Origin: Gemmatimonas sp.
GTDB lineage: Bacteria; Gemmatimonadota; Gemmatimonadetes; Longimicrobiales; Longimicrobiaceae
Direction of reading: 5' to 3'
DNA length: 44,895 nucleotides
Assembly: GCA_009380025.1 (NCBI GenBank)
Contig: WHSP01000020.1
Coordinates: 1 to 44,895 of the forward strand
Position numbers and translations under genes: made by a program. This document shows, piece after piece, positions 1-44,895 of the stretch. The notes beneath the pieces were generated by a model that did no database searches, had not been told where the DNA came from, and worked only from the letters and a program-made list of their open reading frames with translations. How positions within the stretch are numbered: the stretch's first letter is position 1; the number at the start of each line of letters is the position of its first letter.

Positions 1-1062
1 CGTCCCGGGACCGCCGAGTGTGCGACCGACGACACGAATACCGGGTGGGCGACGGGGTTGCAGAAGTCGCGTTTCGTTGCCGAGACCGCCCACGAGAAGA
101 TCACCGAGTGGGGCGACGAGGTCAACAACTCACAGCAGCTGCTTGCGACTGCTGCAACGTACGCCGGTCTCGTCTATCAGATCTTGGGCGAGACGTACTG
201 CGAGTCGACGGTCGATACCGGACCCCTCATGCAGCCCGACGAGGTGCTCGCAGTGTCGGAGCAGTGGTTCACTACAGCTCTCGATGACATCGGGAGCGGG
301 GACTTCGAGATCGTGAGCACCACGAGCCTCAAGCAGCTGGCACTATTGGGTCGAGCCCGGGTGCGGCTGGCTCTCGGCGACCTCGCCGGTGCGGCCGAAG
401 ACGCGGCGCAGATCTCAACCGACTTCGTCGCCTACACCACCCGGGACAGCTCCGTTCGGCCCCGCTGGAACCACGTCTATCGGCAGCTCAACGTGAGCGG
501 CTACTCGGCTGTCGCCGATGTCGTACAGTGGGAGGGAGGACCGGTGCCTTTCACCGGCTACCGCGACCTGACGATCGCTGCGGACGGCATGCCGACGATC
601 GCCGATGGGGTTCCCGACCCGCGGGTTCCAGTGCTGTACCTGAACGAGTTCCTGCAGGACGGCGTTACCGACAACTACGCCCAGCAGAAGTATCTGTCGA
701 CCGCCGATCCCATCCCGGTGGCCCGTTGGGCAGAGGCCCAGCTAATTCTGGCCGAGATCGAGGGTGGAACGGCCGCAGTCGGGCGGATCAACGCCTTGCG
801 GGACGTCCACGGCCTGCCGCACTACGCCGGGCCGACGGACGCGACTTCGATGGAGAACCTGATCATCGAGGAGCGGCGCCGCGAGTTCTTCTTCGAGGGA
901 CGCTTCCTCGCTGAGAAGCTGCGCAAGGACCTCTGGTTCCCACGGGGCGTCGGAAGCAACCACAAGGCGGTGCAGTACGGCATGGCCACATGCTTTGCCA
1001 TGCCGCTCTCCGAGTACCAGAACAACCCGAACATCCCCGAGGGATACGAGGGACCGTACTGA
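1..1062 (+). CDS. SusD/RagB-family outer-membrane nutrient-binding lipoprotein, C-terminal part
   Basis: The frame is open from base 1 with no stop, so the N-terminus, including the expected lipoprotein signal, lies outside the window; the TTG at 58 is unlikely to be the true start. About 353 residues are visible. The family binds glycans or other nutrients on the cell surface and works with a SusC-type TonB-dependent porin. Support comes from TPR-like helices near the middle (RVRLALGDLAGAAEDAAQI), a helix with AEAQLILAEIEGG, the NALRDVHGLP segment, and the C-terminal ERRREFFFEGRF followed by KDLWFPRG, the usual closing signature of SusD proteins. The SusC partner would be expected upstream. 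A strong hairpin follows the stop codon. The family call is firm; the substrate cannot be inferred. Confidence 0.9.
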   Translation, partial: RPGTAECATDDTNTGWATGLQKSRFVAETAHEKITEWGDEVNNSQQLLATAATYAGLVYQILGETYCESTVDTGPLMQPDEVLAVSEQWFTTALDDIGSGDFEIVSTTSLKQLALLGRARVRLALGDLAGAAEDAAQISTDFVAYTTRDSSVRPRWNHVYRQLNVSGYSAVADVVQWEGGPVPFTGYRDLTIAADGMPTIADGVPDPRVPVLYLNEFLQDGVTDNYAQQKYLSTADPIPVARWAEAQLILAEIEGGTAAVGRINALRDVHGLPHYAGPTDATSMENLIIEERRREFFFEGRFLAEKLRKDLWFPRGVGSNHKAVQYGMATCFAMPLSEYQNNPNIPEGYEGPY

Positions 1063-1071
1063 GTCCGTTCT

Positions 1072-1106
1072 GCCAGCCGGACCAGGACCTCCCTGGTCCG
1101 GTTGGC
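1072..1106 (+). terminator. Hairpin terminator after the SusD gene
   Basis: Positions 1072-1086 pair with 1092-1106 in a 15-bp stem (one G-U) around a 5-nt loop, starting 10 bases after the stop codon. The core is CCGGACCAGG paired with CCTGGTCCGG. The downstream bases are only moderately T-rich, so the hairpin is clear but its termination efficiency is uncertain. Confidence 0.6.
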
Positions 1107-1270
1107 CTTCGGGCCTCCTTGGCACCGCCGTTCTGGTGCGCCGCACCCTCATGAGACAGATTGGAAACAGAGGGGTCGGGAGCGACGGCACACGCTCGCT
1201 CGCCTGCATAGCACGCAGAACCGGCTCACGGGGAGTTGTTCGGCGGGGCCTTCCACCAGACGATCATCAC

Positions 1271-1930
1271 ATGGAATTGGTGAGGGCGTGGAGAAGGCAC
1301 CGCGGTTCAATAGCGGTTTTTGGAGTTGGTGCGTTTTGTGTCGCCCTGATGGCGCTGTTCGTCGTCATGGGCGTTCGTCGCACCGCCCCGGAGACGTTCG
1401 TGCCGACCTCGCTGGAATCTCGGCCGGCAGCCGGAAAGCTCGTAGAGCCCCGGCTCTTCACCGTGGATGCGTCCGTCGCGGATCGCTGGCGTTTTTTCTC
1501 CTTCGAGGATGGAACGGTCGTCGCGAACCCGGGTCCTGTCGGTTGGGATCTCGCCTTTCGGCGCTTCCAGGTGATCGCGAACGGCGGGGATGGTTTCGCC
1601 GGCGAAGGAGGAATCGTCGACCTCGGTGCAGCCCCACTCGATTCGATCGCAGTCGTGCCGAGTACCGGCTACGTTCTCAACACGGTCCGTAGTGACACGG
1701 TCAACGCCGTGGTGCAGGAGTGGTACGACTACTCCTACGTTTCCCATCTCCTCTCGCCCAAGCCGCGAGTCTACGCCGTCCGCACCGCAGACGGTCGCTA
1801 CGCCAAGCTGCAGTTCGTCGGCTACTATTGTCCGGGTGCGGTGCCCGGGTGCGTCACCTTCCGATACGTCTATCAGGGGAGCGGGGGCGTCGAGATGCTT
1901 CCGGCTCATACCGACGGACCGTCGTCCTGA
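1271..1930 (+). CDS. HmuY-like haem-binding family protein, membrane-anchored
   Basis: The 219-residue protein has one hydrophobic helix at about residues 14-34 (GVGAFCVALMALFVVMG) preceded by basic residues, so it is probably anchored with its body outside the cytoplasm. The remainder resembles the HmuY fold: DASVADRWRFFSFEDG, then WDLAFRRFQVIANGG, then YAKLQFVGYYCPG and CVTFRYVYQ. In HmuY, haem is held by two His; I do not see an obvious equivalent pair, so haem binding is not shown. Two Cys sit close together in the CPGAVPGC segment. The start is the ATG at 1271, immediately before the anchor; the frame is open further upstream but that part has no protein-like character. The neighbouring SusD gene fits a role in surface uptake. 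Family call moderate, ligand unknown. Confidence 0.65.
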   Translation: MELVRAWRRHRGSIAVFGVGAFCVALMALFVVMGVRRTAPETFVPTSLESRPAAGKLVEPRLFTVDASVADRWRFFSFEDGTVVANPGPVGWDLAFRRFQVIANGGDGFAGEGGIVDLGAAPLDSIAVVPSTGYVLNTVRSDTVNAVVQEWYDYSYVSHLLSPKPRVYAVRTADGRYAKLQFVGYYCPGAVPGCVTFRYVYQGSGGVEMLPAHTDGPSS

Positions 1931-1943
1931 ACGACAGGGCTCG

Positions 1944-1982
1944 CGCGAAGGGAACGAATTCGTTCTCGATCGCGACTTCGCG
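1944..1982. other. Nested palindrome between the HmuY-like and DUF72 genes
   Basis: A perfect 14-bp palindrome, GAACGAATTCGTTC (1952-1965), lies between CGCGAAG (1944-1950) and its complement CTTCGCG (1976-1982). It starts 13 bases after the HmuY-like stop codon. It could be a weak terminator or an operator for the gene starting at 2059; sequence alone does not decide. Confidence 0.4.
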
Positions 1983-2058
1983 TGAACCTTGGTAGTTTGG
2001 ACGGTCACGGCTGCGCAACCAGAGAGGGCAGCGATTCTTCACAGCAACGACCCGAGAA

Positions 2059-2766
2059 ATGGAAGTCCTGACCGGCACGAGCGGCTTCGCGTACAAAGAA
2101 TGGAAAGGGAGCTTCTACCCGGAGGACCTGCCCGCCTCGAAGATGCTCTCCTACTATGGCGAGCGATTCCAGGCGGTGGAGATCAACAACACGTTCTACC
2201 GCATGCCGTCGGAGACGACGCTCGGTCAGTGGGCTGACACCGTACCCGAGGGCTTTTTGTTCGCCCTGAAGGCCTCACAGCGGATCACGCACCGTAAGCG
2301 GCTGAAGGAAGTGGATGATCCGGTCGCCTACTTTTTAGGGGTCGCACGCTCGCTGGGTCCACACCTCGGTCCGCTACTCTTCCAGCTCCCCCCCAATCTC
2401 AAGAAGGACCTGTCGCGTCTGCGAGCGTTCACCGAGTTACTGCCGGAAGATCTTCGTGTGGCGATGGAGTTCCGTCACCTATCCTGGTTCGATGACGATG
2501 TCCTCGAAGTCCTTCGAGAGGGCGGTGTCGCGTTGTGCATCGCGCAGGACGAGAAGCTGGAGACTCCCTTCGTGGCTACCGCCGACTGGGGCTATCTGCG
2601 CCTTCGCCGCGTTCGCTACGACGATGCGGAGCTGACGATGTGGATCGATCGGGTTCAGTCACAGGACTGGTCCGCAGCATACCTCTTCTTCAAGCACGAA
2701 GAGGCGGGCACGGGGCCGAAGCTCGCGCGCCGCGTCGGGGAAATCTTTGCAGCGCGCGGGGCGTGA
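2059..2766 (+). CDS. DUF72 (YecE-like) protein
   Basis: The protein has 235 residues, the normal length for the family. DUF72 proteins adopt a TIM-barrel-like fold; their biochemical role is not established. Diagnostic segments are the N-terminal GTSGFAYKEWKGSFYP, then FQAVEINNTFYRMP, the FALKASQRITH strand, LGPLLFQLPPN, VAMEFRHLSWF, the Y-rich ADWGYLRLRRVRY and the closing AAYLFFKHEEAGTGP. The ATG at 2059 gives the canonical family N-terminus. There is no signal peptide, so it should be cytoplasmic. It appears monocistronic, with a 128-nt leader region from the HmuY-like gene and a long repeat-bearing gap downstream. Confidence 0.92.
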   Translation: MEVLTGTSGFAYKEWKGSFYPEDLPASKMLSYYGERFQAVEINNTFYRMPSETTLGQWADTVPEGFLFALKASQRITHRKRLKEVDDPVAYFLGVARSLGPHLGPLLFQLPPNLKKDLSRLRAFTELLPEDLRVAMEFRHLSWFDDDVLEVLREGGVALCIAQDEKLETPFVATADWGYLRLRRVRYDDAELTMWIDRVQSQDWSAAYLFFKHEEAGTGPKLARRVGEIFAARGA

Positions 2767-3043
2767 CCTCGAAAGATCCGTCACCGTCTGTGTCACGTGT
2801 GGAGCGATTTCGCCATCGGGCCGAGTTCGCCCAGGAAACCCCGAACTGATCGGTTCGAAGGGTTGGACTCTCCCACCGTCCTTTTCTTCGCTTCACGGCT
2901 GGCAACGTCCTTCGTCGTCGCGAGCGGTATCAGACTCACGTGTTAGTCGGGTGCATCACTCGGGCTAGTTAGTTAGTACTCCGTGCCGGAAATAGGACGA
3001 CGTATACCTGGTCATCCCCATTCGTCGCTCCCGTATTCCCCAC
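2767..3043. other. Non-coding stretch before the REP-type repeat
   Basis: No reading frame here looks protein-like and I see no clear promoter. Together with the repeat at 3044-3120 and the leader of the diguanylate cyclase gene it forms a 557-bp gap. Confidence 0.4.
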
Positions 3044-3120
3044 CGTCATTCCCGCGAGGGCGGGAATCCAGAGCACCGCAGCCGACTGAGCCACTGGATC
3101 CCCGCCTGCGCGGGGATGAC
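3044..3120. repeat. REP/BIME-type double palindrome
   Basis: Two stem-loops face each other: ATTCCCGC/GCGGGAAT (about 3047-3068) and ATCCCCGC/GCGGGGAT (about 3098-3118). Each carries the GTCATTCCCGCG- or CCAG/TGGAT-type flanks familiar from dispersed REP-like repeats in many bacteria. Translated frames across it give the recurring spurious peptides HPRAGGDP and WIPALAGMT on the minus strand, which confirms the repeat class. No transposase is visible nearby. Confidence 0.75.
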
Positions 3121-3323
3121 CGCTCTTGGGGACTCGGAATACGTCGCCGCACCTGTGACCAGAGGTGACGTAGCGTCCGCGCCGTTGAAACGATAACGGC
3201 GCTCTCGGTGATCCGCTCGAGCTCTCCCGACCTTGGGTTTCGAGCCGAGCCATGGCACTCCGGTGAGCCCGGCGGGTAAATTCCGGTCAAGCTCACACGA
3301 CGTAAGTAGACCGAAAGGGCCCG

Positions 3324-4625
3324 TTGAAGCGCGAAACAGCGGTCGGTACTCGCGATCTCCCGGCAACTCCGAATCCGCGTTGGTTTCGGCGCCCTGAGTT
3401 CGTTTATTCGGCGGCCCTGTTTTCAATCGCCATCCTCGTGCTGTCGATCGCGTCCTACGGCGCCGGGGGTATTCTCCGCGACCACCACCCGGGCCTCGCA
3501 TTCTTCTTCTTCCTCTACGGCATCTTCACGATCAGCGCGGGATACGACCAGCCACGCCTGGGCTACGTCTCGTTCGACCGCGTTTCCCAGGTCGCCAGCA
3601 TCCTGATCCTCGGTCCGCTGGACGCCGCGTGGGTCAACGGCCTCGCATCGTTGATCTTCCCCTGGCGACGACTCTGGATCGGTACTCCCCTCGGTCGGGT
3701 CGTCACGGCTTCGCTGAACAACGCGGGCCTGATGGCCCTGATGATCTTCGGTTGCGGGTCGCTCTATCGGTTGCTCGGGGGCCCCATCCCGCTACTCGAG
3801 CTGAACGGGGTCGCGGTCGTCCTGCTTCTCGTCCTCATGGTGAGCATGCAAATCGCCAATGAGGTCATGCTTGGCATCCACGTCCTCCTTCGGGACGCAC
3901 GCTCGAGCTGGTCGATCCATCCCTTCGCACTCGGCCTCGAGATCGGCTCGGGGCTCACGGCCGTTCTCGTGGCGATCTTCTTCAATCGGATGGAGCTTCC
4001 GGTCGTCGCCTTGCTGCTCGTTGTGCTCAGCGCGGGCATGCTCGCCCTGAGGCAGTTCGCCCGGATGCGGATCCGACTCGAAGCGCTGGTCGAGGAGAGG
4101 ACCAAGGTTCTCAGGGAACAGGCCGTCGAGCTCGAGCGGCTTGCTACCCACGATCAGCTCACCGGACTCTTCAACCGCCGCTACGCGGATTCCTTTCTGA
4201 CTATGCGAATCGAGGAGTTCCGTCGCTACGGCCGCCGATTCTCGATCGCCCTCATCGACCTCGACCATTTCAAGCGGATCAACGACCAACAGTCTCACGA
4301 GGTGGGCGATCAGGTCCTCAAGCGCGTGGCTCGGATTTTCGACGGCCGGTGCCGGGAGACGGACGTCGTCGCTCGATACGGGGGAGAGGAGTTCCTCCTG
4401 TGCTTCCCGGAGGCCGACGCCCCGAGGGTCGCTAGAATTTGCGAGGAGCTCCGCCAAACCGTTGAGACGACCGACTGGTCCGATCTGGCCTCCGGCATCC
4501 ACGTCTCGCTCAGTGCCGGCATCGCAGAGATGCGCCACGACCTGGATCTCGGCGGTCTCGTCAACGCCGCCGACCTGAAGCTGTACGCCGCCAAGCACGC
4601 AGGCCGCAATCTCGTCTTCGCGTGA
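3324..4625 (+). CDS. Membrane-bound GGDEF diguanylate cyclase
   Basis: The 433-residue protein has an N-terminal membrane region of several helices (about residues 25-240, including LMALMIFGCGSLYRLLG, VVLLLVLMVSMQIANEV and VVALLLVVLSAGML). A short coiled linker (RLEALVEERTKVLREQAVELERL) leads to a C-terminal GGDEF domain (about 270-433). That domain synthesises cyclic di-GMP from two GTP. DQLTGLFNRRYAD opens the domain, the active-site loop is GGEEF at 353-357, and RETD at 344-347 lies exactly five residues upstream, so the product-inhibition I-site is intact. The membrane sensor does not match a module I can name. The start is TTG at 3324 with AAAGGG four bases upstream; no ATG occurs before residue 139. 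It converges with the beta-propeller gene 18 bp downstream. Confidence 0.9.
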   Translation: MKRETAVGTRDLPATPNPRWFRRPEFVYSAALFSIAILVLSIASYGAGGILRDHHPGLAFFFFLYGIFTISAGYDQPRLGYVSFDRVSQVASILILGPLDAAWVNGLASLIFPWRRLWIGTPLGRVVTASLNNAGLMALMIFGCGSLYRLLGGPIPLLELNGVAVVLLLVLMVSMQIANEVMLGIHVLLRDARSSWSIHPFALGLEIGSGLTAVLVAIFFNRMELPVVALLLVVLSAGMLALRQFARMRIRLEALVEERTKVLREQAVELERLATHDQLTGLFNRRYADSFLTMRIEEFRRYGRRFSIALIDLDHFKRINDQQSHEVGDQVLKRVARIFDGRCRETDVVARYGGEEFLLCFPEADAPRVARICEELRQTVETTDWSDLASGIHVSLSAGIAEMRHDLDLGGLVNAADLKLYAAKHAGRNLVFA

Positions 4626-4643
4626 TATTCTGACGAAGGAGCG

Positions 4644-5870
4644 CTACGTCTCTGCCGCGACGAGGTGCCCGTGGTGGAATCCCAACCTGGGATCGGCATT
4701 CTTGGCGACGGGCAAGTACTCCTGGATGTCCGGCATGCGGACGCGTAGCCGGATTGTGTTGGCGGGGTAGTCGTAGATGGTAATGTGGTTGAGGCCCCGG
4801 TTGGCGGTGAAAAGCAGCGTCTGGTCCGGGCTCAGCTTACAGGCGTGGACGGAGTCGACCAGGGCGAACCGGCTGATGCGAAGGGAACCAAGCAGGTGAT
4901 GGGTCTGGGTGAAGAGCCCGCCCCTCGCGAGCACGTCGTACATCTGGGTGGCGACCTGTCGCCGGTTGGCGAACTGCTCGGAGAGGTTCGGTCGCTCGTC
5001 GATGATCCGGAAGGAGGCGAAGTCGTCGAGGCGAATCATCACGATGGTCTGGCTCGCGCCGTTGCAGAAGATCAGCTCATCGTCGGAGATGGTGAGGTCG
5101 GAGTTGATGTGGGCGGGGATGTCGCGGCCGGCGCTCCAGTGGCGCACCACTTCACCGGTCGCCGCATCGACCTCGAAGGCATACTCACGAAGCCACGCCA
5201 TTCCCCACTCGTGGTAATCACCCCGATCGAGCGGATGCACGCGAAAGGAAACGCCGTAGAAGAGATCGTCCGTTCGGTGGGGGATGGTATGCCAGCAGGT
5301 GGCAGGGAGGTGAACGCGGCGCACTTCGCCGGTGACTGTGTCCCAGATGCCCATCTCTCGCGCCTCGCCATGCCTTCCGCGCGCGGGGTTGTCCATCGCC
5401 CCGAAGACTACGTAGCGACCCGACGCGGTGCGATTCATCCCGTGCACGAGCGCCATCCCATGCGGTGCGATTTTCTCCGGCTTCCGGAGGTCTTTGGCGT
5501 CGAACAGATACAGGTGTGTGCCGACAGCGGTCAGAAACCGCCTTTCATCGAGCCAGACGGCGTGAGTGCTTCCCCGTAGGCTGGTATCGGGGATCTCGAA
5601 GCGAAGGGTCGAGATTCGATCCAACTCCTCGCCGGTTCGCGAATCGTAGACCAGAAGGTGCTGCCCTGCATTGCCGAGAAACCCCAGCGAACCGGTCGGA
5701 TCGACCGTCGTCGCGTGGCCACCACCGACTCCGTCGTGGAATCGGATCTTGTACGCGTAACTGTTGTCGGCGGGATCGAAGAGGAAGATGCAGTTTCCCG
5801 CCCTCCCCTCCAACCCATTGATTCCATTGCCGTCCAGAGCGATGTGGAATGCGTAGGGGTAGCGCTTCAT
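4644..5870 (-). CDS. Beta-propeller protein of unknown function
   Basis: The 408-residue protein is built of repeated beta-strand blades of YVTN/WD-like character: CIFLFDPADNSYAYKIR, HLLVYDSRTGEELDRI, HLYLFDAKDLRKPEKI, MGIWDTVTGEVRRVHL, YAFEVDAATGEVVRHW and HITIYDYPANTIRLRV. This suggests roughly six or seven blades. Histidines are frequent (GGGHATTVDPTGS, PHGMALVHGMNR, CWHTIPHR, FHHGHLV), which could point to a metal-binding or catalytic propeller, but I recognise no catalytic family. No signal peptide is evident at the chosen ATG, so location is uncertain. It is divergent from the small orphan at 5935, leaving 64 bp for two promoters. Confidence 0.75.
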   Translation of the reverse strand: MKRYPYAFHIALDGNGINGLEGRAGNCIFLFDPADNSYAYKIRFHDGVGGGHATTVDPTGSLGFLGNAGQHLLVYDSRTGEELDRISTLRFEIPDTSLRGSTHAVWLDERRFLTAVGTHLYLFDAKDLRKPEKIAPHGMALVHGMNRTASGRYVVFGAMDNPARGRHGEAREMGIWDTVTGEVRRVHLPATCWHTIPHRTDDLFYGVSFRVHPLDRGDYHEWGMAWLREYAFEVDAATGEVVRHWSAGRDIPAHINSDLTISDDELIFCNGASQTIVMIRLDDFASFRIIDERPNLSEQFANRRQVATQMYDVLARGGLFTQTHHLLGSLRISRFALVDSVHACKLSPDQTLLFTANRGLNHITIYDYPANTIRLRVRMPDIQEYLPVAKNADPRLGFHHGHLVAAET

Positions 5871-5934
5871 GGCGTGGCGGGAGATCCCGCCGGCGTGTTT
5901 GCAGTCGGCGACTTCACGGTTCTAGGGGTCGGCG

Positions 5935-6306
5935 GTGGACGAAGGCTTGAACAGGAGCCGTCTATTGTCACTGAATCTATCGGAGGATGAACGGCGCGTC
6001 CTCGGTCTGGCACCTGGGGAGGGAGTCGCGCTCTCCTCTTTCAGTCTCCATCGGCTGCTCGCGTCTCCCGACTATCACCCGAGCCTGGGTGACCCGGGCC
6101 ATGCTCGACACTTTCGGCGCGCCCTCCCCGACGGAACCGGTTTGCATCTCGTCATAGTGGATGGCCGGGCCGAACTGCACCGGGACCTTTTCGATCCCCA
6201 TCGGGGGCCCGTCGCGATGCTGCTCCACGTCGCGACCGACTCTCCCACTCAGGTAATGTCCCTCTTCGCGGCCGGCTGGTCGGTGCTGCACCGTCTGGGG
6301 CGCTGA
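5935..6306 (+). CDS. Hypothetical protein, 123 aa
   Basis: I do not recognise this protein. It starts with GTG at 5935 and runs to a TGA at 6304-6306. The sequence has normal protein character: an N-terminal helix (LSLNLSEDERRVLGL), a middle region rich in His and Asp (SPDYHPSLGDPGHARHF), two strands (GLHLVIVDGRAELHRDLFDP, PVAMLLHVATDS) and a closing helix (MSLFAAGWSVLHRLGR). It has no signal peptide or membrane helix. It is divergent from the beta-propeller gene and could be co-regulated with it. Confidence 0.55.
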   Translation: MDEGLNRSRLLSLNLSEDERRVLGLAPGEGVALSSFSLHRLLASPDYHPSLGDPGHARHFRRALPDGTGLHLVIVDGRAELHRDLFDPHRGPVAMLLHVATDSPTQVMSLFAAGWSVLHRLGR

Positions 6307-6426
6307 CCCGGCCCCGATCGGGCCTGGAACACAGCAGAAGTACGACGGAATCCGCATCATTCCGTCCCCTCGTTTCCGGCTTGGAAACCATGCCGTTGGT
6401 ATCCGACTTTCCGGATGCCAACCAGC

Positions 6427-6990
6427 CTACCCCCTTCGGGCACTGTTACGCGTGTCACCGGAGGCCAGGAACCGGTCGACCGCTGCCCCGAGGTCCTGAA
6501 GGGTCTTGGCAAGGAGCGTCGCCGCTGCATCCTCCAGCCCCGTCTTCCAGCGTCCCTCACCGAGCGGCCCCAGGGTGCCAGGAGCGATCGAGGTAGCGAT
6601 TTCCAGCTGCAGGCGACAGCCACGCCCACCCATTGCACCATGCACGCGCGTGATTCCCGAGCCCACCAGGCCACCGCCCAACATCCGCGATTCCACGCTC
6701 CAGCGGCTTTCGAGCGCCCCATCATGCCACTCCGCGCGTTCGAGCCAGGTGAGCTGATCCCCATCGATCCGCCCTCGCAGGGCATGCGCGACCGACGGCG
6801 CGGCTCGCCACTCGTGCACCGTCTTGATCAGTCCATTTGCGCGGCTCCGTTCCAGCAGCCGGATTTCCTCGATTCCCTCGACGTGTTGGGCGACCGCCGG
6901 GAGGTAGTCTCTGAGGGCCGTCCAGACCCGATCCGGCGGCTGTCGGAGCATGACCATCCGGCGGACGTTGATGCGACGCTCGTTGTTCAT
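6427..6990 (-). CDS. SRPBCC (START-like) ligand-binding protein
   Basis: This 187-residue protein is the last gene of a minus-strand trio; its ATG overlaps the stop of the preceding epimerase gene by 4 bp. The fold is suggested by the usual opening pattern, a basic strand and then MLRQPPDRVWTALRDYLPAVAQHVEGIEEI. Alternating strands follow (GLIKTVHEWRA, QLTWLERAEWHDGALESRWSVESRML, CRLQLEIATSIA), with a long C-terminal helix (AAATLLAKTLQDLGAAVDRFLAS). Members bind hydrophobic ligands or act as polyketide cyclases and lipid carriers. The operon context suggests work on the same substrate as the reductase upstream. The ligand cannot be predicted. Confidence 0.75.
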   Translation of the reverse strand: MNNERRINVRRMVMLRQPPDRVWTALRDYLPAVAQHVEGIEEIRLLERSRANGLIKTVHEWRAAPSVAHALRGRIDGDQLTWLERAEWHDGALESRWSVESRMLGGGLVGSGITRVHGAMGGRGCRLQLEIATSIAPGTLGPLGEGRWKTGLEDAAATLLAKTLQDLGAAVDRFLASGDTRNSARRG

Positions 6991-8051
6991 ACGGGCTGTG
7001 CCGCCCTGGGAGCCACCGGGGAGTCGTCACCCAGACCGCCGGCGAACTGGATCGCGGTCCGAACATCGGGCCGGACGAACTCGGTGCGAAGCAGCCAACG
7101 CAGCGCGCCGCTCAAGGTCGACCGCAGCGGGCTCGAGCGGTAGCCGAGCTCACGAATCCTTCGGTCATCGTACCAGTACCACCGCCCCATCATCTTCACC
7201 TCGTCGCGGGTGAGCGCCGGCTGCACGCCTGCGCCGCGGGAAACGAGCTCGCTCCAGGCAGCGGTCAGGTAGGCAGCCGTATGCGAGGCGGTTACGATTG
7301 GCCCGTAGGTTCGGCAGAGCGCCGAGATCTCGGCGTGCAGCTCAGGCCAACCGACGTTTTCGCCCCCGATGAGGTACGCATGACCGGCCACTCCATTGCG
7401 GGCCAGCAGCATATGGGCCCGCGCCACCTCCTCCGCCGCGACGATGTTGCAGCCGCCCGCGAACGTGGTACGAAACGGATCGTTCAGGTATTTCGCGAGC
7501 GCGCCGTTGCTCTCGGCGAGGCGATAATCCCACGCACCGACGGTGAGGGCAGGGCAGGCCGCGACGAGGTCGACGCCCAGGGTTCGGGCGGTCGCGAAGG
7601 CCATCGAGGTCTGCCGGACCTTTGACATCGCGTATCCGGACGCGTCCTCCAACGTAAGACGGGACGACTCACTGCGGGCCTCCGCCACCGGTGACGAGCC
7701 GAAGATGACCGAAGAAGACGTCACGACGATCCTGCCAACCCCAGCTTCGGCCGCGGTCTCAACAACGTTGCGGGTGCCGTCCACCGCCACCCGGTCCAAT
7801 TCCGTTCGCGACGTCTCGCGATACGAAAAACGAGCAGCGGCGTGGAAGACCAGCTCAACTCCTCCCATGGCCGATGCGACCGACGGGGGATCGAGTACGT
7901 CACCCTGCCGGATGTCGATGGGTAGTCCGATGAGGCCGCGTCGCGGCGGGCCCGGGCGGACCAGTACCCGAACTTCGATCCCCGCGCTCAGGAGCACCCT
8001 CACCAGGTTGGCGCCGACCACACCGGTGGCGCCGGTGACCAGCGCTCTCAT
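6987..8051 (-). CDS. NAD(P)-dependent epimerase/dehydratase (extended SDR)
   Basis: The 354-residue protein opens with the Rossmann signature TGATGVVGANLV (residues 7-18). It continues with the family pattern GDVLDPPSVASAMGGVELVFHAAA, VVTSSSVIFGS and the catalytic Tyr-x-x-x-Lys in SGYAMSKVR. It is closest in character to dihydroflavonol-4-reductase and 3-beta-hydroxysteroid dehydrogenase-like extended SDRs, which reduce or epimerise hydroxyl or keto groups on lipids or isoprenoids using NAD(P)H. Its start overlaps the stop of the DUF362 gene (8048-8051), and its stop overlaps the start of the SRPBCC gene. The three are therefore translationally coupled and probably act in one pathway. Cytoplasmic; substrate unknown. 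Confidence 0.88.
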   Translation of the reverse strand: MRALVTGATGVVGANLVRVLLSAGIEVRVLVRPGPPRRGLIGLPIDIRQGDVLDPPSVASAMGGVELVFHAAARFSYRETSRTELDRVAVDGTRNVVETAAEAGVGRIVVTSSSVIFGSSPVAEARSESSRLTLEDASGYAMSKVRQTSMAFATARTLGVDLVAACPALTVGAWDYRLAESNGALAKYLNDPFRTTFAGGCNIVAAEEVARAHMLLARNGVAGHAYLIGGENVGWPELHAEISALCRTYGPIVTASHTAAYLTAAWSELVSRGAGVQPALTRDEVKMMGRWYWYDDRRIRELGYRSSPLRSTLSGALRWLLRTEFVRPDVRTAIQFAGGLGDDSPVAPRAAQPV

Positions 8052-10351
8052 GGCCAGCCTCCGGATCCGCTGTCCGGGTCCATGCCGAGATGTGCCGCGG
8101 CCCAGTCTGCCCCTGGATCATTGGTGCCACGCGTTCCGGGTCCATTCGCCCACGCAGCATCGCCGCCGGCCTCCGGGAGCCCGAGAGCCGCCAGGTCCCT
8201 TCCCACGGCCCGGCCCAGCTCCTTGAGGAAAACCGATGGGGTCAGCGGATCGTCCGTGTGACCGGCGTTGAATAAAGAGGTGCTGACGAAGGCGGGGACC
8301 CGCTGGCCGGCGAAGTGCGCGAATCCCGCCTCATCCACGAACACAGGCTCCACTGAGATCTTCGCTCCCGGCTGAGGTGTCACCCCGCTCGCAGGCGACC
8401 AACCGAATGTGCGTGCGAGCAGGGCGAACGCTCCGGCGAGCACTGCCTGTAGCTCCGATCGTTCCGTTTCGGTGCCGGGTGGGGAAAGATCCTTGCCGAT
8501 GCGGTACGGCCGTCCCTCGTGGGCCGCTCGCAGGTTGGCCAACGTCCCATCGAAGAACTTCGCGTAGGCATCCGCCACCAGTTCTCGATGGACCGCCGGC
8601 CAATTCTCGACCCGCAGCGCCGCGATGGCCGTCGGGAGCCGGAATCGCTGCCGCGCGAAGATCTGGACTTCTACCTGATCCGCCGACGTTCTCACGAAGC
8701 TCACGAGACCATCGTCCGAATCCGCTGACCCGTTCGGGCTCCGAATCGTTCGCCACCACAGATCTTGCCGATCAGTACCGTAGGCGATTCGCTCGACCTT
8801 CTCCACGTCGATCAGCTCGCCTCCCACCGCCCCGATCCAGTTCGGCTGGGGTAGGTAGACGTTCCGTTCGGCCTGCCGTTGGGGTCTCCCGAAGCCGTCC
8901 GCATCCACGACCACCCAGGAGCCACCCAGGTAGTCGTTCATGTAACGGATTCCGGCCGAGATGTCGACCCGAGACGTGAACGCCTCGAAACTGATCGGCA
9001 GGACTCGGGAAGCGGCGAAGTACGTGTGACCGCCGACGGTGCGGATGCGGAAGCCCCGAGCGTCCGGGGGTGCGCCGTCGAGGGCTCGACGCTGCGCCTC
9101 GACGATCGGGCGCGTGGTGTCGAAGTCCTTCGTCCGAAGGCGGTCGACGTCGATCGTCAAAGGCGCAACCGAGCGCGCGACCTCGCCTTTCGTGAGGTTG
9201 GTCACGAGAGCGAACCGGGCCGATGCCAGGGTGTCCAGGACACGGGCCAACAGGGAGGTGATGGTCTCTCGGACGGAAGGGTCGGTGACACGCTCGAGCT
9301 GGGACCGGACGCTCGCAGAGAGCTGGTCGATCACGACGTCGCGGAAGGGAAAGAGTTCGCGGTCGACCGGCTGCAGAATCGCCCGAGTCAGCGAGTCGAG
9401 TGCGGGCCAGCGTGCTCGACCGCGCACGGCCGCCCGGAGCGTAGGCGAGGGGTTCGTCCACCCTTCCCAGGGCGCCGCATCCCCAACCAACTCCCAATCG
9501 CGCGGGAGCCCCACCATCTCTCCTGCGAGCCGATTCAACGGCGAGACCTCCGGATCGGCACCCATTTTCAGAGCCGCCAGCCAGTCGGCGAGGAGGCAGT
9601 TCGGCGATGCGATGATCGTTTCCGCCGAGATCGGTGTCGGTTCCCTCGCCCCTGAGCTGCCGTGGTTACCCTGCACAGCGTCGATGAGGGCAAAGTGGGG
9701 AGGGACCGTTCGGAGGAGGTTGAGCGCTCGGTCCTCGGGGCTCCAGCGAGACGCCGTCGAGTCGCTCGGGATGAGGCCGACCAGGTTCGCGAGCGCTAGC
9801 GAATAGCCCCACTCATCATCTGTCTTCGCCTTCGCGAACGAGATCCGGACGTCCGCTCGCACCCAGGCGCGATTGACGAGCAGCGCTCCTCCCTCGTCCC
9901 AGCCATGGAGCGCGACCGGCTGGTGGTCGTCACCGTTGAAGACGACCTCGTATGGCTGTCCCTCTGGCGCTTCGAAGCGGTACCCTACCAGGTCCGGAAC
10001 GCACATCCCGTCCCGATTGTGCAGCCAGTGGTCTGGCCGATTGCGGCCATCACAAACGGTCACCCGCGCGAAGCCGCGCCGGCGGAGCGTCACGATGAGG
10101 GCTTCCACGAGCGCCGGGTCGGTCCCGGTGGGAGAGCCGGCCGCGAAGATGTCGAGGTCTGGTTTGATGGCGATCGCCAGATCGCGCCTGGCTACCCGCC
10201 GGGCTGCCCTCCTCGACTCCAGGACCTTCCACAATCGCCCCGCTTCGACGGCCTCCTGTAGGAGCGCTTCTGGAGGGCCGCCGATGGCCCGAACGGCAGC
10301 GACGGGGACTACGCCCCGCGACGCGGAACGGGCGTTTCTGGAAACGGTCAT
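8048..10351 (-). CDS. Large DUF362-domain protein
   Basis: The 767-residue protein leads the minus-strand trio. The N-terminal 320 residues look like a DUF362 domain: AIAIKPDLDIFAAGSPTGTD, an ALVEALIVTLRRRGFARVTVCDG helix-strand unit, RADVRISFAKAKTDDEWG, and HFALIDAVQGNHGSSG, then ASPNCLLADWLAALKMGADP. DUF362 proteins are often tied to iron-sulphur or redox chemistry, but no ferredoxin Cys cluster is visible here; Cys is rare. The remaining 450 residues (strands around GFRIRTVGGHTYFAASRVLP and a C-terminal piece with EPVFVDEAGFAHFAGQRVPAF) are not assigned. It is much longer than a stand-alone DUF362 protein, so it is probably a fusion. Start ATG at 10351; the upstream 338-bp gap is shared with the divergent cluster. 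Confidence 0.72.
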   Translation of the reverse strand: MTVSRNARSASRGVVPVAAVRAIGGPPEALLQEAVEAGRLWKVLESRRAARRVARRDLAIAIKPDLDIFAAGSPTGTDPALVEALIVTLRRRGFARVTVCDGRNRPDHWLHNRDGMCVPDLVGYRFEAPEGQPYEVVFNGDDHQPVALHGWDEGGALLVNRAWVRADVRISFAKAKTDDEWGYSLALANLVGLIPSDSTASRWSPEDRALNLLRTVPPHFALIDAVQGNHGSSGAREPTPISAETIIASPNCLLADWLAALKMGADPEVSPLNRLAGEMVGLPRDWELVGDAAPWEGWTNPSPTLRAAVRGRARWPALDSLTRAILQPVDRELFPFRDVVIDQLSASVRSQLERVTDPSVRETITSLLARVLDTLASARFALVTNLTKGEVARSVAPLTIDVDRLRTKDFDTTRPIVEAQRRALDGAPPDARGFRIRTVGGHTYFAASRVLPISFEAFTSRVDISAGIRYMNDYLGGSWVVVDADGFGRPQRQAERNVYLPQPNWIGAVGGELIDVEKVERIAYGTDRQDLWWRTIRSPNGSADSDDGLVSFVRTSADQVEVQIFARQRFRLPTAIAALRVENWPAVHRELVADAYAKFFDGTLANLRAAHEGRPYRIGKDLSPPGTETERSELQAVLAGAFALLARTFGWSPASGVTPQPGAKISVEPVFVDEAGFAHFAGQRVPAFVSTSLFNAGHTDDPLTPSVFLKELGRAVGRDLAALGLPEAGGDAAWANGPGTRGTNDPGADWAAAHLGMDPDSGSGGWP

Positions 10352-10542
10352 CTACACGGGAATCGGAGTTACGCGGATGCGTCGCCGGTGGCGGGCTCCA
10401 GCAGCTCGACTCATTACATAAGCCCGAGGCCCACCTCCAGCAAGCGTGTCGAAAAGCATGCGCGGATCCGGCTTCACCTTCCTGTCGACCCGAGTTCTCC
10501 CCGCCGCGCGCCTGACGGTCTCGTGCCGACTTGGGTCTCGAG

Positions 10543-10626
10543 GGGACGGCCACCGCACACGACGGGACGGCCACCGCACACGACGGGACGGCCACCGCAC
10601 ACGACGGGACGGCCACTGCTCTTGAC
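10543..10626. repeat. Tandem repeat, four 21-bp units
   Basis: Four head-to-tail 21-bp units start at 10543, 10564, 10585 and 10606. The first three are identical (GGGACGGCCACCGCACACGAC) up to their edges; the fourth differs in its second half. In the frame of the downstream gene they would encode GTATAHD repeats. They lie in the 338-bp gap between the divergent DUF362 operon and the four-gene cluster, about 60 bp before the preferred start at 10690. No spacers separate them, so this is not a CRISPR array. The rest of the gap (10352-10542) holds no convincing gene. Confidence 0.85.
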
Positions 10627-10689
10627 GGGGCAAAGCCGGGCGCGCAACTATGGTCGGTCCACCTCTACCCCTCCGTGCCGAGGATCGCC

Positions 10690-11160
10690 GTGAGTGTCAC
10701 CATTCCGCAGCCCTTCCAGACGAGCGTCCAGACCGCTCAGCCGTTTCGAACCAAGGTTGAAGGACTCACGATCCCGGATACATACAGCCTCGCGATCACC
10801 GAAATTCCGCCGATCAGCTTCTCGGTCGAGTCCCTCCCGACGATCCGGCTCAACGTCGAGAATCTGCCGCCGGTTCACTTTCAGGTGGACCCCATCGAAA
10901 TCCGTTTGACGGAGATCCCCTCCGTCCGGACCCATCTACCGGCTGACTTCGCGATTGGTTTCTCCCTCCTGGGGATGGAGCTCGGAACCATTCGGCTCTG
11001 TGGTGAGGGCCAGATCATCACCGAGCCCTATCGCCCCAATCCTTGCGAGACGTGTAGTCTGACGTCTTTCCAGGGGACTTCAACGTCCACGGGTACGATC
11101 GGGGAGCCCGTGCCCGGCATCGCCGCGCCATTGGACGCGGCGGCAGACCGTCCGGAGTAG
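10690..11160 (+). CDS. Unrecognised protein with short beta-strand repeats (cluster gene 1)
   Basis: The preferred start is GTG at 10690, with GAGGA five bases upstream, giving 156 residues. A longer frame starts at TTG 10531 and would add the GTATAHD repeats. The middle of the protein is a ladder of about ten-residue units with alternating hydrophobics and a Pro turn: YSLAITEIPPI, SFSVESLPTI, RLNVENLPPV, HFQVDPIEI, RLTEIPSV. A conserved-looking segment follows (ADFAIGFSLLGMELGTIRLCGEGQ), then a Cys pair (NPCETC) and a low-complexity tail. There is no signal peptide. I do not recognise the family; the ladder suggests a stacked beta structure. It lies 3 bp from the next gene, so it belongs to the 10.69-13.13 kb cluster. 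Confidence 0.65.
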   Translation: MSVTIPQPFQTSVQTAQPFRTKVEGLTIPDTYSLAITEIPPISFSVESLPTIRLNVENLPPVHFQVDPIEIRLTEIPSVRTHLPADFAIGFSLLGMELGTIRLCGEGQIITEPYRPNPCETCSLTSFQGTSTSTGTIGEPVPGIAAPLDAAADRPE

Positions 11161-11163
11161 GCC

Positions 11164-11976
11164 ATGGCCCGCTCCGGCACCGACGTACCGGTCCGCTTTC
11201 GCGGTGTCCCTTCGGCTCTTGCGGCGGTGGTCGTTGCACTCCCCGATCCGCGTGAGGACATGACGGCAGCGATCCGTATCGCCGGCCCGAAGGATCCGCT
11301 GACCGAAGTGGCCGTGCAGACGGACTTCGATCCCCGCATCCTCCGGACGATGCTACCCAACGACGTTCCTCCAGGTTCGTACGAGGGCTCCCTTCGGTTC
11401 GGCGAGAACGAGCGGCCGATCGTCGTCGAGATCGATCCGGCCCCGCAGCTTCGCGTCGTGCCTGAGCAGCTTCGCGTGCGAGCGCATCCCGGGGACCTCG
11501 TAGGCACCGACCTCACGATGTTGAACCTGGGCAACGTGCCGGTCATGCTTCGCGGAGTCCAGGCGATCGGGATCTTCATGAGCGGTGGGATCGAGCGAGC
11601 GCTGCGACGCGCCTACGTCGAGGAGCTCGCCGAAGGTCAGCGACGTATGGACGTGATCGCCGAAAGTCTCGCCGACGCCCACGGCGGCCTGCTGAAGATG
11701 AAGATCGAGGAGGGTGCCGGCGAGATCGATCCCGGAGAGGCTCGCGAGCTTCACGTCGTCCTGCACGTGCCCTCCGACCTCGAGCCGGGGGCGCACTACG
11801 GAGGAAACTGGGAGTTGCCGGGTCTCGTGTACCCGATCGCCCTCGAGGTCGACGGGGAGCCCCGCGACGACGAGACCCTCGAGGGTGAGCCGCCGAAGAA
11901 GGTCGTCGGGTCCCGCCCGCCCCAGAGGCGGACCGGTCAGGCCAAAGCGTCCAGGAAGAGTGGTAGCCGCGAATAG
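11164..11976 (+). CDS. Unrecognised protein with Ig-like beta-sandwich segments (cluster gene 2)
   Basis: The 270-residue protein starts with ATG three bases after cluster gene 1. Strand-rich segments resemble Ig-like or filamin-type repeats: VPPGSYEGSLRFGENERPIVVEI, LRVVPEQLRVRAHPGDLVGTDLTMLNLGNVPVML, and GEARELHVVLHVPSDLEPGAHYGGNWELPGLVYPIALEV. A central helix carries many charged residues (RALRRAYVEELAEGQRRMDVIAESLADAHGG). The C-terminus is a Lys/Arg/Ser-rich tail (GQAKASRKSGSRE) of the sort that can bind nucleic acid or a charged surface. No signal peptide or membrane helix is visible, so the protein should be cytoplasmic, which is unusual for Ig-like domains. Function unknown. Confidence 0.68.
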   Translation: MARSGTDVPVRFRGVPSALAAVVVALPDPREDMTAAIRIAGPKDPLTEVAVQTDFDPRILRTMLPNDVPPGSYEGSLRFGENERPIVVEIDPAPQLRVVPEQLRVRAHPGDLVGTDLTMLNLGNVPVMLRGVQAIGIFMSGGIERALRRAYVEELAEGQRRMDVIAESLADAHGGLLKMKIEEGAGEIDPGEARELHVVLHVPSDLEPGAHYGGNWELPGLVYPIALEVDGEPRDDETLEGEPPKKVVGSRPPQRRTGQAKASRKSGSRE

Positions 11977-12018
11977 CCGCGCAAGCGCGTTCTCAAGCAC
12001 GACTGGAGTGAACCCCGA

Positions 12019-12636
12019 ATGCCACCGATCAGCATCGAATCACCGTTCGGCGACGTCCCCGAAGCGCTACTCGGATTGTTGCGAGCGCAGGCCAAGTGGG
12101 GCCAGGAGTACCTCGAAGCGGTCACGGGTACGAAGCTCCCCACCGTGACGGATCCGGTGCGGGCGCTGCAGAGCGCCCTACCCACGCCAGTCTGTCACGT
12201 GCCGCTCCCCTGCTGGATGCCGCAGTCGCTCGGTGATCTGAGGAGCTTCGTCGACAAGTGCGGAAAGGCCTGCGTTCGCCTGCTCGTCACGAACTGCGAT
12301 CGAGTTGAACGAACCGTTCAGGTCCGCGCCGAAGGCGTCCAGGGAGTCGAAGTGAACCCGCCTTCTCTCCACCTCGGGCCGATGCAGCGGGGAACCGCCG
12401 AGGTATCGTTGGAAGTGCCAGAGAGGACTGAAAAAGGCACGAGCTTAGAGGTGCTCGTCTGGGTCGATGGCTGCAAACAGCATTACCTCCGCTGGACGAT
12501 CCACGTCACTCCCGCGGGATTCGACTCCTGCCACGAGATTCCCGTCGACGATTGCCCCGACTACCGTCACCACTGGTACGACCATTTCTATTGCCCCCGT
12601 CCTTGTCCCTCCGGCCGGAGCTTTGCCCGTGGCTGA
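12019..12636 (+). CDS. Unrecognised protein: N-terminal helix, Ig-like domain, Cys/His tail (cluster gene 3)
   Basis: This 205-residue protein starts at ATG 12019 with GGAG ten bases upstream. Residues 13-40 form an amphipathic helix (PEALLGLLRAQAKWGQEYLEAVTG) with a phasin-like look. An Ig-like domain follows (about 85-165): CVRLLVTNCDRVERTVQVRAEG, VNPPSLHLGPMQRGTAEVSLEVPE, TSLEVLVWVDG. It ends in a Cys/His-rich tail (CHEIPVDDCPDYRHHWYDHF, then C-x3-C). Ten or so Cys are spread over the protein, which could bind metal. It overlaps the next gene by 8 bp, which supports coupled translation. Family unknown. Confidence 0.65.
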   Translation: MPPISIESPFGDVPEALLGLLRAQAKWGQEYLEAVTGTKLPTVTDPVRALQSALPTPVCHVPLPCWMPQSLGDLRSFVDKCGKACVRLLVTNCDRVERTVQVRAEGVQGVEVNPPSLHLGPMQRGTAEVSLEVPERTEKGTSLEVLVWVDGCKQHYLRWTIHVTPAGFDSCHEIPVDDCPDYRHHWYDHFYCPRPCPSGRSFARG

Positions 12637-13126
12637 CCGAACCCCCTGGGAAGACGTCGTTCGCCGCGCGTACGACGCGAATTTCCGCTACTGGGAAGCC
12701 GTCGGCCAGGCTACCTCCGACTACGCAAAGACCGTTTCCCGGCTCTGGACCGAGCTACCGATCTCGTGGACTCCGGGGCGCCGAGAGCCTTCGGAGAGCA
12801 GCGCTCCGACGAGCCCGGCGGTGGTTCTGGAAGGCGTGGCCGGGTCCGAGGCCGCTGCAGCCGTGATGCTCACGAACGATCTGGGGCGCGAGGTGGAGGC
12901 CGCTGTCGTCGCGACGCCTCTGGTCGGGCCGGCAGGTGAGTCGGCCGGAGTGGCGCTCCGGACCGAGCCGGAAGTCGTCCGACTTTCGCCCGGTGGTCGC
13001 ACCCCGGTTACCGTCAGGGTCGACCTCAGTGAAAAGCTTGCTCCAGCTACGGACTACCGGGCCGAGGTCAACGTTCCCGGACTTTCGCATCGTGGCGTCC
13101 CCGTAATCGTCCGCCGACTCGCTTGA
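12629..13126 (+). CDS. Unrecognised protein: phasin-like helix plus Ig-like domain (cluster gene 4)
   Basis: The start is GTG 12629, with GGAG eight bases upstream and an 8-bp overlap with cluster gene 3. The open frame extends further upstream but only as an overlap with that gene. The 165-residue product has an N-terminal helix (WEDVVRRAYDANFRYWEAV, continuing into TSDYAKTVSRLW) that resembles the helices of phasins, the coat proteins of storage granules. A beta-sandwich follows, with PAVVLEGVAGSEAAAAVML and then VRLSPGGRTPVTVRVDL, LAPATDYRAEVNVPGL and VPVIVRRLA. Its last strands match the pattern of cluster gene 2 (L-x-PG/A-x-x-Y, then PGL and a basic strand), so the two probably share a domain. 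No export signal. Confidence 0.65.
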   Translation: MADRTPWEDVVRRAYDANFRYWEAVGQATSDYAKTVSRLWTELPISWTPGRREPSESSAPTSPAVVLEGVAGSEAAAAVMLTNDLGREVEAAVVATPLVGPAGESAGVALRTEPEVVRLSPGGRTPVTVRVDLSEKLAPATDYRAEVNVPGLSHRGVPVIVRRLA

Positions 13127-13268
13127 CGGGCTCGAAGACCGATCACCGAACCATTCTCCGATCCCGCTGTGCTCACCGGTGCCGGCATTGTCCTGGGTGA
13201 TAGCGGGCCGTCGGGAGGGTGACTCGGCGCGCGGCGGCCGCATTCAACGGGCAGGGAACGACAAGGAA

Positions 13269-13304
13269 GGGCGCCTCCGAATCGCTCGGGGGCGCCCCTT
13301 TTTA
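13269..13304 (+). terminator. Rho-independent terminator of the four-gene cluster
   Basis: Positions 13269-13280 and 13286-13297 form a 12-bp stem (outer GGGCGCC/GGCGCCC, inner TCCGA/TCGGG) with a 5-nt loop. It is followed by CTTTTTAT. It lies 143 bp after the stop of cluster gene 4. Confidence 0.85.
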
Positions 13305-13328
13305 TCGCTATATCGGGGCCAGAGCTCG

Positions 13329-13568
13329 TCAGACCGCTGCCGGTGCCATCACTCCGAGAACCCGATCGAGAGCCATCACATGACTGCACGTCTGATGGCC
13401 TCTGAAATAACCGCAGTCACACTTCCAGTGGCCGTCCCAGAACTCGACTGCATGCTTGGAGTGGTTGCCGTCGAATTCGACGCGGAGATCTTTGAAGTGG
13501 ATGCGTTCGGGTTGGTCGGCGTAGCTCTTGGCTTTCTGGATTTTGTTGATCATCCCGGAATCCAGCAT
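13329..13568 (-). CDS. Small SWIM-type zinc-finger protein
   Basis: The 79-residue protein carries the SWIM pattern C-x-C-xn-C-x-H at C50, C52, C61 and H63 (KCDCGYFRGHQTCSH). This small zinc-binding motif is known for protein or DNA contacts. The start is the ATG whose complement ends at 13568: a near-perfect AAGGAGG lies five bases upstream. A GTG 15 bases earlier opens the same frame but sits over that ribosome-binding site. Before the finger are charged strands (HFKDLRVEFDGNHSKHAVEFWDGHW). Small stand-alone SWIM proteins of this kind are widespread but uncharacterised. A minus-strand hairpin with a U-tract lies just upstream of the ribosome-binding site, which may attenuate its expression. 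Confidence 0.85.
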   Translation of the reverse strand: MLDSGMINKIQKAKSYADQPERIHFKDLRVEFDGNHSKHAVEFWDGHWKCDCGYFRGHQTCSHVMALDRVLGVMAPAAV

Positions 13569-13589
13569 AGGATCCTCCTTCACCGGTAG

Positions 13590-13629
13590 AAGGAAAAAAT
13601 AAACGCCCCCGTAACGCTATACGGGGGCG
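13590..13629 (-). terminator. Hairpin with U-tract upstream of the SWIM gene
   Basis: Read on the minus strand, the 10-bp stem CGCCCCCGTA/TACGGGGGCG (13604-13613 with 13620-13629) is followed by TTTATTTTTTCC. It would end transcripts arriving from the acidic-protein gene, or act as an attenuator in the SWIM gene leader, since only 10 bases separate it from the ribosome-binding site. Confidence 0.75.
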
Positions 13630-13790
13630 CTAGATGACGCATCATCAGAGAAGCCGGTCTCGCGGCTCAGTGGAACGGATCCTGTCACAAGTTTCCTTGC
13701 CTCATGAAGGAAGCGACGATCCCTGATCGGAGGATACCCGGGGCCGGGTGAGAAGTCAAGCGGGCGCTCGGCCCAGCCCTCGAACGGGCC

Positions 13791-14114
13791 TCACTCGGGT
13801 CTCGTACCACCGACCGCAGGATCGCCTTTGCCCTTGCCGCCCCTTTCGCGGATCACGACGCGCTGGGAATCCGGTCGACCCAGATCGGAGCTGTTCATCT
13901 CGTGCTGGCGTTCACGCGCTGCTCCGGGGACCTTCTGGCCGCCGCGCGCGGAACGCTTGTTGATGGCATCGTCTTCGAGTTCACGATCGCCGAGTGCGGG
14001 ACCGCCATCCGGAGAGTCTTCGAAGCCTTCCGCCTCGAAGCCGATCTCGCCCAGCGGATCTTGCTCGTCGATCTGGTCCTCATCGAAACTATGGTCCGGG
14101 TTTCGCCTCGTCAT
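13791..14114 (-). CDS. Acidic, probably disordered hypothetical protein
   Basis: The product has 107 residues. Its first half is strongly acidic (HSFDEDQIDEQDPLGEIGFEAEGFEDSPDGG); its second half is basic and Gly-rich (RERGGKGKGDPAVGGTRPE). No fold or family is recognised and most of it looks disordered. The ATG at 14114 is preceded by GAGGAGA with an eight-base spacing, which supports translation on this strand. A plus-strand frame over the same bases is Ser/Pro/Arg-rich and has the look of an antisense shadow. It stands alone between two oppositely oriented genes. Confidence 0.5.
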   Translation of the reverse strand: MTRRNPDHSFDEDQIDEQDPLGEIGFEAEGFEDSPDGGPALGDRELEDDAINKRSARGGQKVPGAARERQHEMNSSDLGRPDSQRVVIRERGGKGKGDPAVGGTRPE

Positions 14115-14324
14115 AGGGTCGTCTCCTCGGTCCTACGGATACCAGTTGCGGCTGACGCGAATGGATAACTCCTTACCTGCACGGATGATACCGTCCATCG
14201 GCAGCAGGCCTGCCGAGTTCGGGAGTTCCCAGGGCCTTGCTGGCCCTTCGGCGTCGATCCATAATCCAACCCCTGCACTTCGGGACCCCTCGCCGCCTCG
14301 TCGCGGTTCACCGGCACCAAGATC

Positions 14325-14840
14325 ATGAGGAAGCACGCATCCGAGACCGGAATGCCTCGAGCACATCTGGACGCGCGCCGTGCGCGAATCCTGGAAGGGC
14401 TGGATCGAACGGCGGAACCGGTCGGGTCGGCGACGGATTCGCTTTCCCGGGAACAGATCGACCATCTCGTTCGAGAGGCGGAGGAGCTCTACTGGAACGA
14501 GCTCGCGTGGGAAGAGCTGACGGACGAGGAGAGGGTGGTTGGAGGTCACCTCACTGAGCTCGTTTTCCCGGGCCTGTTGGCGTTCGTCGATGGGTTGCTT
14601 CTGGAGAGCTTGCCCCGGGCCGAGTTCGGGACCGCGCGTCCGCATCCAGAAGTGGTCGAGGAGATCCTGCTCTTCCTTGCGGAGCGCTATTGGGAGGCGA
14701 CGGCGGAGTTGGAACAGGGCGCGGACTCGGGGAGTCTGGTCTGGGCGAGAGCGATGACCGCTCACCTGATCGACCTGGTGCTCTACCCTCTCTACCGGCT
14801 CAGCCCGGCCGAGCGAGAAGAACTGGAGGGTCGTGCCTGA
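14325..14840 (+). CDS. Helical hypothetical protein, 171 aa
   Basis: I do not recognise the family. The sequence is mostly amphipathic helix, acidic overall: REQIDHLVREAEELYWNELAWEEL, LTELVFPGLLAFVDGLLLESL, PEVVEEILLFLAERYWEATAELEQG, MTAHLIDLVLYPLYRLSPAEREEL. It has no signal peptide. The start may be ATG 14325 or ATG 14352 (MPRAHLDARRARILEGL). It overlaps the downstream phosphodiesterase gene by 8 bp, so the two are co-transcribed. The helix pattern suggests a soluble helical bundle. Confidence 0.65.
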   Translation: MRKHASETGMPRAHLDARRARILEGLDRTAEPVGSATDSLSREQIDHLVREAEELYWNELAWEELTDEERVVGGHLTELVFPGLLAFVDGLLLESLPRAEFGTARPHPEVVEEILLFLAERYWEATAELEQGADSGSLVWARAMTAHLIDLVLYPLYRLSPAEREELEGRA

Positions 14841-15783
14841 GCGAATGCGTGGTCGAAGGCTCCTGTTGCCGGCGCTCGCGCTTGTGGCGACGGGTGCCCT
14901 GATCGTTCAATCGCGGCGACGGGAGCTTCGGCCAGGCGCCGCGTTCTTCGCTGGATCTCCGCTCCTGATTGCCCACCGCGGTGGCGCCGCCCTGGCGCCG
15001 GAGAACACTCTGCTGGCCTTTCAGCGCGCCCTCGAGTGGTGGGGCGCCGACGTCCTGGAGCTCGACGTTCAACCCAGCCGCGACGGCGATGCGGTCGTGA
15101 TCCACGACCCCACTCTCGACCGCACGACCAATGGCTCCGGCCTCGTCGCTGACCACTCCCTGGCCGAAATTCGTGAACTCGACGCCGCCTTTCACTTCAC
15201 CCCCGACGGCGGCGAGACCTTCCCCTTCCGCGGCCGGGGCTTCGGCGTTCCGTCCCTCGCCGACGTGCTCTCCGATTTTCCCGATGCCCGGGTCAATATC
15301 GAGATCAAAGACGGCCGAGTGCAGGAGGCCGTCTGGGAAGCGATTCGTGAGGCCGACGCTCTCGAACGCGTCCTCATCGCGGCAGGGTCGACCCGCGACC
15401 GCGCCCGGCTGAAGGACTACCCCGTACCATTCAGCGCTGGTAAGCAAGACCTCCTGCCCTTCATCGCCCAGCTTCGCCTCGGGTTCATCCTCTACGTGCC
15501 GCCCGTCGACGCGTTCCAGATTCCGGACCGTTGGGAAGGCCGCGAGGTGGCCACGCCCGCCCTCATACGCGCCGCCCGCCACCGCAACATTCCCGTCCAC
15601 GTCTGGACTGTGGACGACCTGGAGGCAATGACGCGATACCTCGACTGGGGGGTGGATGGCATCGTTACAGATCGGCCGGACCGCCTCGCTCGCCTGCTCC
15701 ATGAGCGAACGGGGCGGCCCCTCCCACCGGGTCCACCGTCCCCCTTGCCCGAAGCCTTTCTGGAACGCTTGTTGCTCACCTGA
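14833..15783 (+). CDS. Glycerophosphodiester phosphodiesterase
   Basis: This 316-residue enzyme hydrolyses glycerophosphodiesters to glycerol-3-phosphate and an alcohol. The GDPD signatures are intact: HRGGAALAPENTLLAF with the catalytic His-Arg and metal-binding Glu, VLELDVQPSRDGDAVVIHDPTLDRTTNGSG with the second metal ligands and catalytic His, VNIEIKDG, and the C-terminal HVWTVDDLEAMTRYLDWGVDGIVTDRPD. A hydrophobic N-terminus after basic residues (RRLLLPALALVATGALIVQS) makes it a membrane-anchored or exported enzyme facing the periplasm. The GTG start overlaps the end of the preceding helical-protein gene by 8 bp. It probably recycles phospholipid head groups. Confidence 0.92.
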   Translation: MPERMRGRRLLLPALALVATGALIVQSRRRELRPGAAFFAGSPLLIAHRGGAALAPENTLLAFQRALEWWGADVLELDVQPSRDGDAVVIHDPTLDRTTNGSGLVADHSLAEIRELDAAFHFTPDGGETFPFRGRGFGVPSLADVLSDFPDARVNIEIKDGRVQEAVWEAIREADALERVLIAAGSTRDRARLKDYPVPFSAGKQDLLPFIAQLRLGFILYVPPVDAFQIPDRWEGREVATPALIRAARHRNIPVHVWTVDDLEAMTRYLDWGVDGIVTDRPDRLARLLHERTGRPLPPGPPSPLPEAFLERLLLT

Positions 15784-15804
15784 AAGCGCCGTTTTGGCTT
15801 CCCT

Positions 15805-15956
15805 CGAGGGCTGTTGAAAACCAGGCTGCACGAAGGCCGAAGAGAAATCGTGCAGGTCAAGGCGCGCGACGAGCCGCGAGTGAGGCGTACTGTTGTACGC
15901 CGCAGGGAGCGGCGAGGAAGGGCAACGCAGAGATGCGCGATTTATCAACGGCCTCG
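15805..15956. mobile_element. MITE-like palindromic repeat, about 150 bp
   Basis: The ends are imperfect inverted repeats: 15805-15820 contains GGGCTGTTGAAAA and 15941-15956 contains TTTATCAACGGCC. Inside are a TGCACGA/TCGTGCA stem (15827-15833 with 15848-15854) and a central GGCGTAC/GTACGCC hairpin (15884-15890 with 15895-15901). It codes for nothing convincing. The GCTGTTGAAAA end is a motif I associate with dispersed palindromic repeats in several bacterial groups; copy number cannot be judged from one window. Confidence 0.6.
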
Positions 15957-15992
15957 ACGCTTTTCCAGGCACGGCCAGCAAGGAGCACCCAG

Positions 15993-16424
15993 GTGCATTA
16001 CGATGCCGAGTGGCGGCGGTACCCGCCATCGAACCCGTACCCAGGCGGCGTCCGCGGCTACGGTTGGGGGTGGGCTGAGGCTCCGTCTCCAGGCCGGCCC
16101 CAGATTCATGGCTACGATGATGCTTTTGGCCAACCGGAATCGCGGGGAGTCCATGGTCCTGGCCGCTACGGACTCGGCCCCTACTACGAGCGGCTTCGCA
16201 GGCGCCGCCGTCCCGATGACGTCCTTCGAGAGGACATCGAACAGGCCCTCTTCTATGATACCTGGATCGATGCGGACGCCATCAGCGTAGAGGTGGAAGC
16301 GGGGGTCGTCACCCTGCGCGGCAATCTGCCGACCTACGAGGAAGTCCGTATCGCGACCGATGATGCTTGGGATATCGAGGGCGTGATCGGCGTACGGACC
16401 GAGCTCCGCGTCTCGGATCAGTGA
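15993..16424 (+). CDS. BON-domain protein
   Basis: The start is GTG 15993, with AAGGAG seven bases upstream, giving 143 residues. The same frame is open back to 15933 but there it runs through the MITE-like repeat. The first 65 residues are Gly/Pro/Tyr/Arg-rich and likely disordered (PSNPYPGGVRGYGWGWAEA). The C-terminal 70 residues are a BON domain: DDVLREDIEQALFYDTWIDADAISVEVEAGVVTLRGNLP, then YEEVRIATDDAWDIEGVIGVRTEL. BON domains bind phospholipid or bridge envelope proteins. No signal peptide is visible, which is unusual for envelope BON proteins. Possible stress or envelope role. Confidence 0.82.
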   Translation: MHYDAEWRRYPPSNPYPGGVRGYGWGWAEAPSPGRPQIHGYDDAFGQPESRGVHGPGRYGLGPYYERLRRRRRPDDVLREDIEQALFYDTWIDADAISVEVEAGVVTLRGNLPTYEEVRIATDDAWDIEGVIGVRTELRVSDQ

Positions 16425-16538
16425 GCCGCAGCTCGTTGCGAATCGTTCCTGGCTTGCGGCGGCTCCAGCGCATCCCCGTCCTGGCTCGGCGACGAGCGGT
16501 CCCCGTGCACCCACTATTCGACTCTGGCGGCCAGGTTC

Positions 16539-17936
16539 ATGAGCGAGGCATCGCTCCCGTCGCGCTTTCGCGGCCAGCTCGAGGCACTGCTTCCCGGCTC
16601 CGGACAGGGAGGGCCGCATCTGGTGGTCGCGGTCTCGGGTGGCCTCGATTCGACGGTTCTACTCCACCTGCTTCGGTTTCAGACCCGGGCCGGTAGCGTC
16701 AGGCTGACGGCGGCACATCTCGATCACCGCATGCGCGAGGGGAGCCCCACGGATGCGGCGTGGGTGTGCGGGCTGTGTCGAGCCTGGTCTGTCGGGCTGG
16801 TCTCGGATACGGCTCGAGAGCCTCCGCGGAGCGAGGACCAAGCCAGACGTATCCGCTACGCCTTCCTTCGTGAGACGGTCTCGCAGCTCCATGCCGATGC
16901 GCTTCTCACCGCCCATCATGCCGATGATCAAGCCGAGACCGTGCTCTTCCGCGTGCTGCGGGGTACCGGAATCGGCGGGCTTCGAGGGATCCCGGCACGA
17001 ACGCGAACAGGGATCGTGCGCCCTCTGCTCCCATTCTGGCGGGAGGAGTTGCACGCGTACGCGATTGCTCACCACCTTCGCTGGCGGGCCGATTCAACCA
17101 ACGAGACGCTCGGGGCTGCGCGGAACCGGATCCGCAACGCGCTGCTGCCGGCGCTAGAACGGCAGATCGCGCCGGGCGCCCGCCGTAGCCTCGTCGCTCT
17201 GGCAGAACTGGCGCGGGAATCCGAGAGCGGCTGGAACGTGCTTGTCGGGGACGCCGAGAAGCGACTGGTTCGATACGAAGAAGGGGTGGCGTTCGTTGCC
17301 CGCGCCGACCTTCGGGGGTATCATCCGGCCTTCGCTAGTCGTATCCTCCGAAAAGTGTTGCGCCAATTCGGCAACGTCCCGGGGCGAATCGGAACCCGGT
17401 CGGCGCTTCAGTTTATTACCGACGCCCCCAGTGGCCGGGAAATTCACCTTCCAGGTGGCGTTCGTATTCGCACCGAGTTCGAGGTCGCCCGGATTGAGCG
17501 CCGGGAGGTGTCGCCCCCCGATCGACCGGTGGAGATCGACGGGATCGACACGGCGGGCAAGCTCGCTACCCGAATGCGGCTCGGGGGACGGACCTTTCGG
17601 GTCACCGCGACCCGCGCTGTTGGTTCGGACGAGATTCCACGGTGCGACGCCGACGAGTGGGTCGCGCGGCTGCCAGTCGCGAGGCTTCGCTTCCCACTCC
17701 GGCTCCGTGCTCGGCGCCCTGGCGATCGCATCGCGACACCGAGAGGCTCCAGGTCGCTCAAGCGCCTGATGATCGACCGGCGGATTCCTGGCAGCGAACG
17801 CCACCGCCGCCCTGTGCTCGAAGACGCCGAGGGTACGATTCTCTGGGTTGCCGGTGTAGGCTCGGTTCCCCTGTCGGACCCGGACCCGGACGAGGAAATG
17901 CTCTATCTGGCGATTCGAGATGACGGAGGGGAGTGA
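16539..17936 (+). CDS. tilS: tRNA(Ile)-lysidine synthase
   Basis: TilS attaches lysine to C34 of tRNA-Ile(CAU) with ATP, changing both its codon reading and its charging identity. The PP-loop ATP-binding motif SGGLDS is at residues 33-38 in VVAVSGGLDSTVLLHLL. Also present are AAHLDHRMREGS, TAHHADDQAETVLFRVLRGTGIGGLRGIP and the RNRIRNALLPALE signature. The 465-residue length includes the C-terminal lysine/tRNA-binding region (LPVARLRFPLRLRARRPGDRIATPRGS, VLWVAGVG-like end). Its stop overlaps the start of hpt by 17 bp, an arrangement common across bacteria. Confidence 0.95.
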   Translation: MSEASLPSRFRGQLEALLPGSGQGGPHLVVAVSGGLDSTVLLHLLRFQTRAGSVRLTAAHLDHRMREGSPTDAAWVCGLCRAWSVGLVSDTAREPPRSEDQARRIRYAFLRETVSQLHADALLTAHHADDQAETVLFRVLRGTGIGGLRGIPARTRTGIVRPLLPFWREELHAYAIAHHLRWRADSTNETLGAARNRIRNALLPALERQIAPGARRSLVALAELARESESGWNVLVGDAEKRLVRYEEGVAFVARADLRGYHPAFASRILRKVLRQFGNVPGRIGTRSALQFITDAPSGREIHLPGGVRIRTEFEVARIERREVSPPDRPVEIDGIDTAGKLATRMRLGGRTFRVTATRAVGSDEIPRCDADEWVARLPVARLRFPLRLRARRPGDRIATPRGSRSLKRLMIDRRIPGSERHRRPVLEDAEGTILWVAGVGSVPLSDPDPDEEMLYLAIRDDGGE

Positions 17937-18474
17937 AGTTCGGTCGCGGACCGGTGGACGGGAGATCCGTCGGATCGTCTACTCGGCGGATGCCATTGCC
18001 GAGCAGGTCGGCCGGATGGGAAGGGAGATCACGGAGTACTACCCCGAAGGCGAGGAGATCCTCGTCATCGGATTGTTGAAAGGTTCGTTCATCTTCGTCG
18101 GGGACCTCGTTCGTCAAATTGCCCGACCGGTCCAGGTCGATTTCCTGGTTGCGGGCAGCTATGGGAGCGGGAACAGGAGTTCGGGTGAAGTCCAGCTGCT
18201 GTATGATCCGGGAGCGGAGTTGCGGGACCGACACGTCGTCCTGGTCGAGGATATCGTCGATAGCGGCACTACACTCAACCGGCTCGTCCCGCTCTTGCGG
18301 GGAAGGAGCCCGCAGTCACTCGAGCTCTGCGCTCTGCTGCACAAGCACCTGGCGTTCGAGCTCGCGCTGGAACCTCGCTGGGTCGGCTTCGATGCGCCGT
18401 CCGAGTTTCTCATCGGATACGGCCTCGACCAGAGCGAGAACTTTCGCAACCTCCCGTTCATCGCGAGCCTCTGA
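17920..18474 (+). CDS. hpt: Hypoxanthine phosphoribosyltransferase
   Basis: The 184-residue enzyme converts hypoxanthine or guanine plus PRPP into IMP or GMP. The PRPP-binding loop VVLVEDIVDSGTTL is at residues 106-119, and LVIGLLKGSFIFVGDLVRQI and VDFLVAGSYG complete the type I phosphoribosyltransferase core. The C-terminal part has the base-binding FELALEPRWVGFDAPSEFLIGYGLDQSENFRNLP. The start is ATG 17920, inside the end of tilS. The purine nucleoside phosphorylase at 26.2 kb would supply its substrate, so salvage is represented twice in the window. Confidence 0.95.
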   Translation: MTEGSEVRSRTGGREIRRIVYSADAIAEQVGRMGREITEYYPEGEEILVIGLLKGSFIFVGDLVRQIARPVQVDFLVAGSYGSGNRSSGEVQLLYDPGAELRDRHVVLVEDIVDSGTTLNRLVPLLRGRSPQSLELCALLHKHLAFELALEPRWVGFDAPSEFLIGYGLDQSENFRNLPFIASL

Positions 18475-18527
18475 GCCGCTGGTGCGCGCCCGCGCGGACG
18501 AGGTGATTCGTCGAAGGAAGCATTGCA

Positions 18528-20594
18528 ATGGCTGATCGCGATTCCAAGGGTTCAAACCAGTCCAAGTGGGGCCGCTTCTCCAAAGTGGCTTCGCTCTGGG
18601 TCCTCCTGTTCCTCGTCCCACTCGTCCTCATCCAGATGATGGAGTCGGGGGACGTGGCGGATGAGTTCCAGTACAGTCGCTTCCGCGAGGAGCTCGAGCG
18701 GAACAATGTCGAGAGCGTCACCTACATCGATGGCCGGGCCATCGAGGGGGAGCTCGTCAACCCGGTCGCGGGGACCGGGGAACAGGCCCCGATTAGTAAC
18801 TTCCGGACGGAGTTGCCGGTTCGGGATTCGGAGACGCTGGTGGAGGAGTTGGAGGCGGCGAACGTGACGATCGGCGCACGGGCCGCCGACCGAGATTGGT
18901 GGTCGATCATCTGGAGCTTCCTGCCCTGGGTGCTGATCATTGCGTTCTGGATTTTCATCATCCGCCAGATGCAGGCGGGGGGCGCCAAGGCGTTCCAGTT
19001 CGGGAAATCGAAGGCGAAGCTCCTCTCCGCCGACACCCCCAAGGTGACTTTCGAGGATGTCGCAGGAGCCGACGAAGCCAAGTATGAGCTTCAGGAGATC
19101 GTCGAGTTCCTGAAGGATCCGAAGAAGTTCTCCCGGCTGGGCGGACGGATCCCCAAGGGAGCGCTACTCGTTGGGCCGCCGGGTACGGGCAAGACACTTC
19201 TGGCCCGGGCGGTGGCTGGCGAGGCCGCTAGGCCCTTCTTCTCGATGTCCGGATCCGACTTCGTCGAGATGTTCGTCGGCGTTGGTGCCTCGCGCGTTCG
19301 CGATCTGTTCGAGCAAGGGAAGTCGCACGCGCCGTGCATCATCTTCATTGATGAGATCGACGCAGTTGGCCGTCATCGCGGCGCCGGACTCGGAGGCGGC
19401 CACGACGAGCGGGAGCAGACACTGAACCAGTTGCTCGTCGAAATGGACGGCTTCGAGGCGAACGATGGCGTCATCCTGATCGCAGCGACGAATCGCCCCG
19501 ACGTCCTCGATCCCGCACTCCTCCGGCCAGGGCGTTTCGACCGGCAGGTCGTGGTGGACTCTCCGGACCTGAAGGGCCGCGAGGGAATCCTTCGCGTCCA
19601 CCTCAAGAAGGTGCCGACCTCCGAGGATGTCAACGTGACGACGCTGGCTCGCGGAACGCCGGGAATGAGCGGCGCGGACCTCGCCAACCTCGTCAATGAG
19701 GGGGCGCTCCTTGCCGCGCGGAAGGGCAAGGACAACGTCTACATGGAGGACCTCGAGGAGGCCAAGGACAAAGTCATGCTCGGGGCGGAGCGGAAGAGCA
19801 TGGTGTTGTCGGAGGCGGAGCGGAAGCTTACGGCCTACCACGAGGCGGGGCACGCCGTCGTGGCTCTGCGCCTACCCGGGCTCGATCCGGTCCACAAGGT
19901 TACGATCATCCCGCGCGGCCGCGCGCTCGGCATCACGGCCTCGGTCCCGGAGGAGGATCGTCACTCGTACAGCCGCGATTACCTGTTCGGCCGGCTCGTC
20001 ATGCTGTTCGGCGGGCGAGTTGCCGAGGAAATGATCTTTGGTCCCGAGAAGGTGACGACCGGGGCGGGGAACGACATCGAGCGGGCTACGCAGATGGCGC
20101 GCCGAATGGTGACGCAATTCGGGATGAGCGACGCGATCGGCCCGATGGCGGTGGGTGACTCCGAGCAGGAGGTCTTCCTGGGTCGGGATCTCGGGCAGCG
20201 CCGTCAGGTAAGTGAACAGACGGCCCAGCTCGTGGACGGAGAGGTAAAGCGTCTTCTGGACGAGGCGTACGGGGCGGCGCGCGACCTCCTGGTGAACAAT
20301 CAGGAACTGCTCGAGGCGCTCGCGACTGGGCTGCTCGAACGAGAGACGCTGGATCGCGGGCAGGTGGAGATCCTCGCTATGGGTGACGAACTGCCGCCGA
20401 TCGGAACGACCTCTCCAACTCCGGGCCCGACCGAGCCGGCCTCGCCGGTATCCACGAAGTCACCGCCGTTGAAGGGTCCGGGGATGGGAGATCTGTCGCC
20501 CTCGGTCGCGAGGAGCCGTAGTCGGTACGCCGCAGACGCATGGATTTCGCGTACCTTCGGTCGGACGGCCGGGCCCCTCCCAGACGGCGCCTGA
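18528..20594 (+). CDS. ftsH: ATP-dependent zinc metalloprotease FtsH
   Basis: FtsH is a hexameric membrane AAA+ protease that degrades damaged membrane proteins and regulatory proteins. The 688-residue sequence has an N-terminal membrane helix (residues 22-40), a periplasmic segment and a second helix ([25 protein letters not shown]). Next come the Walker A GPPGTGKT (216-223), [15 protein letters not shown], and the second region of homology [21 protein letters not shown]. The zinc site HEAGH is at 438-442, with a later [19 protein letters not shown] supplying the third ligand. GAAGGAAG lies seven bases before the ATG. The last 70 residues are a Pro/Ser/Thr-rich disordered tail that ends unusually ([16 protein letters not shown]). 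Confidence 0.97.
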
Positions 20595-20718
20595 TGTGGC
20601 GCGTCGCGTTGGGGGAGGTGGCCGGCGCTCTGGCCACGACGATCCTCCCCCCTCGCGGCGTAACCAGCCCGCAGTGATCGAAGGGTCTGGGCTGGCGGTC
20701 GAGACCACTTCCGTTTCG

Positions 20719-21564
20719 ATGATCTGGGGCCACCGGAGGGGAGCTTTCGACCTCCGGCGGCCCCTTATCATGGGCATCCTGAACGTCACTCCGGATTCGT
20801 TCAGCGACGGAGGGCGGTTCATCGATCCGCAACATGCCCTCGAGCAGGCGGAGGCGATGGTTGCGGAGGGAGCGGACTTGATCGACGTCGGGGGAGAGTC
20901 CACCCGCCCTGGAGCGATGCCGATCCACGCCGCCATCGAGCGGCAGCGAATCATCCCGGTGGTACGCGTATTGAGGGCCAACTTGCGGGTGCCCCTCTCC
21001 GTGGATACGCGGCGTGCTTCGGTGGCCAAGGCGGCTCTCGACGAAGGCGTGGATGTGATCAATGACGTCAGTGCGCTCACCGATCCCGGGATGGCGCGGG
21101 TCGTCGCCGATGCGGCCGCTGGACTCGTTCTGATGCACATGCGGGGCGTTCCCGCGACGATGCAGGACGATCCGGTCTATGACGACGTAGCGGCGGACGT
21201 GACCGCGGTGCTACGCGAACGCAGCACGGTCGCGGTGAGGGAAGGAATCGATGCGGAGCGGGTCGTCATTGATCCCGGCCTCGGTTTTGGCAAGACCCAG
21301 GCGCACAATCTCGAGCTGATCGCCCGCCTGCACGTGCTCGCGAGCGTGGGGAGGCCGATCCTGCTGGGTCCCTCACGAAAGGCCTTCCTCGGAGCGCTCC
21401 TCGATGGCGCACCGCACGAGAGCCGGGCCGTCGCCACGGCCGCGGCGTGCGCGATCGGTCTGATGAACGGTGCCCGTGTCTTCCGCGTCCACGATGTCCA
21501 GATCGTCTGGGAAGCTCTGCGCGTCGCCGAGGCGATTCGCCTGACCACTGATACCCGCGACTGA
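20719..21564 (+). CDS. folP: Dihydropteroate synthase
   Basis: FolP joins para-aminobenzoate to 6-hydroxymethyl-7,8-dihydropterin diphosphate in folate synthesis and is the sulfonamide target. Motifs: LIMGILNVTPDSFSDGGRF, ADLIDVGGESTRPGA, VPLSVDTRRASVAKAAL, VDVINDVSALTDPGM, LMHMRG, VVIDPGLGFGKTQAHNLELI and GRPILLGPSRKAFLG. The start at ATG 20719 gives 281 residues, the usual family length, beginning just before the first strand. The same frame opens earlier at GTG 20596 or 20674, but that extension is Arg/Gly/Pro-rich and unlike the family. It sits between ftsH and cdaA, three bases before cdaA. Confidence 0.94.
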   Translation: MIWGHRRGAFDLRRPLIMGILNVTPDSFSDGGRFIDPQHALEQAEAMVAEGADLIDVGGESTRPGAMPIHAAIERQRIIPVVRVLRANLRVPLSVDTRRASVAKAALDEGVDVINDVSALTDPGMARVVADAAAGLVLMHMRGVPATMQDDPVYDDVAADVTAVLRERSTVAVREGIDAERVVIDPGLGFGKTQAHNLELIARLHVLASVGRPILLGPSRKAFLGALLDGAPHESRAVATAAACAIGLMNGARVFRVHDVQIVWEALRVAEAIRLTTDTRD

Positions 21565-21567
21565 CAA

Positions 21568-22347
21568 GTGCTGGACCAGATCGGATTCCTCGCTCCGGAC
21601 TGGAAAGACCTTCTCGAGATCATCCTCGTCTCGGCCCTCTTCTATCGCATCCTGGTCCTCCTCGCAGGTACCCGAGCGATCCAGATGCTTCTCGGGCTCC
21701 TCCTCCTCGTCGGGTTCTACTTCCTTTCGCGAGTCCTCAACCTCGACCTGCTGCGGAGCCTGCTCGAGAATCTCTTCGAATTCGGCGCCATCGCCGCCCT
21801 GGTCGTCTTCCAGCCCGAGTTGCGGAACGCGCTGGCCCACCTCGGGCAGAACCAACTCTGGCGCCGATTCTTCAACCCCCGCGAAGAAACCGCCGTCGCG
21901 GAGGAAGTCGCGCAAGCCGCGGACGAACTGGCGCGGGCCAAGGTCGGGGCCATCATCGCCATCGAGCGAGAGGTGGGACTCGGCGAGTATGCCGACACGG
22001 GGACTCGCCTCCAGGCAAAGGTCTCGGCTGCCCTGCTCAATACGATCTTCTCTCCCTACTCTCCGCTTCACGACGGGGCAGTGATCGTACGGGGAGACTC
22101 GATCGTCGCTGCCGGCGCCATCCTCCCCCTCACGCAGTTTCCGGTGAGCGACAAGAGCATGGGGACTCGCCACCGCGCCGCCCTCGGCCTCTCCGAAGAG
22201 ACCGACGCCTTGGTCGTGGTCGTCAGCGAGGAGACCAGCCAGATCTCGCTCGCCGTTCGGGGCCGCCTCGATCGCGGCTTCGATACCGAACGTCTCGTTG
22301 CCGCGATCGCCGGTGGCCAGCCGGCGCTCGACATGCTGAGCGCATAA
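21568..22347 (+). CDS. cdaA: Diadenylate cyclase CdaA
   Basis: CdaA makes the second messenger cyclic di-AMP from two ATP and controls osmolyte and potassium homeostasis and cell-wall integrity. The 259-residue protein has three N-terminal membrane helices (LEIILVSALFYRILVLLAG, AIQMLLGLLLLVGFYFLS, and ENLFEFGAIAALVVFQ) followed by the DisA_N domain. The catalytic DGA is at residues 169-171 (SPLHDGAVIVRG) and RHR at 201-203 (GTRHRAALGLSE). Start GTG 21568, three bases after folP. No CdaR regulator or GlmM gene follows, unlike the common Firmicutes arrangement. Confidence 0.95.
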   Translation: MLDQIGFLAPDWKDLLEIILVSALFYRILVLLAGTRAIQMLLGLLLLVGFYFLSRVLNLDLLRSLLENLFEFGAIAALVVFQPELRNALAHLGQNQLWRRFFNPREETAVAEEVAQAADELARAKVGAIIAIEREVGLGEYADTGTRLQAKVSAALLNTIFSPYSPLHDGAVIVRGDSIVAAGAILPLTQFPVSDKSMGTRHRAALGLSEETDALVVVVSEETSQISLAVRGRLDRGFDTERLVAAIAGGQPALDMLSA

Positions 22348-22424
22348 GGTCGGTGGCCCGTTGGCGGTTACCGGTTGCCGGTCACGGAGTTGCAACGTTT
22401 TCGGCGGGCCTCCGCACCGGGGCG

Positions 22425-22453
22425 TTGACAGCCCAACTTCCCGTTTCTATGTT
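22425..22453 (+). promoter_or_regulatory. Sigma70-type promoter of the exbB-exbD-exbD-tonB operon
   Basis: A consensus -35 box TTGACA (22425-22430) is followed after exactly 17 bases by TATGTT (22448-22453). It lies about 80 bases before the preferred exbB start and is the best-matching promoter I saw in the window. Confidence 0.75.
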
Positions 22454-22534
22454 ATCTGGGTTCCACTCAGCCGACAGTCCTCTCGCCGGGGCGAACCCGC
22501 TCGGTCTCTGCTTCACCTTAGCCCGGAGCTGTTC

Positions 22535-23275
22535 TTGGAGAACGCCTCTTACGGTTTGATCCAGCTGTTCCATGATGGTGGGTTCATGATGTACCCGCTG
22601 TTGCTCGCCTCCCTCCTGGGCCTCGGCGTCATCATCGCGAAGCTGTATATCCTCTGGGTCGCTCGTCGCGACACCGACAAGGTATTCAGCGACGTCTCGG
22701 AGATGGCCCGTTCGGGCCGACTCGACGAGGCGCTGGCCTACCTCGAGCAAACTCCGGGACCCGTTGCCGCAATCCTGCTTTCGGGCCTCAACCGGATTCG
22801 AGATCGACGAGCCGGCCACGACGTCGAACAGGCCATGGCGACCACCGGGAAGATCGAGCTCGGCTTCCTCGAGCGGGGGATGGTCGTGCTCGCCACTGTG
22901 GCAACCGTTGCCCCATTGATGGGCTTCCTCGGTACGGTCATGGGCATGATCGAGGCATTCGCCGCGATCGAGGTCGCCGGACAGGTCGAAGCGACGCTCG
23001 TCGCTTCCGGCATCAAGATCGCCCTCATCACGACGGCGACCGGCTTGATGATCGCCATCCCGATGAACATCTTCTACAACATCTTCGTTTCCCGCATCGA
23101 CAAGCTCATTATCGATATGGAGCAGGGAACGAACACGGTTCTGAACCTTCTGTGGGATGTCTTTGGTGAGGCGGGTGAACCGATGGTCTCCGCCGGCGCG
23201 GTGGCCGGCAGCATGCCGCGCGTGGAGCCGCTCGCTACGCAAGGCGAGATCATCGAGGATAGCGAACTCACCTGA
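22535..23275 (+). CDS. exbB: ExbB/TolQ/MotA-family proton channel protein
   Basis: ExbB forms the pentameric inner-membrane channel that uses the proton gradient to energise TonB. The preferred start is TTG 22535, with CGGAG six bases upstream, giving 246 residues. The frame opens at 22361, but those first residues lie upstream of and over the promoter. Three membrane helices are clear: MYPLLLASLLGLGVIIAKLY, LERGMVVLATVATVAPLMGFLGTVMGMIEAF, and ASGIKIALITTATGLMIAIPMNIFYNIF. The second and third contain the conserved GLLGTV-like and T-rich channel motifs. Two exbD genes and tonB follow. Confidence 0.92.
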   Translation: MENASYGLIQLFHDGGFMMYPLLLASLLGLGVIIAKLYILWVARRDTDKVFSDVSEMARSGRLDEALAYLEQTPGPVAAILLSGLNRIRDRRAGHDVEQAMATTGKIELGFLERGMVVLATVATVAPLMGFLGTVMGMIEAFAAIEVAGQVEATLVASGIKIALITTATGLMIAIPMNIFYNIFVSRIDKLIIDMEQGTNTVLNLLWDVFGEAGEPMVSAGAVAGSMPRVEPLATQGEIIEDSELT

Positions 23276-23317
23276 AATAGCCGGGAACCCCGAACCCTGG
23301 GTTAGGTAAACAGCGCC

Positions 23318-23746
23318 ATGGCACTGATCAAGAAGAAGTCGAAGGTGTCGGATAAGATCCCCACCTCGTCGATGGCCGACATCGCTTTCCTGTTGCTCAT
23401 CTTCTTCCTCGTCACGACCACGTTCGATGAAGAGATCGGCCTTCAGGTCGTGCTTCCGGAACGGGGGCCCGAGTCGGAGGTGGATGTCTCGCCCAAGAAC
23501 CTCCTCTTCTTCCTCGTGCAGCCCGACGGATCGGTGATCGTCCGTCGCGGCGAGAGCCCCGGCGAGCAGCGCATTACCGGCCGGCAGGTGGAGGGCGTGA
23601 TGAGGGAGGCCCTCAGCACGAACCCGAATGTCATCGGGGTGGTGCAGACCTCGCCTGAGGCGCGGTACGAGCACATGATTGCCGTGCTCGACGGGATTCA
23701 GTCCGCGGGATCCACCCGCTTCTCGCTTCAGCTCCTGGAGGAATAA
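23318..23746 (+). CDS. exbD: ExbD/TolR-family protein 1
   Basis: The 142-residue protein has the family layout: a short basic N-terminus (ALIKKKSKVSDKIPTSS), one membrane helix with the essential proton-carrying Asp (MADIAFLLLIFFLVTTTF), and a periplasmic domain (LQVVLPERGPESEVD, LLFFLVQPDGSVIVRRGE, GVVQTSPEARYEHMIAVLDGI). It forms the ExbB-ExbD motor that drives TonB. ATG 23318 follows exbB by 42 bp, and the second exbD starts 3 bp after its stop. Its periplasmic part diverges clearly from its neighbour's, so the pair is an old duplication. Confidence 0.92.
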   Translation: MALIKKKSKVSDKIPTSSMADIAFLLLIFFLVTTTFDEEIGLQVVLPERGPESEVDVSPKNLLFFLVQPDGSVIVRRGESPGEQRITGRQVEGVMREALSTNPNVIGVVQTSPEARYEHMIAVLDGIQSAGSTRFSLQLLEE

Positions 23747-23749
23747 CGC

Positions 23750-24196
23750 ATGGCGATGCACGGAGGTTTCCAGCGCAAGTCGAAGGTTGCCAGCGAGATT
23801 CCGGACAGCTCGTTGGCGGACATCGCGTTCCTTTTGTTGATCTTCTTCATGGTGACGACGGTCTTCCGAAGGGAGCAGCAGCGGGAGATCGAGCAGCCGG
23901 AGGCGGACGCGACACAGCAGGTCGACGAGAAGAGGAAGAACATCCTTCACCTCTGGGTCGAGCGCGACGGCGCGGTGTACATCAACGACGCGGCTATTCC
24001 GGTGACCGACGTCTCGAGTATCGTAGGGCAGGAATACGAGTCGTTGGATCGGCAGCTCGTGGTGGCGATCCGGTCGGATCGTGAGGTTTCGTATGCTGTG
24101 ATCAATCAGATTACCGAGGAGCTCCGTGAAGGCGGTGCGCTTCGGGTGAACTTCGCGACGAATTTCGAAGAGCGCGTAGGCGCTACAAGGAGGTAA
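23750..24196 (+). CDS. exbD: ExbD/TolR-family protein 2
   Basis: The 148-residue second ExbD has QRKSKVASEIPDSSLADIAFLLLIFFMVTTVF at its N-terminus, so the membrane Asp is retained and the copy should be functional. The periplasmic part is Glu/Gln/Arg-rich after the helix (RREQQREIEQPEADATQQVDEKRKN), then ILHLWVERDGAVYINDAAIP and LVVAIRSDREVSYAVINQITEEL. It lies three bases from the first exbD and three bases before tonB. ExbBDD-TonB sets are typical of TonB systems in Bacteroidota-like and related lineages, where the two ExbD may form a heterodimer. Confidence 0.92.
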   Translation: MAMHGGFQRKSKVASEIPDSSLADIAFLLLIFFMVTTVFRREQQREIEQPEADATQQVDEKRKNILHLWVERDGAVYINDAAIPVTDVSSIVGQEYESLDRQLVVAIRSDREVSYAVINQITEELREGGALRVNFATNFEERVGATRR

Positions 24197-24199
24197 GCC

Positions 24200-24889
24200 A
24201 TGGCCAACGGAACGATGCCGATGCCCGGCTCGTACGTCGAGCCGGTTGCGAACGACCGCCTGAAGAACAGCTTCAACAACTGGTTCTGGGGGTCTGTGTT
24301 GGCGGCGGCGATCATCCACTTCCTGGCGATCGCATTCTTCCCGGAGATGACGGCCGAGGACGTCTCGATCGCCTCCGAGGAGATGGAGCAGGTGGAGATC
24401 ATGAACGAGTTCGAGATCCCACCGCCGCCGGAGCAGATCTCCCGGCCCGCAGTGCCGGTCCTCTCGACGGACATCAGCATCGCGGACGACATCACGATCG
24501 GCGAGGTGACGTTCGACGAGAACCCGGTGAGCGATCTCCCGCCCCCGCCGACGGGGGATGGAGTAAACGTGTCCGACCAGCCGACGTTCACGCCCTTCGA
24601 GGTGCGACCGGAGCTACGCAACCGGAGCGCATACTCATCGGCGCTCCAGAGCCAGTATCCGCCAATGCTTCGGGATGCCGGGATCGGAGGTACGGTGACG
24701 CTCTGGGTCTTCATCAATGAGAGCGGCGGGGTGGAGAACACCCGCATCGTGGCCCCCTCGGGATACGAGCAGCTCGACCAGGTGGCAGAGTCGGTGATGC
24801 GAGAGGTCGCGGAGTTCAGCCCGGCGTTGAACCGCGATCAGCAGGTGCCGGTGTGGATTCAGATTCCAGTCACGTTCCAGACGCAGTAG
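24200..24889 (+). CDS. tonB: TonB energy transducer
   Basis: TonB spans the periplasm and passes motor energy to outer-membrane receptors such as SusC-type porins. The 229-residue protein has one N-terminal membrane helix (WFWGSVLAAAIIHFLAIAFF), an acidic stretch (EEMEQVEIMNEFEI) and a Pro-rich linker (PPPPEQ, LPPPPTGDG). Its C-terminal TonB domain (about 140-229) reads YSSALQSQYPPMLRDAGIGGTVTLWVFINESGGVENTRIV, then VAEFSPALNRDQQVPVWIQIPVTFQ. The start ATG has AAGGAGGTAAGCC upstream. A terminator follows directly, so the operon ends here. Confidence 0.93.
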   Translation: MANGTMPMPGSYVEPVANDRLKNSFNNWFWGSVLAAAIIHFLAIAFFPEMTAEDVSIASEEMEQVEIMNEFEIPPPPEQISRPAVPVLSTDISIADDITIGEVTFDENPVSDLPPPPTGDGVNVSDQPTFTPFEVRPELRNRSAYSSALQSQYPPMLRDAGIGGTVTLWVFINESGGVENTRIVAPSGYEQLDQVAESVMREVAEFSPALNRDQQVPVWIQIPVTFQTQ

Positions 24890-24920
24890 GGCGGGCTCTA
24901 GGGACAGATCGAAGCGTCCG

Positions 24921-24958
24921 GAACGCCGGGGCCCAACAAGGCTCCGGCGTTCTTGTTT
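24921..24958 (+). terminator. Terminator of the exbB-tonB operon
   Basis: GAACGCCGG (24921-24929) pairs with CCGGCGTTC (24944-24952) across a 14-nt loop, followed by TTGTTTCT. It begins 32 bases after the tonB stop. Confidence 0.8.
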
Positions 24959-24981
24959 CTGGCAACTGTGCCGCTTACAAT
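24953..24981 (+). promoter_or_regulatory. Promoter of the yggS-divIVA-PNP-ileS-lspA-rluD run
   Basis: TTGTTT (24953-24958) and TACAAT (24976-24981) are separated by 17 bases and overlap the T-tract of the tonB terminator. Transcription would start about seven bases downstream, within a few bases of the ATG at 24991, so the transcript may be leaderless. Confidence 0.55.
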
Positions 24982-24990
24982 CCGGGCGCC

Positions 24991-25686
24991 ATGACCTACC
25001 TCTCCGTCTCTTCACGCGTTGCGGCCGTCCGAGAACGAATAGCGGCGGCGTGCCAGCGGTCGGGACGCAGTCCTTCCGAAGTAACCATCGTCGCGGTGAC
25101 GAAGACGCATCCAGCGGATGCAGTGGAGGCCGTGCGAGCGGCCGGGCTGACGGACGTCGGGGAGAACCGCATCCAGGAGCTGGAGGGAAAGGTCTCGACG
25201 ATCGGTCGGCAGGCCGTCCGCTGGCACCTGATAGGACACCTCCAGCGGAACAAGGCGAAGAAGGCGTTGGAGTTGGCCGATATGATCCACTCGGTGGACT
25301 CGGTGCGGCTGGCCCGCAAGTTGAGCGATGAAGCGGCCGCCTCGGACCGGGTGATCGATGTTCTGGTCCAGGTGAGCGTGTCTGGAGAGGAGACCAAGGG
25401 TGGACTGGTCGAGGAGGGGGCGATCGACGGAATCGCCGAGATCTGTTCGTTTCCCGGCCTTCGAGTCTCGGGGCTCATGACGATGGCGCCATACACGGAT
25501 GACGAGTCACTGATCCGGACGACCTTCCGCGCGACGCGGCAGTTGCTGGACCGGGCCGCGTCCGTGGATGGATTCGAGGGGAGGCACCTTTCGATGGGAA
25601 TGAGCAACGATTTCGAGGTTGGGATCGAAGAGGGGAGTACGATCGTGAGGTTGGGGACGGTGCTGTTTGGGGAGCGCGGCGCATGA
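24991..25686 (+). CDS. yggS: YggS-family PLP homeostasis protein (PLPBP)
   Basis: The 231-residue TIM-barrel protein carries pyridoxal phosphate on Lys38 (VTIVAVTKTHP) and buffers cellular PLP. Further family motifs: DVGENRIQELEGK, VRWHLIGHLQRNKAKKAL, IHSVDSVRLARKL, VLVQVSVSGEETKGGL, LRVSGLMTMAPY and LSMGMSNDFEVGIEEGSTIVRLGTVLFG. The start is ATG 24991, which gives the family-standard N-terminus; the frame extends upstream through the tonB terminator and has no protein character there. It overlaps the DivIVA gene by 4 bp, a pairing also common in Gram-positive yggS-sepF-divIVA clusters. Confidence 0.94.
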   Translation: MTYLSVSSRVAAVRERIAAACQRSGRSPSEVTIVAVTKTHPADAVEAVRAAGLTDVGENRIQELEGKVSTIGRQAVRWHLIGHLQRNKAKKALELADMIHSVDSVRLARKLSDEAAASDRVIDVLVQVSVSGEETKGGLVEEGAIDGIAEICSFPGLRVSGLMTMAPYTDDESLIRTTFRATRQLLDRAASVDGFEGRHLSMGMSNDFEVGIEEGSTIVRLGTVLFGERGA

Positions 25687-26198
25687 TCGACCTCACGCCT
25701 CTAGACGTCCGGAAGAAGAAGGGTGACTTCAGACGCGGCCTCCGCGGGTACGAGTCGGAAGAGGTGGATGCGTTTCTGGACATGGTTGCGGACCGGTTCG
25801 AAGAGTTGGTGCGGGAGAATAGCCAATTGCGGGAACGGTCGCGGGAGCAGTCGATCGAGGTGGGGGCGTTCAGAGGACGCGAGCAGGCTTTGAACGAGGC
25901 GCTCGTATCGGCGCAGGAGCTTCGCGAGGACATCCGAGCGCAGGCCGAGAAGGCATCCGAGTTGCGCGTGCGTGAGGCGGAGGCCGAAGGGGAGCGTCGG
26001 ATTCAGGAGGCAAAGCGACAGGTGGAGAGGCAGCGTGAGGCGCTCGAGCAGCTCCAGGCTCAGCGGGGTCGTTTCATCCGGTCATATCGGGGATTTCTCG
26101 AGGCTCAACTGGTCGAGATCACGCTGCAGGAGGAGAGGATTCTGCGATCGCGCACCGGAGAGTTCGAACCCGAGATCGATGTCGTCGGCGATGTCTGA
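25683..26198 (+). CDS. divIVA: DivIVA-domain cell-division or polarity protein
   Basis: The 171-residue protein begins with the DivIVA membrane-binding signature: LTPLDVRKKKGDFRRGLRGYESEEVDAFLDMVADRFEELVREN. A long coiled coil follows (about 40-150, rich in E, Q and R) and a short acidic tail. DivIVA proteins gather at negatively curved membrane and recruit septum or pole proteins. The yggS neighbour (4-bp overlap) supports a division-related location. It overlaps the next gene by 8 bp. The N-terminal hydrophobic tip normally used for membrane insertion is less marked here than in Bacillus. Confidence 0.88.
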   Translation: MIDLTPLDVRKKKGDFRRGLRGYESEEVDAFLDMVADRFEELVRENSQLRERSREQSIEVGAFRGREQALNEALVSAQELREDIRAQAEKASELRVREAEAEGERRIQEAKRQVERQREALEQLQAQRGRFIRSYRGFLEAQLVEITLQEERILRSRTGEFEPEIDVVGDV

Positions 26199-27024
26199 TT
26201 CACTGCGCCCGCTGCCGGAGCGGATCGCGGATGCTGTCGGGTCGGTGCGGGCGGAGACAGCGCTGCAGCCGGAGGTGGCGATCATCCTCGGGACCGGACT
26301 GAGCGGACTCGGGGAGCGAATCCAGGTGGAAGCGACGATCGAGTACGCCGATATTCCAGGCTTCGTCGTCCCTACTGTGGAAAGCCACAGCGGAAGGCTC
26401 CTTCTCGGAACCCTCGGGGGGAAGGGCGTCGTGGCGATGCAGGGACGCTTTCATTGCTACGAGGGCTACTCGCTGCAGGAGGTTGCTTTTCCGGTCAGGG
26501 TCATGAGGGGTCTCGGTGCCCACACGATGATCGCGTCCAATGTGAGCGGGTGTATGAACCCGATGTGGGCGCCAGGTGAGCTCGTCCTGCTGGCGGATCA
26601 CATCAACTTACTGGGCGACAACCCCCTCATCGGCCCGAATTGGGACGAGCTCGGACCCCGCTTCCCGGACATGTCCGAGCCGTACGACCTGGCGCTGCAG
26701 GAGATCGCGGCGACGATCGCCCTCGAGCAGGGAATCCGTCTCAATCGAGGCGTGTATGTCGCGGTTCCGGGGCCGAATCTGGAAACTCGTGCAGAATACC
26801 GCATGCTGCGGTTAATGGGAGCCGACGTGGTCGGGATGTCTACGGTGCCTGAGGTGATCGTTGCGGTTCACGGGGGGATGCGCGTTCTCGGCCTGTCCAT
26901 CATCACCGACGCCTGTCTCCCCGATGCGCTGGAACCCACCAGGGTCGAGGACATCCTGGCCGTCGCGGGAGCCGCCGAGCCGCGGCTGACGACGCTGATC
27001 GAACGTGTGATCGAGAGAATGTGA
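26191..27024 (+). CDS. Purine nucleoside phosphorylase (trimeric, PNP/MTAP family)
   Basis: This 277-residue enzyme splits inosine and guanosine with phosphate to free base and ribose-1-phosphate. Motifs: VAIILGTGLSGLGERI, IPGFVVPTVESHSGRLLLGTLGGK, VVAMQGRFHCYEGYS, MIASNVSGCMNP, LLADHINLLGDNPLIGPN, VPGPNLETRAEYRMLRLMGADVVGMSTVPEVIVAVHGGM and the closing ITDACLPD. The start is ATG 26191, overlapping divIVA by 8 bp; the frame runs further upstream only as an overlap with divIVA. Length and motifs fit the trimeric low-molecular-mass class. It supplies hypoxanthine and guanine to the hpt product. Confidence 0.94.
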   Translation: MSDSLRPLPERIADAVGSVRAETALQPEVAIILGTGLSGLGERIQVEATIEYADIPGFVVPTVESHSGRLLLGTLGGKGVVAMQGRFHCYEGYSLQEVAFPVRVMRGLGAHTMIASNVSGCMNPMWAPGELVLLADHINLLGDNPLIGPNWDELGPRFPDMSEPYDLALQEIAATIALEQGIRLNRGVYVAVPGPNLETRAEYRMLRLMGADVVGMSTVPEVIVAVHGGMRVLGLSIITDACLPDALEPTRVEDILAVAGAAEPRLTTLIERVIERM

Positions 27025-27030
27025 CGCTTC

Positions 27031-30000
27031 ATGGCTTTCCCCGAACTTCCCAGCAGTACCAACGACCTCGAGGAGCAAGTCCTCGAGCGATGGAACGTTG
27101 AAGGTACCTTCCGCCTGAGCCTCGAGAAGACGGCGGACGGAGAGCCGTTCGTGTTCTTCGAGGGCCCTCCCACCGCGAACGGCCGGCCGGGTATCCACCA
27201 CGTCCTTTCGAGAACCATCAAGGACGCGGTAGCCCGTTTTCGGACGATGGAAGGCCGGTACGTACCTCGCATCGCCGGCTGGGATACGCACGGTCTCCCA
27301 GTCGAGATCGAGGCCGAAAGGAGGCTCGGCATCTCGGGAAAGCCCGAGATCGAGAAGGTCGGAATCGCTAGATTCAACGAAGTTTGCCGGGAGAGCGTCC
27401 TTACGTACACCGAGGATTGGGAGCGCTTCTCGGCCCGGATCGGGTACTGGCTCGACTATTCGAAACCGTACGTCACCTTCCACAGGTCGTACATCGAGTC
27501 GGTCTGGTGGAGCCTCAAGGAAATTGCCGACCGAGGGCTGTTCTATCGGGGGCATAAGATCCTGCCGTATTGCCCTCGTTGCGGCACCGGTCTGTCGAGT
27601 CATGAGGTCGCGCTCGGATACCGAGATGTGCTCGACCCATCCCTGTACTTGACCGTTCCCGCGGAAGACGGCGACAAACACTTTCTCGTCTGGACGACAA
27701 CGCCCTGGACTCTCGTTTCCAACACGGCGCTCGCGGTTCATCCAGAGCTGGAGTACGCCGAGGTCGAGCATGAGGGCAAGCGGTACGTCCTGGCGATGGA
27801 GAGGGTCGCGGCTCTTTTCGGCGAGGGCGCCGAGGTCATCGATCGCCACAAGGGCACCGACCTGGTCGGGACGCCGTATGTGCGGCCGTTCGATTGGGCC
27901 GAGGCCCCTGAATCGTCAGCCGCCTGGCGGGTGGTCGCCGCGGACTTCGTGTCCGCGGAAGAGGGGACGGGGATCGTCCATACCGCCCCCGCCTACGGCG
28001 CGGACGACTATGCGCTGGGGCTTCAGGAGGGACTGCCGGTGCTGCGGCCAGTCGATGATCGGGGAACCTTCCCGGACCATTTTCCGATCGTGGGGGGTCG
28101 CTTCGTCAAGGAGGCCGACCAGGACATCGTCCGCACTCTGAAAGAGCGCGGCCAGGTCTTTCGGTTCAGCCGTGAGGAGCACTCGTACCCGCACTGCTGG
28201 CGGTGCGGGAGTCCATTGCTATACATGGCGCGGGATTCGTGGTTCATTCGAACGACCCAGCTGCGGGAGCAGCTGTTGGCCAACAACCGGGAGGTCGCGT
28301 GGTACCCGCCCGAAGTTGGTTCCGGCCGATTCGGAGAGTGGCTCGAGAACAATGTCGATTGGGCCATCTCCCGGAGTCGGTACTGGGGAACGCCGCTGCC
28401 GGCGTGGGTCTGCCAGGAGGACGCGGACCACATCGAATTCATCGGTTCGTTCGCAGAGCTCCAGGTCCGCGCGGGCAAGCTCGAGGACGACTTCGATCCC
28501 CACCGTCCTTTCATCGACGAGGTGACCTGGCCGTGTGCATGCGACGGTTGTGGCGGGCGGATGGTCCGGACGCCGGAGGTGATCGACGTCTGGTACGATT
28601 CGGGCGCGATGCCCTTTGCGCAGTGGCACTACCCTTTCGAGAACGTCGAGGTAGCGGAGCGTTTGTTCCCTGCCGATTTCATTTGCGAAGGCGTCGATCA
28701 GACAAGGGGGTGGTTCTATTCCCTGATGGCGATTTCGACTCTGCTCGATCATGGGCCGGCCTACCGGAACGTCATCGTCAACGACCTCATTCTGGACGCC
28801 GAGGGATTGAAGATGTCGAAGTCGCGCGGCAACGTCATCGATCCCTGGGAAGCGATCGGCGAGTTCGGGTCCGACGCGATCCGCTGGTACCTACTCGCCA
28901 GCTCGCACCCGTGGCTGCCGAAGCGTTTTGATCCGGCCGGTGTTCGGGAGGTACAGCGGAAGCTCTTCGATACGCTGCGGAGCACGTACCACTTTTTCTC
29001 GCTGTACGCGAACCTGGAGGCATGGTCAGCCGGGCGGGGTGACGAGCCACCACCAGGCGAGCGTCCGCTGATGGATCGCTGGCTGCTTTCGCGACTGGCA
29101 TCGGTAACGGAGGCGGTCACCGAGTCCTTCTCTGGATACAATTTGACGCATGCGGTTCGGGATCTCGGAGACTTCGTGGTCGACGATCTCTCCAACTGGT
29201 ACGTTCGTCGATCCCGGGACCGGTTCTGGGGTAGTGCCGATCGCTCGGATACGCGGGCGGCATTCGCGACCTTGCACGAGACCCTCGTCGTCGTCGCACG
29301 GCTCATGGCGCCGGCAGCCCCCTTCCTCGCCGACTGGTTGCACCGCGCCTTGACCGAGGAGAGCGTTCATCTGGCTCGGCTGCCGGAGCCGGTCGTCGAG
29401 ACAGATGCAGCGCTGGAAGGGGGAATGGAAGCGGTCCGTCAGCTCTCGACCCTCGGGAGGGCCGCCCGGGAGAGAGTCCGAATCCGCGTGAGGCAGCCCC
29501 TCGGGAAGCTTTACGCCGTTGCGCCTGTCGACGTCGCTTTCGAACCTGGTTTGGTGGAGATCCTGGCGGACGAGCTCAACGTTCGGAGCGTCGAGTTCAT
29601 CGAGGGGGCGGAGGACCTCGTCGAGTTCAGTGCGAAGCCGAATTTTCGCGCCCTCGGCGCCCGCTTCGGCAAGCGGACCCCGAAGGTGGCGGAGGCGATC
29701 CGGCGCATCCCGTCTGCCGAGCTGGTGGCCTTCCGTCGGGGTGAACCGCTCATCGTCACGCTGGAAGACGAGACGGTGACCGTCGAAGCGGAAGAAATGG
29801 AGATCGTGCAGGAGGCGCGCGGAGACTTTGCCGTCGAGGCCGAGGGGGGCTTCACGGTTGCGCTCGATCCGGTGTTGACGCCGGCGTTGCTGGCGGAGGG
29901 CATGGCGCGCGAGCTCGTGAGCCGCGTCCAGCGACTTCGCAAGGAGAACGGCTTCGAGATTGCCGATCGGATCCGGCTCGGCGTCGCAGCCACCCCGGAC

Positions 30001-30180
30001 CTGCTGGAATCCTTCGAAACCCACCGCAGATTCATCATGGGCGAAACGCTTGCGGTCGAGCTCGATCTGTCCGAGGACCTGAACGAAGATCGATACGATA
30101 ACGCCCGCTCCGTCGACCTCGACGGAGACGAGATCACCCTGGGAATGGCTCGGATCATCGCAACGGGGGTCACTGGATGA
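27031..30180 (+). CDS. ileS: Isoleucyl-tRNA synthetase
   Basis: The 1049-residue class I synthetase charges tRNA-Ile. The HIGH-type motif is in GPPTANGRPGIHHVLSRTIKD near residue 46; KMSKS is at 594-598 (LKMSKSRGNVIDPWEAIG). The editing domain between them is present (TTTPWTLVSNTALAVHPE, DFVSAEEGTGIVHTAPAYG). Two Cys pairs (CPRCGTG and HCWRCGSP) suggest a zinc site in the catalytic half. The long C-terminal anticodon-binding region points to the eukaryote-like (type 2) IleRS, usually linked to mupirocin resistance. It precedes lspA with a 4-bp ATGA overlap. Confidence 0.97.
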   Translation: MAFPELPSSTNDLEEQVLERWNVEGTFRLSLEKTADGEPFVFFEGPPTANGRPGIHHVLSRTIKDAVARFRTMEGRYVPRIAGWDTHGLPVEIEAERRLGISGKPEIEKVGIARFNEVCRESVLTYTEDWERFSARIGYWLDYSKPYVTFHRSYIESVWWSLKEIADRGLFYRGHKILPYCPRCGTGLSSHEVALGYRDVLDPSLYLTVPAEDGDKHFLVWTTTPWTLVSNTALAVHPELEYAEVEHEGKRYVLAMERVAALFGEGAEVIDRHKGTDLVGTPYVRPFDWAEAPESSAAWRVVAADFVSAEEGTGIVHTAPAYGADDYALGLQEGLPVLRPVDDRGTFPDHFPIVGGRFVKEADQDIVRTLKERGQVFRFSREEHSYPHCWRCGSPLLYMARDSWFIRTTQLREQLLANNREVAWYPPEVGSGRFGEWLENNVDWAISRSRYWGTPLPAWVCQEDADHIEFIGSFAELQVRAGKLEDDFDPHRPFIDEVTWPCACDGCGGRMVRTPEVIDVWYDSGAMPFAQWHYPFENVEVAERLFPADFICEGVDQTRGWFYSLMAISTLLDHGPAYRNVIVNDLILDAEGLKMSKSRGNVIDPWEAIGEFGSDAIRWYLLASSHPWLPKRFDPAGVREVQRKLFDTLRSTYHFFSLYANLEAWSAGRGDEPPPGERPLMDRWLLSRLASVTEAVTESFSGYNLTHAVRDLGDFVVDDLSNWYVRRSRDRFWGSADRSDTRAAFATLHETLVVVARLMAPAAPFLADWLHRALTEESVHLARLPEPVVETDAALEGGMEAVRQLSTLGRAARERVRIRVRQPLGKLYAVAPVDVAFEPGLVEILADELNVRSVEFIEGAEDLVEFSAKPNFRALGARFGKRTPKVAEAIRRIPSAELVAFRRGEPLIVTLEDETVTVEAEEMEIVQEARGDFAVEAEGGFTVALDPVLTPALLAEGMARELVSRVQRLRKENGFEIADRIRLGVAATPDLLESFETHRRFIMGETLAVELDLSEDLNEDRYDNARSVDLDGDEITLGMARIIATGVTG

Positions 30181-30722
30181 GCGACGACCTGCAACTCCCT
30201 TCCGTCGCGGCGGCGGACGCAGAGCTGACCGACGGGCAGAAGGCGATGATCTACGGCGGGATCAGCGGCAGCATCATCGCCCTCGACCAGGCCACGAAGT
30301 ACATGGCGCAGGAGATCCTGCCGCCATACCAGCCGATCCCCGTCCTCGGAGAGGTCTTCCGGCTGACGTTCATCTACAATCCAGGAGCGGCATTCGGCCT
30401 CAACGTCGGCCCGATGTCGCGCTACATCTTCCTCGGCCTGACGATGGCGTGTGTCGTCGTGCTCTACCTCTGGTTCCGGACGACACCGGCCTCGGATCGG
30501 CTCCGGCTCATCGCGATCTCACTGGTGTCGGCCGGGGCCATCGGCAACTTCATCGATCGGGTGCGCTCATCCCAGGGAGTGATCGACTTCTTCGACGTGG
30601 GCATCGGGGCGCTACGATGGCCCGTATTCAACGTCGCGGACATCGGCGTGACGGTCGGCGCCCTCCTCCTGGCCATCTCGCTCTGGCGAGAGGAACAGGT
30701 GGCGGCTGAGGATGACGCCTGA
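30177..30722 (+). CDS. lspA: Lipoprotein signal peptidase II
   Basis: LspA removes signal peptides from diacylglycerol-modified prolipoproteins in the inner membrane. The 181-residue protein has four membrane helices and both catalytic Asp: D127 in GAIGNFIDRVR and D155 in WPVFNVADIGVTVGALLL. Further motifs are LDQATKYMAQ and FIYNPGAAFGL. The first 20 residues (SDDLQLPSVAAADAELTDG) are an unusual acidic extension before the first helix. It overlaps ileS by 4 bp and rluD by 11 bp; the ileS-lspA-rluD order is widely conserved. SusD-type lipoproteins such as the one at the left edge would be its substrates. Confidence 0.95.
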   Translation: MSDDLQLPSVAAADAELTDGQKAMIYGGISGSIIALDQATKYMAQEILPPYQPIPVLGEVFRLTFIYNPGAAFGLNVGPMSRYIFLGLTMACVVVLYLWFRTTPASDRLRLIAISLVSAGAIGNFIDRVRSSQGVIDFFDVGIGALRWPVFNVADIGVTVGALLLAISLWREEQVAAEDDA

Positions 30723-31677
30723 CGAAGGCCTGATCGAGTTCGTCATCGAGGGAGCACCCGGACGAAGGCTCGATACCTACCTCGCCCAACGGCTGGATCT
30801 TTCCCGAAGCCGTGTGGAGCAACTCATCTCCGCCGGACAAGTCGAGATCAACGACGCCGTTCCGAAGAAGCGGGACCAACTGCAGCCCGGTGATCGAGTT
30901 CGGGTCCGCCTCCCGCCCCCCGAGCCTACGCATATCGCGGGTGAGCCGATCCCCATCGAAATTGTCTTCGAGGACGGCGACCTGGCCGTGGTGGACAAGC
31001 CCCCGGGCCTCGTCGTTCATCCGGCGCCAGGGCACCGCAGCGGAACCCTCGTCAACGCGCTCCTCCATCGGCTGGACGATCTGTCCGGAATCGGTGGGGT
31101 GTTGCGCCCGGGGATCGTTCACAGGCTGGATCGGGACACCTCGGGGCTGATGATCGTGGCGAAGAACGACCGGGCGCACCGTGCCCTGGCCGATGCGTTG
31201 CAGGGTCGCCGAATCCGGCGCCGATACCTCGCGGCGGCGTGGGGCCATCTCCGGGAGAGCGCGACGACCGTCGATGCACCGATAGGCCGGCACGCCGGTG
31301 ATCGAAAGCGAATGGCCGTGAGGGACGACGGTCGCCGCGCGACGACCCAGTTCCGGGTGCTGGAGCGCTGGCGGGCGGCGGAGCTGCTAGAGGCAGACCT
31401 CGAAACCGGCCGGACACATCAGATCCGCGTGCACCTGCTCCACATCGGCCACCCCGTCGTGGGGGACCGGACGTATGCAGTAGAACGGGAACGCGGGTTC
31501 TCTGGCCCCGAGCGAGCCTGGGCGATTGCTCTTGCCCGCCGCACACCCCGACAGTTCCTCCACGCAGCGGAGCTGACCTTTCACCACCCGCGCACCGGAA
31601 TCCCGCTCGTCTTCGAGTCGCCCCTCCCCCCCGACCTCGCAGCCGTAGCCGATTGGGCCAGGACTGGCAAAGTATGA
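30712..31677 (+). CDS. rluD: RluA-family 23S rRNA pseudouridine synthase (RluD type)
   Basis: The 321-residue enzyme converts uridines of 23S rRNA to pseudouridine. An N-terminal S4 RNA-binding domain (GRRLDTYLAQRLDLSRSRVEQLISAGQVEIN) is followed by the catalytic domain with VVDKPPGLVVHPAPGH and the active-site GIVHRLDRDTSG, in which D140 is the catalytic residue. RRRYLAAAWG, ETGRTHQIRVHL and GHPVVGDRTY complete the family set. The S4 domain and this motif set fit RluD, which modifies helix 69. ATG 30712 lies inside the end of lspA. The stop is followed by a 320-bp gap. Confidence 0.94.
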   Translation: MTPDEGLIEFVIEGAPGRRLDTYLAQRLDLSRSRVEQLISAGQVEINDAVPKKRDQLQPGDRVRVRLPPPEPTHIAGEPIPIEIVFEDGDLAVVDKPPGLVVHPAPGHRSGTLVNALLHRLDDLSGIGGVLRPGIVHRLDRDTSGLMIVAKNDRAHRALADALQGRRIRRRYLAAAWGHLRESATTVDAPIGRHAGDRKRMAVRDDGRRATTQFRVLERWRAAELLEADLETGRTHQIRVHLLHIGHPVVGDRTYAVERERGFSGPERAWAIALARRTPRQFLHAAELTFHHPRTGIPLVFESPLPPDLAAVADWARTGKV

Positions 31678-31684
31678 GAAAAGC

Positions 31685-31797
31685 TCACGCGAATCCGCGA
31701 AGGACGCGAAAGAAAGCAAACTGGACGATTGTTCGCGGGGCTGACTTGCCTTCGTCTCATTGAAGGAGAGGCGGCTTCGCGATTTCGCGTCGCGTGA
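31685..31797. repeat. CGCGAA-rich inverted repeat
   Basis: TCACGCGAATCCGCGAAGG (31685-31703) is mirrored by TTCGCGATTTCGCGTCGCGTGA (31776-31797), with two further CGCGAA-type words nearby. The pair frames an 80-bp non-coding centre in the 323-bp gap between rluD and the receiver gene. It resembles dispersed intergenic repeats seen in many genomes, but only one copy is present here. The rest of the gap (31798-32000) holds a probable promoter and no gene. Confidence 0.45.
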
Positions 31798-31906
31798 TAA
31801 TTTGTCGGCCGGGCCGCAGCACGACAGCCCAGGCCAGCGTAGTTGCTCGGCGGGCTCCTTTGCAGCCGATTCGCAGGGGGTCAATCGAATTGCCCGGATT
31901 TCGGTG

Positions 31907-31936
31907 TTGTCCGTTGCCCCTCTGTAGTCGTACTGT
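31907..31936 (+). promoter_or_regulatory. Possible promoter of the GTPase signalling operon
   Basis: TTGTCC (31907-31912) and TACTGT (31931-31936) are 18 bases apart, about 65 bases before the start of the receiver gene. The match is moderate. Confidence 0.4.
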
Positions 31937-32000
31937 ATCCTTCCGACCGCCGGTCTCCGGGATCCCGCGCCAAAGCCCGATCGAGCCGCTATCGCCGAGC

Positions 32001-32366
32001 GTGACGCCTTCTACCGTTCTGGTCTGCGACGATGCCGCCTTCATGCGGAAGGTTCTTCGCGAGGTTCTTACGAGCGCAGGCTATCACGTAGTCGGCGAGG
32101 CCGCGAACGGTCGGAAAGTCGTGGAGTTGTACTGGGAGCTCCGTCCGGACCTCGTAACCCTGGATCTCGTGCTGCCGGAAATGGGTGGAATCGATGCGGC
32201 GCGTGAGATCGTGCGGCTCGACCCCGACGCGCGTATCCTGATGTGCAGCGCCATAGGACAGAAGCCGCTGATCGCCGAAGCGATGGCTGCTGGAGCGCGT
32301 GAATTCGTCGTCAAGCCCTTTCCGCCCGCCAGAGTTCTCGAAGCCGCGCGCAGGGCCCTCGGTTGA
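32001..32366 (+). CDS. Stand-alone CheY-like receiver
   Basis: The 121-residue protein is a complete receiver domain without an output domain. The acidic pocket (CDDAAFMRKVLREVL, D10-D11), phosphoacceptor D55 (LVTLDLVLPEMGGIDAAREI), the Ser/Thr switch region (ILMCSAIGQ) and the conserved Lys (EFVVKPF) are intact. It would be phosphorylated by a histidine kinase not encoded in this window. The start is GTG 32001, just before the first strand; the frame continues upstream but without protein character. It heads the operon that encodes the MglA-like GTPase, so it may feed a phosphorylation signal into that module. Confidence 0.9.
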   Translation: MTPSTVLVCDDAAFMRKVLREVLTSAGYHVVGEAANGRKVVELYWELRPDLVTLDLVLPEMGGIDAAREIVRLDPDARILMCSAIGQKPLIAEAMAAGAREFVVKPFPPARVLEAARRALG

Positions 32367-32372
32367 ATTGAA

Positions 32373-35084
32373 GTGATGCTCGTCAATTCGATCGTCCGCC
32401 CTTCATCTCGTGATCACGAGCTCCTGCGTAGCCTCGCACAGCGGATCGACCCCGCAGATTCGGCTGGTCACAACAACCTCGGGGTCCTGTACTTCAACAA
32501 GGGGATGGTGGCAGAGTCCGTGGAGGCGTTCCACCGTGCGCTGGAGATCGATCCGGCGATGCACGTTGCGCAGCGGAATCTCGAGATTGCGTACCTTTCG
32601 ACAGGATTCTATGACGAGCTAACGCAAAACCTGGCGCGACGGCTTCGGGTGGCACCGGAGGATTTCGAGGCTCGGTGGCGTCTGGCGCAGGCACTTCGCT
32701 ATACCGGCCACCTGGAAGAAGCTGCCGCTGAGCTCCGCCGTCTGTTGGCGTCCACGCCCACCAGCCTCCGCTTGCTCCTCGAGCTGGGGCGCGTCGAGAA
32801 GGAGGCCGGCCGGTTCAGGGAGGCGCTTCGGGCGTACGAGCGGGCCCGGCGGGTGGACCCGCGCAGTGCGATCTTGCACCTCCACCTTGGGGAGCTCCAC
32901 TACCACCAGGGAAACAGCGAGGAGGCTCGGCGGGCGCTGCTGTCGGCAACGGAGGTGGAGCCTCGCTTGGGAGAGGCGTGGCACATCCTATCGTTCGTAC
33001 TGGGGGACCTGGGGGATGCTGAACGCGCTTCCGCCGCTTTCCGGCGGGCGCGCGAGCTCAGGCCCGAGTTGGGCGAGACCGAGAGCGGTCTTTCCATCGA
33101 CCGGAACAGCGTTGCCCGATATGGGGAGTTGCTCGGGGATCGAGCGCCGCGTCCGTCCTCCGTGCGCGGACGCTTCCTCGGCCACTACAATCTCGGCCTC
33201 GCGTACCGGCAAGGAGGCTTGTACGACGAGGCATTGCAGGAGTTCGCTCGCTCACGAGAGTCGGGCGAGGATCCCTTCCTCGCCGAGCAGGCGACGGCTG
33301 AGGTGCTGCTCAGCGCGGGTAAGAATGGTTCCGCAGCGAAACGGTATCGGAAGCTCCTGGACGGTGCTCCGGACAGCCCGAAGCTCTGGAATGAGCTCGG
33401 AGTCGCCCTCCATCGACTGGGGGAGCTCGATGAGGCGACCGAGTGCTACCGTCGGGCGCTTCGGGAGGACGATCGCTACCTGCTGGCCGCCAACAACCTC
33501 GGCGTCGCGCGGATTGACGCCGGCGATCGCTCGGACAGCCGTCACTGGTTCGAGAGAGCCGTCGTCGCCGAGGGTGACGGATTTGCTCAACCCCTGTGCA
33601 ATCTCGGTCTGCTCTCGCTGGGGGAGAAGCGGCTGCGAGAGTCGCTGATGTGGTACCGCCGGTGCGTCGAGGGCGATGCGCTGTCGCCGGCGGGATGGAC
33701 GGGGGTCGGCGTTATCCTGAGCGAAACCGATCAGCTCGGGGAGGCGCGCCAGGCGCTGGCACGGGCCATCGAGATCGAGCCCGAGTCGGCCGAAGCGCGA
33801 TACCGGCTGGCGTTCGTGCTCAATCGGCTTGGCGATCGGGAGGGGTCGCTTCGGGAAACCCGACAAGCGCTCTCGTTGGATCCCTACTTCACCACACCTG
33901 GCTATCGCCTCGCGATCGAGTTGCAGTTCGAACACGCCGAGGTCGTCGCCCCGTCGCTCTCGACGGCGACACGCGTGCCCTCGGGTGAGTCCGTGATCGA
34001 TTTCTCGCCGGGCGAGTTCGAGCTTGCGGGCATCTTCGAGAAGCTGCGCGGAGACGATGCTGCTGTAACGGAGGCGGACGACGGATACCGGCTTGCGCAG
34101 GACTACCTGAGCAAAGGAATGCTGGGGCAGGCGCTCGCGGAGATCCGGCGGGTCGTGCTGGCGGGCGGTGATCCGGTCGACGCGGCCCTGCTCGGTGGGG
34201 AAGTCTTTCTACGACAGCGGCTCGAAGGTGAAGCGCTCGAGCGCTTCGAAACCGCGCTCGCACGCCTCGAAGGGACTCTCTGGGGCGAGAAGCACGAAAG
34301 GGCGTGGCTGGGTAGAGGTTGGTCGCTCGTGGAGCTCGGGCAGGCAGAGGGGGCGGGACAGGCGGCAATGACGGTTCGGGACCGGAACCCATCATCTACC
34401 GAGGCCATTCGGCTGCATGCTGAGGCGCTGTTGCTGATGGGCCGGAGCGGCCAGTCTGCCGATGAGTTCGCGCGTCTGGCCGAGGTCGACGAACCGAACG
34501 CCTCGACCTTGATGCGGCTGGGGGCTGCGGCAACAGCCGCCGGCCAGGTGGACCGGGCTGCGGTAGCGTACGAACGCGCCATCGAGCTGGACTCGAACCT
34601 GCTCGCCGCTCGGGTCGAGCTCGGTGCTCTGCTGCTCGGGGAGGGAGATTTCGACGCTGCCGCGGACCACGCCCGCGCTACCCTCGAGGCCCTTCCAGGC
34701 TATTCGGAGGCCGCGCTGCTGCTCGCGAACGCGGAACACGCGCGGGGGGAATCGGACGCCGGCGTGGACGTCCTGGTCGAGCTGCTCGAGATGGACCTCT
34801 ACCATCTCCCGGCGCTACACCGGCTCGGCGAGATCTTGCTGGAATCGGGGAACGCCGCCGACGCCGCCACCGCGTTTCGCAGAGTGCTCCGTTTCGATCC
34901 GGGATCAGGACAGGCGTGGCTACGGCTGGGCGACGCCCTCGAGCACTCCGCCGCCTCCCAGGAGGCCGCGAAATGCTGGGAGCGGGCGGCTGACCTCGCA
35001 CCCGCGGACCAGCTCGAACGGCGCGCGATGACCCGTCCGAGCCGCCACGTGCCGGGGGGAGCCGTGGTGCTGCCGAACATCTGA
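32373..35084 (+). CDS. Large TPR-repeat protein
   Basis: The 903-residue protein is almost entirely tetratricopeptide repeats. Well-formed units include GHNNLGVLYFNKGMVAESVEAFHRALEIDP, AILHLHLGELHYHQGNSEEARRALL, KLWNELGVALHRLGELDEATECYRRAL, ARVELGALLLGEGDFDAAADHARATLEALP and a final AWLRLGDALEHSAASQEAAKCWERAADLAP; I estimate at least fifteen. A non-TPR break lies around residues 520-560 (SLSTATRVPSGESVIDFSPGEFELAGIFEKL). It has no signal peptide, so it is a cytoplasmic scaffold. GTG 32373 and ATG 32376 are both possible starts. It lies six bases after the receiver gene and three before the first DUF4388 gene. Confidence 0.9.
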   Translation: MMLVNSIVRPSSRDHELLRSLAQRIDPADSAGHNNLGVLYFNKGMVAESVEAFHRALEIDPAMHVAQRNLEIAYLSTGFYDELTQNLARRLRVAPEDFEARWRLAQALRYTGHLEEAAAELRRLLASTPTSLRLLLELGRVEKEAGRFREALRAYERARRVDPRSAILHLHLGELHYHQGNSEEARRALLSATEVEPRLGEAWHILSFVLGDLGDAERASAAFRRARELRPELGETESGLSIDRNSVARYGELLGDRAPRPSSVRGRFLGHYNLGLAYRQGGLYDEALQEFARSRESGEDPFLAEQATAEVLLSAGKNGSAAKRYRKLLDGAPDSPKLWNELGVALHRLGELDEATECYRRALREDDRYLLAANNLGVARIDAGDRSDSRHWFERAVVAEGDGFAQPLCNLGLLSLGEKRLRESLMWYRRCVEGDALSPAGWTGVGVILSETDQLGEARQALARAIEIEPESAEARYRLAFVLNRLGDREGSLRETRQALSLDPYFTTPGYRLAIELQFEHAEVVAPSLSTATRVPSGESVIDFSPGEFELAGIFEKLRGDDAAVTEADDGYRLAQDYLSKGMLGQALAEIRRVVLAGGDPVDAALLGGEVFLRQRLEGEALERFETALARLEGTLWGEKHERAWLGRGWSLVELGQAEGAGQAAMTVRDRNPSSTEAIRLHAEALLLMGRSGQSADEFARLAEVDEPNASTLMRLGAAATAAGQVDRAAVAYERAIELDSNLLAARVELGALLLGEGDFDAAADHARATLEALPGYSEAALLLANAEHARGESDAGVDVLVELLEMDLYHLPALHRLGEILLESGNAADAATAFRRVLRFDPGSGQAWLRLGDALEHSAASQEAAKCWERAADLAPADQLERRAMTRPSRHVPGGAVVLPNI

Positions 35085-35087
35085 GCG

Positions 35088-36227
35088 ATGCCGATCGAGG
35101 GGCCGATCCAGGATCTCGCGCTGAGCGATCTGCTCCAGCTCCTCTTCCTGTCTCGGCGAACCGGCTGCCTCGTCGTCAGGGCCAGCGGGCGGGAGGCTGA
35201 GCTACGATTGCGCGAGGGTGCCCTCGTCGGTGCGACGAGCGGTGGCCCGGAGCTTCGTCTCGGCCGGCTCTTCGTTCAGTCGGGCCGTGCCACGGACGCC
35301 CAGGTTCGAGACGGGTTGGAGCTTCAGCGAAAGGCACCGGCACGGTTGCTCGGTCAGATCATGGTCGACGCGGGTTTCGTCCGGCCAGCGGAAGTGGAGC
35401 GTCAACTCCGCTTCCAGATCGAAGAGACAGTGTTCGACCTGTTGCGGGTCGAGGAAGGACACCTGCACTTCGAGGAGGTCGGAAGTCAGCCGCGGCACGG
35501 GATCGAGGTCGAGCTGGGCACCGATTCGGTTCTCATGGACGCCACCCGGCGCCTGGACGAGTTCGCCGAGGTCCTGCAGGAAAGCGCTCACGGCGATCCG
35601 CTGCCCCGGCTGGCTTTCCCGGACGGCAGCCTCCCTCCGACGCCCCTTCACCTGGGGGCGCTGGAGTGGGAGGTGCTCGGTATGGTCGATGGAGAACGAA
35701 GCCTGCGGCAGATCGCACGGGCATTGGGACAGGGCGAGCTCCAGGTTGCGCGGGCGCTCTACGCACTGGCCGAGGCCGGCGTCGTCGAGGTGGGTGCCCG
35801 AGCGGTGGAGGGTAGGGAGGGGGGCGACGATGCGGCCTCCCTGTATCGCGAGATCGATCGAGCCATCCGGGAGGGCAGGAGCGAGCAGGCCGGCACGCTC
35901 CTCCAATCGGTCCGCTCTCTGAGTCCGGCGCGTGGGATCGCGGCCGAACAGAGGTTGATGGAGGGCCGTGTTCTGGCGCTGGCCGAAGATTGGGGGGCGG
36001 CCGCGTCGGCCCTCGAGGACGCCGTCCGCATCGATCCGCTCCTGGCCGAGGCCTACTTTCATCTGGCCCGGGTTGCGGTACGGTGCGGTGAGCTGGCGCG
36101 GGCCGAGTCGGCTCTACGAGTTTATCAGCGACTGAACGATCCCTCGGAGCCCCGGCGCGAATCCGCCGAGCGGATGGTACGATCTCTGGAGGAGCTTCGG
36201 AAATCGATGAGCGACGCCGAACCATGA
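35088..36227 (+). CDS. DUF4388 (PATAN) protein with winged-helix-like and TPR segments
   Basis: The 379-residue protein begins with a DUF4388/PATAN domain: PIEGPIQDLALSDLLQLLFLSRRTGCLVVR, then LRLREGALVGATSGG, LGRLFVQSGRATDAQVRDGL, and IEETVFDLLRVEEGHLHFEE (about 1-140). A winged-helix-like unit follows (VLGMVDGERSLRQIARALGQGELQVARALYALAEAGVVEVG, about 200-245), then TPR-like repeats. PATAN domains are found in bacterial signalling proteins, often beside receivers and Ras-like GTPases, and are thought to be protein-interaction modules. It overlaps the following gene by 4 bp and shares its N-terminal plan with the product of 38937-40568. Confidence 0.88.
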   Translation: MPIEGPIQDLALSDLLQLLFLSRRTGCLVVRASGREAELRLREGALVGATSGGPELRLGRLFVQSGRATDAQVRDGLELQRKAPARLLGQIMVDAGFVRPAEVERQLRFQIEETVFDLLRVEEGHLHFEEVGSQPRHGIEVELGTDSVLMDATRRLDEFAEVLQESAHGDPLPRLAFPDGSLPPTPLHLGALEWEVLGMVDGERSLRQIARALGQGELQVARALYALAEAGVVEVGARAVEGREGGDDAASLYREIDRAIREGRSEQAGTLLQSVRSLSPARGIAAEQRLMEGRVLALAEDWGAAASALEDAVRIDPLLAEAYFHLARVAVRCGELARAESALRVYQRLNDPSEPRRESAERMVRSLEELRKSMSDAEP

Positions 36228-37150
36228 TCCACGAATCCAACCACCGGGTTCGCCACTGGCAGGAAGAGGTGGCGCGAGACCCGGGCGCCGACGCCTTCGT
36301 TCCCCTCGCCGACCTCTACCGGGCGCAGGGACGACTGGACGTCGCCCTGCGGGTATGCTGGAGAGGATTGGAGAGGAACCCGAACCACGTCGAAGGGCAC
36401 TCCCTGCTCGGGAGCATCTACCGGGACTCCGACGAGCCGGAAAGAGCCTACGACGAGTGGGACATCGCCCTCGGACTCGAACCGTCCCACCTTCCGTCGC
36501 GCCGGGCTATGGGCTTTCTCTGTCTCGAGCGGGGTCAGATGGCCGAAGCCGAGGTCCATCTCCGGAGGGCACTCGACATCGAGCCAGACGACCCACGCCT
36601 CATTCGGGCGCTCGCCCGTGCGGAATCACGCGGCGAATCCCGTACGCCGACGACGGCCTATTGGGAGCGCACTTCCCACATCCTGAACCCGGCGGTTGCC
36701 CGGTTCGTTCGGGAGAGCCGGGTCCGCTTCGTCCTCCTGGTCGACCCGACCGGCCGGCTCGTGGCGCAACACGGCATGACCCACGATCTCGACATCGCCG
36801 CCTTCGCATCCCTGGCGGCAGGCATTCAAGCCGCTTCGGGGGGGGTCGCACGTTTGCTTGGACAGAACGGCTTTTCCCAGCTCTACCAGGGAAAGGGAGA
36901 GCGTCAGATCTTCCTCGGCGAGGTGCGCTTCCCTCACGGCGCCATCCTGCTGCTCACGGTCTTCGGCGCGACCTCTCCGGTCGGGCTGGTTCGTGCGCTC
37001 TTCCGTGAGCTCGCTGACGATCTCGCCGCCGCCAATTGGCCGCAGCCCTTCGACCGGCCGTCGGCATCAGGTCTCGATTCGGAGCTCGCGCGAGGGGTCG
37101 ATCGGTTCCGCTTGCCGACCGGCCGAACCAGCCCAGCAGAACTCGAGTAG
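36224..37150 (+). CDS. TPR-roadblock/LC7 protein, probable MglB-like GTPase partner
   Basis: The 308-residue protein has TPR repeats in residues 20-135 (ADLYRAQGRLDVALRVCWRGLERNPNHVEGHSLLGSIYRDSDEPERAYDEWDIALGLEP and the next two). A roadblock/LC7 domain follows, about 170-270: RFVLLVDPTGRLVAQHGMTHDLDIAAFASLAAGIQAASGGVARLLG, FSQLYQGKGERQIFLGEV, AILLLTVFGATSPVGLVRALFRE. Roadblock proteins such as MglB stimulate and position Ras-like GTPases. This gene ends one base before the MglA-like GTPase gene, so it is the likely GAP or co-factor. A TPR fused to the roadblock domain is unlike the short classical MglB. Confidence 0.86.
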   Translation: MIHESNHRVRHWQEEVARDPGADAFVPLADLYRAQGRLDVALRVCWRGLERNPNHVEGHSLLGSIYRDSDEPERAYDEWDIALGLEPSHLPSRRAMGFLCLERGQMAEAEVHLRRALDIEPDDPRLIRALARAESRGESRTPTTAYWERTSHILNPAVARFVRESRVRFVLLVDPTGRLVAQHGMTHDLDIAAFASLAAGIQAASGGVARLLGQNGFSQLYQGKGERQIFLGEVRFPHGAILLLTVFGATSPVGLVRALFRELADDLAAANWPQPFDRPSASGLDSELARGVDRFRLPTGRTSPAELE

Positions 37151-37151
37151 G

Positions 37152-37775
37152 ATGTCGCTGGTCAATTACGCCGCCCGCGAGATCGTCTCCAAGATCGTCT
37201 ACTACGGCCCCGCACGGTCCGGAAAGACGACGAACCTGCACTACATTCACGCCAGGGTTCCCGAGCCGCGCCGTGGGCCCATCGTGTCGCTCGCAACGGA
37301 GGGCGACCGTACCCTCTTCTTCGACTACCTTCCCCTCGACCTCGGCAGGGTCTCCGGGTTCCGAACCCGCATCCAGCTCTATACCGTCCCGGGACAGATC
37401 TATTACGATTCGACTCGTCGCCTCGTTCTCCAGTCCGCCGACGGCATCGTCTTCGTGGCCGACAGCCGTCCGGACCGTCAGGATGAGAACCTCGAGAGCT
37501 TCCGGAACCTGCAGAGCAACCTCCTGGAGGAAGGGATCGATCCGAAGTCGGTTCCGCTCTGCTTCCAGTACAACAAGCGCGATCTTCCGCAGGTACTGCC
37601 CTCGATGCAGCTGGAAGCGGATCTCAATTACCGGGGTCTGCGATCGTTCCCAGCATCGGCATTGACCGGCGAGGGCGTCTTCGACACCCTGGAAGCGATC
37701 ATGGGCCTCGTCCTCACCGGTCTGGCCCAACAGTTCGAGGAGACGACGGAGGCGGTCGGGAGAACGAATGCGTGA
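37152..37775 (+). CDS. mglA: MglA-like Ras-family GTPase
   Basis: The 207-residue small GTPase has Walker A GPARSGKT (residues 19-26), the switch II region YTVPGQ (77-82), NKRD (141-144) and the base-binding SALTGEG. Between them is LVLQSADGIVFVADSRPDRQDENLESFRNL, the typical MglA G3 surroundings. MglA controls cell polarity and motility in Myxococcus and related bacteria. The start is ATG 37152, one base after the roadblock gene; the frame is open further upstream over that gene only. It overlaps the DnaA-like gene by 8 bp. A Pro at position 80, as in MglA proteins, separates it from eukaryotic Ras. Confidence 0.94.
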   Translation: MSLVNYAAREIVSKIVYYGPARSGKTTNLHYIHARVPEPRRGPIVSLATEGDRTLFFDYLPLDLGRVSGFRTRIQLYTVPGQIYYDSTRRLVLQSADGIVFVADSRPDRQDENLESFRNLQSNLLEEGIDPKSVPLCFQYNKRDLPQVLPSMQLEADLNYRGLRSFPASALTGEGVFDTLEAIMGLVLTGLAQQFEETTEAVGRTNA

Positions 37776-38937
37776 CGACGGGTTCACCTTCGAAACCTTC
37801 TCGGTCGGCACGTCCAACCAGCTCGCAGTAACCGCTGCCCGGCGGGTCTCCGAATCCCCCGGTACGATCTACAACCCACTGGTGATCTGCGGTCCGACCG
37901 GAACGGGCAAGTCGCACCTGCTGAAGGCGATTGCGAGCGCCATCCAACGCCTGGAGCCAGACCGCTCGGTTCACGTCGACAGCGCCGAATCGATCGCGGA
38001 TCGGGTGACGACCGGGATCGTGGAGAACGGCCTCGGGCCCCTCCGCGACGCCCTCGGCGGGTTCGACGTGCTGCTACTGGACGACCTGGACGAGCTCGCG
38101 GGATTCGGGCGGACGCAGTCGGAGCTCGGTCGGATCGTACGCCGACTCGTCGACGCCCGGCGTCAGGTCGTGCTCGCTTCGGCCCTGCCGCCAAGTTCAC
38201 TCGACGGCTTCGATCGGGATCTGCTGGAACTGTTGAATAGTGGGCTCGTCGCGGAGTTGGACCAGCCTGACCTGCAGACAAGACGTGGAGTCGTCGTCCA
38301 TCTCCTGGCACGTTCAGGGACATCGTGGGCTCACGAGCTGATCGATGCCCTGGCGTCCTATGCTCTGGACGCCGGCGAGCTCGAGAGCCGGATCGCGACG
38401 CTGGTCGACTTTCAGCGGGAGCGGGATCGGCCGCTCAACTCGGACGATATCGATCGACATTGTCGAGGTGTCCGTCGGGATCACGGGGGTGCAAACGAGT
38501 TCGGTTCGTTTCTGGAGGATGTCGGACGGGCGGTTGCGGCCGTCGTCGCGGCGGAGCCGTGGCGCCGCCGAATCGGGGAGGCAATCCTTCGCTGGGAAGG
38601 CGAAGGGGTTCGAACCACCCGCCTGGACGCCGCGCTCGAGGCCGATTCCTCACCGGACGTCGAGACCCTCCTCGAAGACTTCACGCGGGACGCCGCGAGG
38701 CTTCTCGAGATCCGTGGTCAGCTGGGCTCATGCGGCGCTCGACTGGACGATCCTGACGACCTCGAGACGGCTGAGAGCTTGTTAACGGATGTCGTCGCGG
38801 CTTCCGCAGCTGACGATGAGGACGGCGACCCCCGATCCCTCAATCCCCCTTCGATCGACCCCTTCTTCCTCGATGCGGATCGCGTGCTGTTGACGGTCAC
38901 GGACGTCGAAGGCCGCCTGGTGGAGGAGCCGGGCTAA
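37768..38937 (+). CDS. DnaA-like AAA+ protein lacking arginine finger and DNA-binding domain
   Basis: The 389-residue protein starts like DnaA domain III (FTFETFSVGTSNQLAVTAA, then NPLVICGPTGTGKSHLLKAI). Walker A is G42-S49 and Walker B is in FDVLLLDDLDELAG. Sensor I (QVVLASALPPSSL) and the PDLQTRRGVVVHLL segment follow. The stretch where DnaA carries its arginine finger (normally R-x-R-S-R-F) reads LLELLNSGLVAEL, so the finger is absent. DnaA's C-terminal DNA-binding domain is absent too; instead come a helical region and an acidic tail (AASAADDEDGDPRSL). It is not the replication initiator. Its place between the GTPase and the second PATAN gene suggests a structural or regulatory ATP-binding role. 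Confidence 0.85.
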   Translation: MRDDGFTFETFSVGTSNQLAVTAARRVSESPGTIYNPLVICGPTGTGKSHLLKAIASAIQRLEPDRSVHVDSAESIADRVTTGIVENGLGPLRDALGGFDVLLLDDLDELAGFGRTQSELGRIVRRLVDARRQVVLASALPPSSLDGFDRDLLELLNSGLVAELDQPDLQTRRGVVVHLLARSGTSWAHELIDALASYALDAGELESRIATLVDFQRERDRPLNSDDIDRHCRGVRRDHGGANEFGSFLEDVGRAVAAVVAAEPWRRRIGEAILRWEGEGVRTTRLDAALEADSSPDVETLLEDFTRDAARLLEIRGQLGSCGARLDDPDDLETAESLLTDVVAASAADDEDGDPRSLNPPSIDPFFLDADRVLLTVTDVEGRLVEEPG

Positions 38938-40568
38938 TGGCGATTCGGGGGAGCCTCTCAGAGGCCAGCATCGCGGACGTAGTACAACTCCTGGCGATCG
39001 GTCGGAAAACTGGCTGCCTCGCTGTCGCAGGCCGGAACAGTCTCGGGCGGATCTACTTCGACGAGGGGATCATCGCGCACGCGTCGATCCTCAACCGCAA
39101 TGATCGCCTCGGCGATATGCTCGTCCGAAGCCGGCGACTAGATCCCATCGAGCTCGCTTCTGCGCTGGCCGAACAGAACGGATCGGAAGGCCCGCGACTC
39201 GGTGAGACACTGGTCCGCCGTGGCCTGGTGTCGGCCGAGGAGATCGAGCGGATGATCCGAATCCAGATCGAGGAGGCGGTCTACACCCTGTTTACCTGGA
39301 CCCGGGGAAGCTTTCACTTCGAACCCGACGAGTTGCCCCATCCAAGCGATATCCGGGTGGCGCTCAACGCCGAGAACGTGCTGCTCGAGGGGGCCCGGAG
39401 GGTCGACGAGTGGGCGCTGATCGAGAAGCGGATCCCGAGCTCCGAGATGGTCTTCAGCCTGGATAGGACACACGGCGATCCAGAAGCGACGTCGCTGACC
39501 GACGAGCAGCGCGGGATCATCCCCCTCCTGGACGGAAGTCGAAGCGTCACGGATATCGCGGGGGAGGCAGGGCTGTCGGATTTCGAAGCGACGAAGGCTC
39601 TCTTCGGCCTGGTGCAGGCTGGCTACGCACGCCACGAGGGACGGAAGCGCGACCCTCGCCTCGACGTCGACGTGACTTCGCTGGCTACGAGGCGGGCTTT
39701 GGCGAACGCTCTCTATCGGGCGCGCATGCTAACGGAGGCCGAGCAGGAATTCGAGCGCCTGGCAAAAGACGATCCGGACGACGGCGATGCACGCTTCCGG
39801 CTCGCCTGCGTGCACCTGCGCCTCGGGAAGCATCGTAGGGCGGCGAGAGGCCTGATGAAATCGATCGAGTTGTCCGGCGGGTGGGCGGGCGGCTACCAGA
39901 ATCTGGCACTCGCGTTGGAGGCGCAGGGGCGATTGGCGGACGCCTTGCTCGCTGTCGAGGAAGGACTGCATCTGGAACCGGAGAACCGTCCCCTTCTCCT
40001 TTCGCGCGCCATTCTGCTGACTCGCGTGAGCGACGTATCGGCCGCTTGCACCGCTTTCGAGAAGTTCGAGGCCCCGACCGCCGGCGGGACCAGCAAGCCC
40101 GCGAGCTACTACGCCTACTCGATCGTCGCGCTGGCGGCAGTCGGACGGCTCGAGGAGGCGAAATCGCGTGCCGACAGCGGTCGGCTCTCGTACCCTCGCC
40201 ACTCGGCGATCGCAGTGAACGCGGCTGCCGTGGCCGAGCACCTCGGCGAAAGCGCAGGAGCCGAACGGCTTTATCGCCGGGCGCTCGAGCTGGATCCGAA
40301 CCTGCCACAGGCTCAGAGGGGACTGGCGGAGATCCTCGTCCGGCGCGGAAGGTACGAGGACGCCCACGGCCTGCTTGGACAGCTCTCCGCCTCCGGCCAC
40401 GCGGGGCCCGAGGTGGGATTCCTGCTTGGACAGGTCGCCTATCGGCTGGGGGATCGCGGAGCCGCTCTGGACCAATGGAAGGCGACGCTCGAGCTCGATC
40501 CGGACCACCATGCGGCGCGAACGCATCTCGAACTCCTCGAGGCGTCCGGACCGCCGATTGACCCGTGA
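38937..40568 (+). CDS. DUF4388 (PATAN)-TPR protein
   Basis: The 543-residue protein repeats the plan of the product of 35088-36227. PATAN domain: AIRGSLSEASIADVVQLLAIGRKTGCLAVAG, IYFDEGIIAHASI, LGDMLVRSRRLDPIELASAL, IEEAVYTLFTWTRGSFHFEP. Winged-helix-like unit: IIPLLDGSRSVTDIAGEAGLSDFEATKALFGLVQAGYARHEG (about 190-235). A long series of TPR units follows, ending with EVGFLLGQVAYRLGDRGAALDQWKATLELDPDHHAARTHLELLE. The ATG overlaps the stop of the DnaA-like gene by one base. It closes the signalling operon; no terminator hairpin is obvious after it. Confidence 0.88.
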   Translation: MAIRGSLSEASIADVVQLLAIGRKTGCLAVAGRNSLGRIYFDEGIIAHASILNRNDRLGDMLVRSRRLDPIELASALAEQNGSEGPRLGETLVRRGLVSAEEIERMIRIQIEEAVYTLFTWTRGSFHFEPDELPHPSDIRVALNAENVLLEGARRVDEWALIEKRIPSSEMVFSLDRTHGDPEATSLTDEQRGIIPLLDGSRSVTDIAGEAGLSDFEATKALFGLVQAGYARHEGRKRDPRLDVDVTSLATRRALANALYRARMLTEAEQEFERLAKDDPDDGDARFRLACVHLRLGKHRRAARGLMKSIELSGGWAGGYQNLALALEAQGRLADALLAVEEGLHLEPENRPLLLSRAILLTRVSDVSAACTAFEKFEAPTAGGTSKPASYYAYSIVALAAVGRLEEAKSRADSGRLSYPRHSAIAVNAAAVAEHLGESAGAERLYRRALELDPNLPQAQRGLAEILVRRGRYEDAHGLLGQLSASGHAGPEVGFLLGQVAYRLGDRGAALDQWKATLELDPDHHAARTHLELLEASGPPIDP

Positions 40569-40790
40569 GCCACGGACTCGGTGGACCCAGTCCACGCCGG
40601 GCCGATCGCCGTGAAGCAGCGCTTGCTCGCGCGACCGCCGAGTCCAGTCAAAACCCGATGGAGGCATTCTGGGAACAGGGGCGTTCCGATCTTGTCGAAG
40701 GTCGCGATCTCGAACGGGAGCCACGCCGCGGGGAGCGAAGTCGGCTCGATCTCGGCGACGGTCGGGGCCGTCGAATCGTACACGCGGCGG
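40569..40790 (+). other. Unexplained stretch before the metallopeptidase gene
   Basis: No frame here is convincingly coding. The plus frame from 40581 and the minus frame 40439-40783 (reading PTVAEIEPTSLPAAWLPFE) both have plausible composition over short runs, but neither has a good start. The ATG at 40791 opens a frame that would supply the missing N-terminus of the next gene after a one-base shift. Confidence 0.3.
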
Positions 40791-40893
40791 ATGGCGCTGG
40801 TCGATCCGCGGCGGATCGTGGCTGGTCTGTGCCGCGCTCGCCCTCGCTAGCTCCTTTTCGAACACCGCCGCGCAAACGCCACCGGGTCCGTTC

Positions 40894-41751
40894 GTGGTCG
40901 AACGTGACTCCGTTCGGGTGGCCTACTGGGGCGAAGCTCGCCGCGCCGCGGAACGGACGCTCGACGCCGCCTTCGCACCCCTTCCACTCCCCGGGATTCC
41001 CGGGGTCGCGCGGCTCCCGTCGAGCACCATCGTCCTCGCGCCGACCCCCGAGGTCCTCGATTCCCTGACCCGCGGCCAGACTCCGGACTGGGCGGCCGGC
41101 GTCGCCATTCCATCGCAACGGCTGATCATCCTGCCGGTGTACGAGGAGTCGGCCTCCCTCGGAGATGAGGTCGTGACCCTGCGCCACGAGCTCGCCCACA
41201 TCGCCCTCAACGCCTACCTCGACGGCCAGGTGCCTCGATGGTTCGACGAAGGGTACGCTACCTGGGTTTCCGGTGGCTGGGATGCCAGCGCCGGTTGGCA
41301 AATTCGCGTCGCCCTTCTCCGCGGCAACGCCCCAGTGCTCGACTCGCTTTCCCTCGGTTGGCCGCGTGGGGAGGCGCGGGCTCGTCTCGCCTACCTGCTC
41401 TCCGCCAGCGCCGTCCGCCACCTCGCCACCTCGCGGGGCGACGAGGCCTTCGCCGCCCTCATCGAGGAGTGGCGCCGGGTCGGGAGCCTCGACACCGCCA
41501 TGCGATCCGTCTACCAGCTCACTCTTCCGCAGTTCGAACGGGAGTGGAGGGCCGTTGTTCGCCGCCGATACGGCTGGCTCCTCGCTATGTCGCAGATGAC
41601 GGTGTTCTGGTTCGGCGTCACCGTTCTCGTGCTCCTGCTGGGAAGCCTGCGACGTAAACGAAACCGCGAGCGGCTCGAGGCCCTCCGCAAGGAGGAATAC
41701 ATGCTGCCTCCAGCTACCGACTCCTCCGGGGACGGGGTTGACCCAGAGTGA
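40894..41751 (+). CDS. Membrane-anchored peptidase MA-like metalloprotease
   Basis: A gluzincin-type zinc site, HELAHIALNAYLDGQVPRWFDEGYATWVSGG, contains HExxH and a distal Glu 19-20 residues later, matching the MA-like family of predicted metallopeptidases. A C-terminal membrane helix (MTVFWFGVTVLVLLLGSL) is followed by a basic cytoplasmic tail. The GTG at 40894 gives 285 residues but probably starts too late: the same frame upstream reads WLVCAALALASSFSNTAAQT, a signal-peptide core with an Ala-x-Ala-like cleavage site, yet has no ATG, GTG or TTG. The ATG at 40791 is in another frame. A one-base frameshift is therefore likely. The body would face the periplasm. Confidence 0.82.
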   Translation: MVERDSVRVAYWGEARRAAERTLDAAFAPLPLPGIPGVARLPSSTIVLAPTPEVLDSLTRGQTPDWAAGVAIPSQRLIILPVYEESASLGDEVVTLRHELAHIALNAYLDGQVPRWFDEGYATWVSGGWDASAGWQIRVALLRGNAPVLDSLSLGWPRGEARARLAYLLSASAVRHLATSRGDEAFAALIEEWRRVGSLDTAMRSVYQLTLPQFEREWRAVVRRRYGWLLAMSQMTVFWFGVTVLVLLLGSLRRKRNRERLEALRKEEYMLPPATDSSGDGVDPE

Positions 41752-41772
41752 GGCCACAAATAGCTTTGCGCG

Positions 41773-41979
41773 ATGCCAAAGAAAGCGACACCAACCCCCA
41801 GAAACGACCGCGTCGAAGGCACGCTTCGCTTCTCCGCCCGAAACTGGATTCTGTTCGCCGCCGGAGCAGTCTCGATCGCCGCCGGCTACACCCTCCTCAG
41901 CTCGGGATCGACGGTGATGGCTCCCCTGCTGCTCGTCCTCGGCTATGTCGTTCTCATCCCTCTCGGCATCATCCGGTAG
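41773..41979 (+). CDS. Small two-helix membrane protein (DUF3098-like)
   Basis: The 68-residue protein has a basic hydrophilic N-terminus (PKKATPTPRNDRVEGTLRFSARN) and two membrane helices (WILFAAGAVSIAAGYTLLSS and VMAPLLLVLGYVVLIPLGIIR). It resembles DUF3098-type small membrane proteins in length and layout; their function is unknown. ATG 41773 lies 22 bases after the metallopeptidase gene. It ends seven bases before the remnant tRNA-Val gene. Confidence 0.7.
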   Translation: MPKKATPTPRNDRVEGTLRFSARNWILFAAGAVSIAAGYTLLSSGSTVMAPLLLVLGYVVLIPLGIIR

Positions 41980-41986
41980 CCACCTC

Positions 41987-42026
41987 GGGCGCTTAGCTCA
42001 GCTGGTTTAGAGCGTCTGGTTTACAC
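41987..42026 (+). tRNA. 5' half of tRNA-Val(UAC), interrupted by the integrated element
   Basis: GGGCGCT (acceptor), TA, GCTC/GAGC (D arm) and TCTGG (anticodon stem) are all present, followed by the loop TTTACAC with anticodon TAC at 42022-42024. After the loop, where the complement of TCTGG should stand, the sequence is ACCGT and no T arm or acceptor 3' strand follows. The gene is thus cut exactly at the 3' edge of the 7-nt anticodon loop, the usual crossover site of tyrosine integrases in tRNA genes. As it stands it cannot make a tRNA. Confidence 0.85.
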
Positions 42027-42158
42027 ACCGTTCCGAAGCCCTTCCGAGCCTGTCCGGCACCGTCCGACACCCACCGAGAAAAGCCTTGTCAATGCTTGAC
42101 TTTCGACGTATCTTGCGTCCGAAGTCGTCCGGGGCTGTTCGGCGTTTGCCGCTCGATT

Positions 42159-42182
42159 CTGTGCCCCAATCTGTGCCCCAAT
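42159..42182 (+). repeat. Two 12-bp direct repeats upstream of the integrase
   Basis: CTGTGCCCCAAT occurs twice head to tail, 42159-42170 and 42171-42182, within the region between the tRNA remnant and the integrase gene. Such short repeats are candidate integrase arm-binding sites. The rest of 42027-42200 holds no gene. Confidence 0.5.
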
Positions 42183-42200
42183 TCCGTTACAGACGCTCTC

Positions 42201-42263
42201 ATGGCTACCCTCACGGACCGCTCGATCGCCGGCCTGAAACCCAATGGCAAACGCTTCGAAGTC
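42201..42263 (+). pseudogene. N-terminal integrase fragment in a different frame
   Basis: ATG 42201 opens a frame reading MATLTDRSIAGLKPNGKRFEV, a typical start of DUF4102-type phage integrases. It continues logically into the frame of the next entry (WDDLVPGLHVRVS). Removing one T at 42264 or 42265 would join the two frames; the original start is probably 42201. Confidence 0.7.
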
Positions 42264-43380
42264 TTGGGACGACCTCGTCCCCGGCCTGCACGTTCGCGTC
42301 AGTGTGAAGAGAAGCTTCTACGTCCGCTATCGCTCGAACGGGTCGCAGAGGCGCATGAAGCTCGGCGCCTACCCGGCGCTCTCACTCTCTGACGCTCGCA
42401 AACGTGCCCGGGAGGTCCTGGCGGACGTGGCCCTGGGAAACGACCCTGCACAGGCGAAGCGTGAGGCCAAGGATCAGGATGTGACTTTTGCCGCGCTCGG
42501 CCGCGAGGTGCTCGAGGCGAAAGCCCCCCGGACTCGGCCCAAGACGCAGCGTGATCGGCAATGGATCTTCGAGTCGAAGTTGCTCCCCCTCTGGGGCAAG
42601 CGCCCCGCCGCTTCCATCGGGCGCCGGGAGATCCTCCGGTACATCGAGGACGTGGCGAAGGAGACGCCCGTGCTCGCCCGGCACGTGCTGGAGCTCGTCA
42701 ACGTCGTCTACAACGAGGGTCTGGTCCGCGGGTTCCCAGGCCTGGATGCCAACCCCGCGCATATGCTGCGCGCGCCCGTGCCGATCGCGACCCGGGAGCG
42801 GTTTCTTTCTGCTGTTGAGATCAAGACCCTCTGGAAGCTCCTCGAGGGCGAGTACGCGACGACCGCCGCGCTCTTCCGGCTCAACCTGCTCACGGGGCAG
42901 CGGATCGGCGCGACGATGGCGCTTCGGTGGGACGACATGAACGGGGCGCACATCTGGCGGACCCCTGCGACATGGTTCAAGGGCAAGCGGGACCACCTGA
43001 CGCCGCTGTCTACCCAAGCACTGGACGTCCTCGAAGCCGTGCGTCCGCATTCGGGGGACGACGAGTTTGTGTTCCCCGGCCGAGGCGGCGGACGCCCGCG
43101 CAACAGCGTCAACAAGGCCCTGCAGCGGCTCCAGCGGGATAGCCAGTTGCCGCATTGCACCGTCCACGACTTCCGCCGGACGTTCCGCACGCACGCGACC
43201 CGCGCCGCCGAGGACGGAGGACTCGGGATCGCGCCCAACGTGGCGGACGCCGTACTGGGCCACAAAGAGGCGTCCCTCGGTTTCGACCGCTATACGGGCG
43301 AGCCGGAGCGCTACCTACTGCACGAGAAGCGCGAAGCGCTCGCCAAGTGGGGCACGTTCGTGCAGGGGGCCGTCCAGTGA
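42244..43380 (+). CDS. int: Tyrosine-type site-specific integrase
   Basis: The visible frame gives 378 residues; with the upstream fragment it would be about 392. The N-terminal arm-binding region reads RYRSNGSQRRMKLGAYPALSLSDARKRAREVLADVALGNDP. The core-binding region follows, then a catalytic domain with Arg (LTGQRIGATMALRWDDM), HDFRRTFRTHATR and DAVLGHKEASLGFDRYTG; the expected final Tyr is in this last segment. The enzyme integrates and excises the element at the tRNA-Val gene directly upstream. The start at 42244 lacks a good ribosome-binding site and lies inside the N-terminal region, which supports the frameshift reading. Confidence 0.88.
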   Translation: MANASKSWDDLVPGLHVRVSVKRSFYVRYRSNGSQRRMKLGAYPALSLSDARKRAREVLADVALGNDPAQAKREAKDQDVTFAALGREVLEAKAPRTRPKTQRDRQWIFESKLLPLWGKRPAASIGRREILRYIEDVAKETPVLARHVLELVNVVYNEGLVRGFPGLDANPAHMLRAPVPIATRERFLSAVEIKTLWKLLEGEYATTAALFRLNLLTGQRIGATMALRWDDMNGAHIWRTPATWFKGKRDHLTPLSTQALDVLEAVRPHSGDDEFVFPGRGGGRPRNSVNKALQRLQRDSQLPHCTVHDFRRTFRTHATRAAEDGGLGIAPNVADAVLGHKEASLGFDRYTGEPERYLLHEKREALAKWGTFVQGAVQ

Positions 43381-43751
43381 AGCGCCTGACGGAGCTTGAC
43401 CGCACGCTGCGTGGCCTCAAAGAGGCCATGCAGCCGCTCAAGGAGACATCCGAACGGATAAAAATCGTTGGCCGGCAGTTCCACCGCACGCTCCAACCCG
43501 ATAAGCGACGGGCGCGGTGGAAGGTTCGGTACAACGACCGTACGCTGGTGCGTTGGTATGGGCGATATCACCGGGTGCTCCGCGGCATGTGGGAGCGCGG
43601 GGAATGGGCGATAGGTCGTAGGCACCGCGGGGTCATGCTCATCCAAGCCCCTCGAGATAGGGCGTTCGACCTGCTCGCCAAACGGACCGGGATAGGCCAG
43701 GAAACCCTCCGCAAACATCTACGTGGCAAGCTGAGCGTTCCCCTAGAATAA
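43377..43751 (+). CDS. Basic hypothetical protein of the integrated element
   Basis: The GTG at 43377 overlaps the integrase stop by 4 bp and gives 124 residues. The product is highly basic (about a quarter Arg/Lys) with an N-terminal helix (RTLRGLKEAMQPLKETSERIKIVGRQFH) and a C-terminal helix-turn-helix-like end (AFDLLAKRTGIGQETLRKHLRGKL). The coupling to the integrase and the HTH-like end suggest a DNA-binding accessory factor. I do not recognise a family. A palindromic hairpin straddles its stop codon. Confidence 0.6.
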   Translation: MKRLTELDRTLRGLKEAMQPLKETSERIKIVGRQFHRTLQPDKRRARWKVRYNDRTLVRWYGRYHRVLRGMWERGEWAIGRRHRGVMLIQAPRDRAFDLLAKRTGIGQETLRKHLRGKLSVPLE

Positions 43752-43770
43752 ACTAGGGGACGTTTCTCTC
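43739..43770 (+). terminator. Hairpin overlapping the stop codon of the basic protein gene
   Basis: TCCCCTAG (43739-43746) pairs with CTAGGGGA (43753-43760) across AATAAA, followed by CGTTTCTCTC. The TAA stop lies inside the loop, so termination would be tied to the end of translation. Confidence 0.6.
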
Positions 43771-43855
43771 TCCTCCTCGAAAATACCGGCCTCTATACCC
43801 TCCGCCGTCAGGCGTTAGTGTCCTCCCGTACACCAACGGAAAGGACTACGAAGCC

Positions 43856-44068
43856 ATGCCTGAAAGAATCCTTCGGGTCTCTGAAGTCGTGCGACGTACC
43901 GGCCTCGGGCGGTCGACGGTCTACGATCGCGAAAGCCGCGGGGAGTTCCCAGTCCGCCGCCAGTTGGGCGGCGGACTGGTGGGCTGGTTGGAGAGCGAGA
44001 TCGACGAATGGCTCCAGTCGAGGCCCGTCGGGATCGAGGCTAGGGCTGCCGAGCGAACGCGCGCCTGA
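43856..44068 (+). CDS. AlpA-like helix-turn-helix regulator
   Basis: The 70-residue protein matches AlpA/excisionase-type regulators: RILRVSEVVRRTGLGRSTVYDRESRGEFPVRRQLGGGLVGWLESEIDEWLQSR, with the typical recognition helix (STVYDRESRGEFP) and wing (GWLESEIDEWL). Such proteins activate the integrase or promote excision of prophages and satellite-type elements. ATG 43856 follows a short AT-richer leader with AAAGGA about ten bases upstream. A partly paired hairpin (GGCCCCCGAG/CTCGGAGGCC, about 44080-44106) follows the stop. Confidence 0.88.
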   Translation: MPERILRVSEVVRRTGLGRSTVYDRESRGEFPVRRQLGGGLVGWLESEIDEWLQSRPVGIEARAAERTRA

Positions 44069-44135
44069 AGGGAAAAAGAGGCCCCCGAGCGGACGACTCG
44101 GAGGCCCAGTCACATTCGCAACCACGGGCGACGAA

Positions 44136-44336
44136 ATGCGAAGCGACACGAGCAAGTATCAGCCAGCGGGACACCCCGCGCAAGTCTCAAACGAAATCCG
44201 GATGTGTGAGTGCCTCGAGCAAGAGTACGAGGGCTCTCCGACGTTCACCGCGTTGATCATCGCTGCCGGCTGGCGAGAGGGCCTGCCGGTTTGCACGGAC
44301 GACCAGGGTTGTGCACGGCTCGAGGAGGGTGCATGA
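44136..44336 (+). CDS. Small Cys-containing hypothetical protein
   Basis: The 66-residue frame from ATG 44136 (or 44 residues from ATG 44202, which begins MCECLEQEYEG) holds four Cys arranged C-x-C and C-x5-C (MCECLE and VCTDDQGC), a possible small zinc-binding unit. Its stop overlaps the start of the GHKL ATPase gene by 4 bp, so the two are translationally coupled. No family recognised. Confidence 0.45.
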   Translation: MRSDTSKYQPAGHPAQVSNEIRMCECLEQEYEGSPTFTALIIAAGWREGLPVCTDDQGCARLEEGA

Positions 44337-44860
44337 GTCGCCGCGCATTCGTTGTCTCCCGCGGGCTCGAGTACTTCACGGAGTCGGAACTCCAGATGCA
44401 GATCGGCGCCGGCCGGAACGCATGGCCGGCCGCGATCCTGAAGGAGCTCGTCGACAACGCGCTCGATGCTTCCGAGCTGGCGGGAGCTACGCCCGAGATC
44501 GACGTGACGATCACCAAGGAAGGATTCCGCGTCCGGGACAACGGGCCGGGCATCCCAACGCCGGTGATCGAGCAGTCGCTGGACTATAACGTCAGGGTCT
44601 CCGATAAGCTCGGTTACGTCACCCCGACCCGGGGACGCCTCGGCAACGCACTCATGGTTGTCTGGGCTGCTCCATTCGTGGCATCGGGCGAGAGCGCGAT
44701 CGAAGTGCGAACCCGAGGGAATCTCCACCGGATCCGGGTAGGCGTCGACCCGCTCGAACAGCAGCCCGCGATCGATCTCGCCACTACCAACGGCCTGCCG
44801 GCGGACGGCACCGAAATCCGTCTTGGCTGGCCCGATTCAGCTAGGGCGTGTTCACACTAA
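44333..44860 (+). CDS. GHKL ATPase of topoisomerase VI-B type, truncated
   Basis: The 175-residue product has the Bergerat ATP-binding fold of the GHKL superfamily: N box ILKELVDNALDASE (E38, N42, D45), DNGPGIP (69-75) and a glycine lid TRGRLGNAL (99-107). Topoisomerase VI-B-like ATPases in mobile elements have this layout and normally continue for several hundred residues with a transducer domain. Here the frame breaks down after RLGWPDSA: the next codons read RACSH and stop, within sequence that looks like an inserted element. GGAGG lies just before the ATG. As present it lacks the transducer region and is unlikely to work as a full enzyme. Confidence 0.7.
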   Translation: MSRRAFVVSRGLEYFTESELQMQIGAGRNAWPAAILKELVDNALDASELAGATPEIDVTITKEGFRVRDNGPGIPTPVIEQSLDYNVRVSDKLGYVTPTRGRLGNALMVVWAAPFVASGESAIEVRTRGNLHRIRVGVDPLEQQPAIDLATTNGLPADGTEIRLGWPDSARACSH

Positions 44861-44895
44861 TCGGTCGCCGGACGTAGCGCTTCAACGATGAGGGC
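44841..44895 (+). mobile_element. Possible insertion-sequence end at the window edge
   Basis: CTAGGGCGTGTTCACACTAATCG begins where the ATPase loses its protein character. CTAG could be a target duplication, and GGCGTGTTCACAC resembles terminal repeats of IS5/IS4-type elements. Only about 50 bases are visible, so no transposase can be seen; the call is an inference. Confidence 0.35.

Follow-up and report, generated by a model that had tools for sequence, protein, structure and literature searches.

Among the closest described systems are the proteins of polyhydroxyalkanoate (PHA) granules, or carbonosomes: phasins, PhaF, and PhaM. These proteins have a helical, partly amphipathic surface-binding segment and a K/A/P-rich basic tail, and several small partners are encoded beside the genes of the core-making enzymes (PMC5658603). 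In PhaF, the tail binds DNA and the helix binds the granule (PMC5658603). The cassette described here, found in a window of 44,895 nucleotides (the whole stretch of Gemmatimonas sp. DNA that was analyzed), resembles these systems in its basic tails, its small partner genes beside those of enzymes, and a helical, partly amphipathic segment that may bind a surface, but it has neither a phasin Pfam match nor a PHA synthase, Ig-like domains are fused into its proteins, and its enzymes are isoprenoid enzymes.

Family 2 encapsulin clusters with a polyprenyl transferase cargo are similar in that an isoprenoid synthase gene lies beside a structural protein gene. Unlike those clusters, the four core genes have no shell match, the cassette in its common form comprises seven genes, and its polyprenyl synthase scores far under the cargo cut-off. 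The partner enzymes are clear members of the geranylgeranyl reductase family (TIGR02032) and the polyprenyl synthetases (PF00348), but they form distinct, strongly conserved subfamilies with ~53–72% identity between phyla. A search of the open-access literature returned no description of the cassette, which is undescribed as far as that literature, Pfam, and NCBIfam are concerned.

The four genes

Positions 10690 to 13126 hold four consecutive genes on the forward strand, separated by gaps of 3 and 42 bases and then joined by an 8-base overlap, as the sequence-only reading had described them. Gene 1 (10690–11160) encodes a strand-rich protein of 156 aa with the conserved end CGEgQIITEPYxPNPCExC, and gene 2 (11164–11976) a protein of 270 aa whose C-terminal Ig-like domain is common to genes 2, 3, and 4. 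Gene 3 (12019–12636) encodes 205 aa, with a helix at residues 13–36, an Ig-like sandwich at ~62–178, and a conserved Cys/His tail, HHWYDHFYCxRPC; gene 4 (12629–13126) encodes 165 aa, with a phasin-like N-terminal helix followed by an Ig-like domain. The GTG at 10690 is likely the start of gene 1, because the homologue in locus L016 opens with MSVSIPQPF at its ATG. Compared with L016, each of the four genes has most of its substitutions at the third position of codons and is therefore coding and under constraint; this bias, together with homologues in 16 other genomes, shows that genes 1–4 are real genes.

None of the four proteins exceeded a Pfam or NCBIfam cut-off, in agreement with the earlier statement that they could not be placed; gene 3 gave sub-threshold Ig-like matches in this profile search (e.g., FixG_C, E 6e-4). 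The absence of export signals was also borne out, since no conserved signal peptide was found in any cassette protein and the moderately hydrophobic N-terminal stretch of gene 2 occurs in the window copy alone, not in its homologues. The terminator claimed to close the cluster corresponds to a hairpin at 13269–13297 (+), 143 bases 3′ of gene 4, with a 12-pair stem followed by CTTTTT; the region holds five such sites in total against 2.5 (sd 2.0) in shuffles, which is not unusual.

Other features were observed in the window. Just 3′ of the cassette, a small SWIM-zinc-finger-like protein (PF04434, below cut-off) is encoded at 13329–13583 (−), and a second terminator-like hairpin lies at 13602–13631 (−). 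The stretch 32373–40568 contains mutually similar genes (32373, 35088, 36224, 38937), including a TPR protein, and has the appearance of a regulatory or motility-type cluster; a protein with a DnaA-ATPase domain is encoded within it at 37768–38937. Near the contig end, a phage-type tyrosine integrase with an Arm DNA-binding domain (42244–43380) may mark the boundary of a mobile element.

Distribution and conservation

A first search, among relatives of the genome to which the window belongs, located genes 2 and 3 next to each other in one genome of the same order but a different family; its DNA carries all four, arranged as in the window. Two further cassettes came from 395 genomes sampled from the phylum, and a scan for gene 3 motifs, with one genome per species, gave 15 loci. 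The records of these loci are from Gemmatimonadetes, Deltaproteobacteria, Acidobacteriota (five), Gamma- and Betaproteobacteria, Chloroflexi, Dormiibacter, Neomarinimicrobiota, and Planctomycetia. Merging of duplicates left 17 genomes from about eight phyla, in which gene 3 is present by construction, since the scan needed its motifs; the presence of genes 1, 2, and 4 does not follow from the search. Because most of the 17 were assembled from metagenomes, the taxon names given by depositors carry some risk.

Genes 1, 2, 3, and 4 were consecutive, on one strand and in the same order, in all 14 loci with enough sequence; in the remaining three of the 17 the cassette was cut by contig ends. The homologues were always adjacent; the scattering that the sequence-only reading had named as evidence against itself was not seen. 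Genes 3 and 4 have the same 8-base overlap in eight genomes and one of 4 bases in three. The cassette is rare: of 195 genomes related to the Pyrinomonadaceae one, a single genome has a full-length gene 2. In the tree of genes 1–4, the Planctomycetia copy lay within a Gemmatimonadota group and the Gammaproteobacteria copy was joined to that of Neomarinimicrobiota; these placements suggest that the cassette has been transferred horizontally.

A search of plasmids found no cassette. A viral origin was considered and rejected: viral contigs contained no relative of gene 3, and such structural similarity as there was to viral models was generic. Gene 2 also gave weak matches to histidine-kinase loci (L003–L006) and to long Acidobacteriota proteins, which we attributed to chance or to generic Ig similarity.

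Domains and conserved residues

Profile comparison with hhalign gave E 8e-9 for genes 3 and 4, 3e-6 for genes 2 and 4, and 1.4e-4 for genes 2 and 3, in each case over an Ig-like domain. The terminal strand pattern noticed earlier in genes 2 and 4 thus reflects true homology, and the three genes share a domain, an outcome in favor of the first reading, which the lack of a common fold among them would have refuted. The N-terminal part of gene 2 is probably a second Ig-like domain. Gene 1 showed no detectable relatedness to gene 3 in profile comparison, and PDB profile searches that started from genes 1 and 2 and from the helical partner PHS (see below) yielded nothing useful.

The AlphaFold2 model of gene 3 consists of the helix at 13–36 and a sandwich with pLDDT ~92–98. 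Its Foldseek matches are PapD-type chaperones, MSP, and HYDIN domains, and as modeled it is a PapD-like Ig sandwich. The likeness to PapD-like/MSP/ASH proteins (VAP-A, HYDIN, pilus chaperones) is one of fold (Foldseek E 1e-4 to 1e-6); identity is 7–19%, the TM-score relative to the query does not exceed 0.39, and the gene context is different. The gene 1 model is confident only for the hairpin 79–111 and of mostly low confidence elsewhere.

Residues C104 and C122 of gene 1 and H185, H189, C192, and C196 of gene 3 are invariant, which suggests a metal or disulfide site. The conserved cysteines would also fit an oxidizing, extracytoplasmic place, and this counts against an intracellular body.

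Partner genes in most genomes

The cassette adjoins three further genes in 11 of the 17 genomes: a small helical phasin-like protein of ~115–150 aa (PHS), a polyprenyl diphosphate synthase (PPS), and a geranylgeranyl-reductase-type flavoprotein (GGR). A genome-wide search found PHS, this PPS subfamily, and this GGR in exactly those 11 genomes and in none of the other six, so that in the genomes tested both enzyme subfamilies occur solely with the cassette. The order and strands of the three genes vary by genome and the set is constant; in the Planctomycetia genome it is split by a contig break within the reductase, and the two ends fit. No neighbor beyond the families listed here recurred in at least three of these loci. 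The distances of genes 1–4 and of the three partners were correlated with a Mantel r of 0.91, which shows that the genes are transmitted as a unit; it does not independently prove that they interact.

PPS is a polyprenyl synthetase by profile (PF00348, 95 bits), with both DDxxD motifs, DDILD and DDxxDV, in 10 of 10 subfamily copies. GGR belongs to TIGR02032 (202.7 bits; cut-off 158.8); the ten complete copies all have YGWxFP (conserved YxWxFP), and KVCGD is invariant in their alignment.

PHS also bears on the proposal that genes 3 and 4 both open with a phasin-like amphipathic helix before the Ig-like sandwich. The two helices are alike in position and amphipathicity, but only that of gene 4 is detectably related to the PHS helix, whose pattern A..A..FW..W...A..F matches the gene 4 N-terminus with E 9e-5 (hhalign; controls 0.15 and 0.11). 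The mean amphipathic moment was moderately above shuffles for gene 3 (z 1.9) and gene 4 (z 2.0), and two regions of PHS had mean z values of 1.2 and 2.5. A Pfam search for phasin families with genes 1–4 and PHS returned no match at E up to 0.1–1.

Basic tails were present in 15 of 17 gene 4 sequences and were less marked in some PHS; most of these proteins have a K/R/A/P-rich end. A basic, K/A/P-rich C-terminus of the PhaF/PhaM type is thus found in most gene 4 homologues and many PHS. The gene 4 protein of the window has no such tail, and the window copy of gene 2 has a basic one.

Other gene settings

PHS, PPS, and GGR are all three absent from the window genome, where a divergent four-gene set takes their place upstream of gene 1. 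All on the reverse strand, its members are a DUF362-domain protein of 767 aa (8048–10351), an SDR related to HpnA and SdmB and below both curated cut-offs (6987–8051), an SRPBCC/lipid-transport-like protein (6427–6990), whose homologue in L024 matches PF10604 weakly (E 2e-4), and a protein of 408 aa, propeller-like by eye (4644–5870). All four lie beside genes 3–4 in the Betaproteobacteria locus L024, and L016 has the DUF362 protein beside genes 1–4. Among the 395 genomes of the phylum, this protein occurs in the window's own only. A nearly perfect 21-bp tandem repeat of 3.7 copies, CGACGGGACGGCCACCGCACA, occupies 10539–10616, in the gap that separates gene 1 from the divergent DUF362 gene; it is possibly regulatory, and its core is not present in L016.

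A third setting is that of L014 and L022, where the neighbors are a conventional polyprenyl synthase and a protein, with no Pfam match, that we take to be CrtC/AttH-like. In L022, an extra gene 4-like protein (5933–6478) directly follows the polyprenyl synthase, ~2.2 kb upstream of the four-gene block, and the CrtC/AttH-like protein lies between the two. Small proteins at L022:8063–8587 and L014:6705–7157 look like SCP2-type lipid carriers by eye and had no Pfam match.

Possible function of the cassette

The sequence-only reading proposed that the proteins may coat an intracellular body or surface in the manner of phasins. The analogy gained from the separate PHS protein of 11 cassettes, with its basic tail and a helix related to that of gene 4; the polyhydroxyalkanoate that it implies is likely not the content. 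The content is probably an isoprenoid, since the partners that stay constant are a polyprenyl synthase and an enzyme of the geranylgeranyl reductase type. Our tentative reading, to which we give somewhat less than an even chance, is that the products of genes 1–4 are structural components of a body or particle inside the cell that consists of a hydrophobic isoprenoid or a related lipid. We favor this coat and anchor role because export signals are absent, the helices are phasin-like, basic tails are common, and the enzymes of isoprenoid chains are constant; the lipid-transport-like and HpnA-like proteins among the window-type partners also count for it.

From the cassette, its domains, its linkage, and its enzyme families we infer such a body, its product, and the binding of helices and DNA as follows. 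In the common form, PPS would make an isoprenoid chain and the GGR-type enzyme would saturate it. PHS and gene 4 would bind the hydrophobic surface through their amphipathic helices, and in most genomes the basic tails would tether the body to the nucleoid, like PhaF and PhaM on PHA granules. An outer layer may arise from strand contacts of the Ig-like domains encoded by genes 2, 3, and 4, and the gene 1 protein, together with the Cys/His tail of the gene 3 protein, would serve as a conserved element for docking or for a metal or disulfide site. The window version would have the DUF362/SDR/lipid-transport/propeller set in place of the cargo enzymes. Several points count against the body: the amphipathic moments exceed those of shuffles only moderately (mean z about 2), the window gene 4 lacks the basic tail, the window genome lacks PHS, PPS, and GGR, PHS has no phasin family match, and Ig-like domains serve many uses.

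The main rival, which we consider unlikely but well worth weighing, is a protein scaffold or metabolon that has no lipid core and holds isoprenoid-processing enzymes, like enzyme-loaded compartments, and that may swap enzyme sets. In its favor, three alternative enzyme sets lie beside the same four genes, and in NCBIfam PPS scores best against the polyprenyl transferase cargo of family 2 encapsulins, at 79.5 of 450 bits and thus far below the cut-off. However, neither Pfam nor NCBIfam gave a match to an encapsulin or other shell family in the four genes, and a scaffold would not need basic tails or amphipathic helices.

Distinctly less probable is a cell-envelope layer, in which Ig-like, Cys-containing proteins exported by an unknown route would cover a membrane with saturated isoprenoid lipids from PPS and GGR. 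Ig-like folds and conserved Cys pairs are common extracellularly, gene 3 has a fold like that of PapD-type chaperones, and GGR-type enzymes reduce membrane lipids and quinones; yet a conserved signal peptide or anchor is lacking in every protein, and the tails are basic and DNA-binding-like. An ordinary PHA granule coat, which the phasin-like helices and PhaF-like tails would recall, is very improbable and already largely refuted, since PHA synthase is absent from 16 of the 17 genomes (PhaC_N, PF07167, in one; no class III PhaC over the TIGR01836 cut-off) and phasin-family matches are lacking.

Returning to the isoprenoid body, a fuller version is possible, though less likely than not: a horizontally spread, self-contained cassette for a new kind of inclusion, in which saturated polyisoprenoid would be surrounded by a dedicated Ig-like coat and held by nucleoid anchors, with interchangeable enzyme sets that include the undescribed one of the window. 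At seven genes and roughly 6 kb, the cassette is compact and amenable to testing in a laboratory host. Our results showed that five protein families absent from the family libraries searched strictly co-occur with isoprenoid chain synthesis and saturation in about eight phyla. If these proteins coat an isoprenoid body, it would be an overlooked bacterial storage or reaction compartment.
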